From NCBI RefSeq assembly GCF_902364025.1, contig NZ_CABJCG010000007.1, forward strand, positions 186,001-250,000: a DNA stretch of 64,000 nucleotides, in the 5' to 3' direction. Numbering within the stretch: position 1 is the stretch's first letter; each line of letters starts with the position of its first letter. Made by a program: the position numbers and the translations under genes. Positions 1 to 64,000 of this stretch are shown here, in pieces. The notes beneath the pieces are model-generated. The model made no database searches. It worked only from the letters and a program-made list of their open reading frames with translations, and was not told the origin of the DNA. Origin of the DNA: Enterocloster lavalensis (lineage in GTDB: Bacteria; Bacillota; Clostridia; Lachnospirales; Lachnospiraceae).

Positions 1-1053
1 AAGGTGGTTTCCTGGTGTAAGGGCGACCCGCTCAAGGTTCTGGTAGGCACCGCCGTGCTGGCCGCCTTCGTCTCTCTGGACGGCGACGGAACCACCACGG
101 TTATGATCTGCTGCACCGCCATGATCCCGATTTACAACCGCCTGAAAATCAAGAAGATTTATCTGGCAAACCTGATCATTTTACAGAACTGTATCATGAA
201 CCTGATCCCCTGGGGCGGTCCCACTGCCCGCGTGATGTCCGTGATGAACCTGGATGCGGGCGAGATTCTGGCTCCCCTGGTGCCCGGAATGGCTCTTTCC
301 GCTCTGTATGTCATCGGCGTGTCCTACTATCTGGGCCTCAAGGAGCGCAAGCGCCTGGGCGTTACCAAGGACGTGTCCTACACGGTGAACAAGGTGGAAG
401 TCTCCGATGAGGAGAAGGCGTGGAAGCGTCCGAAACTCATTATTTTCAACCTGATTCTGACCGCCGCCATCATCGCTGCCCTGATCATGGGACTGGCAAG
501 CTCCGCCATCCTCTTCGGCGTAGGTACCGCCATCGCCCTGCTGGTGAACTATCCCAAGAACAAGGTGCAGAGAAATGTGATCAGCTCCATTGCGCCTGAC
601 ATGATCAACGTGATTATGATGGTACTGGGAGCGGGCGTGCTGATGGGCGTGTTAAACGGACCGGAGGATGCGGGCATGTCAAACGCCATCGCGCAGTTTT
701 TAGTATCCGTGATTCCGGAGTCCATGGGCCGTTTCTTCGCAGTGGTCATCGCCGTTGTCAGCGCCCCCGGCACCTATCTGCTCAACAACGACGCCTTCTA
801 CTACGGCGTGCTGCCGCCTCTGGCCGCAACGGCCCAGGCATACGGCTTTACCGACCTGCAGGTGGGCTTTGCAGCCCTGATGGGCCAGGCGTTCCACTTC
901 TTGAGCCCGCTGGTTCCCTTCATCTATCTGCTGATGGATAAGACGGAAATCACTCTGGCGGAATATCAGGGATACATCTTCAAATGGTGTATCGGAATCT
1001 TCGTCATCTTTATGGGCATGGGCCTTGCATTGGGCTATCTGCCGATCCTGTAA
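1..1053 (+). CDS. CitMHS-family citrate/metal transporter, 5' end cut by window
   Basis: The frame is open from base 1, so the true start lies upstream. About 350 C-terminal residues are visible. They are very hydrophobic and match the CitMHS family, which takes up citrate complexed with a divalent metal in symport with protons or cations. Many membrane spans are visible, and the loop SLDGDGTTTVM near the N-terminal edge, with the repeated NDAFYYGVLPPL in the second half, is typical of this superfamily. The gene ends 12 bp before a terminator, and citrate lyase follows, so citrate is the likely substrate. The neighbourhood supports the substrate; the metal preference cannot be read. Confidence 0.85.
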   Translation, partial: KVVSWCKGDPLKVLVGTAVLAAFVSLDGDGTTTVMICCTAMIPIYNRLKIKKIYLANLIILQNCIMNLIPWGGPTARVMSVMNLDAGEILAPLVPGMALSALYVIGVSYYLGLKERKRLGVTKDVSYTVNKVEVSDEEKAWKRPKLIIFNLILTAAIIAALIMGLASSAILFGVGTAIALLVNYPKNKVQRNVISSIAPDMINVIMMVLGAGVLMGVLNGPEDAGMSNAIAQFLVSVIPESMGRFFAVVIAVVSAPGTYLLNNDAFYYGVLPPLAATAQAYGFTDLQVGFAALMGQAFHFLSPLVPFIYLLMDKTEITLAEYQGYIFKWCIGIFVIFMGMGLALGYLPIL

Positions 1054-1065
1054 TCGTACCAACCC

Positions 1066-1099
1066 CGGGGGAACGTGCTCACAAACGTCCCCCGTTTTT
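1066..1099 (+). terminator. Rho-independent terminator after the citrate transporter
   Basis: A GC stem (CGGGGG-A-ACGT paired with ACGTCCCCCG, one bulged A) with an 8-base loop is followed by TTTTT. It separates the transporter from the citDEF unit. Confidence 0.75.
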
Positions 1100-1123
1100 C
1101 ATAAGGGAAAATGAGGCCCAAAA

Positions 1124-1191
1124 TATAGGTCAAACCTATACCACACATAAGGAATATAGTATTTGCCGAATACCGGAAAAAGGAATAAAAT
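1124..1191 (+). promoter_or_regulatory. citDEF promoter with LysR-type binding architecture
   Basis: A sigma-70 type promoter is visible: TTGCCG at 1163-1168, a 17-bp spacer and TAAAAT at 1186-1191. Upstream lies a perfect interrupted palindrome, TATAGGT-N3-ACCTATA (1124-1140). CTATA (1136-1140), 13 bases later, is followed by ATATAGTATTTGCC (1154-1167). The same CTATA-N13-ATATAGTATTTGCC arrangement occurs at 30716-30747 upstream of the aconitase-like gene, again running into the -35 box. I infer one LysR-type regulator, probably the one at 29705-30655, controls both. Confidence 0.7.
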
Positions 1192-1264
1192 GAATATAGC
1201 AAATGTGAGGCCGATACCAATTTGGAGGGTACCCCCGAGCAAAACCACAAGGAGGAGAATGGAA

Positions 1265-1564
1265 ATGGAAATCAAGAAAGCGGCGATGGCCGGAACCTTG
1301 GAATCCAGCGATGCACAGGTTACAGTGGAGCCTGGCGCACAGGGGATTGAGCTTTCGATCGAGAGCAGTGTGATTCATCAGTTTGGAAGACAGATTAAGG
1401 CGGCGGTGATGGAGACTCTGGACCGTCTGGACGTGAAGGACGCCAAAGTGACCGTGGTGGACAAGGGCGCCTTGGACTGCACGCTGAAGGCACGCGTGGA
1501 GTGCGCGGTTTACCGTTCCAATGATGTGACAGAAAATCTGCCCTGGGGAGGTGCGATCAAATGA
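1265..1564 (+). CDS. citD: citrate lyase acyl carrier protein (gamma subunit)
   Basis: This is the small acyl carrier subunit of citrate lyase, which carries the phosphoribosyl-dephospho-CoA prosthetic group on a serine and shuttles acetyl/citryl groups between the alpha and beta subunits in the cytoplasm. The product is 99 aa, the usual size. GTLESSD at residues 10-16 contains the attachment serine; starting at 1265 places it at residue 14, the known position in the family. Two in-frame ATGs (1259 and 1265) follow AAGGAGG at 1249-1255; only 1265 has a good 9-base spacing. The stop overlaps the citE start (ATGA). citC, citX and citG, needed for maturation, are not in this window. Confidence 0.93.
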   Translation: MEIKKAAMAGTLESSDAQVTVEPGAQGIELSIESSVIHQFGRQIKAAVMETLDRLDVKDAKVTVVDKGALDCTLKARVECAVYRSNDVTENLPWGGAIK

Positions 1565-2463
1565 TTCATCCGAATAAAAAGAGACTGAGAAGATCCATGA
1601 TGTTCTTAAACGCCCAGAAGCCGGGCCTGATCAAGGATCCCTATATTTACGGAGCCGACTCCATCATGCTGGACTTAGAGGACGCCGTGGCTGAGAACCA
1701 GAAGGACGCGGCCCGCTACTCCCTGTACCATGCCTTACAGGAGATCGATTACCGCGGAACCGAGCGCGTGGTCCGCATCAACGGTCTGGACACCCCCCAC
1801 TGGCAGGAAGATATCCGCGTCTGCGTGGCCGGTGGAGCCGACACCATCCGCATCGCCAAGACCGAGTGCGCACAGGACGTAAAGACTGTGGAGGAGCACG
1901 TGCTGGCCGCTGAGCGCGAGTTCGGCCGTCCCGAGGGAAGCACCCTTCTGATGGCAGCGCTGGAGTCCTGCAAAGGCGTGCTCAACGCCCTGGAGGTGTG
2001 CCAGTCCTCCGAGCGCCTGATCGGCATCGCCCTGTCCGGCGGCGACTACACCAAGGATTTACAGACCGTGATCACCGGCACTGGCGTGGAGCTCATGGGC
2101 GCCAGACAGCACATGATCATGGCGGCCAGAGCGGCCGGCGTGCAGTGCTTTGACACCGTGTTCACCAACTTAGACGATATGGAAGGCTTTGAGAAGGAAA
2201 CCCGGATGATCAAGATGATGGGCTTTGACGGAAAGAGCCTGGTCAACCCCCGTCAGATCGCCATTGTACATGAGATTTTCACTCCCACCCAGAAGGAGAT
2301 TATCTTCGCCGAGAAGGTAGTCCGGGAAATCGATGAGAAGAAGGCGCAGGGAATCGGCGTGTTTACCGTAGACGGCAAGATGATCGATATCGCATTCTAT
2401 GACGGAGCGAGGAGAACCATCGATCTGGCCAAAGCATCTGGTGTATATGAGGGGGATCTGTAA
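1561..2463 (+). CDS. citE: citrate lyase beta subunit (citryl-ACP lyase)
   Basis: This 300-aa TIM-barrel enzyme of the HpcH/CitE family cleaves citryl-ACP to oxaloacetate and acetyl-ACP, using Mg2+. Family landmarks include RRSMMFLNAQKPGLI at the N-terminus, the metal-binding LDLEDAVAENQK around residues 37-48, RINGLDT around 75-81, and the ALESCKGVLNA and ALSGGDYTKDL segments that supply metal and substrate contacts. It overlaps citD by four bases (ATGA) and lies two bases from citF, so the three subunits are translationally coupled. Confidence 0.95.
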   Translation: MIHPNKKRLRRSMMFLNAQKPGLIKDPYIYGADSIMLDLEDAVAENQKDAARYSLYHALQEIDYRGTERVVRINGLDTPHWQEDIRVCVAGGADTIRIAKTECAQDVKTVEEHVLAAEREFGRPEGSTLLMAALESCKGVLNALEVCQSSERLIGIALSGGDYTKDLQTVITGTGVELMGARQHMIMAARAAGVQCFDTVFTNLDDMEGFEKETRMIKMMGFDGKSLVNPRQIAIVHEIFTPTQKEIIFAEKVVREIDEKKAQGIGVFTVDGKMIDIAFYDGARRTIDLAKASGVYEGDL

Positions 2464-2465
2464 TT

Positions 2466-4025
2466 ATGATAAACGCAGTAGGAAGAGATATTCCGGAAGA
2501 AGTATTAAAGGCAACAGGCAAGGATATTTTCAGAGGAACCTTCGCAAAGGAAGGTTATGAATATAAAAAGGCCGCTCCCACGGTCCGCGCCTACATGGAC
2601 CCCAATAAGTCCAAACGGGTGGATTCCATCCACGACGTGCTGGTAAAATGCGGCATCAAGGACGGCATGACCCTTTCCTTCCACCACCACTTCCGCGAGG
2701 GAGACTACGTGGTGAACATGGTGATGGAGGAAGTGCACAAGATGGGAATCAAGGACGTCACCATCTGCGCCAGCTCCATGGGTAAGGCCCACGATCCCAT
2801 CGTTCCCATGATTGAGGACGGCACCGTCACCGGCATCCAATCCTCCGGCGTGCGCGGAAAGATCGGCGAGGCCATCTCCGCGGGCAAGCTTCAGAATCTG
2901 GCCATCATGCGCTCCCATGGCGGCCGCGTGAGAGCCATCGAGAGCGGTGAAGTGCACATCGACATCGCCTTTATCGGCGCTCCCACCTGCGACGAGTATG
3001 GCAACATGCGGGCCAACGGCGGCAAGAGCGACTGCGGCGTGTTATCCTACGCCATGGCGGACGCCAAGTACGCGGATAAGGTAGTGGCCATCACCGACTG
3101 CCTGGTTCCCTCCCCCAACCTGCCCGCCAGCATCTCCCAGGTGGACGTGGACTACGTGGTGGTAGTGGATGAGATCGGCAACCCGGCCAAGATCGCCACC
3201 GGCGCTGCAAAGCCAACAACCGACGTGCGCAAAATTCTGATGGCGGACTACTGCACGGAGTTCGTGATCAATACCCCGTATTTTAAGGACGGGTTTACAT
3301 ACCAGACCGGCGTGGGCGGCGCGTCCATCGCCTCCACCATCTCCCTGGGCAAAATCATGAAGGAGCGCGGGATCAAGATGAAATTCGGCGTGGGCGGCAT
3401 CGCAGGCCCCATGTGCAAGCTTTTGGAGGAAGGTCTGATCGAGACGCTGGTGGACACCCAGGATTTCGACACCATCGCCATTGAGTCCATCAAGAACAAT
3501 CCGCGCCACTTTGAGATTTCCGCGTCCGAGTACGCCAACCCCTTCAACAAGGGCGCTTATGTGAACCAGCTGGATTTCGTGATCCTGGCGGCCCTTGAGG
3601 TGGACGTAAACTTCAACTGCAACGTGGTGGTCGGCTCCGACGGAGTGGTCACCGGCGCTCAGGGCGGACATCCCGACACGGCGGCGGGAGCCAAGTGTAC
3701 CATCGTGATCGCGCCCCTGTTACAGGGCAGAATCCCGGCGATCTGCAGCCAGGTGACCACGGTTACCACCCCCGGCGAGACCGTGGACGTGGTGATCACC
3801 GACTACGGCATCGCCATCAACCCGGCCAGACAGGACCTGATCGAGGCCATGAAGGGCGTGAAGCTGCCCTTCTGCACCATCGAGGAGCTGCGCGACAAGG
3901 CTTACTCCATCGTGGGCGAGCCCGATCCGGTACAGTTTGACGACCAGGTGGTGGGCATCATCGAGGCCCGCGACGGCAGCGTCATCGACGTTGTGCGCAA
4001 AGTAAAAGACTATGAGTTCAAGTAA
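2466..4025 (+). CDS. citF: citrate lyase alpha subunit (citrate:acetyl-ACP transferase)
   Basis: This 519-aa subunit exchanges acetyl for citrate on the acyl carrier protein, the first half-reaction of citrate lyase. Length and sequence fit CitF throughout, including the SFHHHFREGDYVVN segment near residue 64 and the glycine-rich stretches GVGGASIASTISLG and GGHPDTAAGAKC in the CoA-transferase-like core. It is the last gene of citDEF and is followed by a strong stem-loop. Together with CitE it yields acetate and oxaloacetate from imported citrate. Confidence 0.96.
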   Translation: MINAVGRDIPEEVLKATGKDIFRGTFAKEGYEYKKAAPTVRAYMDPNKSKRVDSIHDVLVKCGIKDGMTLSFHHHFREGDYVVNMVMEEVHKMGIKDVTICASSMGKAHDPIVPMIEDGTVTGIQSSGVRGKIGEAISAGKLQNLAIMRSHGGRVRAIESGEVHIDIAFIGAPTCDEYGNMRANGGKSDCGVLSYAMADAKYADKVVAITDCLVPSPNLPASISQVDVDYVVVVDEIGNPAKIATGAAKPTTDVRKILMADYCTEFVINTPYFKDGFTYQTGVGGASIASTISLGKIMKERGIKMKFGVGGIAGPMCKLLEEGLIETLVDTQDFDTIAIESIKNNPRHFEISASEYANPFNKGAYVNQLDFVILAALEVDVNFNCNVVVGSDGVVTGAQGGHPDTAAGAKCTIVIAPLLQGRIPAICSQVTTVTTPGETVDVVITDYGIAINPARQDLIEAMKGVKLPFCTIEELRDKAYSIVGEPDPVQFDDQVVGIIEARDGSVIDVVRKVKDYEFK

Positions 4026-4065
4026 AGGTTCTTTTGGAACCCCATGATTCGATAAATCCCTAGAC

Positions 4066-4099
4066 AGACAGGCGGTGCGCGTATGCGCACCGCCTGTCT
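4066..4099 (+). terminator. stem-loop terminator after citF
   Basis: A perfect 14-bp stem (AGACAGGCGGTGCG paired with CGCACCGCCTGTCT) with a tight loop lies 40 bp after citF. The T tract is poor (only TTT), so it may act partly as a 3' end stabiliser. Confidence 0.6.
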
Positions 4100-4383
4100 G
4101 GCGTTTGGGAAGGAACCGGGGTTTGGGCTATTTGCCGGTGAGCCGGGGTGATGACAGCGGATTTAACAGCAGAATTATGGATTCCGCCGGGTACGAATTT
4201 GGGAGATATTGCCTTAATTGGAATGATATCAATACAACTTTTGTCTAAACGGCCTAAAAACAGACAACTTTTTAAAGAAAATCGTATAAGTTGTTGAAAA
4301 CCGTGAAACGCTGTGGTACTGTTAATTTACAAGATAACCATTGGACACAGTATTTGCATTTTAATAAAAAGGAGCGTGTATTG
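4100..4383 (+). promoter_or_regulatory. tctC operon promoter region with ACAACTT/AAGTTGT repeats
   Basis: This gene-free stretch carries a promoter with TTGAAA (4294-4299), a 17-bp spacer and TACTGT (4317-4322); the preceding TGG makes it an extended -10. ACAACTT occurs at 4234-4240 and 4264-4270, and its inverted copy AAGTTGT at 4288-4294 abuts the -35. These are candidate operator half-sites, possibly for the GntR regulator at 8861-10003. The ribosome-binding site AAGGAG (4369-4374) precedes the lipoprotein start. No gene was found in it. Confidence 0.55.
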
Positions 4384-5346
4384 ATGAAAAAGAGAGTATT
4401 GGCAATCGGTTTGGCAATGACGATGGCGGCGGCCGCGCTGGTCGGCTGCGGCAGCAAGACGACGACGTGGACCGTCACATGTCCCTGGGCTCCCTCCGGC
4501 GTGGCGGCGATGGTGAGCCAGAAGGCGGCCGCGCTCTCCAACACGTACTCGGAGAAGATCATCCTGGTTGCAGACGCGGTGAAGGGGGATGCGGCCACGG
4601 TGAACACCTGGGTGGCCGGGACCAAGGCCAATGATCCCAAGCTGGTGTTCGCGGGGGAGGGACTGTTCTCCATCACCTCCATTCTGGACCCGGCGAAGAT
4701 GCAGTTTACATACGATGACTTTGAGTTTGTGGAAAACCTTTACTCCTCCGTGTTCGTGATGTCCGCGGACGCCAAGCTGGGGATCGACTCCATCGGCAGC
4801 CTGGAGGAGTACATGAAGGCGGGGAACCAGGTGACGGTGGCTGTTAACGGCGCTACCGGCTCCGAGGCGTTTTTAGCGGCTTCCCTGTTTGGCGCAATGG
4901 GCTACGGAAGCCAGATGAAACTGGTGGCCTATAGCTCCGCGGCGGAGGCGGCCCAGGCCGTAGCCAAGGGCGAGACCAATTTTGCCGTGTCCCATCAGTC
5001 CCAGATTCTGGAAACCTGGCAGCAGAAGGGCGCTTCCATCGTCTGCGCCTTTGACGGCGAGGACATCGCAAATGGACCCTTCGCCGGAGTGGAGGGCGTT
5101 GGAAAGTACGGCTACCCCTATTTCCGCAACCGCTGCTTCATCCTGGCCCGCAAGGGAACGGACGCCAAGAAGGTGGCGGAGTTAAAGGAGCTTTACGACA
5201 AGATTCTGGCGGACAAGGAAGTGGCGGACTGGCTGGCCGACACCATGCTGCTGGAGGTTGACACCATGACCGGCGAGCAGGTGCAGGAGCACATCGAGAA
5301 CGTGCAGAACATCGTGAACGAGTACCGTGATATCGTGGTTCAGTAG
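4384..5346 (+). CDS. tctC: TctC-type substrate-binding lipoprotein of a tripartite tricarboxylate transporter
   Basis: The first residues, MKKRVLAIGLAMTMAAAAL followed by VGCGSK, form a lipoprotein signal with the lipobox VGC. The mature protein therefore sits on the outer face of the membrane. The rest (320 aa in total) matches the Bug/TctC receptors that bind carboxylates for TTT transporters, including the TVTCPWAPSG segment near the mature N-terminus, where the family binds the carboxylate. The ATG at 4384 was chosen over upstream codons because AAGGAG lies nine bases before it and the signal peptide starts there. It is the first gene of an operon that continues through TctB, TctA and a sulfatase. 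The ligand is unknown. Confidence 0.85.
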   Translation: MKKRVLAIGLAMTMAAAALVGCGSKTTTWTVTCPWAPSGVAAMVSQKAAALSNTYSEKIILVADAVKGDAATVNTWVAGTKANDPKLVFAGEGLFSITSILDPAKMQFTYDDFEFVENLYSSVFVMSADAKLGIDSIGSLEEYMKAGNQVTVAVNGATGSEAFLAASLFGAMGYGSQMKLVAYSSAAEAAQAVAKGETNFAVSHQSQILETWQQKGASIVCAFDGEDIANGPFAGVEGVGKYGYPYFRNRCFILARKGTDAKKVAELKELYDKILADKEVADWLADTMLLEVDTMTGEQVQEHIENVQNIVNEYRDIVVQ

Positions 5347-5380
5347 GAAAACGGCTGATATGCGGCTGTGAGTAATTGGA

Positions 5381-5416
5381 GATGGCGCAGGGAAAATATC
5401 CGCCTGCGCCATCTTT
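5381..5416 (+). terminator. intercistronic stem-loop between tctC and tctB
   Basis: A perfect 11-bp stem (GATGGCGCAGG paired with CCTGCGCCATC) with an 11-base loop and a short TTT tail lies in the 90-bp gap after the binding-protein gene. In transporter operons such a structure usually lowers downstream transcription or protects the upstream mRNA, so the receptor is made in excess. That role is inferred. Confidence 0.7.
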
Positions 5417-5436
5417 GAGATTGGAGGGATTTGACC

Positions 5437-5961
5437 ATGAAAATCCAAGAGAAAACCGGAAATAGCCTGGAGGCCAGGCTGGATGAGATCGCCGGGCGGC
5501 TGCGTAAGAAGGAGATCACGGTGCCCACGGACCTGCTGGGGGCGGCGCTGTTTTTGATCCTGGCGGCTCTGATCCTTTATCTGATGCCGGGGCAGGTGCC
5601 GGTGTCGGAGGCGGACGTGGTAAACGGGCGGCAGTTCCCCGCCATGCTCATGTGGCTGATGATCGTCTGCTGCGCCCTGCTGTTAATCCAGAACCTGATC
5701 AAGCTGGCGAAGAAGGAGCCGCTTCACACCTGCACCATCAATCTGCTGACCGAGGTCAAGGCCCTGATCATCCTTGGCATCCTGATCGCGGCCTATCTGA
5801 TCTGCAAGTGGACCGATCTGTTTGTGGCGGGCGCAGTGTTCTGCGCCGTGGCGTTTCTGGTCTATTTCCGCTGTAAAAAGAAGCTGTATTACGGGATTAC
5901 CATCGGCATGGCGGTGCTCATCTGGGCGGCGTTCCGCTTCGGCCTTGGCGTCCGGTTTTAG
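5437..5961 (+). CDS. tctB: TctB-type small membrane subunit of TTT transporter
   Basis: This 174-aa protein has four predicted hydrophobic segments after a charged N-terminus, the layout of TctB, the small integral subunit of tripartite tricarboxylate transporters. Sequence is weakly conserved in this family, so the call rests on size, membrane pattern and position between tctC and tctA. The ATG at 5437 is nine bases from GGAGG (5423-5427); the TTG six bases earlier is too close to that site. It lies 14 bp from tctA. Confidence 0.8.
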   Translation: MKIQEKTGNSLEARLDEIAGRLRKKEITVPTDLLGAALFLILAALILYLMPGQVPVSEADVVNGRQFPAMLMWLMIVCCALLLIQNLIKLAKKEPLHTCTINLLTEVKALIILGILIAAYLICKWTDLFVAGAVFCAVAFLVYFRCKKKLYYGITIGMAVLIWAAFRFGLGVRF

Positions 5962-5975
5962 AGAGGGGGATTTTT

Positions 5976-7472
5976 ATGTCGCAGTTTATTCTTCCGGCGC
6001 TTAAAATGCTGTTTACGCTGGAAAATTTCCTCTGGATCAACCTGGGCGTGTTTATCGGCTCCGTGTTCGCGGCCATTCCGGGCCTGACGGTGATCCTGTG
6101 TATCATCCTGTTTCTGCCGTTTACCTACAAGATGACGGCCATCCCCGGCATGATGTTTCTGCTGGGAATCTACTGCGCGGGCGGCTACGGCGGCAGCGTT
6201 TCCGCCATCCTGATCAACACTCCGGGGACGCCCCACGCGGCTACCACCATGCTGGACGGCCATCCCTTGTCCCAGAAGGGCAGAACCAAGGCGGCGTTAA
6301 AAATCGCCCTGTACGCATCCACCTTCGGCGGCATTTTCTCTGCCCTGATGCTGCTGTTTCTGGCGCCCCAGGTGGCCCGGGTATCGGCCCAGCTGGGAAC
6401 CGCGGAATATTTCCTGGTCTGCCTGTTCGGGCTGACCATCATCGCGGGCATCTCAGGAAAGAGCATGATCAAGGGGATCATTTCCGCCTGCATCGGCCTG
6501 TTCATCTCCTGTATCGGCTCTGACCCGCTGACCAGCTACGACCGCTTTACCTTTGGAATCCCCAGACTCTATATGGGGCTGGACCTGGCCATCTGCCTGA
6601 TCGGCCTGTTCGCGCTGATCGAGATATTAAAGAAGGCGGAGAAGAAGCCGGGGCGGCTTGTGCTGGACACGGAGCGGATCAAGGACGACGGGACCATCAC
6701 AAAGAGCGAGTACAAGCGGATGCTGCCGCCCGTGCTGTTGTCCTCCGTCATCGGAACCATCATCGGAATCATCCCGGGCACCGGCGCTTCCATGGCGTCC
6801 TGGTTCAGCTATGACCGGGCCAAGGCCATTTCCCGGCACAAGGAGGAGTTCGGCCACGGCTCGGTGGAGGGCATCGCCGCCGCTGAGAGCGCCAACAACG
6901 CGGTGACCGGCGCGACCCTGATTCCCCTCCTGACGCTGGGTATCCCGGGGGACGGCTGCGTGGCCATCATGCTGTCGGCGCTGATGATCAACGGACTCAA
7001 CCCGGGGCTGAGCCTGTTCACCACCCAGGGCGATATCATGTACGCGATTATGATCGGTCTGCTGTTTGTGAACCTGTTCATGCTGATCCAGGGAAAGTAT
7101 CTGACGAAGCTGTTCGCCAAGGTGGTGTCCATCCCGCAGGAGATTTTGACGCCCATTATCGTGATTTTCTGCTTCGCCGGGGCGTACTCGGTCAACAAGT
7201 CCTATTTTGACGTGGCGGTGATCCTGGTGTTCGCGGTGATCGCCTGGACGCTCTACAAGCTGGATTTCCCCACGGTGCCTATTCTTTTAGGGCTGGTGCT
7301 GGGAAATATGACGGAGACCAATTTCCGGCGGGCCCTGCTGCTGTCCGAGGGCAGATTGTCGATCTTTGTGAGCAGCGGTTACTGCATCGCCTTCCTGGTG
7401 CTGATCACGGCGGCGGTGGCGATGATCATCAAGAGCAAGATACGGGAACGCAGCGCGGGGAAGGGGGAGTAG
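5976..7472 (+). CDS. tctA: TctA-type large membrane subunit of TTT transporter
   Basis: This 498-aa, roughly 12-span protein is the large permease subunit of a tripartite tricarboxylate transporter. It contains the family-defining glycine-rich signatures GTPGTPHA-like INTPGTPHAATTMLDGHPL near residues 79-97, GIIPGTGASMASWFSY, and TLGIPGDGCVAIMLSAL in the second half, which form the substrate path. It ends only three bases before the sulfatase gene, so transporter and sulfatase are almost certainly cotranscribed. Confidence 0.93.
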   Translation: MSQFILPALKMLFTLENFLWINLGVFIGSVFAAIPGLTVILCIILFLPFTYKMTAIPGMMFLLGIYCAGGYGGSVSAILINTPGTPHAATTMLDGHPLSQKGRTKAALKIALYASTFGGIFSALMLLFLAPQVARVSAQLGTAEYFLVCLFGLTIIAGISGKSMIKGIISACIGLFISCIGSDPLTSYDRFTFGIPRLYMGLDLAICLIGLFALIEILKKAEKKPGRLVLDTERIKDDGTITKSEYKRMLPPVLLSSVIGTIIGIIPGTGASMASWFSYDRAKAISRHKEEFGHGSVEGIAAAESANNAVTGATLIPLLTLGIPGDGCVAIMLSALMINGLNPGLSLFTTQGDIMYAIMIGLLFVNLFMLIQGKYLTKLFAKVVSIPQEILTPIIVIFCFAGAYSVNKSYFDVAVILVFAVIAWTLYKLDFPTVPILLGLVLGNMTETNFRRALLLSEGRLSIFVSSGYCIAFLVLITAAVAMIIKSKIRERSAGKGE

Positions 7473-7475
7473 GAC

Positions 7476-8834
7476 ATGGCATACAATATTATCTTTTATT
7501 TCACGGACCAGCAGAGGGCGGACACCTGCGGCTGCTTCGGGCAGCCCCTTGACATCACGCCCAACCTGGACCGCCTGGCCGGGGAGGGAGTCAAGTTCGA
7601 CATGGCCTTCTCGCCACAACCGGTCTGCGGCCCCTGCCGGGCGCTGTTCCAGACCGGGCGCTACGCCACGGAGACGGGGTGTTTCCGCAACAATATCATG
7701 CTGCCGGGAAATGTGAAGACCCTGGCCGATTACATCGAGGAGGCGGGGTATGAGACCGCCTACATCGGGAAATGGCATCTGGCCAGCGACGGGGAGTTAG
7801 AGAAGCCGCCGCGTATCGACCACACCGTGACCGCTGTTCCGCGGGAGCTGCGGGGCGGCTACACCGGGTACTGGCGGGCGGCGGACGTGCTGGAGTTCAC
7901 CTCCCACGGCTACGACGGGTACGTGTTCGACGAACATGATAACCGGGTGGATTTTAAGGGCTACCGGGTGGACTGTATCACGGACCTTGCCCTGGATTTC
8001 TTTAAGGTGCGGGATAAGGAGAAGCCATTTTTCATGACGATTTCTCACATCGAACCCCACCATCAGAACGACCGGAAGCACTACGAGGGGCCGGAGGGCT
8101 CCAGGCAGCGGTTTGGCAATTTTGTGCTGCCGGGGGATTTGGAGGCTCTGAAGGGGGACAGCGCGGAGGAATACCCGGACTACCTGGGGGCCTGCGCCAG
8201 CCTGGACGAGAATCTGGGCCGCCTGGTGCAGCGGCTGAAGGACGAGGGGATTTACGACGACACCGTGATCATTTTCGCCTCGGACCACGGTTCCCATTTC
8301 CGAACCCGCAACCTGGACGGCCATCTGAACGGTTACGACGACTACAAGCGCTCCTGCCACGACGCGGCGGCCCACGTGCCCCTGGTGATCGCGGGGGGCC
8401 CCTTTAAGGGCGGAAAGACGGTCAGTGCGCTGGTGAGCACGGAGAGCCTGCCAAAGACCATTCTGGCCCTGGCCGGGGTGGATGTGGGCGGCCGGATGAT
8501 CGGGGAAAATCTGCTTGACGTGGCGTTGGGAAAGACTGATAATAGACCTGACGAGGTTTATATGCAGATATCCGAGAGCCGCGTGGGCCGGGCGGTGCGC
8601 ACCCCCGACTACCTGTACGCGGTGTACGCGCCGGGGGTGAACGGCGGGGAGGCCGCGGCCGCTGAGGTGTACGCGGACGACTTCCTCTACGACATGAGGA
8701 CGGACCCCTTCCAGTTAAATAACCGGGCGGCCGACCCGTCCATGGGGGCGGTGAAGGAGGAGCTGAGAGGAAAGCTTCTGGACTGGATTTACCGGGCGGA
8801 GGGCGCCAGGCCCCGCATCATCGACGGGGAATAG
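7476..8834 (+). CDS. cytoplasmic Cys-type sulfatase
   Basis: This 452-aa alkaline-phosphatase-superfamily sulfatase hydrolyses a sulfate ester (or closely related anion ester). The formylglycine signature C-x-P-x-R is CGPCR at residues 51-55, followed by ALFQTGRYATETG; Cys51 would be oxidised to formylglycine by the maturase encoded at 10209. Other family landmarks are YFTDQQRAD (metal site, residues 8-15), IGKWHL (97-102) and ASDHGSH near residue 270. There is no signal peptide, so it acts in the cytoplasm on an imported small molecule, unlike secreted glycan sulfatases. The three-base gap to tctA suggests the TTT system imports its substrate. Phosphonate monoester hydrolases share this fold, so substrate class is not certain. 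Confidence 0.88.
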   Translation: MAYNIIFYFTDQQRADTCGCFGQPLDITPNLDRLAGEGVKFDMAFSPQPVCGPCRALFQTGRYATETGCFRNNIMLPGNVKTLADYIEEAGYETAYIGKWHLASDGELEKPPRIDHTVTAVPRELRGGYTGYWRAADVLEFTSHGYDGYVFDEHDNRVDFKGYRVDCITDLALDFFKVRDKEKPFFMTISHIEPHHQNDRKHYEGPEGSRQRFGNFVLPGDLEALKGDSAEEYPDYLGACASLDENLGRLVQRLKDEGIYDDTVIIFASDHGSHFRTRNLDGHLNGYDDYKRSCHDAAAHVPLVIAGGPFKGGKTVSALVSTESLPKTILALAGVDVGGRMIGENLLDVALGKTDNRPDEVYMQISESRVGRAVRTPDYLYAVYAPGVNGGEAAAAEVYADDFLYDMRTDPFQLNNRAADPSMGAVKEELRGKLLDWIYRAEGARPRIIDGE

Positions 8835-8860
8835 GGAGATTCTGCGGGAATGAGGTGGGC

Positions 8861-10003
8861 ATGAGCGCTCTGGGACGAAAATCGGATCAGGTATACAACT
8901 GGATTCGCGCCTATATCGACGAGAACAAGTTTTCTGCCAACTTAAAGCTGCCGTCCGAGCATGTGATCTGCATGCGGCTGGACGTGAGCCGGGAGACGGT
9001 GCGCCAGGCCTTGGACCGGCTGGCGAGGGAGGAACTTGTCTACAAGGTCAGGGGAAGCGGAACCTATATCAATAAGGCGGTGGCGTTGTCCAGGGAAATG
9101 GGCAACGCTTCCGCCTGTGTTAAAATCGGGCTTATTTTACAGGGCCAGGACGCCAACGCCAACTCCGGGCTCATAAGCGGCATCCGCAACGTCATGCGGG
9201 AGAAGCAGGCGGACCTCCATTTGTTTTTCACGGACAACAAGTTTTCCAGCGAGCGCAACTGCTTGAACGTGGTGGCCTACCAGGATTACGACGGGTTCAT
9301 CGTGGACGGCGTGAAGGCCAGCCTGCTGAACCCGAATCTGGACTGCTACCGGTATATTTTCCAGAAGAAGATACCGGTGATCTTTTACAACAACTATTAC
9401 AAGGAACTGAAATATCCCCGGGTGATCAACAACGACTGGAAATGCGCCCTGGAGCTTCTGGGCCTTCTGGCCCGGGCGGGGCACAAGCACATCGCGGGGA
9501 TTTTCGTGTACGACAATTACCAGAGTATTGAGAAATTCCGGGGCTACGTGACAGCCCTGCGCAAGTACGGGGTAGAATTCGACGACGACTATGTGAAGTG
9601 GTGCGTGTCCAACGAGGCCCACAGCCCGGGCTTTTACAAGGAAGTGGGGAAGTTCCTGAAGGGGCTGCCCAAATGCACGGCCATCGTCTGCTGCAATTTC
9701 ATGATTCTCCAGGCGGTGCGGCGGTCCATGGAGGAGTCGGGCAAGCGGGTGCCGGAGGACTACTCTCTGGTCTGCTTCGACTACTCCGGCAGCGACTGGG
9801 AGGAGGCGGGGATCACCTGCTCCGTGCACCCGGGCTACCAGATGGGCCAGCAGGTGGGGAGCCGCCTGCTGCGGATGATCGAGAACCATGAGTACGCGGA
9901 CAATGGCTACAGCTATGTGTTCGAACCGCGCATCTATGAGGGGCGGTCAATCCGGCGGATCGGAGGGACGGAGCGGGGAGGACGGACCGGAGGGACGGGA
10001 TGA
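8861..10003 (+). CDS. GntR-family regulator with periplasmic-binding-protein-like sensor (AraR type)
   Basis: The product is 380 aa: an N-terminal GntR winged helix (residues about 8-75; LPSEHVICMRLDVSRETVRQ holds the recognition helix, then GSGTYINK) joined to a LacI/ribose-binding-like sensor domain (about 90-370; VKIGLILQGQ, GFIVDG, AGIFVYDNYQSIEKFRGY, SLVCFDYSGSDW). This AraR architecture senses a sugar or sugar-like effector. The ATG at 8861 was preferred; GTG at 8855 is possible, and both ribosome-binding sites are weak. It lies 26 bp after the sulfatase and before the repeat array, so it probably controls this operon. The last 16 residues come from a G-rich, locally repeated DNA stretch. 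Confidence 0.87.
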   Translation: MSALGRKSDQVYNWIRAYIDENKFSANLKLPSEHVICMRLDVSRETVRQALDRLAREELVYKVRGSGTYINKAVALSREMGNASACVKIGLILQGQDANANSGLISGIRNVMREKQADLHLFFTDNKFSSERNCLNVVAYQDYDGFIVDGVKASLLNPNLDCYRYIFQKKIPVIFYNNYYKELKYPRVINNDWKCALELLGLLARAGHKHIAGIFVYDNYQSIEKFRGYVTALRKYGVEFDDDYVKWCVSNEAHSPGFYKEVGKFLKGLPKCTAIVCCNFMILQAVRRSMEESGKRVPEDYSLVCFDYSGSDWEEAGITCSVHPGYQMGQQVGSRLLRMIENHEYADNGYSYVFEPRIYEGRSIRRIGGTERGGRTGGTG

Positions 10004-10005
10004 GC

Positions 10006-10175
10006 GGGCGTTCAGGATAACTGGGGTGTCGGTATAAACGGGCGTTCAGGATAACTGGATTGTCGGTATAAACGGGCGTTCGGGATAACTGGGGTGTCGG
10101 TATAAACGGGCATTCAGGATAACTGGGTCGTCGGTATAAACGGGCGTTCAGGATAATCGGGTTGTCGGTATAAAC
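10006..10175 (+). repeat. five tandem 34-bp direct repeats between regulator and maturase
   Basis: Five units of exactly 34 bp follow each other without insertions: 10006-10039, 10040-10073, 10074-10107, 10108-10141 and 10142-10175. Each begins GGGCGTTCAGGATAA (with small changes) and ends GTCGGTATAAAC. Each unit splits into two 17-bp halves that match at about 10 of 17 positions (GGG...TC.G.ATAA), so the array can be read as ten half-units. Stop codons in it rule out a coding role. It starts two bases after the regulator's stop and ends just before the maturase ribosome-binding site. Confidence 0.9.
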
Positions 10176-10208
10176 GAGTTTTAAGGACAGACAAAGGAGG
10201 ACACGGCC

Positions 10209-11342
10209 ATGCCGCCCATACAGCTTTTGATCAAACCCGCCTCAGGTTCCTGCAACCTGCGGTGCAGATATTGTTTTTACGAGGATGAGATGAGCCTCCG
10301 CAGCACGGCCAACTATGGGATCATGTCCCTGGAGAACCTGGAGGCGGTGGTGGAGAAAAGCCTGGCCTACGCGGACCGGTCCTGCGGGTTCACCTTCCAG
10401 GGCGGGGAGCCCACTTTGGCGGGCCTGGATTTCTTCCGGGAGCTGATGCGTCTGGAGGAGAAGCACAACCGCAAGGGGGTGCAGATATCCAACGCCATCC
10501 AGACCAACGGCTTCAACCTGGACGAAGCCTGGGCCGCTTTTTTTGCGGAAAACCATTTTCTCGTGGGCGTTTCCCTGGACGGGAACAAATACACCCACGA
10601 CGCCTGCCGGGTGGGGCCGGACGGAGGGGGCACCTTCGAGGCGGTGATGAAGACCATCGCCTTGTTTGAGCGCTTTTCCGTGGAGTATAATATTCTCACC
10701 GTGGTGAACCGGGCCACCGCAGAGCGGGCGGACAAGATATACGCCTTTTACGCGAAGAATCATTTCCGCTACCAGCAGTACATCGCCTGCTTAGACCCCA
10801 TGGGGGAGCCGGCCGGGGGGCGGGATTATTCCCTGACGCCGGAGCGCTACGGGGACTTTCTGATCCGGCTCTTTGATCTGTGGTATCTGGATTTGCAGAA
10901 GGGCAGGCAGCCCTACATCCGGCAGTTCGAGAACTACGTGGCCCTGCTTTTGGGTTATGAGCCGGAGTCCTGCGAGCAGAGAGGGCGCTGCAGCCTCCAG
11001 TACGTGGTGGAGGCCGACGGTTCGGTCTATCCCTGCGACTTCTATGTGCTGGACCGCTACCGGATGGGGAATTTCCTGGAGAACACGGTGGAGGAGCTGG
11101 AGCAAAGAGGCAGGGAGTCGGGCTTTGTGCAGGCTTCCCTGGAGCCGGACGAGGCGTGCCGGGCCTGCCCTTACTTTCGTCTCTGCCGGGGCGGCTGCCG
11201 CAGGAACCGGGAAATCGGGCCGGACGGGGCGCTGGGGAAGAACTATTTCTGTCCGGCCTACAAGCGGTTTTTTGACGCCGCGCTGCCAAGGCTAAGGGAG
11301 ATCGCGGCGCGGTTGAGGATGGACGGACGGCATTTGCGGTAA
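10209..11342 (+). CDS. anaerobic sulfatase-maturating enzyme (radical SAM, SPASM)
   Basis: This 377-aa radical SAM enzyme oxidises the active-site Cys of a sulfatase to formylglycine. The radical SAM cluster motif CNLRCRYC (Cys15, 19, 22) is followed by FTFQGGEPTLAGL, which binds S-adenosylmethionine. The C-terminal SPASM region has the cysteines for two auxiliary clusters: CEQRGRCSLQ, VYPCDFYVLD, and CRACPYFRLCRGGCRRN followed by YFCPAYK. The length and motif order fit anSME. AAAGGAGG lies eight bases before the ATG. The sulfatase it would mature is two genes upstream, on the other side of the repeat array. Confidence 0.93.
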   Translation: MPPIQLLIKPASGSCNLRCRYCFYEDEMSLRSTANYGIMSLENLEAVVEKSLAYADRSCGFTFQGGEPTLAGLDFFRELMRLEEKHNRKGVQISNAIQTNGFNLDEAWAAFFAENHFLVGVSLDGNKYTHDACRVGPDGGGTFEAVMKTIALFERFSVEYNILTVVNRATAERADKIYAFYAKNHFRYQQYIACLDPMGEPAGGRDYSLTPERYGDFLIRLFDLWYLDLQKGRQPYIRQFENYVALLLGYEPESCEQRGRCSLQYVVEADGSVYPCDFYVLDRYRMGNFLENTVEELEQRGRESGFVQASLEPDEACRACPYFRLCRGGCRRNREIGPDGALGKNYFCPAYKRFFDAALPRLREIAARLRMDGRHLR

Positions 11343-11349
11343 AACGAAC

Positions 11350-11391
11350 AGGGGAGAATTTCCAGATAACGGAAGTTCTCCTCTCTTTTTT
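11350..11391 (+). terminator. Rho-independent terminator of the TTT-sulfatase operon
   Basis: The stem AGGGGAGAATTTCC/GGAAGTTCTCCTCT (two G-T pairs) with a 7-base loop is followed by six Ts, seven bases after the maturase stop codon. Confidence 0.85.
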
Positions 11392-11722
11392 GAACAATTT
11401 GGAAAACGCAATTTATAAATTTTATACAAAAAGCTAAAACACATGAAAAATAAAATTGACAAACCTGTTGAGAAATCCTATAATGAGTTCATCGATAATG
11501 AATACGTATTAAACGAACAGGGCGTAATTATAAGGTATAATAGACAATTATAGTGTAAATGAATTGTTAAAACTTATTCAAAACGCCTTTTACTAACCTA
11601 TAAAATGTATACGTATTCAATATCATACCACATAAACCAGGCAGACAGGAAGAAGCTGATTCATCCGGCCGCCGGAGGGAGAATAAGCGCTCAATACGCG
11701 CTGAAAAAGAGGTGAGAATCAA
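11392..11722 (+). promoter_or_regulatory. promoter with two LacI-type operators before the desulfurase gene
   Basis: A consensus promoter is present: TTGACA (11456-11461), 17 bp, TATAAT (11479-11484). Two near-palindromes follow: TGAATACGTATTAA at 11499-11512, just past the start point, and TGTATACGTATTCA at 11606-11619. Their centres are 107 bp apart. Each differs by one base from TGAATACGTATTCA, the perfect palindrome at 18796-18809. The layout suggests repression by the LacI protein at 17477-18523, perhaps by looping. No gene lies in this AT-rich stretch. Confidence 0.75.
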
Positions 11723-12862
11723 ATGATCTATCTGGATAACAGCGCCACCACCCAGGTGGATGAGGATGTGGCCCGGGCGGCCTTTGAAGCCATGACCGTG
11801 AATTACGGCAACCCCTCGTCCCCCTACATGTTGGGCAGAGACGCCCTGACGCTGCTGACGCAGGCCAGGCACCAGGTGGCCCAGGTGATTGGAGCGCCCA
11901 CCAGGAGGCTGTTCTTTACCTCCGGCGGCACGGAGGCCAACAATCTGGCGGTGCGGGGAAGTCTCCTCGCAGACCGGGATCAGGCCCGGAAGGGCGGCAG
12001 GGTGGTGACCACCGCCATTGAGCACTCCTCGGTGCTGGCCTCCTGCCGATCTCTGGAGGAGGAAGGCTTTGAGGCCGTGTTCGTCAGCCCAAGGGGCGGG
12101 CGAATCCGGGCGGAGGACGTGATCGCGGCGGTGGATGAGCGCACGCGGCTGGTGTCCGTCATGGCGGTGAACAACGAGACGGGGGAGCGCCTTCCGGTGG
12201 AGGAGATCGCCCGGGGCGTGAAGGAGAAGAACCCGTCGGTTCTGGTGCACTGCGACTGCGTGCAGGGCTACGGCAAGATTCCGTTTACGCTGAACTGCAT
12301 CCCGGCCGACCTGGTTACCATGACTGCCCACAAGATTCACGGGCCCAAGGGCTGCGGAGCCATCTATGTGAGGGAGGGCGTGAAGCCTGGCCCCATCTGC
12401 TTCGGTGGCTCCCAGGAGAGCGCCCTACGGCCGGGCACCGAGAACGTGCCAGGGATCGCGGCCTTTGGCCTGGCGGCGGGCAACGCCTTAAAGGATATCC
12501 GCAAAAACTGGCTCCACGTGGAGATGCTGAACCGGTATCTGAGAGAGGAGCTGGAGCAGCAGCCCGAGGTGGTGATCAATTCGCCGGAGGGCGCGGTGCC
12601 TTACGTGCTCAACCTGTCCGTGCTGCCCTTTACCACGGAACAGATGGTGCACGAGATGCGGATGCGGGGAATTTACCTGTCTGGAAGCTCTGCCTGCGAA
12701 AAAGGGGCCAAGAGCCACGTGATCCGGGCCATGGGAATCGAAGCGTCAAGGGCTGACAGCGCGATCCGCATAGGGCTTGGAAAGAAAAATACCCTTCAGG
12801 AAATGAAGGTATTAATAGAAACTTTAAAAGAAATGATAAGGAGAGAAAAGAGTTATGAGTAA
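11723..12862 (+). CDS. cysteine desulfurase-like class V PLP enzyme (NifS/IscS family)
   Basis: This 379-aa fold-type I PLP enzyme has YLDNSATT at residues 3-10, TSGGTEANNLA (66-76), the PLP-stacking His101 in AIEHSS, the Schiff-base Lys204 in TAHKIHGPKG, and the catalytic-loop Cys325 in SGSSACEKGAK. These are the features of cysteine desulfurases, which move sulfur from cysteine to an active-site persulfide. Its place is odd: no iscU, nifU or thiI is nearby, and its stop overlaps the start of a fucose-isomerase-like gene in a LacI-controlled TRAP operon. It may therefore act on a catabolic substrate rather than in Fe-S assembly. Family assignment is firm; the role here is unknown. Confidence 0.85.
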   Translation: MIYLDNSATTQVDEDVARAAFEAMTVNYGNPSSPYMLGRDALTLLTQARHQVAQVIGAPTRRLFFTSGGTEANNLAVRGSLLADRDQARKGGRVVTTAIEHSSVLASCRSLEEEGFEAVFVSPRGGRIRAEDVIAAVDERTRLVSVMAVNNETGERLPVEEIARGVKEKNPSVLVHCDCVQGYGKIPFTLNCIPADLVTMTAHKIHGPKGCGAIYVREGVKPGPICFGGSQESALRPGTENVPGIAAFGLAAGNALKDIRKNWLHVEMLNRYLREELEQQPEVVINSPEGAVPYVLNLSVLPFTTEQMVHEMRMRGIYLSGSSACEKGAKSHVIRAMGIEASRADSAIRIGLGKKNTLQEMKVLIETLKEMIRREKSYE

Positions 12863-14291
12863 AATCAGTGAGAGCAGTACGTTAAATGTGAAATTGACAG
12901 TGAAACCAATTTTGTTTACTATGTATCATATACACGCTTACATGGGGCCGTGCCGTTACGGCGAGGGCTACGCTCTGACCACAGAGGCGGATATGGAGAC
13001 CACGCAGAAGGAATTTGAGATTTTCAAGAAAGAGCTGGCCGACGATGTGGATCACAGCAACGTGGAGCTTTTGGAGCCGGTGGTGGTTCACTGGCATGAG
13101 GATTTCGCCCTGAAGGAGGAGGAGATCGCCAAGGCTCTGGCGGACGACGCCAAGACCGATTTCTACCTGATCCGCGGACTGCGCATCTCTTCCTATTTTG
13201 CGGTGGAGCTGTCCAAACGCACCAACAAGCCCATTGGTCACACGCCCAACAAGTCGGCTATCTCCAAGTGCGACCACGTGGATATGACGGCCCATCTGTA
13301 CGCGGAGGGGAAACCTGGCTATGCCTTCCTGGACTTCGAGGAGATGAACCGCACCTTTGCGGCTCTGAGAGTCAAGAAGGCCCTGGCGAACACCAAGGTA
13401 TTCTTCCCGTTAAAGAGCGCCATGCTGACCTTCGGCTGCCAGAGCTCCTATCTGAACCTGGAGGACATCACCGAAAAGTTCAACGTGCGCTTCGCCCACG
13501 TCAATTCCGACGAGGTGTTCCAGTGGCTGGACGCCCTGACCGACGAGGAGAAGGCGGAGGCGGCGAAGCTGGCCGACCAGCTGACCCAGGAGTCCCAGGG
13601 CGTACATATGCCGGCGGAATACATCCGCAACGACACGGAGTTCTATGAGACCATCAAGAAGATGATGAAGCACTACGACTGCAACGCCTTCACCATCCCC
13701 TGCTTCGAGGTCTGCGCCACCCGGGAATTAAACCGGAGAAGGCTTACCTTCTGCCTGACCCACACCCTGTTAAAGGATGAGGGAATCGCCTCCGCCTGCG
13801 CCGGAGACGTGGGCTCCGTGCTCTCCATCACCATCCTGATGAACATTGCGCGCAAGGCCCCGTACATGGGCAATACCATGGTTCTGGACAAAGCGACCAA
13901 CCAGTGCAGGACGCTTCACGACGTGGCCAGCGCCCAGATGAAGGGCTACGACCAGCCGGCCCTTCCCACAGAGTTCGTCTCCTTCACTCTGGACTCCTGG
14001 GGAACCACCATGCGCTACGACTTTTCCAAGGATAACGGCCAGACTCTGACCATGATCAATCTGAGCCCGGATATGAAGAAGATCATGGTTGCCAAAGGCA
14101 CCATCAACGGCTGCGACGATTACCTGACGCCCGAGTGCAAGCACGCGGTGCGCTACACGGTGAAGGACGCGGTGCGGTTCCACGAGTGCCAGAAGTTCGT
14201 GGGACACCATTTTGCCCTGGTCTACGGGGATTACGTGGACGAAGTGAAGGCATTTGCCAAAGAATGCGATTTGGAGGTACTTGAAGCTTAA
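12855..14291 (+). CDS. L-fucose/L-arabinose isomerase-like protein, paralog 1 with altered motif
   Basis: This 478-aa protein resembles the fucose/arabinose isomerase superfamily (sugar isomerases that interconvert aldoses and ketoses with Mn2+). The N-terminal part (LTVKPILFTMYHIHAYMG, then FYLIRGLRISSYFAVEL) looks like the Rossmann-type domain, and the C-terminal part ends with FVGHHFALVYGDYVDEVK, where the family has its metal-site His. However, the usual CEAD motif reads SACAGDVGS around residue 313, so the conserved Glu is Ala. It overlaps the desulfurase gene by eight bases, pointing to a shared task. Catalysis may be changed or lost; substrate unknown. Confidence 0.65.
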   Translation: MSKISESSTLNVKLTVKPILFTMYHIHAYMGPCRYGEGYALTTEADMETTQKEFEIFKKELADDVDHSNVELLEPVVVHWHEDFALKEEEIAKALADDAKTDFYLIRGLRISSYFAVELSKRTNKPIGHTPNKSAISKCDHVDMTAHLYAEGKPGYAFLDFEEMNRTFAALRVKKALANTKVFFPLKSAMLTFGCQSSYLNLEDITEKFNVRFAHVNSDEVFQWLDALTDEEKAEAAKLADQLTQESQGVHMPAEYIRNDTEFYETIKKMMKHYDCNAFTIPCFEVCATRELNRRRLTFCLTHTLLKDEGIASACAGDVGSVLSITILMNIARKAPYMGNTMVLDKATNQCRTLHDVASAQMKGYDQPALPTEFVSFTLDSWGTTMRYDFSKDNGQTLTMINLSPDMKKIMVAKGTINGCDDYLTPECKHAVRYTVKDAVRFHECQKFVGHHFALVYGDYVDEVKAFAKECDLEVLEA

Positions 14292-14309
14292 GGTGCGCTC
14301 TGACCTGAG

Positions 14310-14344
14310 AAACCGGGCCGTATCAACTTATATGGCCCGGTTTT
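14310..14344 (+). terminator. stem-loop with T tail between the isomerase-like gene and dctP
   Basis: A perfect 10-bp stem (AAACCGGGCC paired with GGCCCGGTTT) with a 14-base loop and a T tail lies in the 112-bp gap. I see no convincing new promoter before dctP, so it may act as a partial terminator inside the operon. Confidence 0.7.
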
Positions 14345-14403
14345 ACAGGCGGCATATTTGGAAAACATAGACGGACACAACAGATTGGGAGGAGGCTGTC
14401 CTT

Positions 14404-15432
14404 ATGAAAAAATGGCGTACAGTTACGGCGATCGGCCTGGCCTGCACCCTGGTCCTCGGCTCTTTGGGGCTGACGGGATGCGGGAAAGCTGAAAAGAAAG
14501 ATGTGATTACCATCCGAATCGCACATGACAACAATGTAAACACTCCGCTGCACAAGGCGTTTTTAAAGTTTAAGGAGCTGGTGGAATCCGGTTCCAACGG
14601 CAGGATGGAGGTCGTGATCTTTCCCGGCGGGCAGATGGGAAGCGTGCAGGACACGTTTGAACAGTGCCGGCGCGGGGACATCGAGATGAGCGGTTCCACC
14701 ACCAGCAACTTTACACAGGCCATGCCTGAGCTTGCGGCCTGGGAGAGCTTTTACATGTTTGACGATACGGCCCACGCCAAGCGGGTCTTTGAGAGCGAGG
14801 CGGGCAAGAAGATGATGGAGCCGTTAAAGCGGGAGAATCTGACCGGCATCGGCTACATGGAACTGGGATTCCGCAATTTCTCCAACAGCAAACGCCCCAT
14901 CCAGAGCGAGGCTGATTTAAAGGGACTGAAGATACGCGGATACAATCCGCTTCAGATCAAAGCCTGGGAGTCGGTGGGAGTCAACACCACCAGCGTGAGC
15001 TGGAACGAACTGTTCACCTCCCTGCAGCAGAAGCTGATCGACGGCCAGGAGTGCGCCACCACCAGCTTTTACACGGAGAAATTTTACGAGGCCCAGAAAT
15101 ACTGGTCCCTGACCCGCCATGTGTTCACCAATTTCCTCTGGTATGCTAACACGGATTTCATGAATTCGCTTTCCGAGTCCGACCGGGCCTTCCTCATGGA
15201 GTGCGCCCAGGAAGCCATCGACTACAACTGGGAGCTGTCGGACCAGTCCGAGACGGAGATTCTGCAGAAACTTAAGGACAGCGGTTTTCAGGTAAACGAC
15301 GTGGATATCGCGGTGCGGCGCAGGCTGGGAGACACCATCAATGCGGCGATCAAGGACGACATTGTGGCCAGCTGCGGCGAGGACACCTACAACATGCTGA
15401 TGGACGCGGTGGCCGCCCAGCGCCGGGATTAG
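14404..15432 (+). CDS. dctP: TRAP transporter substrate-binding lipoprotein (DctP family)
   Basis: The 342-aa product starts with a lipoprotein signal ending LGLTGCGK, so it is anchored outside the membrane. The body is a DctP-type receptor: ITIRIAHDNNVNTPLHKAF at the N-terminus, GQMGSVQDTFEQCRRGDIEM, and LKGLKIRGYNP near residue 177, whose Arg normally clamps the substrate carboxylate. LIDGQECATTSFYTEKFYE is also typical. TRAP receptors bind organic or sugar acids, which suits the downstream sugar-acid enzymes. It is followed by dctQ after 11 bp. Confidence 0.92.
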   Translation: MKKWRTVTAIGLACTLVLGSLGLTGCGKAEKKDVITIRIAHDNNVNTPLHKAFLKFKELVESGSNGRMEVVIFPGGQMGSVQDTFEQCRRGDIEMSGSTTSNFTQAMPELAAWESFYMFDDTAHAKRVFESEAGKKMMEPLKRENLTGIGYMELGFRNFSNSKRPIQSEADLKGLKIRGYNPLQIKAWESVGVNTTSVSWNELFTSLQQKLIDGQECATTSFYTEKFYEAQKYWSLTRHVFTNFLWYANTDFMNSLSESDRAFLMECAQEAIDYNWELSDQSETEILQKLKDSGFQVNDVDIAVRRRLGDTINAAIKDDIVASCGEDTYNMLMDAVAAQRRD

Positions 15433-15443
15433 GAGGGATTGAG

Positions 15444-16052
15444 ATGAAGCGGACATTGAGGTGGTTTGACGTGAATTTTGAGGCAATCCTGATGGTTGTG
15501 TTTTTCACGATGATGATTGCGCTGGTGACGGTGCAGGTGATACTGCGTTTTATCTTTAAAACCGGCTTTTCATGGGGCGAAGAGGTGGCGCGGATTCTGT
15601 TCGTGTGGATGTCCTTCTCCAGCTTCGGGTATCTGACCCGCGGCAGCCGCCATGTGCGGGTGGGTTTTTTCAGGGAGCTGTTCCCGGAGACGGTGCAGAA
15701 GATTATTCTGTTCATCTGCGACTTGCTGTTTCTGGTCTTTTCCGTAGGGGGACTTTGCGCCATGGTGCAGCTGTGTTCGGACGCGTGGCGTTTTCAGGAT
15801 AAGCTGACCGCGGTGCCCTGGAACTACAACGTACTGTATCTGGCCGGACTCCTGGGTTTCTTTATGATGACGGTGCGCAATATCCAGATTCTGGTATGGA
15901 AATACTGTAACCGCGCTGCGGATATGGAGCGGTTTGTGAACTACGATGGCAACTTTTATGAGCACAACCGGATCTGCTTTGAGCCCAGGGTGAAGGACGC
16001 CCTGGACCTGGCGCAGGAGGAAGCCGGGGAACTGCTGGAGAAGGGGGAGTAA
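15444..16052 (+). CDS. dctQ: TRAP transporter small membrane subunit (DctQ family)
   Basis: This 202-aa protein has four hydrophobic spans (about residues 10-35, 45-65, 85-110 and 128-150), with SWGEEVARILFVWMSFS in the second, the conserved DctQ signature. It forms the membrane domain of the secondary TRAP importer together with DctM. It has a longer charged C-terminal tail than many family members. The start follows AGGAGG by seven bases. Confidence 0.9.
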   Translation: MKRTLRWFDVNFEAILMVVFFTMMIALVTVQVILRFIFKTGFSWGEEVARILFVWMSFSSFGYLTRGSRHVRVGFFRELFPETVQKIILFICDLLFLVFSVGGLCAMVQLCSDAWRFQDKLTAVPWNYNVLYLAGLLGFFMMTVRNIQILVWKYCNRAADMERFVNYDGNFYEHNRICFEPRVKDALDLAQEEAGELLEKGE

Positions 16053-16058
16053 CGGCTT

Positions 16059-17345
16059 ATGGCGGCGATATTATTGTTTGTAACTCTGATTCTGTTTCTG
16101 CTTCTTTCCGTGCCCATCGGCATCAGTCTGGGATTGGCTTCCCTGACCGCGATCCAGGGCTCTGACTGTATCAGCATGACGACCTTTGTCCAGTCCATGA
16201 TCCAGGGGCTGAACTCCTTCCCTCTGATGGCGGTGCCGCTGTTCACATTTGCGGGCGAGGTGATGGGAAAGGGAGGCATTTCCAGGCGTCTGATCGACCT
16301 GGCCAGGGTGTTTACGGGCCGTTTTACCGGCGGCCTGGGGATTGTGACCATCGTCACCTCCCTGTTCTTCGCGGCCATCGCCGGGACTGGCTCCGCGGCC
16401 GTGGCGGCCATCGGACTGATCATGATTCCGGCTATGGTAAAAAATGGATATGATAAAGGCTACTCCAGCGCGCTGGTAGCCACGGCCGGCACGGTGGGCG
16501 TCATCATTCCACCCAGCGTCTGTATGGTGGTGTACGCGGTGGCGGCGGGCGCTTCCATCAGCGGCCTGTTTATGGCCGGCATCATGCCGGGTCTGCTGAT
16601 CGGCGTTGGGCTGATCATCTATTCCGTGTTCTACTCCAAAAAGCATGGATATAAAGGGGACGACAAACGTTATACGCTTGCAGAGGCGGGCGCCATCGTT
16701 GTGAAGGCCATTCCCGGCCTGCTGATTCCCGTGATCATTCTGGGCGGCATCTACGGCGGAATCTTTACGCCCACCGAGGCCGCGGCCGTTGCCGGGGTTT
16801 ACGGCGTGCTCATCGGACTGTTTGTTTACAAGGAGATCAAGCCCGGCGATCTGGTCTACATCGTCTACCGCTCCGTGCTGATGTGCGCTCCGGTGCTGAT
16901 CATCATTGGAATCTCAACCGGCTTCGGAAGGATTCTGACCATCGCCCAGGTGCCGGTGGCCATCGCGGATGCGATTCTGGGACTGACCAGCAGCAAGGTG
17001 CTGGTGCTTCTGCTGATCAACGTGCTGCTGCTGATTGTGGGAACCTTTATGGAGACAAACGCGGCCATTATCATTCTCACGCCCATCCTGCTGCCCATCG
17101 TGACGCGGCTGGGAGTGGACGCCGTCCATTTCGGTATCATTGTGGTGATGAACCTGTCCATCGGATTTATCACGCCGCCTCTGGGCGCGAATTTGTTCAT
17201 GGCCTGCCAGGTGGGGGAGATATCCTTTGACAAGCTGACCAGAAAAATCTGGCCATGGATTGTGGTGATGATCATTCTGCTGATGCTGGTGACCTACATC
17301 CCGCAGATTTCCCTGGCGCTTCCTAAGGCCATGGGTGTGATATAG
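16059..17345 (+). CDS. dctM: TRAP transporter large permease (DctM family)
   Basis: This 428-aa protein with about 12 membrane segments is the Na+-coupled permease of a TRAP transporter. Landmarks are NSFPLMAVPLFTFAGEVMGKGG near residue 50, GTGSAAVAAIGLIMIPAM near 110, TVGVIIPPSV near 147, and FMETNAAIIILTPILLPI near 327, and PPLGANLFMACQVGE close to the end. It is the last gene of the unit that starts at 11723 and is followed by a strong terminator. Confidence 0.95.
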   Translation: MAAILLFVTLILFLLLSVPIGISLGLASLTAIQGSDCISMTTFVQSMIQGLNSFPLMAVPLFTFAGEVMGKGGISRRLIDLARVFTGRFTGGLGIVTIVTSLFFAAIAGTGSAAVAAIGLIMIPAMVKNGYDKGYSSALVATAGTVGVIIPPSVCMVVYAVAAGASISGLFMAGIMPGLLIGVGLIIYSVFYSKKHGYKGDDKRYTLAEAGAIVVKAIPGLLIPVIILGGIYGGIFTPTEAAAVAGVYGVLIGLFVYKEIKPGDLVYIVYRSVLMCAPVLIIIGISTGFGRILTIAQVPVAIADAILGLTSSKVLVLLLINVLLLIVGTFMETNAAIIILTPILLPIVTRLGVDAVHFGIIVVMNLSIGFITPPLGANLFMACQVGEISFDKLTRKIWPWIVVMIILLMLVTYIPQISLALPKAMGVI

Positions 17346-17385
17346 GAGCGCTGTTTCATCCGGTTTTTCCGGCAGACAGACGATT

Positions 17386-17448
17386 CGTCCCCGGTCAATG
17401 TTCCGCTGATCTTAAAAGAGCGGAGCCATTGCCGGGGACGTATTTTTT
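17386..17448 (+). terminator. terminator between dctM and the convergent lacI-type gene
   Basis: A long stem pairs 17386-17407 (CGTCCCCGG..) with 17419-17440 (..CCGGGGACG), with minor mismatches and an 11-base loop, followed by TTTTTT at 17443-17448. The T tract serves the plus strand; the stem may also help end the minus-strand gene. Confidence 0.8.
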
Positions 17449-17476
17449 GTCCTGATTATTCTCTTTCTGCCACACA

Positions 17477-18523
17477 CTAAGCTGTGCCGCGGGTCTTTAA
17501 GGTACAGGGGAACAGCGTCAGGTTGGTGTGGATGTCGGAGTCCTGTGGTGATAAAAGCTGTTCCAGGACTTTTTCGATCATGCTGTCCATGGGCTGCACG
17601 AAGGAGGTAATGTTGTAGGCGCTGTAGCTGGCCAGCTCGATGTCGTCGAAGCCGACGATGGCCACGTCCTCGGGCACCTTTAAACCGTATTCGTAGCGCG
17701 CGCAGTCCAGAACCCCGGCGCTGACCAGGTCGCTGACACAGAACAGGGCCTGGGGGCAGGAGCCTTCCTGTCCGATCAGGGCGCGCAGCCCCTCCTTGCC
17801 CGCCTCGTAGGTGAAGGCGGTATTGATGACGGGGCAGTGGTGGATTCCCCGCTCCTCCAGCCGGGAGACAAAGCCCTTTCGCCGGTCCAGACTGGTGGAG
17901 GCCTCGTCGGTGCCGCCGATGAAGGCGAAGCTGCGGTAGCCCTTCATGAAAAAGTAGTCCGCGCAGTCCCGCCCGGCCTGGACGTTGTCGCTGCACACGG
18001 CCCGGATTCCCGGGGTGCTCATATATCGGTTAAACAGGACCACCGGGACCCCGAAGTCCACGCAGATGTCCGCCAGATCGGAGGTCAGGGTCACGGAGGT
18101 GATCAGGATGCCGTCCACGCGGTATTGCAGGATTTGATGGATCAGATCCTGCATGTGGTGGGCGTCGTCCAGATAAAAAAACAGAATCTGCTTGCCCATG
18201 GCGCGCAAGCGGATGGAGAGCTTGCTGAGCACCGTGGCGTAGAAGGGATTGGTGGTGTTCTGCATGATGACCGCCACGATGTTGGTGCTGCTGGAGATCA
18301 GACTCCTGGCGATGGCGTCGGGCGCGTATTTTAAGGAGCGGGCGGCTTCCAGGACCCGCTGGCGCGTAGCAGGGTTCATCTTCGAGGAAGGGTTAAACGC
18401 TCTCGACACAGTGGCCTGGGATACGCCTGCCAGTTTGGCCACGTCGATGGAGGTGTTGTGGCCGCTCCCGGCTCCTCGCTTGCCGGGACTTTGGCCCTTG
18501 GGGCTGGATTCGGTATTGTTCAT
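17477..18523 (-). CDS. LacI-family repressor of the TRAP/sugar-acid regulon
   Basis: The product is 348 aa. After a 22-residue low-complexity N-terminal extension comes a LacI helix-turn-helix (TSIDVAKLAGVSQATVSRAF, about residues 24-43) and hinge, then a sugar-binding-type sensor (IVAVIMQNTTNPFYATVL, DGILITS, FIGGTDEASTSLDRRKGF, VAIVGFDDIELASYSAYNIT). It sits between the two operons whose promoters carry TGAATACGTATTCA operators with the central CG typical of LacI sites, so it is the best candidate repressor. The ribosome-binding site AAGGGGG precedes the ATG. The effector is unknown. Confidence 0.9.
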   Translation of the reverse strand: MNNTESSPKGQSPGKRGAGSGHNTSIDVAKLAGVSQATVSRAFNPSSKMNPATRQRVLEAARSLKYAPDAIARSLISSSTNIVAVIMQNTTNPFYATVLSKLSIRLRAMGKQILFFYLDDAHHMQDLIHQILQYRVDGILITSVTLTSDLADICVDFGVPVVLFNRYMSTPGIRAVCSDNVQAGRDCADYFFMKGYRSFAFIGGTDEASTSLDRRKGFVSRLEERGIHHCPVINTAFTYEAGKEGLRALIGQEGSCPQALFCVSDLVSAGVLDCARYEYGLKVPEDVAIVGFDDIELASYSAYNITSFVQPMDSMIEKVLEQLLSPQDSDIHTNLTLFPCTLKTRGTA

Positions 18524-18578
18524 TGGTAAGTCCCCCTTGCTGTTTTAAAATGGTGTGCAAACACATCAAATATAATTA

Positions 18579-18607
18579 ACAATAACATAAAATGTGCGTA
18601 TTTGCAA
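18579..18607 (-). promoter_or_regulatory. possible promoter of the lacI-type gene
   Basis: Reading the minus strand, TTGCAA (18602-18607), a 17-bp spacer and TATTGT (18579-18584) form a moderate promoter 56 bp before the start codon. Confidence 0.35.
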
Positions 18608-18956
18608 GAATCTTGTCCGGGCCGGACCGTGAATACGAAAACAATTCGGGCGAATTCTGAAAAACTGCCGTTCCGTTGTGTGAAATGCATAATAAGCATG
18701 GGCTGAAATTAAACATAATAACCAAAATATGAAAAAACGAAAAAATGCCATTGACGAATGGACCAGTAAGGGAATATAATGAGCTTACAAAGAAATGAAT
18801 ACGTATTCATTAGTGGGAATACATATGAGAATGAATCCGGAGAAATCGAGGACAAATGTCGAAAAATCGGGATTTATGCGGATTTTAAACAAGTATGATT
18901 TCGAAAAATGTATAGGTATTCATAAGCTCGAAAAACAGAACCAGGAGGAAGGAAAA
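18608..18956 (+). promoter_or_regulatory. promoter and two LacI-type operators before the LDH2 operon
   Basis: The promoter TTGACG (18751-18756), 18 bp, TATAAT (18775-18780) is followed by the perfect 18-bp palindrome AATGAATACGTATTCATT at 18794-18811, where the transcript should start. A second copy, TGTATAGGTATTCA (12 of 14 matches), lies at 18909-18922, centre-to-centre 113 bp away. TCGAAAAA occurs three times in the leader (18859, 18901, 18928). The ATG inside the palindrome (18795) has no ribosome-binding site and is not used. The leader is about 170 nt. Confidence 0.75.
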
Positions 18957-20021
18957 GTGGGCAATACAGTATTGATGCGCGGTGATACCGTGGCTGCGTT
19001 TACGCAGGAGCTATTTCAGAAGGCCGGAATGAGTGAGGCGGATGCCGGATACCATGCGGACTGTCTGGTCAAGACGAATTATTGGGGGATCGATTCCCAC
19101 GGCGTGATCCGAATTCCCGCCTATTTCAAACGGATGTTAAACGGAGCGATCAACGTGAATCCCGATATCCGGGTGATCCGCGGAGAGGGCTGCCTGGAAG
19201 TGATGGACGCGGACGCGGCGGCCGGATTCATCGGCGGGCGGGCCGGTATGGAGCGGGCCATGGAGAACGCGGCAAAGAACGGAATCGCCGCTGTGGGTAT
19301 GATCAACAGCAACCACTTCGGCGCAGGCGCGCTCTACGCGCGGATGGCGGCTGAGCGCGGGATGATCGGAATCGCCATGACCAACGTGAAGCCGCTAATC
19401 GTGGCGCCGGGGGCCACCAAGCCGGTGACCGGGAACAACCCCATCGCCTTCGGCATTCCTACATATGGAGACTTCCCCTTTGTATTGGATATCTCCCTCT
19501 CAGTGGTGGCGGGCGGCAAGCTGACCCTGGCCATCAAAAAGAAAGAGAAGATCCCAATGGACTGGGCCACAGACAAGGACGGACGTCCCACGGACGATCC
19601 CCAGGCAGCCTTCGACGGGTATCTGCTTCCCATGGGCGGGCACAAGGGACTGGGCCTGTCCTACGTGGTTGACATTCTGTCCGGCCTGATCACCGGAGGC
19701 GTGTTCTCCCAGGAGATGAAGAGCATGTACGCCAACCCCAAGGACCCCAGCCTGACCGGACATTTCTTCATCGCCATGGACATTTCCAAGATCATTTCCA
19801 AAGAGCAGATGAAGGAGCGCATGGCGCAGTTTAAGGACCGCCTGAAAGCGACTCCCATGTGGCAGGAGGGAGCGGAGATGCTGCTTCCGGGCGAGCTGGA
19901 GTACCGCAAAGAGGTGGAGCGCCGCAGGGACGGACTTCCGATTCCTGTGACGACCTATGAGGAGCTGGCGCAGCTGGCAAAGGAATACGATATCAAAGCA
20001 CCTTTAACGATTATAAAATAA
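18957..20021 (+). CDS. LDH2/MDH2-family NAD(P)-dependent oxidoreductase
   Basis: The product is 354 aa with a GTG start at 18957, eight bases after AGGAGG; the upstream open frame lacks such a site. It belongs to the malate/lactate dehydrogenase type 2 family (unrelated to classical LDH), which reduces 2-keto acids and diketo-sugar acids. Landmarks are YWGIDSHGVIRIPAY near residue 40, NSNHFGAGALYARMA near 120, NPIAFGIPT, MDWATDKDGRPTDDP near 198, and LLPMGGHKGLGLSYVVD near 223. It heads the second unit of the regulon, so it likely handles a sugar-derived 2-oxo or 2-hydroxy acid. Confidence 0.88.
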   Translation: MGNTVLMRGDTVAAFTQELFQKAGMSEADAGYHADCLVKTNYWGIDSHGVIRIPAYFKRMLNGAINVNPDIRVIRGEGCLEVMDADAAAGFIGGRAGMERAMENAAKNGIAAVGMINSNHFGAGALYARMAAERGMIGIAMTNVKPLIVAPGATKPVTGNNPIAFGIPTYGDFPFVLDISLSVVAGGKLTLAIKKKEKIPMDWATDKDGRPTDDPQAAFDGYLLPMGGHKGLGLSYVVDILSGLITGGVFSQEMKSMYANPKDPSLTGHFFIAMDISKIISKEQMKERMAQFKDRLKATPMWQEGAEMLLPGELEYRKEVERRRDGLPIPVTTYEELAQLAKEYDIKAPLTIIK

Positions 20022-20058
20022 GATCATTATTTTTGACAGAAAAAGGAGAGGTAAGATC

Positions 20059-20886
20059 ATGAAGCTGGAAAACAAGGTCGCCATCGTCACCGGAGGCACA
20101 AAGGGAATCGGGTATGGTATCGCGGAGGAGTATCTGAAGGAGGGCGCAAAGGTCACCATCTGCTCCCGCAATGAGAAGGAGGGCGCGAAAGCCCTGGAAG
20201 AGCTCGGCAGACTGGGCGAGGTCATTTACGTACAGGCGGACGTTTCCTCCATCGAGGATAACCAGAGACTGGTGGACGAGACGGTGAAGCGGTTCGGACA
20301 GCTGGACATTTTCGTGGCCAACGCCGGGATCAATGATCCTGATAAAACCCATTATCTGGATATTACCGAGGAGCAGTACGACCGGATTCTGGGCGTGAAC
20401 TTAAAGGGGCTGTTCTTCGGAGACCAGCTGGCGGCCCGCCAGATGGTGAAGCAGGGACACGGCGGTTCCATCGTGAACATTTCCTCAGTCAACGCTTATC
20501 TGGCCCTGGACAGCCAGATGTGCTACACCACCAGCAAGGGCGGCGTCAGCCAGCTGACCAAGGTGCAGGCGGTGGCCCTGACCCCCTACGACATCAAGGT
20601 CAACGCCATCTGCCCCGGCCCCATCGAGAGCGAGCTCATGCGGCGCGTGGGTTCTGACGAGCAGCTGTTCAACACGGTGATCTCCAGAACGCCCATCGGA
20701 CGCATCGGAACACCCAATGAGTGCGGCAGACTGGCGGTATTCCTGGCCTGCGACGACTCCAACTTTGTCTACGGCCAGTCCATCTACATCGACGGCGGCA
20801 GAAGCTTCCAGGCGTTCCCGGTGCCGGGCTACAAGACCGTGACCGACGAGCAGTACGCGAAGCTGATGGAATTGGAACAAAAATAG
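20059..20886 (+). CDS. short-chain dehydrogenase/reductase
   Basis: This 275-aa classical SDR has the cofactor motif TGGTKGIG (residues 11-18), NAG in VANAGIN near 92, catalytic Ser in NISSVNAY near 142, and YTTSK near 156-160 carrying the catalytic Tyr and Lys. The C-terminal FVYGQSIYIDGG is the usual family ending. In the cluster it probably oxidises a sugar or polyol, perhaps to the lactone that the SMP-30 protein opens. The exact substrate cannot be read. Confidence 0.9.
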   Translation: MKLENKVAIVTGGTKGIGYGIAEEYLKEGAKVTICSRNEKEGAKALEELGRLGEVIYVQADVSSIEDNQRLVDETVKRFGQLDIFVANAGINDPDKTHYLDITEEQYDRILGVNLKGLFFGDQLAARQMVKQGHGGSIVNISSVNAYLALDSQMCYTTSKGGVSQLTKVQAVALTPYDIKVNAICPGPIESELMRRVGSDEQLFNTVISRTPIGRIGTPNECGRLAVFLACDDSNFVYGQSIYIDGGRSFQAFPVPGYKTVTDEQYAKLMELEQK

Positions 20887-20901
20887 AGGAGGATGGGTCC
20901 T

Positions 20902-22335
20902 ATGAAAAAAATGAATCTGCCGAAGGTGGGCATGATCACCTTCAGTGATCCCAGAGAGCACGAGTACAAGGTGCTGTACGAGGAAAAGACCGCGACCCGC
21001 ATGAAACAGGCGGTGGAGTATTTCGCGGATTACGATATAGAGTTATATACCTTTGACCAGGCGGCCCGGTCTCCCCAGGAGATCGACCGTCAGACCAAGG
21101 AGCTCATGCAGAAGGGCGTGGAGGTGTTCATCGCCAACATTCCCTGCTGGACCTGGCCCAACGGCGTGGTGCGCGGCGTATTGAACATGGGCCTGCCCAC
21201 GGTGCTCATGTCCAACGATGATCCCAGCACCCACGGAACGGTGGGACTTCTGGGGTCGGGCGGAGCGTTGAACCAGATCGGCTACCGCCACCTGCGCATC
21301 CAGCAGGATTTCACGGATGTGCATCCGAACCTGTTCGACACCAAGCTTATGCCCTATATCCGGGCGGCCGCGGCGGTCCGTAAGCTTCAGGGCCAGGTGT
21401 TCGGCTTCATCGGAGGCCGTTCCCTGGGAATCGACACGGGCAGCTTCGACCCCATGCAGTGGAAAAAGCAGTTCAAGATCGACAGCGACCACGTGGATCA
21501 CGAGGAGATCATCCGCCGGGCGGAGGCAGTGGACCCGGAGCGCATCGAGAAAGCCTTCAAGTGGCTGGTGGAGTCCGTGGGGGCCGTCAAGTACGATGAG
21601 AAGCTGACCGAGGAGCGCCTGAAATACCAGGTGGCCTGCTATCTGGCTACCAAGGACATTATCGCAGAGCGCCATCTGGACTTCGGCGCCATCAAGTGCA
21701 TGCCCGATCTGACCAATTTCAGAGCTCCCCAGTGCATTTCCACGGCGCTGCTCAACGGCGGCTATGACGGGGACGGGGAATTCGAACCGTTTCCCATCTC
21801 CTGCGAGGCGGACGCGGACGGAGCCCTGAGCATGGAAATCTTAAAGCTGGTATCCGGCGGCATGCCCACCATGTTCGCGGACGTGAGCCACATCGGCTAC
21901 GCGGAGAAGCTGATCTACCTGCCCAACTGCGGTTCCATGTGCACCTACTACGCAGGGCGCTCCTGCGACGGCTGCCGGAACATGAAGAATATCGAGCTGC
22001 GCCGCGCCAACCGGCCTTCCGGCGGAGCCGTTACCTTCACGGTGCCCAGCGCCGGAGCCATGACCATGGCCAGACTCTGCCGGGTGGACGGAGCGTACCA
22101 GATGTTTATCATCGAGACGGAGTTCGTGGAGCCGTCCAAAGAGATTCTGGATGCCTTCGTGAAGGCCAGAGGCGTGCACCAGCTGCCGGTGGCATTTATG
22201 AAAGCGGACTTTGACATTGAAAAGTTTGTGGACGTATTCAATTCCAACCACATCAGCGGAGTGGCCGGAAACTACAAGCAGGAACTCATCGATCTGTGCG
22301 GCATTCTCGGCATCGAGCCGGTGGTGATCGGCTGA
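20902..22335 (+). CDS. L-fucose/L-arabinose isomerase-like protein, paralog 2
   Basis: This 477-aa protein is a clear member of the fucose isomerase superfamily. FPISCEADADGALSMEIL (Cys301, Glu302, Asp304) matches the metal-site motif, DVSHI follows, and NHISGVAGNYKQELIDLC near the C-terminus holds the expected His. The ATG at 20902 is nine bases after GAGGAGG, whereas the ATG at 20893 touches that site, so the shorter form is real. Compared with the paralog at 12855 it keeps the Glu. It may isomerise an aldose or a sugar-acid intermediate; the substrate is unknown. Confidence 0.8.
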   Translation: MKKMNLPKVGMITFSDPREHEYKVLYEEKTATRMKQAVEYFADYDIELYTFDQAARSPQEIDRQTKELMQKGVEVFIANIPCWTWPNGVVRGVLNMGLPTVLMSNDDPSTHGTVGLLGSGGALNQIGYRHLRIQQDFTDVHPNLFDTKLMPYIRAAAAVRKLQGQVFGFIGGRSLGIDTGSFDPMQWKKQFKIDSDHVDHEEIIRRAEAVDPERIEKAFKWLVESVGAVKYDEKLTEERLKYQVACYLATKDIIAERHLDFGAIKCMPDLTNFRAPQCISTALLNGGYDGDGEFEPFPISCEADADGALSMEILKLVSGGMPTMFADVSHIGYAEKLIYLPNCGSMCTYYAGRSCDGCRNMKNIELRRANRPSGGAVTFTVPSAGAMTMARLCRVDGAYQMFIIETEFVEPSKEILDAFVKARGVHQLPVAFMKADFDIEKFVDVFNSNHISGVAGNYKQELIDLCGILGIEPVVIG

Positions 22336-22355
22336 GAATCGGAGGCGGTATCGCA

Positions 22356-23273
22356 ATGGGACTTACATATCAAGCCTTTGACAAACGATTTTTCGACATA
22401 GTGGACGTGGACCAGGAGCTGGAGACGGTCCACTCCGGCTTTACCTTCATTGAAGGTCCAATCTGGAACAGCAAAACGGGCTGCCTGACGTTTAACGACA
22501 TCCCGGAGAGCCGGACCTACCGCCTTCACCCGGACGGCAGCGTGACGCTGCTGCGGGAAAATACCCACAAGGCCAACGGCAACGCCTACGACTGGGAGGG
22601 GAATATCATCGTGTGCGAGCACGTGAGAAGCTGCATCTCCCGCACGGACGACCAGGGAAACGGCCTCACGGTTCTGGCCGCTCACTACGGGGATAAGGAG
22701 CTCAACAGCCCAAACGACGTGGTGGTGAAAAGCGACGGCGTGATCTATTTCACGGACCCGCGTTTTGGCAGAAACGCGTCCCGGGTAGGGCTGGGGCGGC
22801 CCCAGGATCTGGATTTCCAGGGACTGTTCTCCTTCAACCCGGCGGACGGCAGGCTGCGGCTTCTGGCGGACGATTTTGAGAACCCCAACGGACTCTGCTT
22901 CTCAAAGGACGAATCCTGGCTGTTTGTCAACGATTCGCCCCGCAAACACATCCGCCGCTTCAGGGTGGAGCCGGACGGCTCCCTGTCCGGCGGCGCGGTG
23001 TGGGCCGAGACCACGGGGGAGGGGCCGGGGCTTCCCGACGGCATGAAGCTGGATGGAGATGAAAACGTATACTGCTGCGCCCAGGGCGGCATCCATATAT
23101 TCAACCGGAACGCGGATTATCTGGGAATCGTGCGCGTCCCGGAACAGACCGGCAACTGCGCCTTCGGAGGCCCGGGGATGGATACGCTCTACCTGGCCGC
23201 CTCCACCACCCTTTACAGCTTCAAAATCAAGGGAAGCGCAGACCGCAGACAGGAGGAGAGAACAAATGGTTAG
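22356..23273 (+). CDS. SMP-30/gluconolactonase-family lactonase
   Basis: This 305-aa six-bladed beta-propeller protein hydrolyses sugar lactones with a divalent metal. Landmarks are FTFIEGPIWNSKTGCLTFNDIP (metal-site Glu near residue 33), NSPNDVVVKSDGVIYFTDPRFG near 123 (metal-site Asn), NPNGLCFSKDESWLFVNDS near 180, and LPDGMKLDGDENVYC near 227 (catalytic Asp). It follows the dehydrogenase genes, as expected for an oxidative route in which a lactone is formed and opened. The end overlaps the aldolase gene by eight bases. Confidence 0.9.
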   Translation: MGLTYQAFDKRFFDIVDVDQELETVHSGFTFIEGPIWNSKTGCLTFNDIPESRTYRLHPDGSVTLLRENTHKANGNAYDWEGNIIVCEHVRSCISRTDDQGNGLTVLAAHYGDKELNSPNDVVVKSDGVIYFTDPRFGRNASRVGLGRPQDLDFQGLFSFNPADGRLRLLADDFENPNGLCFSKDESWLFVNDSPRKHIRRFRVEPDGSLSGGAVWAETTGEGPGLPDGMKLDGDENVYCCAQGGIHIFNRNADYLGIVRVPEQTGNCAFGGPGMDTLYLAASTTLYSFKIKGSADRRQEERTNG

Positions 23274-24033
23274 GGAAAACCCAGTGAAACAGAAACTGAA
23301 AAACGGGGAAGCGGTGATCGGAACCTTTGTCAAGACCACCGATCCCAGCGTGATCGAGATTTTGGGGTGTACCGGGATGGAATTTTTTGTAATCGACAGC
23401 GAGCATGTCGCCTACAACCCGGAGACCGTCACCGATCTGGTGCGGGCCTCGGACCTGACGGGAATCGTCCCCATCGTCCGGGTGCGCGAGGCCACGGCGG
23501 TGAATATCATGCAGGCGCTGGACGCCGGGGCTCTGGGATACCACGCTCCTAATGTGGATACGCTGGAGCAGGCCAGAACCGCGGTGGACGCGGGACGGTA
23601 TACGCCCCTGGGCAACAGAGGCTTTGCGCCCACCCACCGCGCCGCCAACTACGGCATGATGGATAAGCAGGAGTATATCGACCGGGCCAACCGGGAGATT
23701 CTTACCATCATCCACTGCGAGACCATGGAGTCTCTGGGCAATCTGGATGAGATGTTAAAGCTTCCGGAGCTGGACGTGGTGTTCATCGGACCCATGGATC
23801 TGTCCCAGTCCCTTGGCCGGGACGTGATGGGCCAGCGCAACCATCCCAAACTTCTGGCTGCCATCGACGAGATCATCGAGAAGGTCAACCGGGCCGGCAA
23901 AGCGGTGGGAACCGTGGCAGACAACCCGCAGATGGCCAAGGAACTGATCGCCAAGGGCGTGCGCTACATCCCCATCAGCTCCGATCAGGGTATGATCGCC
24001 AATATGGCAAAGCAGATCATGAAGGAATTTTAA
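23266..24033 (+). CDS. HpcH/HpaI-family class II pyruvate aldolase
   Basis: This 255-aa enzyme belongs to the metal-dependent HpcH/HpaI family, which splits 4-hydroxy-2-oxo acids into pyruvate and an aldehyde. Landmarks are FVIDSEHVAYNP (catalytic His near residue 48), VPIVRVREA (Arg), GALGYHAPNVDT, the metal ligand Glu in HCETMESLGNLDEM near 147, and FIGPMDLSQSLG with the metal-site Asp near 173. It would perform the carbon-carbon cleavage after oxidation, lactone opening and dehydration. No obvious sugar-acid dehydratase is encoded nearby. Confidence 0.9.
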   Translation: MVRENPVKQKLKNGEAVIGTFVKTTDPSVIEILGCTGMEFFVIDSEHVAYNPETVTDLVRASDLTGIVPIVRVREATAVNIMQALDAGALGYHAPNVDTLEQARTAVDAGRYTPLGNRGFAPTHRAANYGMMDKQEYIDRANREILTIIHCETMESLGNLDEMLKLPELDVVFIGPMDLSQSLGRDVMGQRNHPKLLAAIDEIIEKVNRAGKAVGTVADNPQMAKELIAKGVRYIPISSDQGMIANMAKQIMKEF

Positions 24034-24084
24034 ATCAAAACGCTGTAAAAAAACATTTATGAATAGAAAAAAGGAGATCAAATC

Positions 24085-24999
24085 ATGAAAAAACAGACTG
24101 AATTCAAATTGAACAAGAGAGATTCCGTATGGTTCCAGGACAACTCGGCGGCAGTGAACTGCGCATACGCCAAGGAAGTATGCGACCTGGCGATCCTGCC
24201 CATCGGCGCCATCGAGCAGCACGGACCCCACTGCCCCTGCGGCAGCGACTCCTTCAACGCCATGGGGATCGCCGAGGCGGTAGCCAAGAAGTCCGGCGCT
24301 ATGATTCTGGCCTGCCCGATGTACGGCTCTCATCCCGCCCACCACTGGGGCATGCCGGGAACCATCCCGCTGACCTTTGAGACCCATGTGGGACTGCTCA
24401 CCGACATCATCCGCGGCGCTGCCAACGCAGGCTACAACAAGTTCCTGATCATTTCCGCCCATGGCCAGACCATGTCCATGTTCGAAGCGGTTCACAAGGC
24501 CGGCATCGAGGGATATTTCACAGTGGGCAGCACCTGGTACGATTTCCTGCGCGACAACAAGAAGACCCTGGACACCTATATGTGGCATGCGGATGAGGCG
24601 GAGACCTCCGTTGCACTGTCCCTGTACCCGGATAAGGTACATATGGACCTGGCGGTTCCGGGCACGGCTCACGGCCTGATCGATTCCAAGTGGAAGATCG
24701 CTCCCGGCCAGGCGGCCGGAGAGGGCATGCTGTATCACTTCGAGGGCACCTTCTCCCTGATGGAGAAGGACGATCTGGACACCGGCGTCATCGGCGATCC
24801 CACCAATGCCAGCAAGGAAAAGGGCGACAAGATCGTGGAGCGCTGCGCGGACCTGTACTGCGAGCTGGTGGATGAGATCATGACCAAGTACCCCTGCGGC
24901 GTGAATCCCCTGGGCTTCCGCAATCCACTGGGATACAACGGCACCAACAATATCCAGTACGACAGCATGCACGACGAGCACGGCAGACTGAAAAAGTAA
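24085..24999 (+). CDS. creatininase-family amidohydrolase/lactone hydrolase
   Basis: This 304-aa protein has the creatininase fold. The metal motif LPIGAIEQHGPHCPCGSD (residues about 38-55) contains the Glu, His and Asp ligands, followed by HPAHHWGMPGTIPL and ISAHGQTMSM, where family members read GHGGN. The family covers creatininase, mycofactocin and formamide hydrolases and, from memory, a hydrolase of diketo-inositol in Thermotoga. In this cluster it more likely opens a cyclic intermediate than creatinine. It lies 51 bp after the aldolase, with AAGGAG before the ATG. Confidence 0.85.
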   Translation: MKKQTEFKLNKRDSVWFQDNSAAVNCAYAKEVCDLAILPIGAIEQHGPHCPCGSDSFNAMGIAEAVAKKSGAMILACPMYGSHPAHHWGMPGTIPLTFETHVGLLTDIIRGAANAGYNKFLIISAHGQTMSMFEAVHKAGIEGYFTVGSTWYDFLRDNKKTLDTYMWHADEAETSVALSLYPDKVHMDLAVPGTAHGLIDSKWKIAPGQAAGEGMLYHFEGTFSLMEKDDLDTGVIGDPTNASKEKGDKIVERCADLYCELVDEIMTKYPCGVNPLGFRNPLGYNGTNNIQYDSMHDEHGRLKK

Positions 25000-25026
25000 T
25001 GATTGAGAGAGGCGGGCGGGAGTGAT

Positions 25027-26490
25027 ATGAGAGAGACCGGCAGAATTTCAGCAAATGAACTCAACAGGGCGTGTTCCCGGGACGATGGGGCGGTCAGCCG
25101 CCTTTTAACGGAAGAAATTGGAAAAAGCCAGGGGAAGATCGTGGTTCTGGACGATGATCCCACAGGCGTCCAGACCGTGCACGGCGTATCGGTGTACACG
25201 GACTGGTCCCGCGAATCCGTACTCCGGGGCTTTGAGGAGGAGAACCGGCTGTTCTACATTCTCACCAACTCCCGCGGCTTCACGGTGGAGGAGACGAGGC
25301 GGGCGCACCGGGAGATCGCCGGAAATATCGCCTGGGCGGCGCGGATGACCGGCAGGGAGTTCGTGATCGTCAGCCGCGGCGACTCCACCCTGAGGGGGCA
25401 TTATCCCCTGGAGACGGAGGTGCTCAGGCAGACCCTGGAGGAAGAGGAGCACTGGCATGTGGACGGCGAGGTGATCTGTCCCTTCTTTCTGGAGGGCGGC
25501 CGGTTCACCCTCGACAATGTGCACTACGTGCGTTGCGGCGGGGAGCTGGTTCCGGCGGGACAGACGGAGTTCGCGGCCGACCGCACCTTCGGCTACCGGT
25601 CCTCGGACCTTCGGGACTATGTGGAGGAAAAGACGGGCGGAGCTTACCCGGCGGAGAGCGTGAGCTGCATCCCGCTGGAATATCTGCGGAGCGGGGCGGT
25701 GGATCAGATCACCGGCATCCTGCTGGCGGTGAAGGACTTCGGCAAGGTGGTGGTGAACGCGGTGGATTACGGGGATTTGCGCGTATTCTGCCTGGCGCTT
25801 TACCGGGCAATGGCTCAGGGCAGGTCTTTTATGTTCCGAACCGCCGCCTCCTTTGTGAAGGTGTTCGGAGGCATCAAGGACCGCCCGCTGCTTGCGGGAA
25901 GCGAGCTGCTTGACGGGCGCGCCGGGCGCGGAGGCGTCATCGTCGTGGGCTCCCACACGGAAAAGACCACCCGGCAGCTGGCTGAGCTTCAAAAGGTTCC
26001 CGGGATTACATTTTTGGAGTTTAATTCCGACCTGGTGCTGGACCCAGAGGCATTCCGGGAGGAGATCGGGCGGACGATCCGGGAGATGGAACGGCGGATC
26101 GCGGCCGGGCAGACCGTGGCGGTCTTTACGCGCCGGACGCTGCTTGAGATTCCAGGGGATACTCCCGAGGCTGCGCTGCTGCGGTCGGTGAAGATTTCGG
26201 ACGCGGTGCAGTCTCTGGTGGCAAGCCTGAAAACGGCTCCGGCCTACGTGGTCGCAAAGGGCGGGATCACCTCCTCCGACGTGGGGGTGAAGGCCCTTCA
26301 GGTCAAACGGGCCGACGTGCTCGGGCAGATCCGCCCGGGCGTTCCCGTCTGGAGAACCGGGCCGGAGAGCCGTTTCCCTGGAATCCCCTATGTGATTTTC
26401 CCCGGAAATGTGGGGGAGGACGGAACGCTCAGGGAAGCGGTGGAAATCCTCTTGGCCGCGGGAAACGGCGGGGAGAGCCGGGATTTATAG
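25027..26490 (+). CDS. DUF1537 four-carbon acid sugar kinase-family protein
   Basis: This 487-aa protein has the N-terminal DUF1537 domain (VVLDDDPTGVQTVHG near residue 38, YILTNSRGF, SRGDSTLRGHYPLE) and the C-terminal nucleotide-binding domain (VVAKGGITSSDVGVKALQ, PGVPVWRTG, FPGNVGEDGTL). The family phosphorylates erythronate, threonate or oxo-tetronates. The canonical KSGNFG reads FPGNVG here. ATG 25027 follows GGGAG closely; a TTG at 25003 has no site. It ends the operon and would phosphorylate a short acid-sugar product, probably the aldolase-derived fragment or an alternative substrate. Confidence 0.87.
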   Translation: MRETGRISANELNRACSRDDGAVSRLLTEEIGKSQGKIVVLDDDPTGVQTVHGVSVYTDWSRESVLRGFEEENRLFYILTNSRGFTVEETRRAHREIAGNIAWAARMTGREFVIVSRGDSTLRGHYPLETEVLRQTLEEEEHWHVDGEVICPFFLEGGRFTLDNVHYVRCGGELVPAGQTEFAADRTFGYRSSDLRDYVEEKTGGAYPAESVSCIPLEYLRSGAVDQITGILLAVKDFGKVVVNAVDYGDLRVFCLALYRAMAQGRSFMFRTAASFVKVFGGIKDRPLLAGSELLDGRAGRGGVIVVGSHTEKTTRQLAELQKVPGITFLEFNSDLVLDPEAFREEIGRTIREMERRIAAGQTVAVFTRRTLLEIPGDTPEAALLRSVKISDAVQSLVASLKTAPAYVVAKGGITSSDVGVKALQVKRADVLGQIRPGVPVWRTGPESRFPGIPYVIFPGNVGEDGTLREAVEILLAAGNGGESRDL

Positions 26491-26635
26491 AGAACGGTGG
26501 AAGCTGCGGGGAACTGCTGCGGTAATACTGCAATATATTTAACGCTTTTGTAATTATTTTGTAATAATTAGTGAAAAAATGGATAAAATCCTCTTTGAAG
26601 AGATGCGAATGCAAATCCAACAGGAGGATTTTTTT

Positions 26636-27238
26636 ATGTTTAATAAATTGAAACAGATTGCAGCGGCGGCCCTGTTTGCGGCGGCGGTTATGGCGACAAC
26701 GGTTCAGGCCCAGGAAATTCAGGCCATGGCCCCGGAGGCGGTGGCCAGCGTAAACGGCCCTGGCGTGATCTACGTGAAGTTCGGCGGGCCGGGCATGGAG
26801 ACGGCGCTGGAGACCGCGCCAGAAGGAAGGGTGGAGATTTGCGAAGGGCCGGGGAGCGCCGCTTCCGGGCAGATGACGGGGTACGGCGCTGTCCAGGGCT
26901 GGACCGAGGAGGACCTTTACGTGCTGGCCCACGTGATCTGCGGGGAGGCCCAGAATTGTCCCGACGACGAGCAGCGCTACATCGGTTCCGTGGTATTAAA
27001 CCGCAGAAACAGCGGACGGTACCCGGGCACCATCAAGGGCGTGGTGTTCCAGCCGGGCCAGTATTCCTGCACCCGGGACGGCAATTACTACCGCACGCCC
27101 ACCGAGGCCAACTGGGCTAACGCCAGGTGGCTGCTGGAGAACGGCAGCGTGCTGCCCGGGAACGTGGTGTTCCAGTCGGGCGGACGGCAGGGAAAGGGCG
27201 TTTATCTGCGGACGGGGTATCATTATTATTGTTACTAA
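26636..27238 (+). CDS. secreted SleB-type cell wall hydrolase
   Basis: This 200-aa protein starts with a signal peptide (positive FNKLK, hydrophobic AAAALFAAAVMATT, cleavage near VQAQE) and is exported. Residues about 95-198 match Hydrolase_2/SleB: VLAHVICGEAQNC, YIGSVVLNRRNSGRYPGTIKGVVFQPGQYSC, and WLLENGSVLPGNVVFQS. These are lytic transglycosylase-like peptidoglycan hydrolases, known from spore cortex lysis but also in vegetative cells. AGGAGG lies eight bases before the ATG. It stands alone between the sugar-acid operon and the chromate-type transporter. Confidence 0.85.
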   Translation: MFNKLKQIAAAALFAAAVMATTVQAQEIQAMAPEAVASVNGPGVIYVKFGGPGMETALETAPEGRVEICEGPGSAASGQMTGYGAVQGWTEEDLYVLAHVICGEAQNCPDDEQRYIGSVVLNRRNSGRYPGTIKGVVFQPGQYSCTRDGNYYRTPTEANWANARWLLENGSVLPGNVVFQSGGRQGKGVYLRTGYHYYCY

Positions 27239-27408
27239 ATGGGGCGCCAGGGGAGGGTTGAGGCATGCGGCAGGGAGATTAGGCGGTTTGCGCCGCGCCC
27301 GCCGGTCCTGCACTGCAACCCTCTGCCTCTGGGCCACCCGCCGGCCAATATAGCATTTTTCAATACGGGATATAAGGAAAAAGATATGTCCCCCTTGCCA
27401 AAAAACGG

Positions 27409-27437
27409 GTGAAAAAGAGCATGTTTGGCGGTATAAT
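27409..27437 (+). promoter_or_regulatory. possible promoter of the chromate-type transporter
   Basis: GTGAAA (27409-27414), 17 bp, TATAAT (27432-27437): the -10 is consensus and the -35 weak. The region upstream (27250-27360) is GC-rich and strongly self-complementary (GAGGGTTG at 27253-27260 with CAACCCTC at 27316-27323), ending in TTTTT, and may terminate the hydrolase gene. Confidence 0.4.
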
Positions 27438-27499
27438 GGATAAAACGGCGGCCTTGAGGCCGGTAATGGAAAAATACGGATGGAAAGAGGGGTCGCGGA

Positions 27500-28099
27500 T
27501 TGGAGACCACACAGGAAGCAAAGGCGGCGTGCGCGCCGGAAAGAAAAAAAGAGAACCGTCTTCTGACGATTTTTATAGTGATGTTCAAGATGGGCTGCGT
27601 CACCTTCGGCGGAGGATGGGGGATTATAGCCCAGATGCAGGAGGAGTTCGTGGACCGGAGGGGATGGATCGAGGAGGAGGACCTGATCGATTTCCTCTCT
27701 CTGGGAAGGTCCTTCCCGGGCATTATGATCATCAATACCTCCGTCATTTTCGGCTATACGGTGGCGGGCTTCTGGGGCGCGGTGCTGGCCGCCTTCGGCC
27801 TGTCGCTGCCGGCCCTGATCAGCATCGCGGTGGTTACATATTTTTACTCGGCGATTAAGAGCAACGTGATCGTGGCCCGCGCCCTGAGCGGCGTGCGCTG
27901 CGCGGTGATCCCCATTATCCTGGGGGCGGCCCTGCGGCTGCGGGAGAAATCCCTGACCGATAAATCCAGCTATGTGCTGGCGGCGATCGCGCTGTTTGTC
28001 TGCACCTTCACCAAGGTGAACAAAATTCTCGTGGTGCTTGGCGGGGCGGTCTTCGGGCTTTTAGCCCTGGCCGTGAAGAGAGGAGGGCGGCACAGATGA
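27500..28099 (+). CDS. chromate transporter-family protein, first half
   Basis: This 199-aa membrane protein is one CHR domain: FKMGCVTFGGGWGIIAQMQEEFV (residues about 29-51), LSLGRSFPGIMIINTSVIFGY and LSGVRCAVIPII. The start is TTG at 27500, seven bases after AAGAGGGG; the next ATG would remove the start of the first span. It forms a bicistron with the next gene through an ATGA overlap, as do known short-chain CHR pairs whose halves insert with opposite topology. The family exports chromate in some bacteria, but in anaerobes its physiological substrate is usually unknown. Confidence 0.85.
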   Translation: METTQEAKAACAPERKKENRLLTIFIVMFKMGCVTFGGGWGIIAQMQEEFVDRRGWIEEEDLIDFLSLGRSFPGIMIINTSVIFGYTVAGFWGAVLAAFGLSLPALISIAVVTYFYSAIKSNVIVARALSGVRCAVIPIILGAALRLREKSLTDKSSYVLAAIALFVCTFTKVNKILVVLGGAVFGLLALAVKRGGRHR

Positions 28100-28623
28100 T
28101 CTATCTGCAGCTTTTTTGGTCCTTCCTCAAAATCGGCTTTTTCAGCTTCGGCGGCACCACCATGGTTCCGGTGATCAACGACGAGGTGCTGCGCTTCGGC
28201 TGGATGACCTCGGGGGAGGTGATGGACATTGTGGCCATCGCGGAGATGACGCCCGGGTCTCTGGGGATCAACTGCGCCACCTTCGTGGGCCTGCGCACCG
28301 CGGGCCTGGCCGGTTCCCTGGCCGCCAGCCTGGGGGTAATGGTTCCCTCCCTCACGCTGTGTATGTTGGCGGCCAGGTTCATTATCAAGCTGAAAGACAA
28401 TCCGGCGCTGGAGTCCGCCATGAGCGGAGTGCGGCCCGTGTGCCTGGGTATGGTGTTCTCCGTTGGGCTGACCATGGGCCACTCCATCCTGCTGGCCAAC
28501 AACCTGGTCCAGTGGAACATGGTGTTCATCGCCGTGATCACCGCGGTGGTCATGATCCGTTTTCACTTAAGCGTGCCCAAGACCATTCTACTGGCAGCCG
28601 TCCTGGGCCTGATTTTTGGGTAG
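28096..28623 (+). CDS. chromate transporter-family protein, second half
   Basis: This 175-aa partner of the preceding half has the same domain: FLKIGFFSFGGTTMVPVINDEV (residues about 10-31), IAEMTPGSLGINCATFVG and MSGVRPVCLGMVF. It starts inside the stop of the first half (ATGA). Its last 36 bases overlap the 3' end of the convergent LysR gene, an unusually tight arrangement with no terminator between them. Confidence 0.87.
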   Translation: MIYLQLFWSFLKIGFFSFGGTTMVPVINDEVLRFGWMTSGEVMDIVAIAEMTPGSLGINCATFVGLRTAGLAGSLAASLGVMVPSLTLCMLAARFIIKLKDNPALESAMSGVRPVCLGMVFSVGLTMGHSILLANNLVQWNMVFIAVITAVVMIRFHLSVPKTILLAAVLGLIFG

Positions 28624-29541
28624 CGGACTGTCCTTCAGGAAGGGGTTCTCCACCTCCAGCAGGATGTCGATGAAATCCTTCATATACCGGGTGAGATAGA
28701 GCTCCTTGCGGTGGCAGATGTAGCAGTGGCGCAGGCTCTCCGTGTTTTTCAGCGGGTAGAGGGCCGCGCGGGCGCGCATTTCCTCCGTGTTCTCAATGTA
28801 GTTTAAGGGGCAGATGGTCACCGCGTCGCAGGCCAGGGCCACCTTTTTCTCGATCTCGATGCTCATGGTCTCCAGAATGATCTTGGGCTGGATGTTGTTG
28901 GTGATGAATAAACTGTCCTGGAGCGCCCGGACGCTGTGTCCGTGCTTGTTGGAGACGAATTTTTCATTGCGGGCCTCCAGAATGGAGATGGGGGTGCCGC
29001 TGGGGATCCGCCGGGCCAGCTCCGTGTTCCGGCTTGCCAACAGCACCAGCTCTTCCCGCTCCACGATGATGTAGTTCAGTTCGTCGTGCTTGGGCACTGT
29101 GGTCATGCAGGCCAGGTCCACCGAACCGTCGAGCACCAGCTTGTCGATGGCTGCGGAACCGTGCTCGGAGATCACGATGTCCACATGGGGATATTTCTGG
29201 AAAAATTTGGGAAGCACGTAAGGGAGAACCTGCATTCCACGCTGTACGGGGATGCCCAGGCGGATTTTGCCGTGCTCCTCGTCGTTGATCTCCTCGATCT
29301 CCCGGGCTAAGTTGGCGTTGATGGTGAGAATCTTCTGGGCGGCTTCTATGTATTTTTCCCCGGCGTAGGTCAGGGTCAGGGGATCGGTGGAGCGGTTGAA
29401 GATGGGAGCGCCTAAATTGGACTCCACCAGCTTGATCATCTGGCTCAAAGAGGGCTGGGAGACGTAAAGCTTTTTGGCGGCGTTGGTGATGCTGCCCTCC
29501 TGATATACCGTGAGCATGTACTGCGCATGTTTCGGATTCAT
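28588..29541 (-). CDS. LysR-family transcriptional regulator 1
   Basis: The product is 317 aa with an N-terminal winged helix (MNPKHAQYMLTVYQEGSITN to KLYVSQPSLSQMIKLVE, residues about 1-45) and a LysR effector domain (about 90-300; IRLGIPVQRGMQVLPYVLPKF). The ATG at 29541 follows AAGAAGG, so the longer upstream reading is rejected. It lies downstream of a second LysR gene on the same strand and has its own promoter. The target is unclear; candidates are the neighbouring transporter and the citrate genes. Confidence 0.88.
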   Translation of the reverse strand: MNPKHAQYMLTVYQEGSITNAAKKLYVSQPSLSQMIKLVESNLGAPIFNRSTDPLTLTYAGEKYIEAAQKILTINANLAREIEEINDEEHGKIRLGIPVQRGMQVLPYVLPKFFQKYPHVDIVISEHGSAAIDKLVLDGSVDLACMTTVPKHDELNYIIVEREELVLLASRNTELARRIPSGTPISILEARNEKFVSNKHGHSVRALQDSLFITNNIQPKIILETMSIEIEKKVALACDAVTICPLNYIENTEEMRARAALYPLKNTESLRHCYICHRKELYLTRYMKDFIDILLEVENPFLKDSPLPKNQAQDGCQ

Positions 29542-29610
29542 ATAATACCTTCTTTCGTCTGGCCGGTTTTCCCGCTGCGCGGAAACCGTGATCACTTGTT
29601 TTCTGATCAA

Positions 29611-29639
29611 ATCATAGCATGATCCATTTTAAAATTCAA
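29611..29639 (-). promoter_or_regulatory. promoter of LysR gene 1
   Basis: On the minus strand TTGAAT (29634-29639), a 17-bp spacer and TATGAT (29611-29616) form a good promoter about 70 bp before the start. Two TGATCA boxes, 15 bp apart, follow in the leader (29589-29609). Confidence 0.6.
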
Positions 29640-29704
29640 TTATGCGGACAGTGGTTTCCGGACGCCGGGCGCTGCCGCTAGGGTGTGTTTGAAAATTGCT
29701 TTCC

Positions 29705-30655
29705 CTAGGGCTGCGACTCGGGCTCTTTGTCCCCGAACTGCTCCCGCACCAGGGAAATGAACATCTGGTCCGCCCGGGAGAGAAATCCGCTCTTTAAGGT
29801 GGAGATGCACATGCTCCAGCCCGCCTCGTACTTGGCGGGAATGGAGAGAAAGGCCGGATTGAAGCTTGTCTGGCTGAAGTTGGCGTACTCCGTGGGCACC
29901 AGGGTGACGCCAAGGCCCTGGGCGGCCAAAAGCTGGGCCGTCTGGTAGCTGCGCAGGGTCAGGATGATGCGGGGCTGCTGGATGCGGGCCTTTTTCAACA
30001 CGTAGTCCACCACCTGGCGGATGCGCTGCTGCTTGTGGAGCATGATGAAGGGCTCGTCCTTTAAGCGGCGGGGGTCCAGCACCGGGTAGGGAGCGTCCGG
30101 GTCGGCCTTTCCCTGGGAGGCCAGGGGATGGTCCTTTGACAATACGATGAGAAAGGGATCGTCCTTCAGGCGTTCATAGTTGATCAGGGGCTGCAAATCC
30201 TCCCGTCCGGGAGCGTGCATCACCGCGAAATCCAGCTCCCCACTGAGGATTTTCTGGTCCAGAACGCAGGAATTTTCCTCGGACACGTACACCTCCACAT
30301 TGGGACAGAGGGTGTGGAAGAGGGGCAGCACTCTGGAGAGCACGATGGTGCCCAGATGGTTGGTGATGCCCACGTGGATGCGCCCGGTTTTCAGGTTGTT
30401 GATGTCGCTGACCTCGGTCTCGAAGTCCTGGTACATTTTCAGAATCTGAGTGGCCATGTGGTAGTAGCGCTCCCCGGCGTAGGTCAGGGTCAGGCCGCCC
30501 GCGGTGCGGTTGAACAGGCGTGCGCCCAGGGCCTCCTCGATGCGCTGTAAGGACTGGCTCAGCGAGGGCTGGGCCACGAACAATTTCTGGGCTGCTTTGG
30601 AGATGGTTTTCTCCTCCGCAATGGTTTTTACATACATCAGTTCCTTGCTGGTCAT
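29705..30655 (-). CDS. LysR-family regulator 2, divergent from the aconitase-like gene
   Basis: This 316-aa LysR regulator has its helix-turn-helix at residues about 16-40 (TISKAAQKLFVAQPSLSQSLQRIE) and an effector domain (IHVGITNHLGTIVLSRVLPLF onwards). AGGAGG lies before the ATG. It is transcribed away from the aconitase-like gene across a 177-bp gap filled with symmetric AT-rich boxes, the classic LysR arrangement. The same boxes precede citDEF. Function resembles, by analogy only, CcpC of Bacillus, a LysR regulator of aconitase and citrate synthase. Confidence 0.88.
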   Translation of the reverse strand: MTSKELMYVKTIAEEKTISKAAQKLFVAQPSLSQSLQRIEEALGARLFNRTAGGLTLTYAGERYYHMATQILKMYQDFETEVSDINNLKTGRIHVGITNHLGTIVLSRVLPLFHTLCPNVEVYVSEENSCVLDQKILSGELDFAVMHAPGREDLQPLINYERLKDDPFLIVLSKDHPLASQGKADPDAPYPVLDPRRLKDEPFIMLHKQQRIRQVVDYVLKKARIQQPRIILTLRSYQTAQLLAAQGLGVTLVPTEYANFSQTSFNPAFLSIPAKYEAGWSMCISTLKSGFLSRADQMFISLVREQFGDKEPESQP

Positions 30656-30713
30656 GGTGTGATTCCTCCTCCGTAACCGGCGCTGTGGACAGGCCGGAAA
30701 AAGTATAGGAAAA

Positions 30714-30771
30714 CTCTATAGAGGCTATAAGATATATAGTATTTGCCTATAAACTATTTATAGTATATATT
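30714..30771 (+). promoter_or_regulatory. aconitase-like gene promoter with LysR-type sites
   Basis: TTGCCT (30743-30748), 17 bp, TATATT (30766-30771) form the promoter. The palindrome CTATAAA-N3-TTTATAG (30747-30763) fills the spacer. Upstream are the palindrome CTCTATAGAG (30714-30723) and ATATAGTATTTGCC (30734-30747), identical over 14 bp to the citD promoter. CTATA-N13-ATATAG spacing is also the same in both. Confidence 0.75.
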
Positions 30772-30832
30772 AGAATCATCAGAAAGAAAAGTACCGAATT
30801 GAAAAAGGGCAAAAATAAGGAGGTAAATTTTT

Positions 30833-33127
30833 ATGGTATCACTGTATGACGGGGGCGTCTACCTGGTTAACGGTAAAGAGATCGTTCCGGAAGCGGAAGC
30901 GGCGAAAGTAAAGGCTCTGACCGGACGGGAAGCCGACCGCGAGAGCGACAGAAAGGGCACGATGGCTTACTCCATTATGGAGCAGCACAACACATCCGGC
31001 AACATGGAGAATCTGAAGATCAAATTCGACTCCATGACCAGCCACGACATCACCTTTGTTGGCATCGTGCAGACCGCCAAGGCGTCCGGTATGGAGAAGT
31101 TCCCGCTCCCCTACGTTCTGACCAACTGCCACAACTCCCTGTGCGCGGTGGGCGGCACCATCAATGAGGACGACCACATGTTCGGTCTCTCCGCTGCCAA
31201 GAAGTACGGCGGAATCTACGTTCCCCCCCACATCGCCGTGATTCATCAGTATATGCGCGAGATGATGGCCGGCTGCGGCAGAATGATCCTTGGCTCCGAC
31301 AGCCACACCCGTTACGGCGCGCTGGGCACCATGGCCATCGGCGAGGGCGGCGGCGAGCTGGTGAAGCAGCTTCTGTGCGATACATACGACGTAGCCCGTC
31401 CCGGCGTGGTCGCCATCTATCTGGATGGCAAGCCCGCTCCCTACGTGGGACCCCAGGACATCGCCCTGGCTATCATCGGCGCGGTGTTCAAGAACGGCTA
31501 TGTGAAGAATAAAGTGATGGAGTTCGTGGGCCCCGGCATTTCCCATATGACCACGGATTACCGCAACGGCGTGGACGTGATGACCACCGAGACCACCTGC
31601 CTGTCCTCCATCTGGAGAACCGACGAGGACACCAGAAGCTACCTGGCGGCCCACGGCAGAGAGGACGCCTACAAGGAGCTGAACCCGGCGGATGTTGCCT
31701 ACTACGACGGCTGCGTTTACGTGGATTTGAGCACCGTGAAGCCCATGATCGCGCTGCCCTTCCACCCCAGCAACGCCTACGAGATCGACGAGCTGAACGC
31801 CAACTTAAAGGACATTCTCCACGGCGTGGAGGAGGAAGCCAAGAAGATCGCAGGCGGCAGATCCACCTTCACTCTGATGGATAAGATCACGGAGGACGGC
31901 AAGCTCATGGTGCAGCAGGGAATCATCGCAGGCTGCGCAGGCGGCAACTACACCAACGTGATCGAGGCGGCAAACGCCTTAAGAGGACAGGACTGCGGCT
32001 GCGACCAGTTCTCCCTGGCCGTGTACCCCTCCTCCCAGCCGGTGTTCGCCGACCTGGTGAAGAAGGGAGCCATCTCCGATCTGATGGCGGCCGGCGCAAT
32101 CATCCGCACCGCGTTCTGCGGCCCCTGCTTCGGAGCCGGAGACACGCCTTGCCACAACGGACTTTCCATCCGCCACACCACCCGCAACTTCCCCAACCGC
32201 GAAGGCTCCAAGCCGGGTAACGGACAGATGTCCGCAGTGGCCCTCATGGACGCCCGTTCCATCGCGGCTACCGCTGCCAAGGGCGGCGTGCTCACCTCCG
32301 CGGCTGAGCTTGACTGCTGGGGGAATATTCCGGAGTATGAGTTCGACGATAGCTCCTACAAGAACCGCGTATACTTCGGTTACGAGAAGGCGGAGACGGA
32401 GAAAGAGCTGATTTACGGCCCCAACATCAAGGATTGGCCGGAAATGAGCCCGTTGACCGACAATATCCTGTTGAAGGTCTGCTCCAAGATCATGGATCCC
32501 GTCACCACCACCGACGAGCTGATCCCCTCCGGCGAGACCTCCTCCTTCCGCTCCAATCCCCTGGGACTGGCAGAATTCACCCTGTCCAGACGTGATCCCG
32601 AGTACGTGGGCAGAACCAAGGTTGTGGACCAGCTGGAGAAGGCCAGAGTGAACGAGGGAGAGGAGGCTGAGACCGGCCTGGCTCCCGAGTTAAAGGGCGT
32701 ATTTGAGACCATCCGCACCATCCCCGGAAGCGAGGACGTGAAGGCAGGCGAGACGGAGATCGGCAGCATGGTTTACGCTGTGAAACCCGGCGACGGCTCC
32801 GCCCGCGAGCAGGCAGCCAGCTGCCAGCGTGTGATCGGCGGCCTGGCGAATATCTGTAAGGAATACGCTACCAAGCGCTACCGCTCCAACGTGATGAACT
32901 GGGGTATGATCCCCTTCCAGATGGAAGCCGATCCCGAGTTCGAGGTGGGCGACTACATTTACGTTCCGGGAATCCGCAAGGCCCTGGAAGGCGATATGAA
33001 ACACATCAAGGCATATGTGATCGGCGATACCGTGAAGGAGTTAGACCTCTACGTTGCCGACATGACGGCTGAAGAGCGGGAGATTGTGAAGGCGGGCTGC
33101 CTGATCAACTACAACCGCAACCGTTAA
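30833..33127 (+). CDS. aconitase-family hydratase (YbhJ-like)
   Basis: This 764-aa aconitase-superfamily protein has its three [4Fe-4S] ligand cysteines at Cys368 ([10 protein letters not shown]), Cys429 and Cys432 ([13 protein letters not shown]), and conserved pieces such as [20 protein letters not shown] near residue 153 and [29 protein letters not shown] swivel-like C-terminal domain (about 590-764) ends with [15 protein letters not shown]. It would dehydrate and rehydrate citrate to isocitrate or a similar hydroxy acid. The N-terminus differs from bacterial AcnA/AcnB and fits the YbhJ-like hydratases better. The next gene is isocitrate dehydrogenase, supporting aconitase activity. Confidence 0.85.
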
Positions 33128-33160
33128 TTTGTTATCTTCTCATTTTCGTTAGATGCGAAA

Positions 33161-33200
33161 GGAACTCTGCCGGACCCGTTGGCGTACGGCAGAGTTCTTT
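33161..33200 (+). terminator. terminator after the aconitase-like gene
   Basis: GGAACTCTGCCG pairs with CGGCAGAGTTC(T) across a 14-base loop, with a T-rich tail (TTCTTT). Confidence 0.75.
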
Positions 33201-33433
33201 ACACCAATTAATACAGTTAAAAAGTTGTGAAAACAACAATGAAAAAACTGGACAAATAGAAAAAATTATTATATAGTGTTAAACAGCGGTTTGCAATGGG
33301 GCATGGCTGAGGATTCGGTCTGCCCATTTTTAGTTGGATGCGATGGGCCGCCAGCGCGGCCTGCAGGCGATCGCCATCCGGCAAAAGGCCGGGGGGATTA
33401 AAACAGATGAAGGACAGTAGGAGGAAAACAGCG
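33201..33433 (+). promoter_or_regulatory. isocitrate dehydrogenase promoter region
   Basis: Part of the 306-bp gap after the aconitase-like gene. TGGACA (33249-33254), 17 bp, TATAGT (33272-33277) form a likely promoter; the -10 is embedded in ATTATATAGTGTT, which recalls the ATATAGT of the citD and aconitase-like promoters. No gene is seen. Confidence 0.5.
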
Positions 33434-34432
33434 ATGAGACAGACAATTACGGTATTTAAAGGGGATGGAATCGGGCCGGAGATCACGGATGCGGTGATCC
33501 GCGTTATGGACGCGGCCGGCGCGGAACTGGACTATGAGATTTACAATGTGGGGGAGGCGGAGTACGAGGCCCACGGGGAGCTGATTCCCAAGGCTGCGTT
33601 TGAATCCATGGAGCGCAACAAGGTGCTTTTAAAGTCCCCGATCACCACGCCCGTGGGTAAGGGCTTCCGGTCCCTCAATGTGTTCCTGCGCAAGAAATAC
33701 GACCTTTACGCCAATATCCGCCCGGCGAGGAGCAACCACGCGGTGAAAACGCCCTTTCAGGATGTGGACATTGTAATTTTCCGGGAGAACACCGAGGATC
33801 TGTACGTGGGAGTGGAGGAGAAGATAGACGAGAACACCGTGCACGCCACCAAGCTCATCACCAGAAGGGCCAGCGAGCGCATCATCCGGGACGCCTTCGA
33901 GTACGCCAGGGCCCACGGGCGGAAGAAGGTGACCTGCGTGCACAAGGCCAATATCTTAAAGATCTCCGACGGCCTGTTCCGGGATATTTTCTACGAGATC
34001 CGCGAAGCCTACCCGGAGATCGCGGCGGACGACAAGATCGTGGACAACGTGTGCATGCAGATGGTCATGAATCCCCAGCAGTTCGACGTGATGGTGATGC
34101 CCAATCTCTACGGGGACATGCTCTCCGACCTGGCCAGCGGCCTGATCGGCGGTCTGGGGCTTCTGCCCTCCAGCAATCTGGGGGAGGAATTCGCCATGTT
34201 CGAGGCCGTACACGGCAGCGCCCCGGACATCGCAGGCAAAGGGATCGCCAACCCCACGGCCCTGCTCTGGTCCGCCTGCATGATGCTGGAGCACCTTGGC
34301 CAGATGGAGTGCGCGGCGAAGATCCGAAGGAGCGTGGATACCGTGCTGGAGGAAGGGGCGTTTAATACGCCGGATATCGGGGGGAACGCGACGACGGCGG
34401 AGTATGTGGAGGAGATTATAAAGAGGCTGTGA
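33434..34432 (+). CDS. icd: NAD(P)-dependent isocitrate dehydrogenase
   Basis: This 332-aa beta-decarboxylating dehydrogenase converts isocitrate to 2-oxoglutarate. [14 protein letters not shown] opens the Rossmann-like core, [21 protein letters not shown] shows the Ser/Arg pattern of isocitrate enzymes rather than isopropylmalate ones, and [23 protein letters not shown] (Lys/Tyr catalytic region), [15 protein letters not shown] and [20 protein letters not shown] follow. Size and motifs fit the short NAD-type class. ATG 33434 is nine bases after AGGAGG. With the aconitase-like gene it forms a citrate-to-2-oxoglutarate route for glutamate synthesis. Confidence 0.9.
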
Positions 34433-34442
34433 TGCATTTTGC

Positions 34443-34482
34443 CTGCCCGGACGGATAAGAACGCGCCGTCCGGGCAGATTTT
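34443..34482 (+). terminator. terminator after icd
   Basis: A perfect 12-bp stem (CTGCCCGGACGG with CCGTCCGGGCAG), 11-base loop and TTTT, eleven bases after the stop. Confidence 0.85.
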
Positions 34483-34579
34483 GTGTAAGCGGAAAAAGTG
34501 CTGATAACGGGAGGGGGAATTAATGAAAGTTTGTGCAATCTGTATAAAAATGGAGGCCGGAAAATGGCGGCTTTTCACA

Positions 34580-34608
34580 TTGTAATGAAAATAGAACTGT
34601 TGTATACT
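34580..34608 (+). promoter_or_regulatory. promoter of the cupin gene
   Basis: TTGTAA (34580-34585), 17 bp, TATACT (34603-34608), followed by a 40-nt leader with GAGAGGAGG. Confidence 0.65.
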
Positions 34609-34648
34609 ATAAAAACAATGTGCATGTCAGGCTGGGAGAGGAGGTAGC

Positions 34649-34999
34649 GTGGTTAAAGGGAAAGCAGAAGTGACGGCAGTGAGAAAACCCAGTCCGTTTA
34701 ATGGAAGGGGGGAGATAACGGTACGGGAATTGCTGGACGGACCGGATCAGATGTATGGGAAAGGGCGTGTGTTCGCGCACACCACCGTATATCCGGGATC
34801 AGAGCTGGGGTATCATGTACACCAGGACGAGTCGGAAACCTATTATATCCTGAGCGGCGTGGGACAGTTTAACGACAACGGGGTTATGCGGGAAGTGAAA
34901 GCCGGGGACGTCACCTTTACAGGTGCGGGCGAAGGTCATGGGCTGGCCAATACAGGGGATGAGCCCATCGAGATGATCGCTTTAATTTTATACCGGTAG
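34649..34999 (+). CDS. small cupin-domain protein
   Basis: This 116-aa single-domain cupin has GSELGYHVHQDESETYYILSG near residues 50-70 (metal-binding His, His, Glu of cupin motif 1) and GDVTFTGAGEGHGLANTG near 85-102 (motif 2, with its His). Such proteins are small metalloenzymes or sensors; no reaction can be assigned. The start is GTG at 34649 after GAGGAGG. It has its own promoter and stands between icd and the next regulon. Confidence 0.88.
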   Translation: MVKGKAEVTAVRKPSPFNGRGEITVRELLDGPDQMYGKGRVFAHTTVYPGSELGYHVHQDESETYYILSGVGQFNDNGVMREVKAGDVTFTGAGEGHGLANTGDEPIEMIALILYR

Positions 35000-35014
35000 C
35001 GCTTTTTTATTTTT

Positions 35015-35044
35015 TTCACTGTTACTCAACCGGTTGAGTAAAAT
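35015..35044 (+). promoter_or_regulatory. promoter with a perfect 20-bp palindromic operator
   Basis: TTACTCAACCGGTTGAGTAA (35022-35041) is a perfect palindrome with a central CCGG, a LacI-type operator. It occupies the spacer between a possible -35 TTCACT (35015-35020) and -10 TAAAAT (35039-35044), 18 bp apart. The LacI protein at 43048-44046, at the far end of the cluster, is the likely partner. A leader of about 190 nt follows. Confidence 0.7.
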
Positions 35045-35241
35045 AGACTGACTAAAGTGACCGAAAAGCAAAAAATAAAGAAAAATATAGAAAAAATGGT
35101 GTTAATAAGGCGGATATATGCCGGAAAACAGGTTAAAAACGAAAGATAGAATATGAAACCGATTGCGAAACAGCTTGATGCGCGCTGTCATACCGGCGCA
35201 AAACATTGTACAGGACAAGGAAATACCAGGAGGTATCAAAC

Positions 35242-36165
35242 ATGCATCGAAGGCGGATAGATGGACATGTGCATCTGATTCCCAAACGTGAGCCGGGGTG
35301 GATTGATCCGATCACCCAGTACCGGCACGACGCCTACGGAATGCTGCGCACGCCGCTGGGGGACCGGAGAAGGCTGCCGCCCTATATGGCGGACTCGGCA
35401 TTTGAGGCCGGAACCCTGATGGAAGTGATGGAAGAGTACGGCGTGGAAAAGGCCGTGCTGATGGCAAGACTTGAGAGCGGCGTGCCGGAAGCGGCGCTGG
35501 ACGCCGCAAAGCGGTATCCAGGCCGTATCGCCGGGGCTGTGTGTGTGGAAATCCGCGGGGAAGGCGAGGCGCAGCTTCAGGAGTGGCATAGCCGCGGAAT
35601 CGGAATTGTGAAGTTTGAGATGCGGGGGCTGAACGAGCTCTACGGAAAGCTGGAAATCTGCGATCCGGCGATGATGAGGCTTTTCGGAAAAGCGGAAGAG
35701 CTCGGTATGATCGTGGTGATCGATCCGGGGCCGGTGGCATTTCCCAGCTACAGCCCGGAACAGATTTCTACGGTGCTCCATACATATCCGGCGCTAAAGC
35801 TTGTGATCTGTCACATGGGACTTCCCTTTTACGGATTGCGGAAAAATGCCGGGCTGTATGAGAAATGGAGAGCCATGATTGGTCTGGGGAGCTGCAGCCG
35901 GGTGTGGTTCGATGTGACGGCGGTGCCGGACCTGTTTGAGGAGGAGGGGTATCCCTATTCGGAGGCGCTGACTTATTTTAAGGAGCTTCTCCACATCTGC
36001 GGGCCGGACCGGGTGATCTGGGGCACGGATATACCGGGGACATTCCGCCGGGCCACCTACAGTCAGATGATCGAAGTGTTCGAGCGCTGCGATTTTCTGG
36101 ACGGGCAGAACAAGGACAAACTGTTTTATGAAAATGCAAACCAGCTGTATTTCAATGGGAAATGA
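35242..36165 (+). CDS. amidohydrolase family 2 (TIM-barrel metal hydrolase/decarboxylase)
   Basis: This 307-aa protein belongs to the Amidohydro_2 family, which includes ACMSD-like decarboxylases and lactonases such as LigI. The N-terminal RIDGHVHLIPK holds the HxH metal motif (residues 8-10), VICHMGLPFYG near residue 192 gives the barrel His, and VIWGTDIPG near 261 gives the catalytic Asp. ATG 35242 is eight bases after AGGAGG. It is the first gene of an operon with an ABC importer and two PEP-mutase-like lyases, so it probably starts breakdown of the imported acid. Confidence 0.85.
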   Translation: MHRRRIDGHVHLIPKREPGWIDPITQYRHDAYGMLRTPLGDRRRLPPYMADSAFEAGTLMEVMEEYGVEKAVLMARLESGVPEAALDAAKRYPGRIAGAVCVEIRGEGEAQLQEWHSRGIGIVKFEMRGLNELYGKLEICDPAMMRLFGKAEELGMIVVIDPGPVAFPSYSPEQISTVLHTYPALKLVICHMGLPFYGLRKNAGLYEKWRAMIGLGSCSRVWFDVTAVPDLFEEEGYPYSEALTYFKELLHICGPDRVIWGTDIPGTFRRATYSQMIEVFERCDFLDGQNKDKLFYENANQLYFNGK

Positions 36166-36196
36166 ATAAGAGTTTATACGATAGGAGGAGAATTAC

Positions 36197-37600
36197 ATGA
36201 AAAGAAGCAGACAAATATTGGGCCTGGTGCTTGCGGCGTGTATGTCGCTATCCGTGATCGGCTGTTCATCGGGATCAGCGGGGAATTCCGGGACGTCCGG
36301 ACAGACTCAGGTCCAGGAAACAGCGGCTGAGGCGGGAAACGGGCAGCAGGAGACCGGACAGGCCAAGGCTGAGGCGGGCAGTGAAGAGGAGATGGTGATC
36401 GGCATCATCTGCAACATGTCCTCCACCCATGCGGCTACCAACGGCTGGCTGATCGCGGCCTGGGACGCGGCGGTCAAGCGCATCAACGAGAATGGTGGTC
36501 TGGACGGGAAAATGATCCGCTGCCAGCTCTACGATCCCGAGAGCGACGCCTCCACGGTCAAACAGCGCCTGACGGATATCAAGAATTCCGGCGCCGTGTG
36601 CGCAATTTATACCAGCGGCGACGCTCTGGCCCCGTCCGCTGCGGAGTGGGCTTCCCAGAACAAGTTTCCGGTATTCCTGATCTCCAATACATCCACCCAG
36701 ATCACGCTGGGGAATTACTCGGATTACGCCTTCAACATGGGCAAGAATGCCTGGGGCTTCGCAAAAATCCTGGCGCTCCACTGCGTGGGCACGGAGGGCA
36801 TGAAGAATTTCTGCTTCGTGGGCACCGACGGCGCGGCCACCATCGACGCCGAGAAGTTCCTGATTTACGAGGGGCAGAAGATCAACCCGGATTTCGAGAT
36901 GCTGGCCAGCTTCCGAATCAATTTTAATGACACGGAATTTTCCAATATCATCTCATCCGTGGCCGGTATGAAGCCGGACATGGTGCTCCAGCAGGGCGGC
37001 GGCCCCAACTTCGTGTCCTTCTGCCAGCAGGCGTCCATGTTCGATCTGTTTTCCAGCTGCGGCGTTTACAACGACCTGGTGACCGACAGTTCCACCAATC
37101 AGCCGCTGATTGCAGGGGAGGAATTCCCTTACGGACAGACCCACGGCGTTTTCACTATGCCGTTCTGGGATGAAACCATGATGGACGAGGAGCTGATCCA
37201 GTTCTGCAAGGACTACAGGGAGACGGACGTGGCGAAAGAGAACGGCTATTTCCCGTCGGACAACGGCCTGGCCATCTACAACATTTTCAATGTGCTGAAA
37301 CAGGCGGTGGAGAGCTGCGCGTCCGCGGGAACGGACTACCGGGATTCCCAGGTGCTGACCGAGGCGATCTCCGCGGTGAAATACTCGGACTGCAACGGCG
37401 AACACTATTTTAGAACCGGTGTGGACAACCAGTTTGTCACCAACCTTTACTACGGAACTTCCAAATACGACGAAAACTACCCGGAAGTGGTGGTGTGTGA
37501 GAATATTGAGACGTTCAGCGGGGACGAATACCTTCCCTCAGCGGACGAGATGAAGACCTGGGCCGAATCCCAGGGGTACGATGTGAGCCGGTTTCAGTAA
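36197..37600 (+). CDS. branched-chain-type ABC transporter substrate-binding lipoprotein
   Basis: The 467-aa product has a lipoprotein signal ending SLSVIGCSSGS, a low-complexity Ser/Gly/Gln/Glu linker (about residues 25-65), and a type I periplasmic-binding domain (VIGIICNMSSTHAATNGWL to the end). This Peripla_BP_6 class binds amino acids, aromatic acids or other carboxylates; the family name does not fix the ligand. A strong hairpin follows the gene. AGGAGG precedes the ATG by eight bases. Confidence 0.88.
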   Translation: MKRSRQILGLVLAACMSLSVIGCSSGSAGNSGTSGQTQVQETAAEAGNGQQETGQAKAEAGSEEEMVIGIICNMSSTHAATNGWLIAAWDAAVKRINENGGLDGKMIRCQLYDPESDASTVKQRLTDIKNSGAVCAIYTSGDALAPSAAEWASQNKFPVFLISNTSTQITLGNYSDYAFNMGKNAWGFAKILALHCVGTEGMKNFCFVGTDGAATIDAEKFLIYEGQKINPDFEMLASFRINFNDTEFSNIISSVAGMKPDMVLQQGGGPNFVSFCQQASMFDLFSSCGVYNDLVTDSSTNQPLIAGEEFPYGQTHGVFTMPFWDETMMDEELIQFCKDYRETDVAKENGYFPSDNGLAIYNIFNVLKQAVESCASAGTDYRDSQVLTEAISAVKYSDCNGEHYFRTGVDNQFVTNLYYGTSKYDENYPEVVVCENIETFSGDEYLPSADEMKTWAESQGYDVSRFQ

Positions 37601-37620
37601 CGGCGGGGGTAAATGACAAG

Positions 37621-37645
37621 GAGGCGCCGCAGGTGCCGGCGCCTC
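37621..37645 (+). terminator. intercistronic hairpin after the ABC receptor gene
   Basis: A perfect 9-bp stem (GAGGCGCCG with CGGCGCCTC), 7-base loop, in the short gap before the permease. It has no T tract, so it more likely protects the receptor mRNA than terminates. The tctC gene has a similar structure. Confidence 0.6.
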
Positions 37646-37666
37646 ACGGATAAGCGGGGTATGACG

Positions 37667-38542
37667 ATGGGGATCTCTTCAATTATTTTGTGTATTATGA
37701 TCGGGCTTTCTTCCGGGCTGATGACGTATCTGACGGCCTCGGGCATGAGCCTGATCGTAGCGGGAACCGGGAATATCAATTTCGGTCAGGGCGCGTTTTA
37801 TATTGTGGGCGCTTACATCTGCTACTATGTGACCAGCGCCGGGCTGCCCTTCGGCGTGGCGCTGTTTGTGGGTATGCTGGTGCCGGGCGCCGTGGGCGCG
37901 CTGCTGGAGATCGTGCTGCGCCCGGTGCACGGCAAGGACATGACCTTCAGCTGGCTGATTATGCTGGGTTTTTCCTATATCATGTGCGACGTGCTGGTGT
38001 TCATCTGCGGCTACAAGGTGCGGGCCACGCCCATTCCCGCATTTTTGAAAGGCGTTGTGCGGGTGGAGTCTCTGGGGCTGGCCTTCCCAATTTATTATCT
38101 CTTTACCATTGCGATTTCGCTGGCAATCGGTGTGATTTTGTGGGTGGTGCTCAACTACTCCAAGCTGGGTATGTACTTCAGAGCCATTATCAGCGACCGG
38201 AAGATGGTTGAGAACCTGGGAATCAATGTGAATCTGCTTTACATCGCCATGTTTATGATCGGCACCGGGCTGGGCGGCGTGGCGGGCGCGTTAAACGCCC
38301 CCATATCGGGAATTTCGCCCAAAGCGGGGTTAACCGTGTTCGCCAGCGTTATGCCTGCGCTGCAGATCGGCGGCATGGGCAATATGAAGGGCTGTCTGCC
38401 CGCCGCAGCCACGCTGGGTGTGATCACGGGTATCGCCTCCCTGGTGATTCCCACCTACTATAACTGCGTGGCCTCGGCCTGCATGGTGGTCATTCTGTTT
38501 TTCAGACCGCACGGTTTGTTCAGCAAGGGGATGGAGGCGTGA
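37667..38542 (+). CDS. livH: LivH-type ABC permease
   Basis: This 291-aa inner-membrane permease of the branched-chain family has about eight spans. Landmarks are ASGMSLIVAGTGNINFGQGAFYIVGAY near residues 25-50 and ALQIGGMGNMKGCLPAAATLG near 225, the family's coupling region. Start candidates are ATG 37661 and 37667; the latter has the better distance to GCGGGG. It overlaps no gene but ends three bases before livM. Confidence 0.9.
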   Translation: MGISSIILCIMIGLSSGLMTYLTASGMSLIVAGTGNINFGQGAFYIVGAYICYYVTSAGLPFGVALFVGMLVPGAVGALLEIVLRPVHGKDMTFSWLIMLGFSYIMCDVLVFICGYKVRATPIPAFLKGVVRVESLGLAFPIYYLFTIAISLAIGVILWVVLNYSKLGMYFRAIISDRKMVENLGINVNLLYIAMFMIGTGLGGVAGALNAPISGISPKAGLTVFASVMPALQIGGMGNMKGCLPAAATLGVITGIASLVIPTYYNCVASACMVVILFFRPHGLFSKGMEA

Positions 38543-38544
38543 TG

Positions 38545-39513
38545 ATGGGACGTGTGAAAAAGGAATTGTGGATTGGAGCGGCGGTATTTCTCGTGTTTGC
38601 GGTGCTGGGCGCATTGCTGAGCGAGGTGGGGATCACGTTCCTGTCCAGAATTGTGATTATGGCGCTTTACGCGCTGAGTTTTAACCTGATGTTCGGCTAT
38701 GCGGGGATGTCCAGCGTGGGCCATGCGCTGTATTTCGGCTTCGGCGGGTACGCGTTGATGGTGTATCTGACCAAGCTGCAGGTGCCCCTTCTCCCGGCCT
38801 GCATCTTATCCGTGCTGACCGTGATTCCGGTGGCCTGGTTTCTGGGCACGGCCTGCCTGAAAAACAATATGCTGACCTTCAGCTTCCTGACCATGGGACT
38901 TTGCACCACGGTGCAGCTGGTGCTCTACAAAACCGCCCAGCTGGGGGGAACTGTGGGATTTACTTACTATTTTCTTCCGTCCTGGATGTCCGGTTACCGG
39001 CAGCTGTTCTTTTTTATCCTGATCTGCGCGGGGTTTTGCGCGGTGCTCATCTATCTCCTGGTGCAGTCGCCCTATGTGCAGATGTTGAAGGGGATTCGGG
39101 AAAATGACGAGAGAATGACCTTTCTGGGGGTGAATGTGCGGAAAATGCGGGTTTCCATCTTTGTGATCTCCGCCGTGTTCGCCAATATCGCGGGTATCCT
39201 GTACGCCTTCCGCAATTCGGGCGCTTACACCACCTCCCTGGACGCGAATGTATCCATGCAGGCCATCATGATGTGCGTGGTGGGCGGACGATCCGTGTTC
39301 CTGGGGCCGGTGCTGGGGTCCGTGATCATTACCACCATCCAGAATTACCTGTCGGTCAAGACCATGTACTATGAGGGAATCATCGGCGTGATCATTGTGC
39401 TGACCGCCTATTACCTGCGGGAGGGACTGCTGGGAAAGGGAGGCCCCCTGGACAGGCTGATCAAACGGCTGCACGGACGGCAGGACCGGCCGGCAGAACA
39501 CGACAGTGAGTAG
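38545..39513 (+). CDS. livM: LivM-type ABC permease
   Basis: The second permease (322 aa) has the signature YALSFNLMFGYAGMSSVGHALYFGFGGYA near residues 35-63, RENDERMTFLGVNVRKMRVSIFVISA near 180-205 (the coupling helix region) and GGRSVFLGPVLGS near 245. The start 38545 is seven bases after GGAGG; GTG 38539 and ATG 38542 are too close to the site. It pairs with LivH to form the channel. Confidence 0.9.
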   Translation: MGRVKKELWIGAAVFLVFAVLGALLSEVGITFLSRIVIMALYALSFNLMFGYAGMSSVGHALYFGFGGYALMVYLTKLQVPLLPACILSVLTVIPVAWFLGTACLKNNMLTFSFLTMGLCTTVQLVLYKTAQLGGTVGFTYYFLPSWMSGYRQLFFFILICAGFCAVLIYLLVQSPYVQMLKGIRENDERMTFLGVNVRKMRVSIFVISAVFANIAGILYAFRNSGAYTTSLDANVSMQAIMMCVVGGRSVFLGPVLGSVIITTIQNYLSVKTMYYEGIIGVIIVLTAYYLREGLLGKGGPLDRLIKRLHGRQDRPAEHDSE

Positions 39514-39527
39514 AAAGAGTGGTGGAT

Positions 39528-40292
39528 ATGGAGAGAAAAACGGACAAAATTCTGATGGAGACCCGGGACCTGTGCAGGAATTTCGGGGCGTTAAAGGCCA
39601 CGGACCAGGTAAATCTGCAGATTTATGAGGGCGAGATGCACGCGATTATCGGGCCAAACGGAGCGGGGAAATCCACACTGATGGATCTGATCATCAACCG
39701 GACCCGCCCCTCCGGCGGCCAGGTATTTTTTCAGGGCAGAGAGATCACTTATATGCAGCCCTATGACATTGCCAATCTGGGAATTTCCAAGTGCTTCCAG
39801 ATCAGCAAGCTGTTTCCTGCGCTGACCTGTTTTGAAAATATCCGCATCGCGCTGATCAAGCGGAAGGGAAAGACCTATGATTTCCTTCCGAAGAAAAAGA
39901 GTTATCTGCGGGAGGAATGCCGGGAGATTCTAAAACTGGTGGGTATGGAGGAGAAAATGGACGATACGGCGGCCCTGCTTTCCTATGGCGACCAGCGGCG
40001 TCTGGAAATCGCGGTCACGCTGGCCATGGAACCCATCCTTCTGATGCTGGATGAGCCCACCGCGGGCGTGGCCCGGGCGGAGGGATATGAGATCATGAAA
40101 ATGATCCGCCGTCTGGCCGGACAGCGGCAGATCACGGTGGTGTTCATTGAACACGATATGGATATTGTGTTTCATTATTCCGACCGCATCTCCGTGCTGA
40201 GCCAGGGAGCCCTGATCGTGACGGACGAACCTCAGCGGGTGCGGGAAAACCAGTTTGTGAAAGAGGCTTATTTCGGAGGTGCCCAGGTATGA
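39528..40292 (+). CDS. livG: LivG-type ABC ATPase
   Basis: This 254-aa ATPase has Walker A GPNGAGKST, signature LSYGDQRRLEIAV and Walker B ILLMLDEPTAGV, followed by the LivG-type tail. The start is uncertain: ATG 39528 was used, and a GTG at 39519 is possible. It ends in an ATGA overlap with livF. Confidence 0.92.
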   Translation: MERKTDKILMETRDLCRNFGALKATDQVNLQIYEGEMHAIIGPNGAGKSTLMDLIINRTRPSGGQVFFQGREITYMQPYDIANLGISKCFQISKLFPALTCFENIRIALIKRKGKTYDFLPKKKSYLREECREILKLVGMEEKMDDTAALLSYGDQRRLEIAVTLAMEPILLMLDEPTAGVARAEGYEIMKMIRRLAGQRQITVVFIEHDMDIVFHYSDRISVLSQGALIVTDEPQRVRENQFVKEAYFGGAQV

Positions 40293-41002
40293 TTTTACAG
40301 TTGAACGGCGTGAACGCGTTTTATGGGGCCAGCCAGATCCTGTTCGGGGTAAACGTGGAGGTGGAGGAAGCGGATTCCGTCTGCGTGCTGGGCCGGAACG
40401 GGGTGGGAAAGTCCACCATGATGAAATCCATCGTGGGGAATCTGAACCCGAAGGAGAAGAGCCTGGTCACCGGGAGCATCCGCTACTGCGGCGACGAGCT
40501 GGTGGGGCTTCCCGCCTACCGCATCGCCAGAAAGGGGATCGCCTACGTTCCCCAGGGACGGCACATTTTCCCAACCCTGACCACCAGGGAGAACCTGATG
40601 ATGGCGGAGCGGAAGGCGCAGACCGGGGAGAATGCCTGGAATCTGGAACGGGTCTATGAGCTGTTCCCCAGATTAAAGGAGCGGGAGTCCTTTCTGGGCG
40701 GACGTCTGAGCGGAGGAGAGCAGCAGATGCTGACCATTGCCAGAGGGCTCATGCAGAATCCCAGGCTGCTGCTTCTGGACGAGATCACCGAGGGTCTGGC
40801 CCCCATTGTGGTGAAGGAACTGGGGGAGATTATCGCGTCGCTGAGGCGGCAGAACGTGACCATCCTTCTGGCGGAGCAGAACGTGAATTTCGCCCTGTCC
40901 GCCAGCCGGAAATGCTACATAATGGAAAAAGGCCATATTGCCTACAGCGGACTGACGGCGGAGATCCCCAAGGAAGTGCTGAACCAGTATCTGGGTCTGT
41001 AG
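40289..41002 (+). CDS. livF: LivF-type ABC ATPase
   Basis: This 237-aa ATPase has Walker A GRNGVGKST, signature LSGGEQQMLTIARGL and Walker B LLLLDEITEGLAP, where most relatives read DEPSEGLAP. It completes the five-part importer. The start overlaps the livG stop. Confidence 0.93.
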   Translation: MILQLNGVNAFYGASQILFGVNVEVEEADSVCVLGRNGVGKSTMMKSIVGNLNPKEKSLVTGSIRYCGDELVGLPAYRIARKGIAYVPQGRHIFPTLTTRENLMMAERKAQTGENAWNLERVYELFPRLKERESFLGGRLSGGEQQMLTIARGLMQNPRLLLLDEITEGLAPIVVKELGEIIASLRRQNVTILLAEQNVNFALSASRKCYIMEKGHIAYSGLTAEIPKEVLNQYLGL

Positions 41003-41031
41003 GCGGCGTCTGTTTGGGAAAAGGAGGAAGT

Positions 41032-42009
41032 ATGGCGGCAAATAAGACAATACGGCAGATGCTGGAGGCGGGAGAATTTATCTGGGCCCCCTGCGTCTAT
41101 GACTGCACCTCCGCCAGAGCGGTGGAGCTGTGCGGTTACAATGCCATTCTGCTCAGCAGCAGCGAGCTGGAATTTTCCATGAATGGAATTCCGGGTGGAC
41201 TGTATAACTGGGAGGAATATATCTGGGCCACGGAGCGGATCGCGGGCTCATCGGGGCTTCCGTTGATCGTGGACGGAGAGAACGGGGGCGGAAGTCCCCT
41301 TCAGGTCTACCGGAACTGCAAGCGCCTGGCCGAGGCCGGGGCGATGGCGATCTCGGTGGAGGATGAGGCCGGAGGCGGAATCGGCTGCGGTTACGGTTAT
41401 GCCCATAAGGCGGGCTTTCTGGAGGCGGATTTGTTCGCGGCTAATATCAGGGCCGCGGTGGACGCTGTGAAGGGAACGGAATGTATGATTATCGCCCGCA
41501 CCAACTGCAGAGGCGGAGGTGCGGCCCAGACCGGGGCCATGGCCCGCAGGGATGGGTTGGGAATTGAGGAAGCCATCCGCCGGGCCGGGCTGGGAGCGGA
41601 GGCGGGCGCGGAGATTACCATGATCCAGAGCATCAACTACGCCGGCTGTGAGGAGGAGTGCATTCGCATCGGAAGGGAGGTTCCGGGTTATCACTTTTAT
41701 CCGGACCTGCACGCTTCGGGAGGAACCAGCGATGTGACCTTTGAACAGCTGAAGCAATGGGGATTTCAGCTGGTCTCCAACCATGCCTGTATGAAGGGGG
41801 CGACCAAGGGGATGCTGGAATATCTCAGGGAAAATTTCCGCAATCAGAATACTGTCTACTCAGAAAACGACGAGTTTGACCGGAGGCTGGGGCATGAGTT
41901 CCACCCCTTCGGGTTTGGGGAATGGATTGAGCGGGATCAAAAATATACGGCTTACCGGGAACAGGTGAGGAAAGCCGGAGAGAAAAGGATGGAGACAGAT
42001 GTACAATAA
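41032..42009 (+). CDS. PEP mutase/isocitrate lyase-superfamily protein, paralog 1
   Basis: This 325-aa protein has the PEP mutase/isocitrate lyase barrel, whose members cleave or rearrange 2-hydroxy or 2-oxo dicarboxylates. PCVYDCTSARAVELCGY opens it, IVDGENGGGS (near residue 78) stands where the family has its Mg-binding DxDxG, and ISVEDEAGGG (near 105) is the next metal motif. Between the latter and the following helix it has a loop with GIGCGYGYAHKAG, at the place of the catalytic KKCGH loop of lyases. AAGGAGG precedes the ATG. The substrate is unknown. Confidence 0.82.
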   Translation: MAANKTIRQMLEAGEFIWAPCVYDCTSARAVELCGYNAILLSSSELEFSMNGIPGGLYNWEEYIWATERIAGSSGLPLIVDGENGGGSPLQVYRNCKRLAEAGAMAISVEDEAGGGIGCGYGYAHKAGFLEADLFAANIRAAVDAVKGTECMIIARTNCRGGGAAQTGAMARRDGLGIEEAIRRAGLGAEAGAEITMIQSINYAGCEEECIRIGREVPGYHFYPDLHASGGTSDVTFEQLKQWGFQLVSNHACMKGATKGMLEYLRENFRNQNTVYSENDEFDRRLGHEFHPFGFGEWIERDQKYTAYREQVRKAGEKRMETDVQ

Positions 42010-42934
42010 AAGTTTCAGGCAGTTGATTGAGGAAAAAAACCGCTGCCTTATGGTGCCCTGTGTTTACGACTGCGCTTCCGCCCGGGCGGTGGAGATCGTG
42101 GGGTTTGAGTCCATGATGTTAAGCGGCGGCGAGCTGTCCATGGCTATGAATGGGATCATTGAGCACGACACGTCCAATTTTGCCGAATGCGAGTGGATGG
42201 CCGGGCGGATTGCCAGGAGCAGCAACATTCCCCTGGCCGTGGACATCGGCGACGGATGGGCCAAAAGCCCCATCGCTATTTACCGGGAGTGCAAACGCCT
42301 GGCGGCCATCGGGGTCAGCGCCATTCAGATGGAGGATGCCAGCAGCTATGGGATTTTGCCGGAGGAGCTGTTCTACGCGAAGGTGAAGGCGGCGGTGGAC
42401 GCGCTTAAGGACACGGACTGTATCCTGATTGCGCGGACCAACGGGGACGTGGAGACCATGATGGACCAGTGCTGTGAGCGCATGAGGCGGGCCCATGAGC
42501 TGGGGGCGGAGATGACCACCGTGGTCAGAACCAGGACGCTTGAGCAGGCCCGCTATGTGGCGGAGCGGGTCCCGGGGTGGAAAATGTTCCCCGACGTGAC
42601 CGCGCCGGATGGAAAGCCGGAAGCCACGGTGGAGGAGCTTTATCCGCTGGGATATCAGATTATGACCACCCACTATACGCTGAAGGCGGCCATGGACGGT
42701 ATGCTGGAGCATGGTTACCGCAATGTTGCGGAACAGAATGTGACCTATACATACAATAAGAAAGGGCCCTCCGGGCTGGCGGGATTCAGCGCCGCCGCTT
42801 ATTTTGACCCGGACGGGTATATGAAAATGGAGGCGGAGTATACGGGACATTATGAGGAGTATATTCTCAGCAAGCTTTACAATGAGACGTACCCGGAAAT
42901 ATTCCCGCCGTCAAAGAATAAGTTCAGGTTTTGA
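41999..42934 (+). CDS. PEP mutase/isocitrate lyase-superfamily protein, paralog 2
   Basis: This 311-aa paralog of the previous protein starts inside its last codons (11-bp overlap). It shares VPCVYDCASARAVEIVGF, but its metal motif is VDIGDGWAKS, closer to the family consensus, and after QMEDASSYG it goes straight to LPEELF: the gating loop of paralog 1 is missing. Such loop-less members are often not lyases of the isocitrate type. The pair may act in sequence or form a mixed oligomer. Confidence 0.82.
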   Translation: MYNKSFRQLIEEKNRCLMVPCVYDCASARAVEIVGFESMMLSGGELSMAMNGIIEHDTSNFAECEWMAGRIARSSNIPLAVDIGDGWAKSPIAIYRECKRLAAIGVSAIQMEDASSYGILPEELFYAKVKAAVDALKDTDCILIARTNGDVETMMDQCCERMRRAHELGAEMTTVVRTRTLEQARYVAERVPGWKMFPDVTAPDGKPEATVEELYPLGYQIMTTHYTLKAAMDGMLEHGYRNVAEQNVTYTYNKKGPSGLAGFSAAAYFDPDGYMKMEAEYTGHYEEYILSKLYNETYPEIFPPSKNKFRF

Positions 42935-42946
42935 ATTTTTGAATAA

Positions 42947-42976
42947 TTGAAAAAGCCCCCGGGAGTATGGTATAAT
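42947..42976 (+). promoter_or_regulatory. promoter of the second lacI-type gene
   Basis: TTGAAA (42947-42952), 18 bp, TATAAT (42971-42976), just after the operon's last catabolic gene, gives the regulator independent expression. Confidence 0.65.
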
Positions 42977-43047
42977 AAGGAAACATATCCCTTATCACCA
43001 GCCTGGCGACGATCAATCAAAGCCCATATAGTTTTGGAGAAGACAAC

Positions 43048-44046
43048 ATGACAATCTACGATATTGCTAAGCTGGCCGGCGTTTCGGCCAGCTCCGTGTC
43101 CCGTGTGATCAACAATAAGCCCGGGGTTGGAAAAGAGACCAGAGAGAAAATACTGGCCCTGCTGGATCAGTACCACTACAGTCTGGACGAGACGGCCCGC
43201 GGCCTATCCAAAAAGTCCAGCAAAACCATCGGGGTACTGATCTCCGTGATGCCGGGCCTGCATTCGGAGCACAGCATCAAAGGGCTTTTCTATATGGAAG
43301 GGGAGCTGGCCAAACACGGATATCACTGTCTTTTGGTCAATACCGGCACCACGGACGGAGAGGTGGTGGAAGCCATCAGCACCGTGGCGGGGAGACGGGT
43401 GGACGGCGTGATCTTAGCGGGAGCATTTTACGCCACCAATGTGGTGAGACGCGCCATTGAACAGTATCTACCCCAGTGCCCGGTGGTGATGATCAACGGT
43501 TTTCTCGACCTGCCCAATGTCTACGGCGTGGGAATCGACGAGACCCAGGGGCTGGAGATGGGGGTTGACTTTCTGGTCCGCAAAGGCCGGTCCAAGCTGG
43601 CGCTTTTCATTGACAGCAGGCGTCTGAGCGCCGGAATTATCAGGCGGGGCTTTGAGAACGGCATCGCCAAGTACCGGGGAGCCGTGACAGGGATTGTCTA
43701 TGAGGATGTGGAGCGCTCGCTCCAGGGGGGAAGGGATACCGCGGCTCTGCTGTTGAGAGAGCACCCGGAAACGGATGGGATCATCTGCGCGGTGGATATG
43801 ATTGCCATCGGAGTGCTGGACTATTTACAGGAAATGGGAATTGATGTGCCGGGGCAGGTCTCGCTGATGGGGGAGGACAACTCCAACTACGCGGAGATTT
43901 GCAAGCCTAAGCTGACGTCCCTGGACACAAAGATGGTGGAAAGCAACCTGATGGCGGTGCGGACGCTCCTGGATGTATTAGAGCAGAGGCCGCCATGCCA
44001 CCGGGTGATGCTGTACATGGAAATTGCGGAGAGGGGAACGACGTGA
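43048..44046 (+). CDS. LacI-family regulator of the ABC/PEP-mutase regulon
   Basis: The 332-aa product starts directly with the LacI helix-turn-helix (TIYDIAKLAGVSASSVSRVI, residues 2-21), then the hinge and a sensor domain (IGVLISVMPGLHSEHSIKGL; DGVILAG; VSLMGEDNSNYAEICKPKLTS). It lies at the end of the cluster that begins with the TTACTCAACCGGTTGAGTAA palindrome. Its own promoter lacks that palindrome, so control is probably of the catabolic operon only. Confidence 0.9.
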   Translation: MTIYDIAKLAGVSASSVSRVINNKPGVGKETREKILALLDQYHYSLDETARGLSKKSSKTIGVLISVMPGLHSEHSIKGLFYMEGELAKHGYHCLLVNTGTTDGEVVEAISTVAGRRVDGVILAGAFYATNVVRRAIEQYLPQCPVVMINGFLDLPNVYGVGIDETQGLEMGVDFLVRKGRSKLALFIDSRRLSAGIIRRGFENGIAKYRGAVTGIVYEDVERSLQGGRDTAALLLREHPETDGIICAVDMIAIGVLDYLQEMGIDVPGQVSLMGEDNSNYAEICKPKLTSLDTKMVESNLMAVRTLLDVLEQRPPCHRVMLYMEIAERGTT

Positions 44047-44070
44047 GGACGGATCATAAATGTTTCTGAC

Positions 44071-44132
44071 GGGCGGAGGTTTCCGCCCGCAGGGGGAAGA
44101 GGCAGCGCAGGTTTTACTGCGCTGCCTCTTCC
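44071..44132. other. two hairpins between convergent genes; one holds a stop codon in its loop
   Basis: GGGCGG-N6-CCGCCC (44071-44088) is followed by a perfect 16-bp stem, GGAAGAGGCAGCGCAG with CTGCGCTGCCTCTTCC (44095-44110, 44117-44132), with a 6-base loop. The TAA of the minus-strand PII-like gene lies at 44114-44116 in that loop. Neither hairpin has a T tract in either direction. Confidence 0.7.
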
Positions 44133-44827
44133 GGCACCAGCCCGGCCACAGCGTCCACGGGCATGGAAAACACGGTGCCGTGGTCTCCGGTTTCGCGCAG
44201 AATGGTCTGGCTGATGGCATTCATCACGGTTTTTTTGTCCGCGGAGGGGACCAGGATGAAGAGGATTTCGCGCTCCTCGGCCATGGTCAGGCCGAACAGG
44301 GTCCGGGAGGCGGCTCCGCCGGTTTCACGGGCCTTGACCAGGGTGCCGCCGCGGCAGCCGGCCAGGCGGGCGGCGTCCATCACGGTGTTGGACAGGCCGT
44401 CGTCGATGACGGCGGCGATCAGTTCATAGGCGGTTGGGTTTGACATGGCGTGGTCCTCCTTTGGGTGGTTTGGGGCTGTATTCGACTTTGGGGCCGGGGC
44501 CTGGAGGTCCAGGCGGCCGGAGATGGCGGCGCTGACGCCGGATAAGGGAACCGCGAAGGCGATGCCCTTTCCGGGGCGGGAAAAATTCAGCCGGGATTTT
44601 AAGGCGTTAAACAGGTCCGGTGCAGCTCCCGGCCCGGCAATGCCGGTGACGATCTCTTTTTCCGGCTCGTCAAGGCCCAGACAGTCCATGATCCGGGAGC
44701 TGGCGGTGCCGTGGCCGCGGATTACGGTCAGGACCTCCGCGCCCATTTCGCGGAATATTTCTGCGGCTGCCGTTCCCTTTTTTCGGTCTACAATGGCTGC
44801 GATCCATTGGATTCGGTTTTGGCTCAT
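44114..44827 (-). CDS. two-domain PII-like protein with an internal start
   Basis: This 237-aa protein joins two PII-like (nitrogen regulatory protein fold) domains: residues 1 to about 112 (IQWIAAIVDRKKGTAAAEIF, VIRGHGTASSRIM) and 128-237 (YELIAAVIDDGLSNTVMDAA, TLVKARETGGAASRTLFGL). It overlaps the DUF1538 gene upstream (ATGA). The linker between the domains encodes a perfect AAAGGAGG eight bases before the in-frame Met128 (ATG at 44446), so the second domain is probably also made alone. PII proteins bind ATP/ADP and control membrane transporters, which fits the partner gene. Confidence 0.82.
   Translation of the reverse strand: MSQNRIQWIAAIVDRKKGTAAAEIFREMGAEVLTVIRGHGTASSRIMDCLGLDEPEKEIVTGIAGPGAAPDLFNALKSRLNFSRPGKGIAFAVPLSGVSAAISGRLDLQAPAPKSNTAPNHPKEDHAMSNPTAYELIAAVIDDGLSNTVMDAARLAGCRGGTLVKARETGGAASRTLFGLTMAEEREILFILVPSADKKTVMNAISQTILRETGDHGTVFSMPVDAVAGLVPEEAAQ
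44447..44460 (-). promoter_or_regulatory. internal ribosome-binding site of the PII-like gene
   Basis: On the minus strand AGGAGG (44455-44460) stands eight bases before an in-frame ATG (44446-44444), inside the coding sequence, encoding the KED of the inter-domain linker. It would start a 110-aa single-domain product. Confidence 0.7.
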
Positions 44828-46353
44828 GCTGGCTCCTCCTCGTTTAGGTCGATGATTTCCCCGGCGGCAGAGGGCGTGGGGGATGTATGGCTGGGTTTCG
44901 GCTTGCCTGCGTTTACCTTGTACAGCAGGCCGATCAGCTGAATGATGATCAGGGGCGTCATGGCGACCATGGCCACGATTCCGAAGGCGTCTGTCAGGAT
45001 GTTGCCGCCCACGGCTTCACAGGCGCCCATAGCAAAAGGCAGAAGGAAGGTGGCGGTCATGGGGCCGGAGGCCACGCCGCCGGAGTCGAAGGCGATGGAG
45101 GTGAAAATGGGTGGCACCACGAAGGAGAGCCCCAGGGCCAGGGCGTAACCCGGCGCCAGCAGGTACAAAAGGGGCAGACCGATGAGCACCCGGAAGATGG
45201 ACAGGCCCAGGGAGATGGCCATTCCAACGGAGAGCCCCAGCATCATGGTTTTGGCGGGAATCGTGCCGCCGGTGATCTCCTCCACCTGTTTGTTGAGCAC
45301 CTGCACCGCAGGCTCGGCCTTGACGATGTAGTAGCCGATCACCATACCCACCGGGACCATGATCCAGCGGTAGGGCAGGGAAGCCAGCTGCATTCCAAGG
45401 TAATTACCTGCGGGCATGAAGCCCACGTTGACGCCGGTGAGAAACAGGGTCAGGCCGATGTAGGAGTAGAGCATGCCCACCAGGATCTTTACCACCTGCC
45501 GTCTGCGCAGCCGCAGAAAAAAGACCTGGAAGATCAGAAAGAACAGCAGGATGGGGAAGAGCGCGGAAAATACTTCCAGAGCATACTCGGGAAACTGGCG
45601 CTGGAAGGCCAGCCACAGGTCCTGGGAGTTGGCGATCTCCGGGATGGTAAAGGGCGTATAGCTGCCGGAGGAGGAGCTGTAGGCCATACCCAGCAGCATG
45701 ACCGAGAGGATGGGACCGACGGAACAGAGGGCCACCAGGCCGAAACTGCTGCTTCCGCCCTCCCGGGTGCGCCCCACGGAGGTCAGGCCCACGCCCAGGG
45801 CCATGATAAAGGGAACCGTGATGGGTCCTGTAGTCACGCCGCCGGAGTCAAAAGCCACGGCCAGAAAATCGCCGGGCACGAAGGCGGTCAGGAGGAACAG
45901 CACACCGTAGCAGACCAGCAGTATCCGGGACAGGCTCCAGCCGAACAGGCTGCGCAGGAAGGCGAGGGCCAGAAAAATGCCAACGCCCACCGCAACCGAG
46001 ACCATCAGCACAGCGTCCGGCACGGCCGGGGTCTGGTTGGCCAGCACTTTCAGGTCCGGTTCCGCCATGGTAATCACCGCGCCGATGATAAAGCAGGCCA
46101 ACGCGATCAGGGGCAGGCGCCCTGATGAGGTGAGTTTGGCGCCCACCCGTTCGCCGATGGGCATCATGGCCATGTCCGCGCCCAGGGTGAAAAAGCCCAT
46201 ACCCACGATCAGAAAGGCGGCCCCGGCCAGAAACAGCATAAGGGGGTCCAGCGGCATGGGGGTGATCGTGATACAAAGAAGCAGCACGATGCAGGTCACC
46301 GGCAGGACACAGGAGAGAGATTCGGAAATTTTTTCATTTAATTTTTTATTCAA
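44824..46353 (-). CDS. DUF1538 integral membrane protein (putative transporter)
   Basis: This 509-aa protein has about 12 spans and two homologous halves: FLIVGMGFFTLGADMAMMPIG, then VAFDSGGVTTGPITVPFIMALGVGL in the first, and IAFDSGGVASGPMTATFLLPFAMGA in the second. The repeated DSGGV-x-GP motif marks DUF1538, an uncharacterised transporter-like family often paired with PII-like proteins. The start is TTG at 46353, seven bases after AGGAGG; the frame stays open upstream to 46494 but without such a site. The PII gene overlaps its stop, so the PII-like protein likely gates it. Substrate unknown. Confidence 0.85.
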   Translation of the reverse strand: MNKKLNEKISESLSCVLPVTCIVLLLCITITPMPLDPLMLFLAGAAFLIVGMGFFTLGADMAMMPIGERVGAKLTSSGRLPLIALACFIIGAVITMAEPDLKVLANQTPAVPDAVLMVSVAVGVGIFLALAFLRSLFGWSLSRILLVCYGVLFLLTAFVPGDFLAVAFDSGGVTTGPITVPFIMALGVGLTSVGRTREGGSSSFGLVALCSVGPILSVMLLGMAYSSSSGSYTPFTIPEIANSQDLWLAFQRQFPEYALEVFSALFPILLFFLIFQVFFLRLRRRQVVKILVGMLYSYIGLTLFLTGVNVGFMPAGNYLGMQLASLPYRWIMVPVGMVIGYYIVKAEPAVQVLNKQVEEITGGTIPAKTMMLGLSVGMAISLGLSIFRVLIGLPLLYLLAPGYALALGLSFVVPPIFTSIAFDSGGVASGPMTATFLLPFAMGACEAVGGNILTDAFGIVAMVAMTPLIIIQLIGLLYKVNAGKPKPSHTSPTPSAAGEIIDLNEEEPA

Positions 46354-46756
46354 ACAGATTCCTCCTATTAACTGGATTTTGCCTGTTTCCAGGGCGCGGA
46401 CCGGGAGTCCGGCATTCCCGGTTTTGGCGCAGGCAGGCGGTCCGCCGTGGGCGGACAGTGGGTTGCATTCGCACGCATACCCGGGGCAAATCATGAAAAC
46501 GGAAAAATGGACGATTGATCGAAGGTCAGTCCGTCGCCAATACAGTTGGTGCGTCTATGAGAATGTTGGAGCCGGGACCCGGCTCCGGTTAGCTCTGTAT
46601 AACGATAATAGCTTAACACAGGGACGAAGCTTTTTGCAAGAACCAGGGGCGTTAGAAAAATGTTAAAAGTCGCGGAAGGCTTTTCCAAATGTAGATTGAA
46701 TATCCGCTCCGGATGAAGTATAATAATGGATTATAACGATTCCAAAGGAGGATATC
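46354..46756 (+). promoter_or_regulatory. divergent intergenic region with DUF362 promoter and a hairpin
   Basis: The plus-strand promoter is TTGAAT (46696-46701), 17 bp, TATAAT (46719-46724). GGAGCCGGGACCCGGCTCC at 46568-46586 is an inverted repeat with a one-base centre, in the leader side of the DUF1538 gene. I found no convincing minus-strand promoter and no gene. Confidence 0.55.
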
Positions 46757-47860
46757 ATGGCAGTATCAAACGTATATTACACCAACATGCGCACCACATT
46801 ACAGGAAAATCTCCTGCAGAAGCTGGAGAGGCTGGTCAGAAAGGCCGGCATGATGGACATGGACTTTGAAAATAAATTTACCGCGATCAAGATACATTTC
46901 GGCGAGCCCGGGAATCTGGCTTACCTGCGGCCCAATTACTCCAAGGTGCTGGTGGACCTGATCCGTTCCAAGGGCGGCCGTCCCTTCCTCACCGACTGCA
47001 ACACCCTCTATGTGGGCCGGCGCAAGAACGCCCTGGATCACCTGGATGCAGCCTATGAGAACGGCTACAATCCCTTCTGCACCGGCTGCCATATGATCAT
47101 CGCAGACGGCCTTAAGGGCACGGACGAGGTGCTGGTTCCCATCGACGGGGAATATGTGAAGGAGGCCAAGATCGGCCGGGCGCTGATGGATGCGGACATC
47201 GTCATTTCCCTGACCCATTTCAAGGGACACGAGTCCACCGGCTTCGGCGGGGCTTTGAAGAACCTGGGCATGGGCGGCGGCTCCAGAGCCGGAAAGATGG
47301 AGATGCACAATGCCGGCAAGCCCTTTGTGAACCAGGAGCTCTGCGTGGGCTGCGGTTCCTGCAAAAAGAACTGCGCTCACGGGGCGATCACCATTGAGGA
47401 CCGCAAGGCTTCCATCGACGTGAACAAGTGCGTGGGCTGCGGCCGCTGCATCGGCGCATGTCCCGTGGACGCGGTGGACAGCATGTGCGACGAGGCCAAC
47501 GACATTTTAAATAAGAAGATTGCCGAGTATACCTGGGCTGTTTTAAAGGACCGCCCGCATTTCCATGTGAGCCTGGTGGTGGACGTTTCCCCCAACTGCG
47601 ACTGCCATTCCGAGAACGACGCGGCCATTGTGCCAAACGTGGGTATATTCGCCTCCTTTGATCCGGTGGCCCTGGATATGGCCTGCGTGGACGCGGTCAA
47701 CCGCCAGCCCGTGATCAACGGCAGCTATCTGGCGGAGCAGGAGCACTGCCACCACGACCATTTTAAGGACACCCACCCGGATACCAACTGGGAGACCTGC
47801 ATCGACCACGGCGTGAAGCTTGGGCTGGGAAACCGGGAGTACAATCTGATCACCATCTGA
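46757..47860 (+). CDS. DUF362 protein with two [4Fe-4S] ferredoxin motifs
   Basis: This 367-aa protein has a DUF362 N-terminal domain (AIKIHFGEPGNLAYLRP, LTDCNTLY, LTHFKGHESTGFGGALKNLGMG) and an inserted bacterial ferredoxin (CVGCGSCKKNC from Cys196 and CVGCGRCIGACP). DUF362/ferredoxin fusions are common in anaerobes and are thought to be redox proteins, but no reaction is established. AAAGGAGG precedes the ATG. It has its own promoter. Confidence 0.9.
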   Translation: MAVSNVYYTNMRTTLQENLLQKLERLVRKAGMMDMDFENKFTAIKIHFGEPGNLAYLRPNYSKVLVDLIRSKGGRPFLTDCNTLYVGRRKNALDHLDAAYENGYNPFCTGCHMIIADGLKGTDEVLVPIDGEYVKEAKIGRALMDADIVISLTHFKGHESTGFGGALKNLGMGGGSRAGKMEMHNAGKPFVNQELCVGCGSCKKNCAHGAITIEDRKASIDVNKCVGCGRCIGACPVDAVDSMCDEANDILNKKIAEYTWAVLKDRPHFHVSLVVDVSPNCDCHSENDAAIVPNVGIFASFDPVALDMACVDAVNRQPVINGSYLAEQEHCHHDHFKDTHPDTNWETCIDHGVKLGLGNREYNLITI

Positions 47861-47910
47861 GGAATTTGTTAAAATAAACATATAAAAAGCGACCAACAGG
47901 AGGATTTGGC

Positions 47911-49191
47911 ATGAGTACGAAACGTTCACTGGACACGATCTGCATACAGGGAGGATGGGAGCCGAAAAACGGGGAACCCCGTCAGCTTCCCATCTACCAG
48001 AGCACCACATTTAAATACACCACCAGCGAGCAGATGGGACGTCTGTTCGATTTGGAGGAGAACGGATATTTCTACACCCGTCTGGCGAACCCCACCAGCG
48101 ATGCGGTGGCGGCTAAGATCTGTGAGCTGGAGGGCGGTGTGGGAGCCATGCTGACGTCCTCCGGCCAGGCGGCCAACTTTTACGCGGTGCTCAACATCTG
48201 CCAGGCGGGAGATCACATCGTGGCTTCCTCCGCGATCTACGGCGGTTCCACCAATCTGTTCACCGTCACCTTCCCCAAGATGGGCGTGGAGTGCACGCTG
48301 GTCAGCCCGGATTCCACCGAGGAGGAGCTGAACGCGGCGTTCAAATCCAACACCAAGGTGCTGTTTGCCGAGAGCATCGCTAATCCTGCGCTGACCGTGC
48401 TGGATTTTGAGAAATTCGCCAAGGTGGCCCATGAGCACGGCGTGCCGCTGATCGTGGACAACACCTTCGCCACCCCCATCAACTGCCGTCCTTTTGAGTG
48501 GGGAGCGGATATTGTGACCCACAGCACCACCAAGTACATGGACGGCCACGCTTCCTGTGTGGGCGGCTGCATCGTGGACAGTGGAAACTTCGACTGGGAG
48601 GCCCACCACGACCGTTTCACCGGTCTCACCGAGCCGGACGAGTCCTACCACGGCATCGTGTACACGGAGCGGTTCGGAAAGATGGCTTATATTATGAAGG
48701 CCACCGCCCAGCTCATGCGCGATCTGGGGTCCATTCCGTCCCCTCAGAACTCCTTCCTGTTAAATCTTGGCCTGGAGACCCTTCACCTGCGCATGCCGCG
48801 GCACTGCGAGAGCGCGCTTAAGATCGCGGCCTATCTGCAGTCCCGGGAGGACGTGGAATGGGTGCGTTATCCCGGACTGCCCGGCGACAAGTATTACCAG
48901 GTGGCGCAGAAGTATATGCCAGGCGGAACCTGCGGCGTGATCTCCTTTGGACTGAAAGGGGGAAGGGAGGCCGCTGCGGAGTTTATGGATAAGTTGAAAC
49001 TGTGCTCCATCGAGACCCATGTGGCGGACTCCAGAACGGCCGTGCTCCATCCGGCCAGCCATACCCACCGTCAGCTGACCAATGAGCAGCTGGTGGAAGC
49101 CGGTGTGGACCCGTCCATGATCCGGTTCAGCGTGGGGCTTGAGAGCGCGGACGATATTATCGAGGACATCCGCCAGGCTCTGGAGGACTGA
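47911..49191 (+). CDS. metY: O-acetylhomoserine sulfhydrylase-type PLP enzyme
   Basis: This 426-aa Cys/Met metabolism PLP enzyme makes homocysteine from O-acetylhomoserine and sulfide (MetY), or is a close relative. Landmarks are LPIYQSTTFKY near residue 27, YTRLANPT (55-62), SSGQAAN (83-89), VDNTFATP, and the Schiff-base Lys208 in HSTTKYMDGH. The long insert before NSFLLNLGLETLHLRM and the total length favour MetY over cystathionine lyases. It lies 50 bp after the DUF362 gene. A sulfide-assimilating role would suit a cell that also desulfurates substrates. Confidence 0.88.
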   Translation: MSTKRSLDTICIQGGWEPKNGEPRQLPIYQSTTFKYTTSEQMGRLFDLEENGYFYTRLANPTSDAVAAKICELEGGVGAMLTSSGQAANFYAVLNICQAGDHIVASSAIYGGSTNLFTVTFPKMGVECTLVSPDSTEEELNAAFKSNTKVLFAESIANPALTVLDFEKFAKVAHEHGVPLIVDNTFATPINCRPFEWGADIVTHSTTKYMDGHASCVGGCIVDSGNFDWEAHHDRFTGLTEPDESYHGIVYTERFGKMAYIMKATAQLMRDLGSIPSPQNSFLLNLGLETLHLRMPRHCESALKIAAYLQSREDVEWVRYPGLPGDKYYQVAQKYMPGGTCGVISFGLKGGREAAAEFMDKLKLCSIETHVADSRTAVLHPASHTHRQLTNEQLVEAGVDPSMIRFSVGLESADDIIEDIRQALED

Positions 49192-49240
49192 CCGTCCGGC
49201 TGACAAAGGAAAAACGGCGGCGAGGAAGGAGAAAACGTTT

Positions 49241-50779
49241 ATGAAGAAATTGCGCGGATTGTTCCGCGTCGTGTTTGGGCGGACGGCCTTTGTGATTTTG
49301 TTCCTGCTGATTCAGGTTGGGATCCTGTTCGGAGTGATCCGCTGGCTGGGAGATTATCTGATTTACGCCTACGGACTTGCGCTGATCATCACTTCCTTCG
49401 CCGTGATCTATATTTTAAACGCCCGGGAGAACGCCAGCTTTAAGATGGCATGGATCATCCCGGTGCTGGTATTTCCGGTGTTCGGCGTGCTGTTTTTCCT
49501 GTTCATGCACGTGCAGCTGCGGACCAGGATTTTGAAGCTGCGCCTGAAAATGACCCGGAAAATGGCAGCGCCCTGCCTGACCCAGAACGCGGCCGTCACC
49601 GACCGGCTGGCCAAAGACGATCCGTCCCAGTTCCGGTTGGCCGGATACATGAACCGTTGGGCGGGTTTTCCGGTATATGAAAATACCTCGGTTTGCCATT
49701 TCCCCCTGGGGGAGGATAAGTTTGAGGCGCTGAAGCGGGAGCTGCGGGCTGCGAAGGAATTTATTTTCATGGAGTATTTTATCATCGAGCGCGGCACGAT
49801 GTGGAACCAGATTCTGGAAATTCTGGAGCAGAAGGTGAAGGAGGGCGTGGAGGTCCGGGTGATGTACGACGGCATGTGCTCCCTGATCCTGCTCCCTTAC
49901 GGTTACCCGAAGGAGCTGGAGAAAAAGGGCATCCGCTGCAAGATGTTCTCTCCTATAAAGCCCACCCTGTCCACCTACCAGAACAACCGGGACCACCGCA
50001 AGATCGTGGTGATCGACGGGCGCACCGCGTTTACGGGCGGCGTGAATCTGGCGGACGAGTACATCAACGCCAAGGTGCGCTTCGGGCACTGGAAGGACAC
50101 GGCGGTGATGATCAAGGGCGACGCGGTGACCAGCTTTACCATGATGTTTTTGCAGATGTGGAATGTGACCGAGAAGGAACAGGACGACTACCGGGCGTTT
50201 CTGCGGGAGCCGCTGCCCGTGGAGGGCGGGGAAGGTTATGTCCTTCCCTTCGGCGACAGCCCCATGGACAACGAGCAGGTGGGAGAGCAGCTCTATCTGG
50301 ATATCCTGAATCAGGCCGAGGACTATGTGCACATTATGACGCCCTACCTGATTCTGGACGATGAGATGGAGAACGCGCTTTGTTTCGCAGCCAAGCGGGG
50401 CGTGGACGTGACCCTGATCATGCCTCACATTCCCGACAAGCTGTACGCGTATCTTCTGGCCAGAACCTACTACCCGGAGTTAATCGAGGCCGGCGTGAAG
50501 GTCTATGAGTACACGCCGGGATTTGTGCACGCAAAGGAATTTATCAGCGACGACAGCAAGGCGGTGGTGGGAACCATCAATCTGGACTTCCGCAGCCTGT
50601 ACCTGCACTTTGAGTGCGCCGCGTATATTTACAAGAATCCCGTGGTCCTGGAGATCGAACGGGATTTCCAGGCGACCATCACAAAATGTAAACCGGTCAC
50701 GCTGGAGGAATGCCGGAGATATCCGTTCTTTAAGCGGGCGGCGGGCAGGGCGCTGCGGTTGTTTGCGCCGCTGATGTGA
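49241..50779 (+). CDS. cls: cardiolipin synthase (phospholipase D family)
   Basis: This 512-aa membrane enzyme joins two phosphatidylglycerols to cardiolipin. Two N-terminal membrane spans (about residues 10-30, 36-54, and a third around 66-86) precede two HKD motifs: HRKIVVIDG (His252) and HAKEFISDDSKAVVGTIN (His430). Length and order are standard for Gram-positive Cls. ATG 49241 follows AAGGAG; the upstream open frame overlaps metY and is not used. A terminator follows. Confidence 0.94.
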   Translation: MKKLRGLFRVVFGRTAFVILFLLIQVGILFGVIRWLGDYLIYAYGLALIITSFAVIYILNARENASFKMAWIIPVLVFPVFGVLFFLFMHVQLRTRILKLRLKMTRKMAAPCLTQNAAVTDRLAKDDPSQFRLAGYMNRWAGFPVYENTSVCHFPLGEDKFEALKRELRAAKEFIFMEYFIIERGTMWNQILEILEQKVKEGVEVRVMYDGMCSLILLPYGYPKELEKKGIRCKMFSPIKPTLSTYQNNRDHRKIVVIDGRTAFTGGVNLADEYINAKVRFGHWKDTAVMIKGDAVTSFTMMFLQMWNVTEKEQDDYRAFLREPLPVEGGEGYVLPFGDSPMDNEQVGEQLYLDILNQAEDYVHIMTPYLILDDEMENALCFAAKRGVDVTLIMPHIPDKLYAYLLARTYYPELIEAGVKVYEYTPGFVHAKEFISDDSKAVVGTINLDFRSLYLHFECAAYIYKNPVVLEIERDFQATITKCKPVTLEECRRYPFFKRAAGRALRLFAPLM

Positions 50780-50792
50780 GGGGGAGATGGAG

Positions 50793-50834
50793 AAGGAGAG
50801 GGATTCCTGGGGTGGGAGTTGCCTCTCCTTTTTT
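50793..50834 (+). terminator. terminator after cls
   Basis: AAGGAGAGG pairs with CCTCTCCTT across a 20-base loop; TTTT follows. Confidence 0.7.
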
Positions 50835-50887
50835 GATGTAAGATAGGGAAAACAACCGCAAATGCCGGAATGGGAGTATGGGATAGA

Positions 50888-51430
50888 ATGATAAATATTG
50901 AAACAAATCGTCTTTTGTTGAGAAATTTTGTAGAAGAAGATAAGGATGATGTTTTCCGATATTGCAGTCAGCGTGGGATTGGAGAAATGGCGGGGTGGCC
51001 CCGACATGAGACAATAGAGGATACGAAAAAGGTTCTTTCCGGTTGGATAAAAAATGAAAATAAATTTGCGATTGTCTGGAAAGAAAATGGAAGGGTAATT
51101 GGTCATATTGCAATCGATGAGGATTCGGAAGAGGGGCGTATTGATACCAAAGAACTTGGCTGCGCATTAAATCGCGATTATCACCGTCGGGGAATTATGA
51201 GCGAAGCGATGGTTGCAGTAATCCATTATCTATTCGATCATGATATATCATATATCTGGGCCTGCTGTTTTAAAGAAAATATCGCCTCAAAAGCGTTGAT
51301 TGAAAAATGTGGATTTGTATTCCGACAAGAGGGGGAATTCTACTCAGAACGTCTTGATCGAAATTTTCAATCTTACGAATACTGTTTGGAAAAGGACAGA
51401 TGGAAAAGAAATAGCCGGGATGGTGTTTAA
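50888..51430 (+). CDS. GNAT acetyltransferase (RimJ/RimL type), AT-rich
   Basis: This 180-aa GNAT protein has INIETNRLLLRNFVEED at the N-terminus, VIGHIAID on strand 4, the acetyl-CoA loop in YHRRGIMSEAMVAVIHYLF, and ISYIWACCFKENIASKALIEKCGFVF at the C-terminus, the layout of ribosomal-protein or antibiotic N-acetyltransferases. The start ATG 50888 is favoured; ATG 50870 is possible. Its DNA is clearly AT-richer and has different codon use from its neighbours, and it is closed off by a terminator on each side, which suggests recent acquisition. Confidence 0.85.
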   Translation: MINIETNRLLLRNFVEEDKDDVFRYCSQRGIGEMAGWPRHETIEDTKKVLSGWIKNENKFAIVWKENGRVIGHIAIDEDSEEGRIDTKELGCALNRDYHRRGIMSEAMVAVIHYLFDHDISYIWACCFKENIASKALIEKCGFVFRQEGEFYSERLDRNFQSYEYCLEKDRWKRNSRDGV

Positions 51431-51449
51431 AGAAAGATGTATGGAATAA

Positions 51450-51495
51450 AAAAGCAGGGAGGCAATCTGAAAAATGGGATCGCCTCCCTGCTTTT
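51450..51495. terminator. bidirectional terminator between the acetyltransferase and hppA
   Basis: AAAAGCAGGGAGGC pairs with GCCTCCCTGCTTTT (14 bp, 18-base loop). T tracts on both strands serve both convergent genes. Confidence 0.85.
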
Positions 51496-51512
51496 AACGC
51501 CTCACCGCCATC

Positions 51513-53630
51513 TCACATAATCGAAAAATGCAAAATCACTCCCGCGAACACAATGGACACCATACTCAGCAGCTTGATGAGAATATTGATGGACGGCCCG
51601 GAAGTATCCTTGAAGGGATCCCCCACGGTGTCGCCGACCACGGCCGCCTTGTGGGCCTCGCTGCCCTTGCCGCCGTGTTTGCCGCTCTCGATGTATTTCT
51701 TGGCATTGTCCCAGGCGCCGCCGGAGTTGGCCATCATGACCGCAAGGATGAAACCGCAGGCCGTAGCCCCGGCCAGCATACCGATCACGCCGTTGACTCC
51801 CAGAATCAATCCGGTGAGCAGGGGAGCCGCGATGGCGACCACTGCGGGGCGGATCATTTCCTTCTGGGCGGATTTGGTACAGATATCCACGCAGGCCTCG
51901 TAGTCAGGGTCCGCCGTTCCTTCCATCAGCCCGGTGATCTCCCTGAACTGCCGCCGCACCTCCACCACGATGCTCTGGGCCACCTCGCCAACGGACTCCA
52001 TGGTGAAGGATGCGAACAGGAAGGGCAGCACGCTGCCGATAAACAGGCCCACCAGCACGGACGGGTTGGTGATCTGCATGTCGAACACAAACTCCGGGTC
52101 GATCACCTTGACCTGATTGATGTAGGACACGATCAGCGCCAGGGCCGTCAGGGCTGCGGAGCCGATGGCAAAGCCCTTGCCCGTGGCCGCCGTGGTGTTT
52201 CCAAGGGAATCCAGGGCATCGGTGCGTTTTCTCACGTCCTCGCCCAGGTGGGCCATCTCCGCGATACCGCCCGCGTTGTCGGCGATGGGGCCGTAGGCGT
52301 CTGTGGCAAGGGTGATCCCAAGGGTGGAGAGCATGCCCACCGCGGACAGGCCGATGCCGTAGAGCCCCATGTTAAAGTTGGCGCTGCCGCCCGCCGCATA
52401 GAAGCTGACCAGCACGGACACGCCCACGATGAGCACCGGGAACACGCAGGAATACATTCCCAAGGAGATTCCGCGGATAATCACGGTGCCCGGGCCCGTC
52501 ACGGAGGAGTCCGCCAGCTTCTGGGTGGGACCGTAGGTGTCCGAGGTGAAATACTCGGTGGAGTAGCCGATCAGGATACCGGCCACCAGCCCGGAGAGCA
52601 CGGCGGCGTATACGCCGGTGTAGCCCGGGCCGAGGCCGATGCGGATCAGAGGCCAGGCCACCGCCGCGATAATCACGCCGCTGCCCCAGATTCCCCGGCG
52701 CAGTGCGGTTAACAGTTCCTTCTGGGAGGCGTCCTCCCGGGTGCTCACCAGGAAGGACCCCAGGATGGAGGCCAGGATGCCGACGGAGGCCAGGGCCATT
52801 GGAATGGTCACCCCTTTAAATTCCAGGCCAGCCGCCACTGCCAGGGCGGCTGTGGAGATCACGGAACCCACGTAAGATTCGTACAGGTCCGCGCCCATTC
52901 CGGCCACGTCCCCCACATTGTCGCCCACATTGTCCGCGATCACGGCGGGGTTGCGGGGATCGTCCTCAGGGATTCCGATCTCCACCTTGCCCACCAGATC
53001 CGCGCCCACGTCCGCGGCCTTGGTGTAAATACCGCCTCCCACACGGGCGAACAGCGCCATGGAGGATGCGCCCATGCCGAAGGTGAGCATGGCTGAGGTG
53101 ATGGCCTGTACCTGGGCGCTCTCCAGGGACTGTCCGGCGGCCAGCACCAGATGGGCCGGGTCGGAATACCAGAATTTCAGGAAAAAGAACCAGAAGGACA
53201 GATCAAAAAGCCCCAGGCCGACCACGGTGAAGCCCATGACCGCCCCGGCCTTAAACGCCACCTTCAGGCCGGAATTCAGGCTGTCCGTGGCCGCGCAGGC
53301 GGTGCGGCAGTTGGCGGCGGTGGCGATTTTCATGCCGATGAAGCCGGACAGGCCGGAGAAAAAGCCGCCGGTGATAAAGGCAAAGGGGACGAACATGGTG
53401 AGGAATCCGCCCGCGGCCATGGCGGCCAGCAGCAGAAACATGGCGACAAAGAACAGGAATACACCCCGGTACTGGCGTTTCAGATATGCGCCCGCGCCCT
53501 TGCGCACCGCCATGGAAATCCGGACCATTTCCCGGGAACCGGGATCGCTTTTCAGAACTCCCCGCGCAAGATACGCCGCAAACAGCAGGGCGATGACAGA
53601 GCCGACAGGTGCCAGATACGAAAGATTCAT
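51513..53630 (-). CDS. hppA: K+-dependent membrane-bound pyrophosphatase (ion pump)
   Basis: This 705-aa, about 16-span protein couples pyrophosphate hydrolysis to H+ or Na+ export. Active-site motifs are DVGADLVGKVEIGIPEDDPRNPAVIADNVGDN in two parts, with the Asp-rich DNVGDNVGD, and VGDTVGDPFKDTSGPS near the C-terminus. GNTTAATGKGFAIGSA carries Ala where K+-independent enzymes have Lys (GNTTKA), placing it in the K+-dependent class. Whether it pumps Na+ or H+ cannot be decided by eye. Confidence 0.95.
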   Translation of the reverse strand: MNLSYLAPVGSVIALLFAAYLARGVLKSDPGSREMVRISMAVRKGAGAYLKRQYRGVFLFFVAMFLLLAAMAAGGFLTMFVPFAFITGGFFSGLSGFIGMKIATAANCRTACAATDSLNSGLKVAFKAGAVMGFTVVGLGLFDLSFWFFFLKFWYSDPAHLVLAAGQSLESAQVQAITSAMLTFGMGASSMALFARVGGGIYTKAADVGADLVGKVEIGIPEDDPRNPAVIADNVGDNVGDVAGMGADLYESYVGSVISTAALAVAAGLEFKGVTIPMALASVGILASILGSFLVSTREDASQKELLTALRRGIWGSGVIIAAVAWPLIRIGLGPGYTGVYAAVLSGLVAGILIGYSTEYFTSDTYGPTQKLADSSVTGPGTVIIRGISLGMYSCVFPVLIVGVSVLVSFYAAGGSANFNMGLYGIGLSAVGMLSTLGITLATDAYGPIADNAGGIAEMAHLGEDVRKRTDALDSLGNTTAATGKGFAIGSAALTALALIVSYINQVKVIDPEFVFDMQITNPSVLVGLFIGSVLPFLFASFTMESVGEVAQSIVVEVRRQFREITGLMEGTADPDYEACVDICTKSAQKEMIRPAVVAIAAPLLTGLILGVNGVIGMLAGATACGFILAVMMANSGGAWDNAKKYIESGKHGGKGSEAHKAAVVGDTVGDPFKDTSGPSINILIKLLSMVSIVFAGVILHFSIM

Positions 53631-53679
53631 AGATAAGCCCCTTTTGATGTGAGAAAAGAAAAAAATGCCTCTTTACCTG

Positions 53680-53708
53680 AGTATAGAACTAAAATCAGAC
53701 TTTTTCAA
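53680..53708 (-). promoter_or_regulatory. hppA promoter
   Basis: On the minus strand TTGAAA (53703-53708), 17 bp, TATACT (53680-53685), 50 bp before the start codon. Confidence 0.7.
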
Positions 53709-53910
53709 TATAGACGCCATAAATATAAGAAAATATTTGGCATTACCCTGAAGATATAAAAAATTATTGCAAACGTTTTAAAAATGAACCCTGTATTTGA
53801 TCTGGAAAAAAGTTGAAATTATGAATTCCCAGTCACAAAATAAACACATTAAAATGGTAAAGTATGGGCAAACAAAGAAATATGCCATCGATTTGAGAGG
53901 AGCAACGGTT

Positions 53911-55068
53911 ATGAAGAGACGATACAAGGCAGGCCGCTTTTTTTATGCCTCCCTGGCCGCGGTGACGGCGGTGACGGCCGCCGCGCCCATGACGGTGAAC
54001 GCCAGCACGTCCACCGCCAATTTCGATATGCGCAAAAAGGTGGTGGATCTTCTGGGGATTTTGAGCGTCACCGATTACACCGGCCAGGTGACGCGGTCCG
54101 AGTTTGCGAAAATGCTGGTGAACGCGTCCAGCTATCGGGAAAATCTACCGGTATCCAGCGTTTCCGTGTTTGCGGATGTGCCGATGAACCATGAAAACGC
54201 CGTCTATATCCGCATCGCCGCCTCCCAGGGCTGGATGAGCGGTTTTCTGGGCGGCATGTTCAAACCCGACGACTATATTACATATAAGGACGCATCGAAA
54301 GCGTTTTTGACCATGCTGGGTTACGCGGACAGCGATTTCACCGGGGATTTGGCCACCTCCCGCATCTCAAAGTTCAATTATCTCGAGCTGAACGAAAAGG
54401 TGAGCCGTCAGCCCGACGAGGTGCTGAACCAGACGGACTGCGTGAACATTTTCTACAACCTGCTGAAAGCCAAGAAAAAGGACAGCAATGAGATTTACGG
54501 CGCAGTGCTGGGCTGCGAGCTGAACTCCGACGGGGAGATCAACCCCATCACGATTCTGGACGACGAGCGCAAGGGCCCCATCCTGGTGCGCAAGGGTTTT
54601 TCCGTTTCCGAGTCAGTCCCCTTCAGCACGGAGAACGCCAACGTGTTCCTAAACGGCGTCGCCAGCAGCCTGGCGGCGGTGAATCAGTCCCAGCGGGAGT
54701 GCGGGTTTGCGGTGATTTACTACAACGTGAAGTCCAAAACCATCTGGGCCTACACCACCTCGGGCTGGGACGACGAGGACGGAGTGGGCAACTACATTCT
54801 GGTCAAGGGCGAGGTCAAGAATATTTACTATAAGTCCACGGATGTGATCACACCCACGTCCATTGAACTGGAGGTGGATTTGAACGACTCCTCCGACTCC
54901 GAGCTGATCGACGGGGACGGCACCATCACCATTGCGCTGAATTCCTCCCAGTTACAGTATCTGTTCTCCATCTACGGCAGCGTCCAGGTGGGGGATGAGG
55001 TGGTGGTGGTGTGCCAGGGATCGTCCGGCAGCAACAGCTATACGGCTGTGGATGCCATTGAATATTGA
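53911..55068 (+). CDS. secreted protein with S-layer-homology-like N-terminal repeats
   Basis: The 385-aa product has a signal peptide (KRRYKAGRFFYASLAAVTAV, cleavage after VNA) and SLH-like segments at residues about 40-200: KVVDLLGILSVTDYTGQVTRS, FADVPMNHENAVYIRIAASQGWMSG and YKDASKAFLTMLGYADSDF. These attach proteins to the wall or sense the envelope. The C-terminal half (about 230-385) is beta-rich and unrecognised. ATG 53911 follows GAGAGGAG; earlier in-frame ATGs lack a site. The next three genes encode a MacAB-type exporter, so this is likely its surface partner. Confidence 0.78.
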   Translation: MKRRYKAGRFFYASLAAVTAVTAAAPMTVNASTSTANFDMRKKVVDLLGILSVTDYTGQVTRSEFAKMLVNASSYRENLPVSSVSVFADVPMNHENAVYIRIAASQGWMSGFLGGMFKPDDYITYKDASKAFLTMLGYADSDFTGDLATSRISKFNYLELNEKVSRQPDEVLNQTDCVNIFYNLLKAKKKDSNEIYGAVLGCELNSDGEINPITILDDERKGPILVRKGFSVSESVPFSTENANVFLNGVASSLAAVNQSQRECGFAVIYYNVKSKTIWAYTTSGWDDEDGVGNYILVKGEVKNIYYKSTDVITPTSIELEVDLNDSSDSELIDGDGTITIALNSSQLQYLFSIYGSVQVGDEVVVVCQGSSGSNSYTAVDAIEY

Positions 55069-55083
55069 TAGATGAGGTGCGGG

Positions 55084-56877
55084 ATGGACGGGAAATTTAA
55101 GTTCAAATTTCGGAAAAAGGGCGGCGAGACGCCGTCCGGCGGCGGGCAGGGCAAAGCGAGCCGGACGCCCTCCGGAAAGGGAAAACAGCGGGGAAGGAAA
55201 GGCGGAAAAGGAGTCAAAATTATCGTCGCGCTGCTTCTTGTGGCCGCTGCGCTGATCGGCTTCATGGCTTACCGCAATTCCAAGGCCAAACAGGCCGCGG
55301 CTACGGCCAAGACCCAGAACACGGCCAGTGTGGAGCGCCGCAATATCACCTCCGAGCTGTCCTCCTCGGGCACTCTGGCGGCCAAGGATACCTACAGCAT
55401 CACGTCCCTGGTGGAGGGGGAGGTGCTGTCCGCCAATTTCGAGGAGGGGGATCAGGTGGAGAAGGATCAGGTCCTCTATGAGATCGATAAGTCTAGCATG
55501 GAGACCCAGCTGACCAGCGCCAACAATTCCCTGGAGCGTGCCAACAGCTCCTACGAGGACGCGACTGAGGACTATCAGGACGCCTTAAACGATTACAGCG
55601 GAAACACCTACAAGGCAACTGAGGCGGGTTATATCAAGGAGCTGTACGTGAACCCAGGCGACAAGGTGAGCGGAAATACCAAGCTGGCGGACATTTACAG
55701 CGACGATGTGATGGAGCTGCGCATCCCCTTTCTCTCCGGCGAGGCGGCAGCCATCGGCGTGGGAAACGGCGTCACCGTCACCCTGACGGATACCGGGGAG
55801 CAGATTGGGGGCACCGTGAAGGCGGTGGCCAACCAGGAGCGGGTGCTGACCGGCGGACGGCTGGTGCGCTACGTGACCATTTCCGTGCCCAATCCAGGGG
55901 GGCTGACCGACACCATGCGGGCCACGGCCCAGATCGGCGACTTTTCGGGCAGCGAGGACGGCACCTTCGAGGCCTCCGTGGACACCACCATGAACGCGGA
56001 TTTAAGCACCGGCGTGGAGGTGGAGGCCGTGCTGGTCAACGAGGGGGACTACGTGTCCAAGGGTACACCCATGTTCCGCATGACTTCCAAATCGGCGGAT
56101 AAGCTGATTCAGAGCTACAAGGACGCCCTGGACAAAGCCCAGGAGTCGCTGGAATCCGCCCAGAGCAAGTTGGAGAGCACTCAGGACAGCTATGACAATT
56201 ACACCATCACCGCGCCCATTTCCGGCCAGGTGATCGCGAAGAATTTTAAGGTTGGGGACAACATTACCAAAAATACCAGCAACACCACGGTTCTTGCCAC
56301 CATCTACGACCTGTCCAGCCTGACCTTTGAGATGTCCATCGACGAGCTGGATATCCGCAAGGTGAAGGTGGGACAGAAGGTGGCGGTGACGGCGGACGCC
56401 TTTGAGGGCCAGTCCTTCTCTGGCACGGTGACCAACGTGAGCCTGGAGAGCACCTACTCCAACGGGGTCAGCACCTATCCGGTGACCGTGACCCTGGACG
56501 AGACGGGGGATCTGCTTCCCGGCATGAACGTGGACGGCGTGATCACTCTGGAGGAGGCCAACGACGTGCTGGCGATCCCGGTGGACGCCCTGATGCGGGG
56601 CAACCGGGTGTATGTGAAGGATGAGACGGTGACGGAGCAGCAGGGACCGGTGCCCGCGGGCTTCCGCTCCGTGGAGGTGGAAACCGGATTGACAAACGAC
56701 TCCTATGTGGAGATCAAGAGCGGCCTCTCTGAAGGCGACGTGGTCTATGTGGCGGAATCCACAGCCAGCAATGTAAACAGTTTTATGATGATGCCGGCCG
56801 GAGGCGGAGGCATGGGCGGCCCGCCGGAAGGCGGCCAGGGCGGCGGAAACCGTCAGGGAGGCGGAGGCATGCGCTGA
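55084..56877 (+). CDS. HlyD/MacA-type membrane fusion protein
   Basis: This 597-aa protein has a basic, Gly/Lys-rich cytoplasmic head (residues 1-45), one membrane span (VKIIVALLLVAAALIGFMAY, about 45-64), two lipoyl-like half-motifs (SVERRNITSELSSSGTL; YTITAPISGQVIAKNFKVGDN), a helical hairpin between them, and beta-barrel domains. It ends with a Gly/Met-rich tail. It is the adaptor of a MacAB-type efflux pump. ATG 55084 was chosen; ATG 55072 lacks a ribosome-binding site. It is longer than typical MacA because two lipoyl/hairpin sections appear repeated (around 105-180 and 300-390). Confidence 0.85.
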   Translation: MDGKFKFKFRKKGGETPSGGGQGKASRTPSGKGKQRGRKGGKGVKIIVALLLVAAALIGFMAYRNSKAKQAAATAKTQNTASVERRNITSELSSSGTLAAKDTYSITSLVEGEVLSANFEEGDQVEKDQVLYEIDKSSMETQLTSANNSLERANSSYEDATEDYQDALNDYSGNTYKATEAGYIKELYVNPGDKVSGNTKLADIYSDDVMELRIPFLSGEAAAIGVGNGVTVTLTDTGEQIGGTVKAVANQERVLTGGRLVRYVTISVPNPGGLTDTMRATAQIGDFSGSEDGTFEASVDTTMNADLSTGVEVEAVLVNEGDYVSKGTPMFRMTSKSADKLIQSYKDALDKAQESLESAQSKLESTQDSYDNYTITAPISGQVIAKNFKVGDNITKNTSNTTVLATIYDLSSLTFEMSIDELDIRKVKVGQKVAVTADAFEGQSFSGTVTNVSLESTYSNGVSTYPVTVTLDETGDLLPGMNVDGVITLEEANDVLAIPVDALMRGNRVYVKDETVTEQQGPVPAGFRSVEVETGLTNDSYVEIKSGLSEGDVVYVAESTASNVNSFMMMPAGGGGMGGPPEGGQGGGNRQGGGGMR

Positions 56878-56925
56878 CGCTGGCCTGAGCCCCGCAGGAT
56901 GAAATACAGGCCCCAGGAGGATTGG

Positions 56926-57681
56926 ATGGAAGAGACAAACCGGGAGGCGCAGGCAACGCGTTGTGAAGGCGCGGCCGGACAGCCGTTAATCGAACTGAAG
57001 GATATTTATAAGATTTATACCCTGGGCGGCGAGGAGGTCCGGGCCAACGACGGCATAAACCTGACCATCCGCCGCGGCGAGTTTGTGGCCATTGTGGGCA
57101 AATCCGGCAGCGGAAAGTCCACGCTGATGAATATTATCGGCGCGCTGGATGTTCCCACCCGGGGAGATTATTTCCTGGGCGGGGAGGATGTGGCCGTGAT
57201 GACGGATAAGCAGCTGGCCAGAATCCGCAACAAGATGATCGGCTTCATTTTCCAGCAGTACAATCTGCTGCCCAAGCTGAACCTGCTGGAAAATGTGGAG
57301 CTGCCCCTGCTTTACGCCGGAGCGGGCCAGGCCGAGCGGAGAGAGCGGGCGCTGGAATCCCTGCGCAAGGTGGGGCTGGAGGAAAAATGGCGCAGTATGC
57401 CAAACCAGCTCTCCGGCGGCCAGCAGCAGAGGGTGTCCATCGCCAGGGCGCTGGCGGGCAGTCCCTCCCTGATTTTGGCCGACGAGCCCACGGGAGCGCT
57501 GGACTCCAGGACCAGCCGGGATGTGCTGAACTTTTTGAAGCAGTTGAATGATGAGGGAAACACCATTGTAATGATCACCCACGACAATTCCATCGCCATG
57601 GAGGCCAGGCGGGTGGTGCGCATTGCGGATGGGAAGATTACCTTTGACGGAGATGTGAAAGACTATGCTGCAATCCTTTAA
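56926..57681 (+). CDS. MacB-type ABC exporter ATPase
   Basis: This 251-aa ATPase of the LolD/MacB class has VGKSGSGKST (Walker A), FQQYNLLPKLNLLENVELPLL (Q-loop region), LSGGQQQRVSIARAL (signature) and LILADEPTGALD (Walker B). ATG 56926 is five bases after AGGAGG. It overlaps the permease gene by 17 bases. It powers export of a peptide, antibiotic or envelope component. Confidence 0.93.
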   Translation: MEETNREAQATRCEGAAGQPLIELKDIYKIYTLGGEEVRANDGINLTIRRGEFVAIVGKSGSGKSTLMNIIGALDVPTRGDYFLGGEDVAVMTDKQLARIRNKMIGFIFQQYNLLPKLNLLENVELPLLYAGAGQAERRERALESLRKVGLEEKWRSMPNQLSGGQQQRVSIARALAGSPSLILADEPTGALDSRTSRDVLNFLKQLNDEGNTIVMITHDNSIAMEARRVVRIADGKITFDGDVKDYAAIL

Positions 57682-58843
57682 ATTGGCGATCAGAAGTATA
57701 TGGGGCAACAAGATGCGCTCCTTTTTGACCATGCTTGGCATCATCATCGGCGTGGCCGCCGTGATCATCCTGGTGAGCCTGGTCAACGGCTACATGGGAA
57801 GCGTGGTGGAGAGCTTTGCCAGCATGGGCGTGAATCAGATCAATGTGAATGTGACCAATCTGTCCTCCCGCTCTCTGGATGTGGATGAGATGTACGCCTT
57901 CTACGACGAGCACACGGACCTGTTCGACGGCCTCAGCCCCAACGTCACGGTGTCCACCACCATCAAACACGGGGACGATTCCCTGACCTCCACCAGCGTT
58001 GCGGGCCGCAGCGAGCAGTACCTGGAGATCAAGGACTACAAGCTGGAGCAGGGGAGAAATCTCTCCTACGCGGATATCGCCGCCCGCCAGAAGGTGTGCG
58101 TGATTGGAGCTTACGTGGCCCAGGAGCTCTACGGCGGCGCTGAGAAGGCTCTGGGGGAGACTCTGAAGGTCGGAGGCTACGCCTTCAAGATCGTGGGCGT
58201 GGTGGAAGCCCAGGATGAGGACGATCTGGAGCAGGGCGGAACCGATGATTTTGTATGGCTGCCCTACAGCGTTGCCGTGAAAATGTCCCGGAACGCCAAC
58301 ATCAGCAGCTACACCTTTACCATCATCGACACCACCAAGGCGGAGGAGTGCAAAACACAGATTGAAAATTACCTCTACGAGATTTTCAAGGACGACGACC
58401 TGTACCGGGTGACGGCCATGAGCGAGATGCTGGATTCTTTAAACGAGCAGATCGCCATGATGAGCGGTATGCTGGGCGGAATCGCGGGAATCTCCCTGTT
58501 GGTGGCGGGCGTGGGCGTTATGAATATCATGCTGGTGTCCGTGACCGAGCGGACCCGGGAGATCGGCATCCGCAAATCCCTGGGAGCGGATAAAAGCGTG
58601 ATCATGCGGCAGTTCGTCATCGAGGCGGCCGTGACCAGCTCCCTGGGTGGTCTGATCGGTATTCTCATCGGCTGCGTGGCCACCACGGCGGTTGGGGCGG
58701 CGGTGGGCATAAACGCCACGCCCACACCGGCGGCTATTATCATTTCCTTCAGCGTATCCGTGGGCATCGGGCTGCTCTTCGGCTACATGCCCGCCAGCCG
58801 CGCGGCTAACTTAAATCCCATCGACGCCCTGCGGAGCGAGTAA
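57665..58843 (+). CDS. MacB-type ABC exporter permease
   Basis: This 392-aa FtsX-type permease has one N-terminal span (MRSFLTMLGIIIGVAAVIILVSL), a large extracellular MacB domain (about residues 45-260) and three C-terminal spans, with GVGVMNIMLVSVTERTREIGIRKSLGA (about 280-306) as the family's coupling motif. It ends the SLH-HlyD-ATPase-permease operon, a combination common in Clostridia. Confidence 0.93.
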   Translation: MLQSFKLAIRSIWGNKMRSFLTMLGIIIGVAAVIILVSLVNGYMGSVVESFASMGVNQINVNVTNLSSRSLDVDEMYAFYDEHTDLFDGLSPNVTVSTTIKHGDDSLTSTSVAGRSEQYLEIKDYKLEQGRNLSYADIAARQKVCVIGAYVAQELYGGAEKALGETLKVGGYAFKIVGVVEAQDEDDLEQGGTDDFVWLPYSVAVKMSRNANISSYTFTIIDTTKAEECKTQIENYLYEIFKDDDLYRVTAMSEMLDSLNEQIAMMSGMLGGIAGISLLVAGVGVMNIMLVSVTERTREIGIRKSLGADKSVIMRQFVIEAAVTSSLGGLIGILIGCVATTAVGAAVGINATPTPAAIIISFSVSVGIGLLFGYMPASRAANLNPIDALRSE

Positions 58844-58931
58844 CCTCGCGACAGGCTGACTCACCTCCCTCTGGAAATTTCAGGGATAATATGGTAAGAT
58901 AAGCGTAAAATATGGATGGGTGAGCGTTTAC

Positions 58932-58970
58932 GGTTCACGGCTCCGGCGGCATTTTGCCGGACTGTGAACC
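58932..58970 (+). other. stem-loop in the leader of the dipeptidase gene
   Basis: GGTTCAC (58932-58938) pairs with GTGAACC (58964-58970), and TCCGGC (58942-58947) with GCCGGA (58956-58961). There is no T tract. It lies between the exporter and dipeptidase genes and may be a terminator remnant or leader structure. Confidence 0.45.
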
Positions 58971-59003
58971 ACAACAGGCGGGATCCGGAAAGAGGATGGA
59001 GAT

Positions 59004-59999
59004 ATGAGAGTAGTTGATATGCACTGCGACACCATTGCGGTGCTGTACGCGGACCACCGGGCGGGCGGAACTGTTTCGGTGCTGGAAAACAATTTGATGC
59101 TGGACTTAAAGAAGATGCAGGCCGGTGATTACGGGCTGCAGAATTTTGCGCTTTTTACCAATCTGGCGTCCATCGATGAGCCGCCCTTTGAATACTGCAT
59201 GAAGCTTTTGGACACATTTTATACCGAACTGGAGGCACACCGGGACTTGATCGGAATTGTGCGTTCTTACGCGGATATCGAGGAGAACCTGCGGCAGGGA
59301 AAGATGTCCGCGCTGTTGACCGTCGAGGAAGGCGGCGTCTGCCAGGGAGAGCTTTCCTTTTTGCGGAATTTCTACCGGCTGGGCGTGCGGATGATGACGC
59401 TCACCTGGAACCATCCCAATGAGCTGGCGTTTCCCAACGGCCGCAAAGCCCTGGAGGGCGGACATTACCAGGCGGTGCCGGACACGGAGCACGGCCTGAC
59501 GGAGACGGGCATCGCCTTTGTGGAGGAGATGGAGCGCCTGGGGATGATCATCGACGTGGCCCATTTAAACGACGCCGGAATCCGGGATGTGTTCCTGCAC
59601 ACGAAAAAGCCCTTTGTGGCAAGCCACAGCAACGCCAGGGCCGTCTGCTCCCATCCCCGGAACCTGACCGACGAGATGATCCGGGCCCTTTCGGAGCGGG
59701 GCGGCGTGATGGGAATCAACTATTACGGCGGATTTTTGCGGGACGTTCCTGTGGGCGGCGAGGATGTGAGTCGGGTTGCCGACATGGTGGCCCACATGAA
59801 GCATATTCGCAATGTGGGCGGAATCCAGGTCATCGGCCTGGGCTCGGACTTTGACGGAATAGGCGGTGATCTGGAGCTGAAAACGGCTGCGGACCTGCCA
59901 AGACTGGCTCAGGAGATGGAGCGCCAGGGCTTTACGGAGGGCGAGATCGAGGCGGTTTTTGCCGGAAATGTGCTGCGGGTTTACCGGGAACTGCTCTGA
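59004..59999 (+). CDS. membrane dipeptidase-family peptidase (M19)
   Basis: This 331-aa metal-dependent dipeptidase (renal dipeptidase family, active also on D-amino-acid dipeptides) has MHCDT at residues 6-10 (His/Asp zinc ligands), VEEGGV near 110 (bridging Glu), RMMTLTWNHPN, IIDVAHLND near 188 and PFVASHSNARAVCSHPRNLTDE near 210 (zinc His), and GLGSDFDG near 278. It has no signal peptide. GAGGATGGAG precedes the ATG. It stands between the efflux operon and the two-component genes. Confidence 0.93.
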   Translation: MRVVDMHCDTIAVLYADHRAGGTVSVLENNLMLDLKKMQAGDYGLQNFALFTNLASIDEPPFEYCMKLLDTFYTELEAHRDLIGIVRSYADIEENLRQGKMSALLTVEEGGVCQGELSFLRNFYRLGVRMMTLTWNHPNELAFPNGRKALEGGHYQAVPDTEHGLTETGIAFVEEMERLGMIIDVAHLNDAGIRDVFLHTKKPFVASHSNARAVCSHPRNLTDEMIRALSERGGVMGINYYGGFLRDVPVGGEDVSRVADMVAHMKHIRNVGGIQVIGLGSDFDGIGGDLELKTAADLPRLAQEMERQGFTEGEIEAVFAGNVLRVYRELL

Positions 60000-60018
60000 C
60001 CGGCATTTAATATTGAAA

Positions 60019-60073
60019 TTTTACATAGATTTTACAATTCCAAGGGGCGGATTTTACGCAGATTTGATATGCT
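60019..60073 (+). promoter_or_regulatory. 11-bp-phased TTTTACA repeats before the response-regulator gene
   Basis: TTTTACA stands at 60019-60025 and 60030-60036, TTTTACG at 60052-60058 and TTTGATA at 60063-60069; all offsets are multiples of 11 bp. TATGCT (60068-60073) is a possible -10 with no good -35. Direct repeats in 11-bp phase are how PhoB/PhoP-type regulators bind, so autoactivation is likely. Confidence 0.6.
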
Positions 60074-60126
60074 GTTTCCAGAGGCGGCCGCGGCCGCCGG
60101 AATGAGACGGAGAGAGGAAAAGGAAC

Positions 60127-60831
60127 ATGGACCGGATCTATATCATAGAGGACGATGAAAATATCCGCAATCTGCTGCAGATCGCTTTGGAGGGCTTTGG
60201 ATATCAGGCGGAGAGCTTTGAGACCGCGGAGGAGGGACTGGCGCGCATGAAGGAAGAGCCGCCGTCCCTGGCCATTTTCGACTGGATGCTGCCGGGGATG
60301 GACGGCATCCAGGCGATCAAGGAGGTGCGCCGCACCGAGGGTTTAAAGAATCTGCCGGTCATGGTGCTCACCGCCAGGGAGAAGGAGCTGGACAAGGTGG
60401 TGGGACTGGACTGCGGAGCCGACGACTACATGGTGAAGCCCTTCGGCGTGCTGGAGCTGTCCGCGCGGGTCCGCAGCCTGTTGCGCAGAAGCAGGCGGGA
60501 GGACAGGAGCGACGAGCTGGCCTTTGACGGGATCCGGGTCGACCGCCGGACCAGGGAGGTAAATTCCGGCGGACGGCCGGTGGAGCTGACCTTAAAGGAG
60601 TACGAGCTGCTCATGTACCTGCTGGAAAACTGCTCCCGGGTCGTGACGAGGGACGAACTGTTAAACCGCATCTGGGGCTACGGGTATGACGGGGAGACCA
60701 GAACCCTGGACATGCACATCCGCACCCTGCGCCAGAAGCTGGGCGCGGACGGCGGGGCCTGCATCCGCACGGTGCGGGGCGTGGGTTACCGGATGGTGAA
60801 GCCTGAGACCGGGGAGAAAACAAATGCGTAG
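60127..60831 (+). CDS. OmpR/PhoB-family response regulator
   Basis: This 234-aa regulator has a receiver domain (acidic Asp9/Asp10, phospho-acceptor Asp52 in AIFDWMLPGMDG, Lys in YMVKPFG near 105) and a winged-helix output domain (about 135-228: VELTLKEYELLMYLLENCSRVVTRD, RTLDMHIRTLRQKLG, TVRGVGYRM). It overlaps the kinase gene by eight bases. The upstream repeats suggest autoregulation. Confidence 0.95.
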   Translation: MDRIYIIEDDENIRNLLQIALEGFGYQAESFETAEEGLARMKEEPPSLAIFDWMLPGMDGIQAIKEVRRTEGLKNLPVMVLTAREKELDKVVGLDCGADDYMVKPFGVLELSARVRSLLRRSRREDRSDELAFDGIRVDRRTREVNSGGRPVELTLKEYELLMYLLENCSRVVTRDELLNRIWGYGYDGETRTLDMHIRTLRQKLGADGGACIRTVRGVGYRMVKPETGEKTNA

Positions 60832-62218
60832 AGCGCTGCTGAAAAAATTCGCGCTGGTGCTGCTGGCGGCGCTGTTTTTGAACAGTCTGATTTTCTATGG
60901 GGCCAGCAGCCGGAGTATTTTAAACAGCACCCGGGAGGACATGCTGTATATTCTGGAGAGCGCCGACAGCCTTCTGGAATACGGCGGCGATTTAAACGGC
61001 CAGGTGGCCCGGCTGGAGCTGGTCACGGACCGCTATGACAGCCGCCTGACCGTGATTGCGGCCGACGGATCGGTGGCCGCGGATACGGGGGCGGTGGCCG
61101 CTTCCCTGGACAACCACCTGGACCGGGAGGAGGTGGAGGCCGCCCTTAAGGGGGGCAGCGGGTACGCCATCCGCCGCTCCGCCACCCTGGGCAGGACCAT
61201 GCTCTATGTAGCTATGCGCTCCGCCCACTCGGACAACGTGCTGCGTTTGGCCGTGCCTTATTCAGGCATGCGGGAATACCTTCCGCTGCTGTTTCCGGCG
61301 GCCATGGGCAGTTTTATGCTGGCTTTGGCGTGCTCCATCGCGGCGACGGAGCGCTTTGTGTCCTCGGTCACCCGGCCGCTGCGGGTGATTTCCCGGGAGA
61401 TGCTAAAGGTAAGGGGGGACTACCGCTCCCTGAAATTTGAGCCAAGCCCGTACCCGGAGATCAATGTGATCGCGGACACCACCATGGAGATGTCCCGGGA
61501 TGTGGAGGAGTATCTGGCCCGGATCGAGAAGGAAAAGCAGATTCGCCAGGAGTTTTTCAGCAACGCCTCCCACGAGCTGAAAACGCCCATCACCTCCATC
61601 CAGGGCTACGCGGAGCTGCTGGAGGGCGGGCTGATCCGGGATGAGAACATGCAGCGGGATTTCGCCGGCCGCATCAAAAAAGAGGCCGTGCGCATGACCG
61701 GCCTGATCAACGACATCCTGATGATCTCCCGGCTGGAGACGAAGGAGGCGGAGGTGGTGATGACCGACGTGCGCATAAGCGTGCTCCTGGAGGAGATCGT
61801 GGGCAGCCTGAAGCCCCAGGCCGCCGCAGGCCAGGTGTTCATCCACATCGACTGCCAGCCCCTGATGATCCGCGCCAACGCCCAGCACATGCGGGAATTG
61901 TTCACCAACCTGATCGGAAACGCGGTCAAATACAACCGGCCCGGTGGCCAGGTCTGGGTGAACGTCCGGGAGGCGGACCACCAGATGGTGGCCCGGGTGC
62001 GGGACAACGGGGTGGGCATCCCGGAGGACTCCCTGGACCGCATTTTCGAGCGCTTTTACCGGGTGGACAAGGGCCGCAGCCGCAAGCAGGGCGGGACCGG
62101 ACTGGGCCTGTCCATAGTGAAGCACATCGTGGGCTATTACCACGGGACCATACGGGTGGAGTCGAAGCTGGACGAGGGGAGCGAGTTTGTGGTGATATTG
62201 CCGATGGACGAAACTTAA
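60824..62218 (+). CDS. PhoR-type sensor histidine kinase
   Basis: This 464-aa kinase has a first span at residues about 8-27, an extracellular sensor of about 120 residues, a second span at 153-175, a HAMP-like linker, the phospho-acceptor His250 in NASHELKTPITS, and the ATPase motifs LIGNAVKYN (N box), RDNGVGIPEDSLDRIFERFYR (G1/F box) and GGTGLGLSIVK (G2). It pairs with the response regulator just before. The signal is unknown; phosphate is only suggested by similarity. Confidence 0.94.
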   Translation: MRRALLKKFALVLLAALFLNSLIFYGASSRSILNSTREDMLYILESADSLLEYGGDLNGQVARLELVTDRYDSRLTVIAADGSVAADTGAVAASLDNHLDREEVEAALKGGSGYAIRRSATLGRTMLYVAMRSAHSDNVLRLAVPYSGMREYLPLLFPAAMGSFMLALACSIAATERFVSSVTRPLRVISREMLKVRGDYRSLKFEPSPYPEINVIADTTMEMSRDVEEYLARIEKEKQIRQEFFSNASHELKTPITSIQGYAELLEGGLIRDENMQRDFAGRIKKEAVRMTGLINDILMISRLETKEAEVVMTDVRISVLLEEIVGSLKPQAAAGQVFIHIDCQPLMIRANAQHMRELFTNLIGNAVKYNRPGGQVWVNVREADHQMVARVRDNGVGIPEDSLDRIFERFYRVDKGRSRKQGGTGLGLSIVKHIVGYYHGTIRVESKLDEGSEFVVILPMDET

Positions 62219-62249
62219 GAACTTTGATCCGGCAAGACTGTTAAAAGTG

Positions 62250-62275
62250 AGCCGCCTGTTTAAGGGCGGCTTTTT
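62250..62275 (+). terminator. terminator after the histidine kinase
   Basis: AGCCGCC pairs with GGCGGCT; the T tract (62271-62275) runs into the stop of the convergent Crp/Fnr gene. Confidence 0.75.
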
Positions 62276-62973
62276 CAATTCCCCGCCCCATGATCGTCCT
62301 CCCGCATCTCATCCGCCAAGGCCCGCACCTGTTCCCAGTCCAGAATGCGGAGTCCTTTCGGCACCCGCTCCAGAATCCGCTCTTCGCACAGCTCCGAGAT
62401 CAGTTGCATCAGATGGCGGTAGGAGATGGTCAGGTACTCGGCGATTTCCGTGTATTTCACGGACAGGACCCCGTCGTTTTGCAGAAGCAGCAGGCAGGCC
62501 GCCAGATTGTTGCGGCTGGGATAGGCGGTCAGGCACATGTAACGGTGGTTCTGGGCCACGTTCTGCTTCAGCGCCATGCTGCAGCAGAACCGGAGAAACT
62601 GCGCGTCCTGCAGCAGGGCGGCCCGGCAGCCCCGGGTGTCCACCTCGATGAAGCGGCACTTCGTCTGCGCCACGATGGGAAAAGGCCGCTTGTTCTCCTC
62701 AAACAGCTCCGGCACGCCGAAAAAGCTGGGCGGCGTGAAAAAATTGATCAGGGACTGCCTTCCGTTTTTGTGAAATCCGTACAGCTTGGCCGTGCCCCTC
62801 ACCAGATAGAGAATCCGCGTCAGCTGATCCGTGTTGCGGATGATGTACTCGCCCTTCTCGTACTCCGTGACGCGCAGATAGGGGCGGATATCAAAGGAAA
62901 AGTGAAGCAGAAATCCATTTTCTTTCAAAATTCTGTCCGTGGCTTCCGGGCTCTTTGCGCTCTTCAATTTCAT
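62275..62973 (-). CDS. Crp/Fnr-family transcriptional regulator
   Basis: The product is 232 aa: a cyclic-nucleotide-binding-like beta-barrel (residues about 20-130; EKGEYIIRNTDQLTRILYLVRGTAKLY) and a C-terminal helix-turn-helix (about 172-200; YTEIAEYLTISYRHLMQLISELC). The N-terminus lacks the Fnr cysteine cluster, so it senses something else. GGAGG touches the ATG at 62973; a TTG two codons later would have normal six-base spacing and may be the true start. It is divergent from an amidohydrolase gene with a palindrome between them. Confidence 0.88.
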   Translation of the reverse strand: MKLKSAKSPEATDRILKENGFLLHFSFDIRPYLRVTEYEKGEYIIRNTDQLTRILYLVRGTAKLYGFHKNGRQSLINFFTPPSFFGVPELFEENKRPFPIVAQTKCRFIEVDTRGCRAALLQDAQFLRFCCSMALKQNVAQNHRYMCLTAYPSRNNLAACLLLLQNDGVLSVKYTEIAEYLTISYRHLMQLISELCEERILERVPKGLRILDWEQVRALADEMREDDHGAGN

Positions 62974-62991
62974 CCTCCAAAATTCTTCATA

Positions 62992-63035
62992 ATGTGAGAA
63001 ATCTCATATTTTTTTCGTTACCCCTATTATATACT
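62992..63035 (+). promoter_or_regulatory. Crp/Fnr-type palindrome and promoter of the amidohydrolase
   Basis: ATGTGAGAAATCTCATAT (62992-63009) is an 18-bp palindrome with one mismatched pair, similar in form to a Crp/Fnr site. TATACT (63030-63035) is a likely -10 with no good -35. If transcription starts near 63042, the palindrome centre is at about -41.5, the position of class II activation by Crp/Fnr proteins. Confidence 0.6.
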
Positions 63036-63079
63036 AATTTTAACAAAATGAACATGATGTTTCACATAGGAGTGTTATT

Positions 63080-63910
63080 GTGTATAAAAAAATTGATTTC
63101 AGGGTGCGCCCGCCCTTCGGTAATTATCTGACTATGTTCCAAAATGAACAGGCGCATTTTGCCAGGCTCGCCGACGCCTTTGACTTTACCGTATCCGAAT
63201 CCCAGCGCACAGGCAATCTGGAACAGTTTGTGCGGGAAATGGACCTGGCCGGGGTGGAGCTCTGCGTGGTCCCGGAACGCAAGAACCTGGGAGGGGAGGA
63301 CGGAGGCATGTTTCCGCTGGTCTCCCGGTATCCCGGACGGTTCATGGTGTTCCCCTACATCGATCCCACGGACGGGGAGCGCGCGCTGGAGGAGATCGAC
63401 CGCTTCCGGGCGGTCTGGGATATCCGCGGGGTCAGTGCAGAGCCCACCTTTCAGCCCAGGCCCTACCGGTTCGACGATCCGGTGGCCTATCCCATGTATG
63501 AGAAGCTTCAGCGGGAGGATCTGGTCCTGTTTGTAAGCTACAGCGCCAAGCTCCTGCCCGTTGTGGATCCGGATACGGTGCGCCAGTTAGGCGCTCTGCT
63601 CCAGCGGTTCCCGGAGCTTAAAATCGTTGTGGGACACGGCGGATGGCCCTGGCACCTGGAGGTGATGGCCATGGCCTTCAACTCGCCCAATATCTACATT
63701 GTCCCGGACATGTACGGCCTGACCGGCGCGGGAAGCCAGGATTACGTAAAGGCCGCCAACACGCTGATGAAGGGCCAGATGCTCTTCGGCACCGCCTACC
63801 CGATTCTCAACATCGTGGACGCTGCCGGATTTTACGAGACCTGCGGGATAAAAGAATCCGTAATGCCGGATTTCTTTTACAATAATGCGGCGAAGCTGCT
63901 GAAACTGTGA
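63080..63910 (+). CDS. amidohydrolase family 2 protein
   Basis: This 276-aa Amidohydro_2 TIM-barrel protein is a distant relative of the one at 35242. IVVGHGGWPWHLEVMAMA near residue 177 gives the barrel His, and GTAYPILN near 234 stands where the catalytic Asp motif (GTDxP) normally is. The N-terminal HxH is replaced by IDFRVRPP. Two usual metal ligands are therefore not visible, so catalysis may be metal-free or altered. The start is GTG at 63080 after TAGGAG. It precedes a secreted-protein gene at the window edge. Confidence 0.75.
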   Translation: MYKKIDFRVRPPFGNYLTMFQNEQAHFARLADAFDFTVSESQRTGNLEQFVREMDLAGVELCVVPERKNLGGEDGGMFPLVSRYPGRFMVFPYIDPTDGERALEEIDRFRAVWDIRGVSAEPTFQPRPYRFDDPVAYPMYEKLQREDLVLFVSYSAKLLPVVDPDTVRQLGALLQRFPELKIVVGHGGWPWHLEVMAMAFNSPNIYIVPDMYGLTGAGSQDYVKAANTLMKGQMLFGTAYPILNIVDAAGFYETCGIKESVMPDFFYNNAAKLLKL

Positions 63911-63964
63911 CACATTGCGATGTATTACAGAAAAAACACCACACACCAAGAGGAGGAACGTAAC

Positions 63965-64000
63965 ATGAGAAAAGCACTATCCATCGGACTGTCACTTTGC
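63965..64000 (+). CDS. start of a secreted or lipoprotein gene, cut by the window
   Basis: Twelve codons are visible (RKALSIGLSLC after Met), after GAGGAGG. A basic start followed by hydrophobic residues fits a signal peptide. By analogy with the other clusters it is probably a transporter binding protein, but this is a guess. Confidence 0.5.
   Translation, partial: MRKALSIGLSLC

What the first reader, a model, noticed from the sequence alone, without database searches (positions are those of the whole stretch)
11723..26490. Candidate undescribed sugar-acid pathway joining a desulfurase-like enzyme, two isomerase-like proteins and a TRAP importer
The set is TRAP transporter, class V PLP desulfurase-like enzyme, two fucose-isomerase-like proteins, LDH2 and SDR dehydrogenases, SMP-30 lactonase, HpcH aldolase, creatininase-family hydrolase and DUF1537 kinase, with one LacI repressor. 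Each family is known, but I do not recognise the combination as a described pathway. A reading that fits is: acid import, oxidation, lactone opening, aldol cleavage to pyruvate, and kinase action on a short acid. The desulfurase-like gene suggests a sulfur-containing substrate or intermediate.
Basis: partly seen in the sequence, partly recalled or inferred. Interest (0 to 1): 0.85.

Follow-up and report, generated by a model that had tools for sequence, protein, structure and literature searches.

The report
Desulfurase-paired isomerase-like enzyme in catabolic regulon
A bacterial sugar-acid gene cluster contains an undescribed enzyme family shaped like a sugar isomerase but with a changed metal site, and in most relatives examined that enzyme is encoded beside a sulfur-donating enzyme, which suggests that it runs on sulfur taken from cysteine.

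Summary
The gene set is real and a relative confirms its boundaries (11723-26490). One palindromic operator occurs in the window only before its two operons, so the desulfurase belongs to the catabolic regulon. Iso1 has no Pfam family; its model has the whole L-fucose/L-arabinose isomerase fold, but two of three metal ligands are replaced (A316, N340) and seven cysteines are (nearly) invariant. Of 59 iso1-family genes, 49 have a cysteine desulfurase within 3 kb, 54 a desulfurase or SufE, and the other five only a small conserved companion protein. The desulfurase changed type at least three times on the tree; SufE accompanies only the SufS type; nine other isomerase-family genes in the same genomes have no such neighbour. 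I read iso1 as an isomerase-fold client that receives sulfur (Fe-S cluster or persulfide) and acts on the imported acid, perhaps as the dehydratase that the cluster lacks. The association is strong; chemistry and substrate are inferred. Eight paper searches found no description.

The parts
11497..11514 (.). LacI-type operator copy 1 before NifS (AATGAATACGTATTAAAC)
11604..11621 (.). LacI-type operator copy 2 before NifS
11723..12862 (+). NifS-like class I cysteine desulfurase; PLP lysine motif MTAHKIHGPKG, catalytic Cys325 in SSACEKG
12855..14291 (+). iso1: isomerase-fold protein, changed metal site, invariant cysteines; starts inside the end of NifS (8 nt overlap)
14404..15432 (+). TRAP DctP solute receptor
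15444..16052 (+). TRAP DctQ small permease
16059..17345 (+). TRAP DctM large permease
17477..18523 (-). LacI-family regulator, presumed to bind the operators (inferred)
18794..18811 (.). perfect 18-bp palindromic operator AATGAATACGTATTCATT before LDH2
18907..18924 (.). second operator copy before LDH2
18957..20021 (+). LDH2-type NAD(P) dehydrogenase (GTG start proposed; ORF list start 18795 lies in the operator)
20059..20886 (+). SDR dehydrogenase
20893..22335 (+). iso2: L-fucose/D-arabinose isomerase-family protein with E305, D330, H453
22356..23273 (+). SMP-30/gluconolactonase family
23266..24033 (+). HpcH/HpaI class II aldolase, nearest YfaU / 4-hydroxy-2-oxoheptanedioate aldolase
24085..24999 (+). 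creatininase-family hydrolase, below the IolN cut-off
25003..26490 (+). DUF1537 (SBD_N/NBD_C) kinase family

Best explanation
The block is a LacI-controlled regulon that imports an organic acid or sugar acid by a TRAP transporter and breaks it down (oxidation by SDR/LDH2, lactone opening, isomerisation by iso2, aldol cleavage by HpcH, phosphorylation by the DUF1537 kinase). Inside it sits a separable, wider module: a dedicated cysteine desulfurase plus iso1. Iso1 is an isomerase-fold protein that receives sulfur from the desulfurase and holds it in its re-tooled active site, most likely as an Fe-S cluster, otherwise as a persulfide, and uses it for chemistry other than Mn-dependent aldose-ketose isomerisation. 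In this cluster the plausible reaction is the sugar-acid dehydration that no other gene supplies. In sister clades a SufS works with SufE and a small, possibly acyl-carrier-protein-like partner; in this clade a class I NifS stands alone with iso1. Shown: gene set, operators, the iso1-desulfurase linkage, partner swapping, metal-ligand loss, cysteine invariance. Inferred: the pathway steps, sulfur delivery to iso1, the nature of the sulfur centre, the reaction, the substrate.
For: (1) 59 iso1-family genes: desulfurase within 3 kb in 49 (45 on the same strand), desulfurase or SufE in 54, at least one of desulfurase, SufE or the small companion in 59 (same numbers with a cleaned desulfurase profile, lowest score 222 bits). 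(2) Control: 65 PF00266 matches in about 38.1 Mb, roughly 1.5% by chance per 8.5 kb; in the same 11 genomes 14 of 15 iso1-family genes have one within 2.6 kb (the 15th has no match on its 6.9-kb contig), while 0 of 9 other isomerase-family genes have one within 3 kb although each has 3 kb of contig on both sides. (3) The desulfurase type needs at least 3 changes on the iso1 tree, one nested inside the window's own clade (L007/L008). (4) SufE goes with class II SufS (27 of 31) and not with class I (0 of 8) or the EF2568-like type (0 of 9), L060 set aside as told in the report. (5) Loci not used to build the partner profiles, L102-L112: desulfurase 10 of 13, SufE 10 of 13, small companion 13 of 13. 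(6) Metal site: A316 and N340 stand where iso2 has E305 and D330, which align to E342/D366 of D-arabinose isomerase 3a9r. (7) Cys33, 283, 287, 300, 315 and 428 in 53 of 53, Cys276 in 52 of 53. (8) Shared operator and NifS/iso1 gene overlap. (9) Low-confidence loops of the model (31-40, 131-140, 181-200, 281-290), which hold C33, C283 and C287, are compatible with a missing cofactor.
Against: Three of the seven cysteines (283, 300, 315) align with cysteines of the canonical iso2, so they need not be cluster ligands; C276 and C287 have no counterpart there, C33 lies outside that alignment, and C428 falls in a weakly aligned stretch. The profile alignment itself is of middling confidence (probability 87%). 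No coordinates were available, so cysteine geometry was not measured. Ten of 59 genes show no desulfurase within 3 kb, and only three of those are at contig ends. Fe-S scaffold genes were not searched for; none was among the recurrent neighbour clusters I could name. Iso1-family loci also occur near GH31, GAT-family PTS, or (by eye) acyl-CoA genes, so the family probably has several substrates, and nothing here tests dehydration.
Confidence: 0.5

Rival explanations
1. Sulfur transfer to the substrate: iso1 takes persulfide sulfur from NifS (or from SufS-SufE, with the small companion as carrier) and inserts it into the imported compound, making a thio-sugar or thio-acid intermediate.
For: Dedicated desulfurases commonly feed sulfur-insertion enzymes (recalled). 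SufE and a small protein with an invariant Cys and Ser are encoded with iso1 in sister clades. Cysteine synthase- and MetY-like genes lie near iso1 in L061 (names by eye).
Against: A catabolic pathway would spend one cysteine per substrate molecule; none of the families assigned is a known thio-sugar enzyme; in L046, L047 and L071 the operon looks limited to the small companion, desulfurase, SufE and iso1.
Confidence: 0.22
2. One reading: the substrate itself contains sulfur and the PLP enzyme acts on it as a C-S lyase or desulfurase.
For: LDH2 is nearest to the L-sulfolactate dehydrogenase model (247 of 500 cut-off bits); iso1/iso2 match the sulfoquinovose isomerase model weakly (49 and 66 of 700); a sulfatase lies upstream.
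Against: All three matches are far below cut-off. The PLP enzyme keeps the desulfurase lysine and cysteine motifs, is replaced by SufS (mostly with SufE) elsewhere, and travels with iso1 without the rest of the set. The sulfatase and maturase have no match in L001-L003.
Confidence: 0.08
3. Iso1 is an ordinary sugar isomerase and the desulfurase is an unrelated neighbour kept by operon hitchhiking.
For: The full isomerase fold is predicted, and H452 is kept in 53 of 53 sequences; outside the core clade the Glu ligand is also kept as Glu/Asp (43 of 43).
Against: Two ligands are lost in the window's clade and the Asp in all 53; 49 of 59 linked with three different desulfurase types against about 1.5% expected and 0 of 9 for other isomerases.
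Confidence: 0.1
4. Iso1 is not an enzyme of the pathway but a sulfur or Fe-S carrier/scaffold serving another enzyme.
For: In L046, L047 and L071 iso1, desulfurase, SufE and the small companion seem to form an operon of their own; many cysteines.
Against: Presence in catabolic operons next to transporters and glycosidases; a predicted sugar-isomerase fold that keeps D318, H355 and H452 in 53 of 53.
Confidence: 0.1

Closest known systems
L-fucose / D-arabinose / L-arabinose isomerases (1fui, 3a9r, 2ajt)
   Different: Only about 11% identity; no Pfam isomerase hit; Glu and Asp ligands replaced by A316 and N340; invariant cysteines; desulfurase neighbour.
Sulfoquinovose isomerase SftI (NCBIfam NF048012)
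   Same: Only NCBIfam family matched by iso1 (49.3 bits) and best match of iso2 (65.7 bits).
   Different: Cut-off is 700 bits; none of the families assigned to the block is specific to sulfoglycolysis.
Dedicated desulfurase plus client pairs (NifS with nitrogenase; NifS with NadA; DndA) - recalled
   Same: A cysteine desulfurase encoded next to one client rather than in the general Isc/Suf system.
   Different: The client here is an isomerase-fold protein; in sister clades SufE and a small companion join.
SufS-SufE sulfur transfer
   Same: Class II desulfurase with a SufE (PF02657) nearby in 27 of 31 class II loci.
   Different: The recurrent companions in the loci read are iso1 and the small protein; Suf scaffold genes were not searched for.
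IolN 3-dehydro-scyllo-inosose hydrolase (creatininase family, NF041098)
   Same: Best NCBIfam match of the creatininase gene (168 bits).
   Different: Below the 245-bit cut-off; no family assigned to the block is specific to inositol breakdown.
DUF1537 sugar-acid kinase pathways (OtnK/DtnK) - pathways recalled
   Same: DUF1537 kinase with dehydrogenases and an acid-type importer.
   Different: Far below the DtnK (38.6 of 450) and OtnK (20.4 of 350) cut-offs; HpcH aldolase instead of the usual partners (recalled).

Membership tests
L-fucose/arabinose isomerase (for iso1) | three-domain isomerase fold | tested here: met
L-fucose/arabinose isomerase (for iso1) | Glu/Asp/His metal ligands | tested here: not met
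   A316 in place of Glu in 10 of 10 core-clade members (Glu/Asp in the other 43); N340 in place of Asp in 53 of 53; His kept in 53 of 53
L-fucose/arabinose isomerase (for iso1) | Pfam PF02952/PF07881/PF07882 | tested here: not met
   0 families at E 0.001
L-fucose/arabinose isomerase family (for iso2) | Pfam domains and ligand positions | tested here: met
   PF02952, PF07881 and PF07882 above cut-off; E305, D330, H453 align to E342, D366, H532 of 3a9r (that these are the ligands is recalled)
Sulfoquinovose isomerase SftI (NF048012) | curated score 700 | tested here: not met
   iso1 49.3, iso2 65.7
Class I cysteine desulfurase (NifS gene) | PLP lysine and catalytic Cys motifs | tested here: met
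   MTAHKIHGPKG and Cys325 in SSACEKG (motifs recalled); PF00266 196.9 bits
NifS/IscS equivalogs | NCBIfam equivalog cut-offs | tested here: not met
   322.4 of 530.75 (NifS), 258.1 of 643.2 (IscS)
SufE (companion in other loci) | PF02657 | tested here: met
   125 bits for L059:8250-8645, the one member tested
Acyl carrier protein (small companion) | four-helix ACP fold | tested here: inconclusive
Acyl carrier protein (small companion) | phosphopantetheine attachment Ser (DSL motif) | tested here: inconclusive
   T94-S95 invariant just before a helix, but no DSL (motif recalled)
Fe-S enzyme (iso1) | cluster shown by spectroscopy or structure | not testable with these tools
   Cysteine invariance only
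L-sulfolactate dehydrogenase (LDH2 gene) | NF040650 cut-off 500 | tested here: not met
   247.3 bits
IolN | NF041098 cut-off 245 | tested here: not met
   168.2 bits

The most novel reading that the evidence does not exclude
A new class of sulfur-dependent enzyme built on the sugar-isomerase fold: the Mn site has been given up for a cysteine-bound sulfur centre that a dedicated relay (cysteine desulfurase, SufE, carrier-like small protein) loads, and anaerobes use it in many transporter-linked pathways, including as a dehydratase in this sugar-acid regulon.
Probability: 0.4. Interest if true: 0.88.

Novelty: new variant of a known kind. Interest (0 to 1): 0.72.

Why it matters
If true, it adds a previously unseen type of client to cysteine desulfurases and a new use of the isomerase fold. 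It would give a role to a family that sources label 'L-fucose isomerase-like' or hypothetical, found here in Clostridia, Spirochaetales and the class of Adlercreutzia, and would mean that isomerase labels on them are probably wrong. It also gives a concrete test: make iso1 with NifS and look for sulfur.

Tried and rejected
Own-genome search: no genome is held for the window, so the count of its other desulfurases is unknown. Profile search of iso1 against PDB sequences: nothing at E 1. Substrate assignment from NCBIfam: the specific models are far below cut-off. DctP gives only the generic TRAP receptor family. Sulfatase/anSME (7476-11342) as part of the pathway: rejected, no match in L001-L003. 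iso2 as the desulfurase partner: rejected (0 of 9 control isomerase genes; iso2 homologues L114-L118 show no other cluster gene, but those loci reach only about 1.5 kb to each side). Fe-S geometry from the model: not possible, no coordinates. The environmental relatives at about 36-42% identity (P0099, P0101-P0120) have no genomic context here. Shared k-mers between the window's two intergenic regions missed the operator at first because the LDH2 ORF start hid it; the pattern search found it. A first ORF picker missed the desulfurase of L066, and the desulfurase profile contained three stray L066 rows; without them the counts are the same. Structure search of the small companion: inconclusive. 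Paper searches, listings only, no paper opened: fucose isomerase + cysteine desulfurase gave 2 off-topic papers; sulfoquinovose isomerase + cysteine desulfurase 0; fucose isomerase + iron-sulfur cluster + desulfurase 0; cysteine desulfurase + sugar isomerase + gene cluster 1 off-topic; DUF1537 + TRAP transporter + isomerase 1 off-topic; scyllo-inosose hydrolase 0; isomerase + SufS + SufE + acyl carrier protein + operon 4 papers, 3 listed, off-topic; fucose isomerase + NifS 0. A ninth, on a TRAP receptor (Advenella mimigardefordensis + TRAP transporter), listed 5 and was not used. The library lacks most subscription journals.
Full report
WHAT IS THERE. The window holds, from 11723 to 26490, NifS-like desulfurase, isomerase-like protein (iso1), TRAP DctP/Q/M, a reversed LacI gene, LDH2, SDR, a second isomerase-like protein (iso2), SMP-30, HpcH aldolase, creatininase family and DUF1537 kinase. 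All are intact ORFs. NifS and iso1 overlap by 8 nt; LDH2 most likely starts at GTG 18957 behind AGGAGG rather than at 18795.

IT IS ONE REGULON. An 18-bp palindrome AATGAATACGTATTCATT lies at 18794 before LDH2, with variants at 18907 and, before NifS, at 11497 and 11604. The pattern AATGNATACGTATTNA with up to 2 mismatches gives 6 strand matches at these four places and nowhere else in 64 kb; 100 shuffles averaged 0.21 and none reached 6. With up to 4 mismatches to the 18-mer, sites stand before the same two operons in L001 and L003 and before the first gene of the operon in L002; L001 has two further sites (236 and 451) elsewhere, and L077 and L078 have none. That the LacI protein of the block binds them is inferred. 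The block is conserved in order in L003 and in L001 as far as fetched, at 76-92% identity apart from a partial creatininase stretch at 99%; in L002 (Niameybacter) all 13 families recur in another order at 35-76%. The TctA, sulfatase, GntR and anSME proteins upstream in the window have no match in L001-L003.

THE DESULFURASE BELONGS TO ISO1. A scan of genome contigs with an iso1 alignment (21 rows) gave 11 loci. In L004-L011 the iso1 relative has a cysteine desulfurase nearby but not the sugar-acid set; L005 and L007 have a creatininase. I widened this with whole-genome searches at E 1e-30: 3 of 391 genomes of the class of G003, 21 of 348 of its family, 8 of 246 of the class of G011, the Adlercreutzia genome, 2 of 296 of the phylum of G004, a Spirochaetales genome; the centre genomes are among these. 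So the family is rare and patchy. The matches at that threshold were followed up except repeats of places already held; L049 duplicates L011 and was dropped, while L109 and L110 look near-identical and were both kept.

TALLY. For 59 iso1-family genes including the window's (profile score at least 150 bits): desulfurase within 3 kb in 49 (45 on the same strand), SufE in 33, a small protein ('small110') in 36, desulfurase or SufE in 54, at least one of the three in 59. One search repeats this with a desulfurase profile freed of three stray rows and gets the same numbers; five genes have only small110 (L053, L055, L056, L107, L112). The partner profiles were built from the first loci, so the cleaner test is L102-L112, which were not used for them: desulfurase 10 of 13, SufE 10 of 13, small110 13 of 13. 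The ten genes without a desulfurase within 3 kb are L044, L052, L053, L055, L056, L062 (two), L105, L107 and L112; of these L044, L053 and L056 end within 0.7 kb on one side. The genes are related, so these are not independent events. Chance level: 65 PF00266 matches, the partners included, in 11 genomes of about 38.1 Mb, about 1.5% per 8.5 kb. In those genomes 14 of 15 iso1-family genes (three weak rows at E above 1e-12 left out) have one within 2.6 kb; the fifteenth is on a 6.9-kb contig without one. Nine other isomerase-family genes found with the iso2 profile outside the cluster have none within 3 kb, and each has at least 3 kb of contig on both sides.

PARTNER SWAPPING. Three desulfurase types occur: class I (window clade), class II SufS with RxGxxC, and an EF2568-like type with RxGLHC[AS]P (the third named by motif and recall). 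SufE is present with class II in 27 of 31, class I 0 of 8, EF2568-like 0 of 9. The script put L060 under class I because its desulfurase ORF is split; one search shows the class II motif in the other piece, and it has SufE, so it is set aside from the class I count. On a 65-row quick tree (16 of 62 inner branches open) the type needs at least 3 changes, one inside the window's own clade (L007/L008). Swapping the enzyme while keeping the activity, and SufE following the type that needs it (biochemistry recalled), argues for real sulfur mobilisation. Two desulfurase ORFs (L050, L051) also match the small110 profile, so the two look fused there.

HOW IT PROBABLY WORKS. Shown: linkage, swapping, altered metal site, shared operator. 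Inferred: NifS delivers sulfur to iso1, which keeps it as an Fe-S cluster or persulfide. The block has dehydrogenases, a lactonase and an aldolase of the 2-keto-3-deoxy-acid type, but none of the families assigned is a known sugar-acid dehydratase; iso1 is the obvious candidate. Other neighbourhoods (GH31, GAT-family PTS with creatininase, and by eye acyl-CoA genes) suggest that the family acts on different compounds in different hosts. Against this: no measurement, three of the cysteines shared with iso2, no search for scaffold genes; a plain carrier role or sulfur insertion into the substrate is not excluded.

KNOWN OR NEW. Eight full-text searches found no description of this pairing (listings only), in a library that lacks most subscription journals. 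I rate it a new variant of a known kind (a dedicated desulfurase with its client), with a bolder reading kept as the novel case.

Noticed in passing
window 7476-8834 and 10209-11342, with 5976-7472: Sulfatase with a Cys-type CGPCR active-site motif (motif recalled) near an anaerobic sulfatase maturase (above the NCBIfam cut-off) and a TctA-type transporter, with a GntR/periplasmic-type regulator: a separate neighbouring cluster.
   Followed up: partly
window 4-4025: Citrate-lyase-like subunits and a transporter-like ORF (by eye, no family search).
   Followed up: no
window 27500-28623 and 30833-33127: A pair of short chromate-transporter-like ORFs and a long aconitase-like ORF (by eye).
   Followed up: no
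G555, G622, G623; G811, G949: Several genomes carry three or more iso1-family genes, and two can lie close together (L059, L062, L063, L103, L108), which suggests paralogues with different substrates.
   Followed up: partly
L058, L065-L067, L069, L072, L075: GH31 glycosidase genes recur near the EF2568-like/iso1 type (one member tested); the 98-aa companion sm245 of this type has no Pfam family.
   Followed up: partly
L004, L046: Both iso1 loci of one Spirochaetales genome lie near members of one shared family (cluster c34; GH88-like by eye).
   Followed up: no
L050 6413-7987 and L051 11187-12806: Desulfurase ORFs that also match the small110 profile, i.e. apparent natural fusions.
   Followed up: partly
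   Followed up: no
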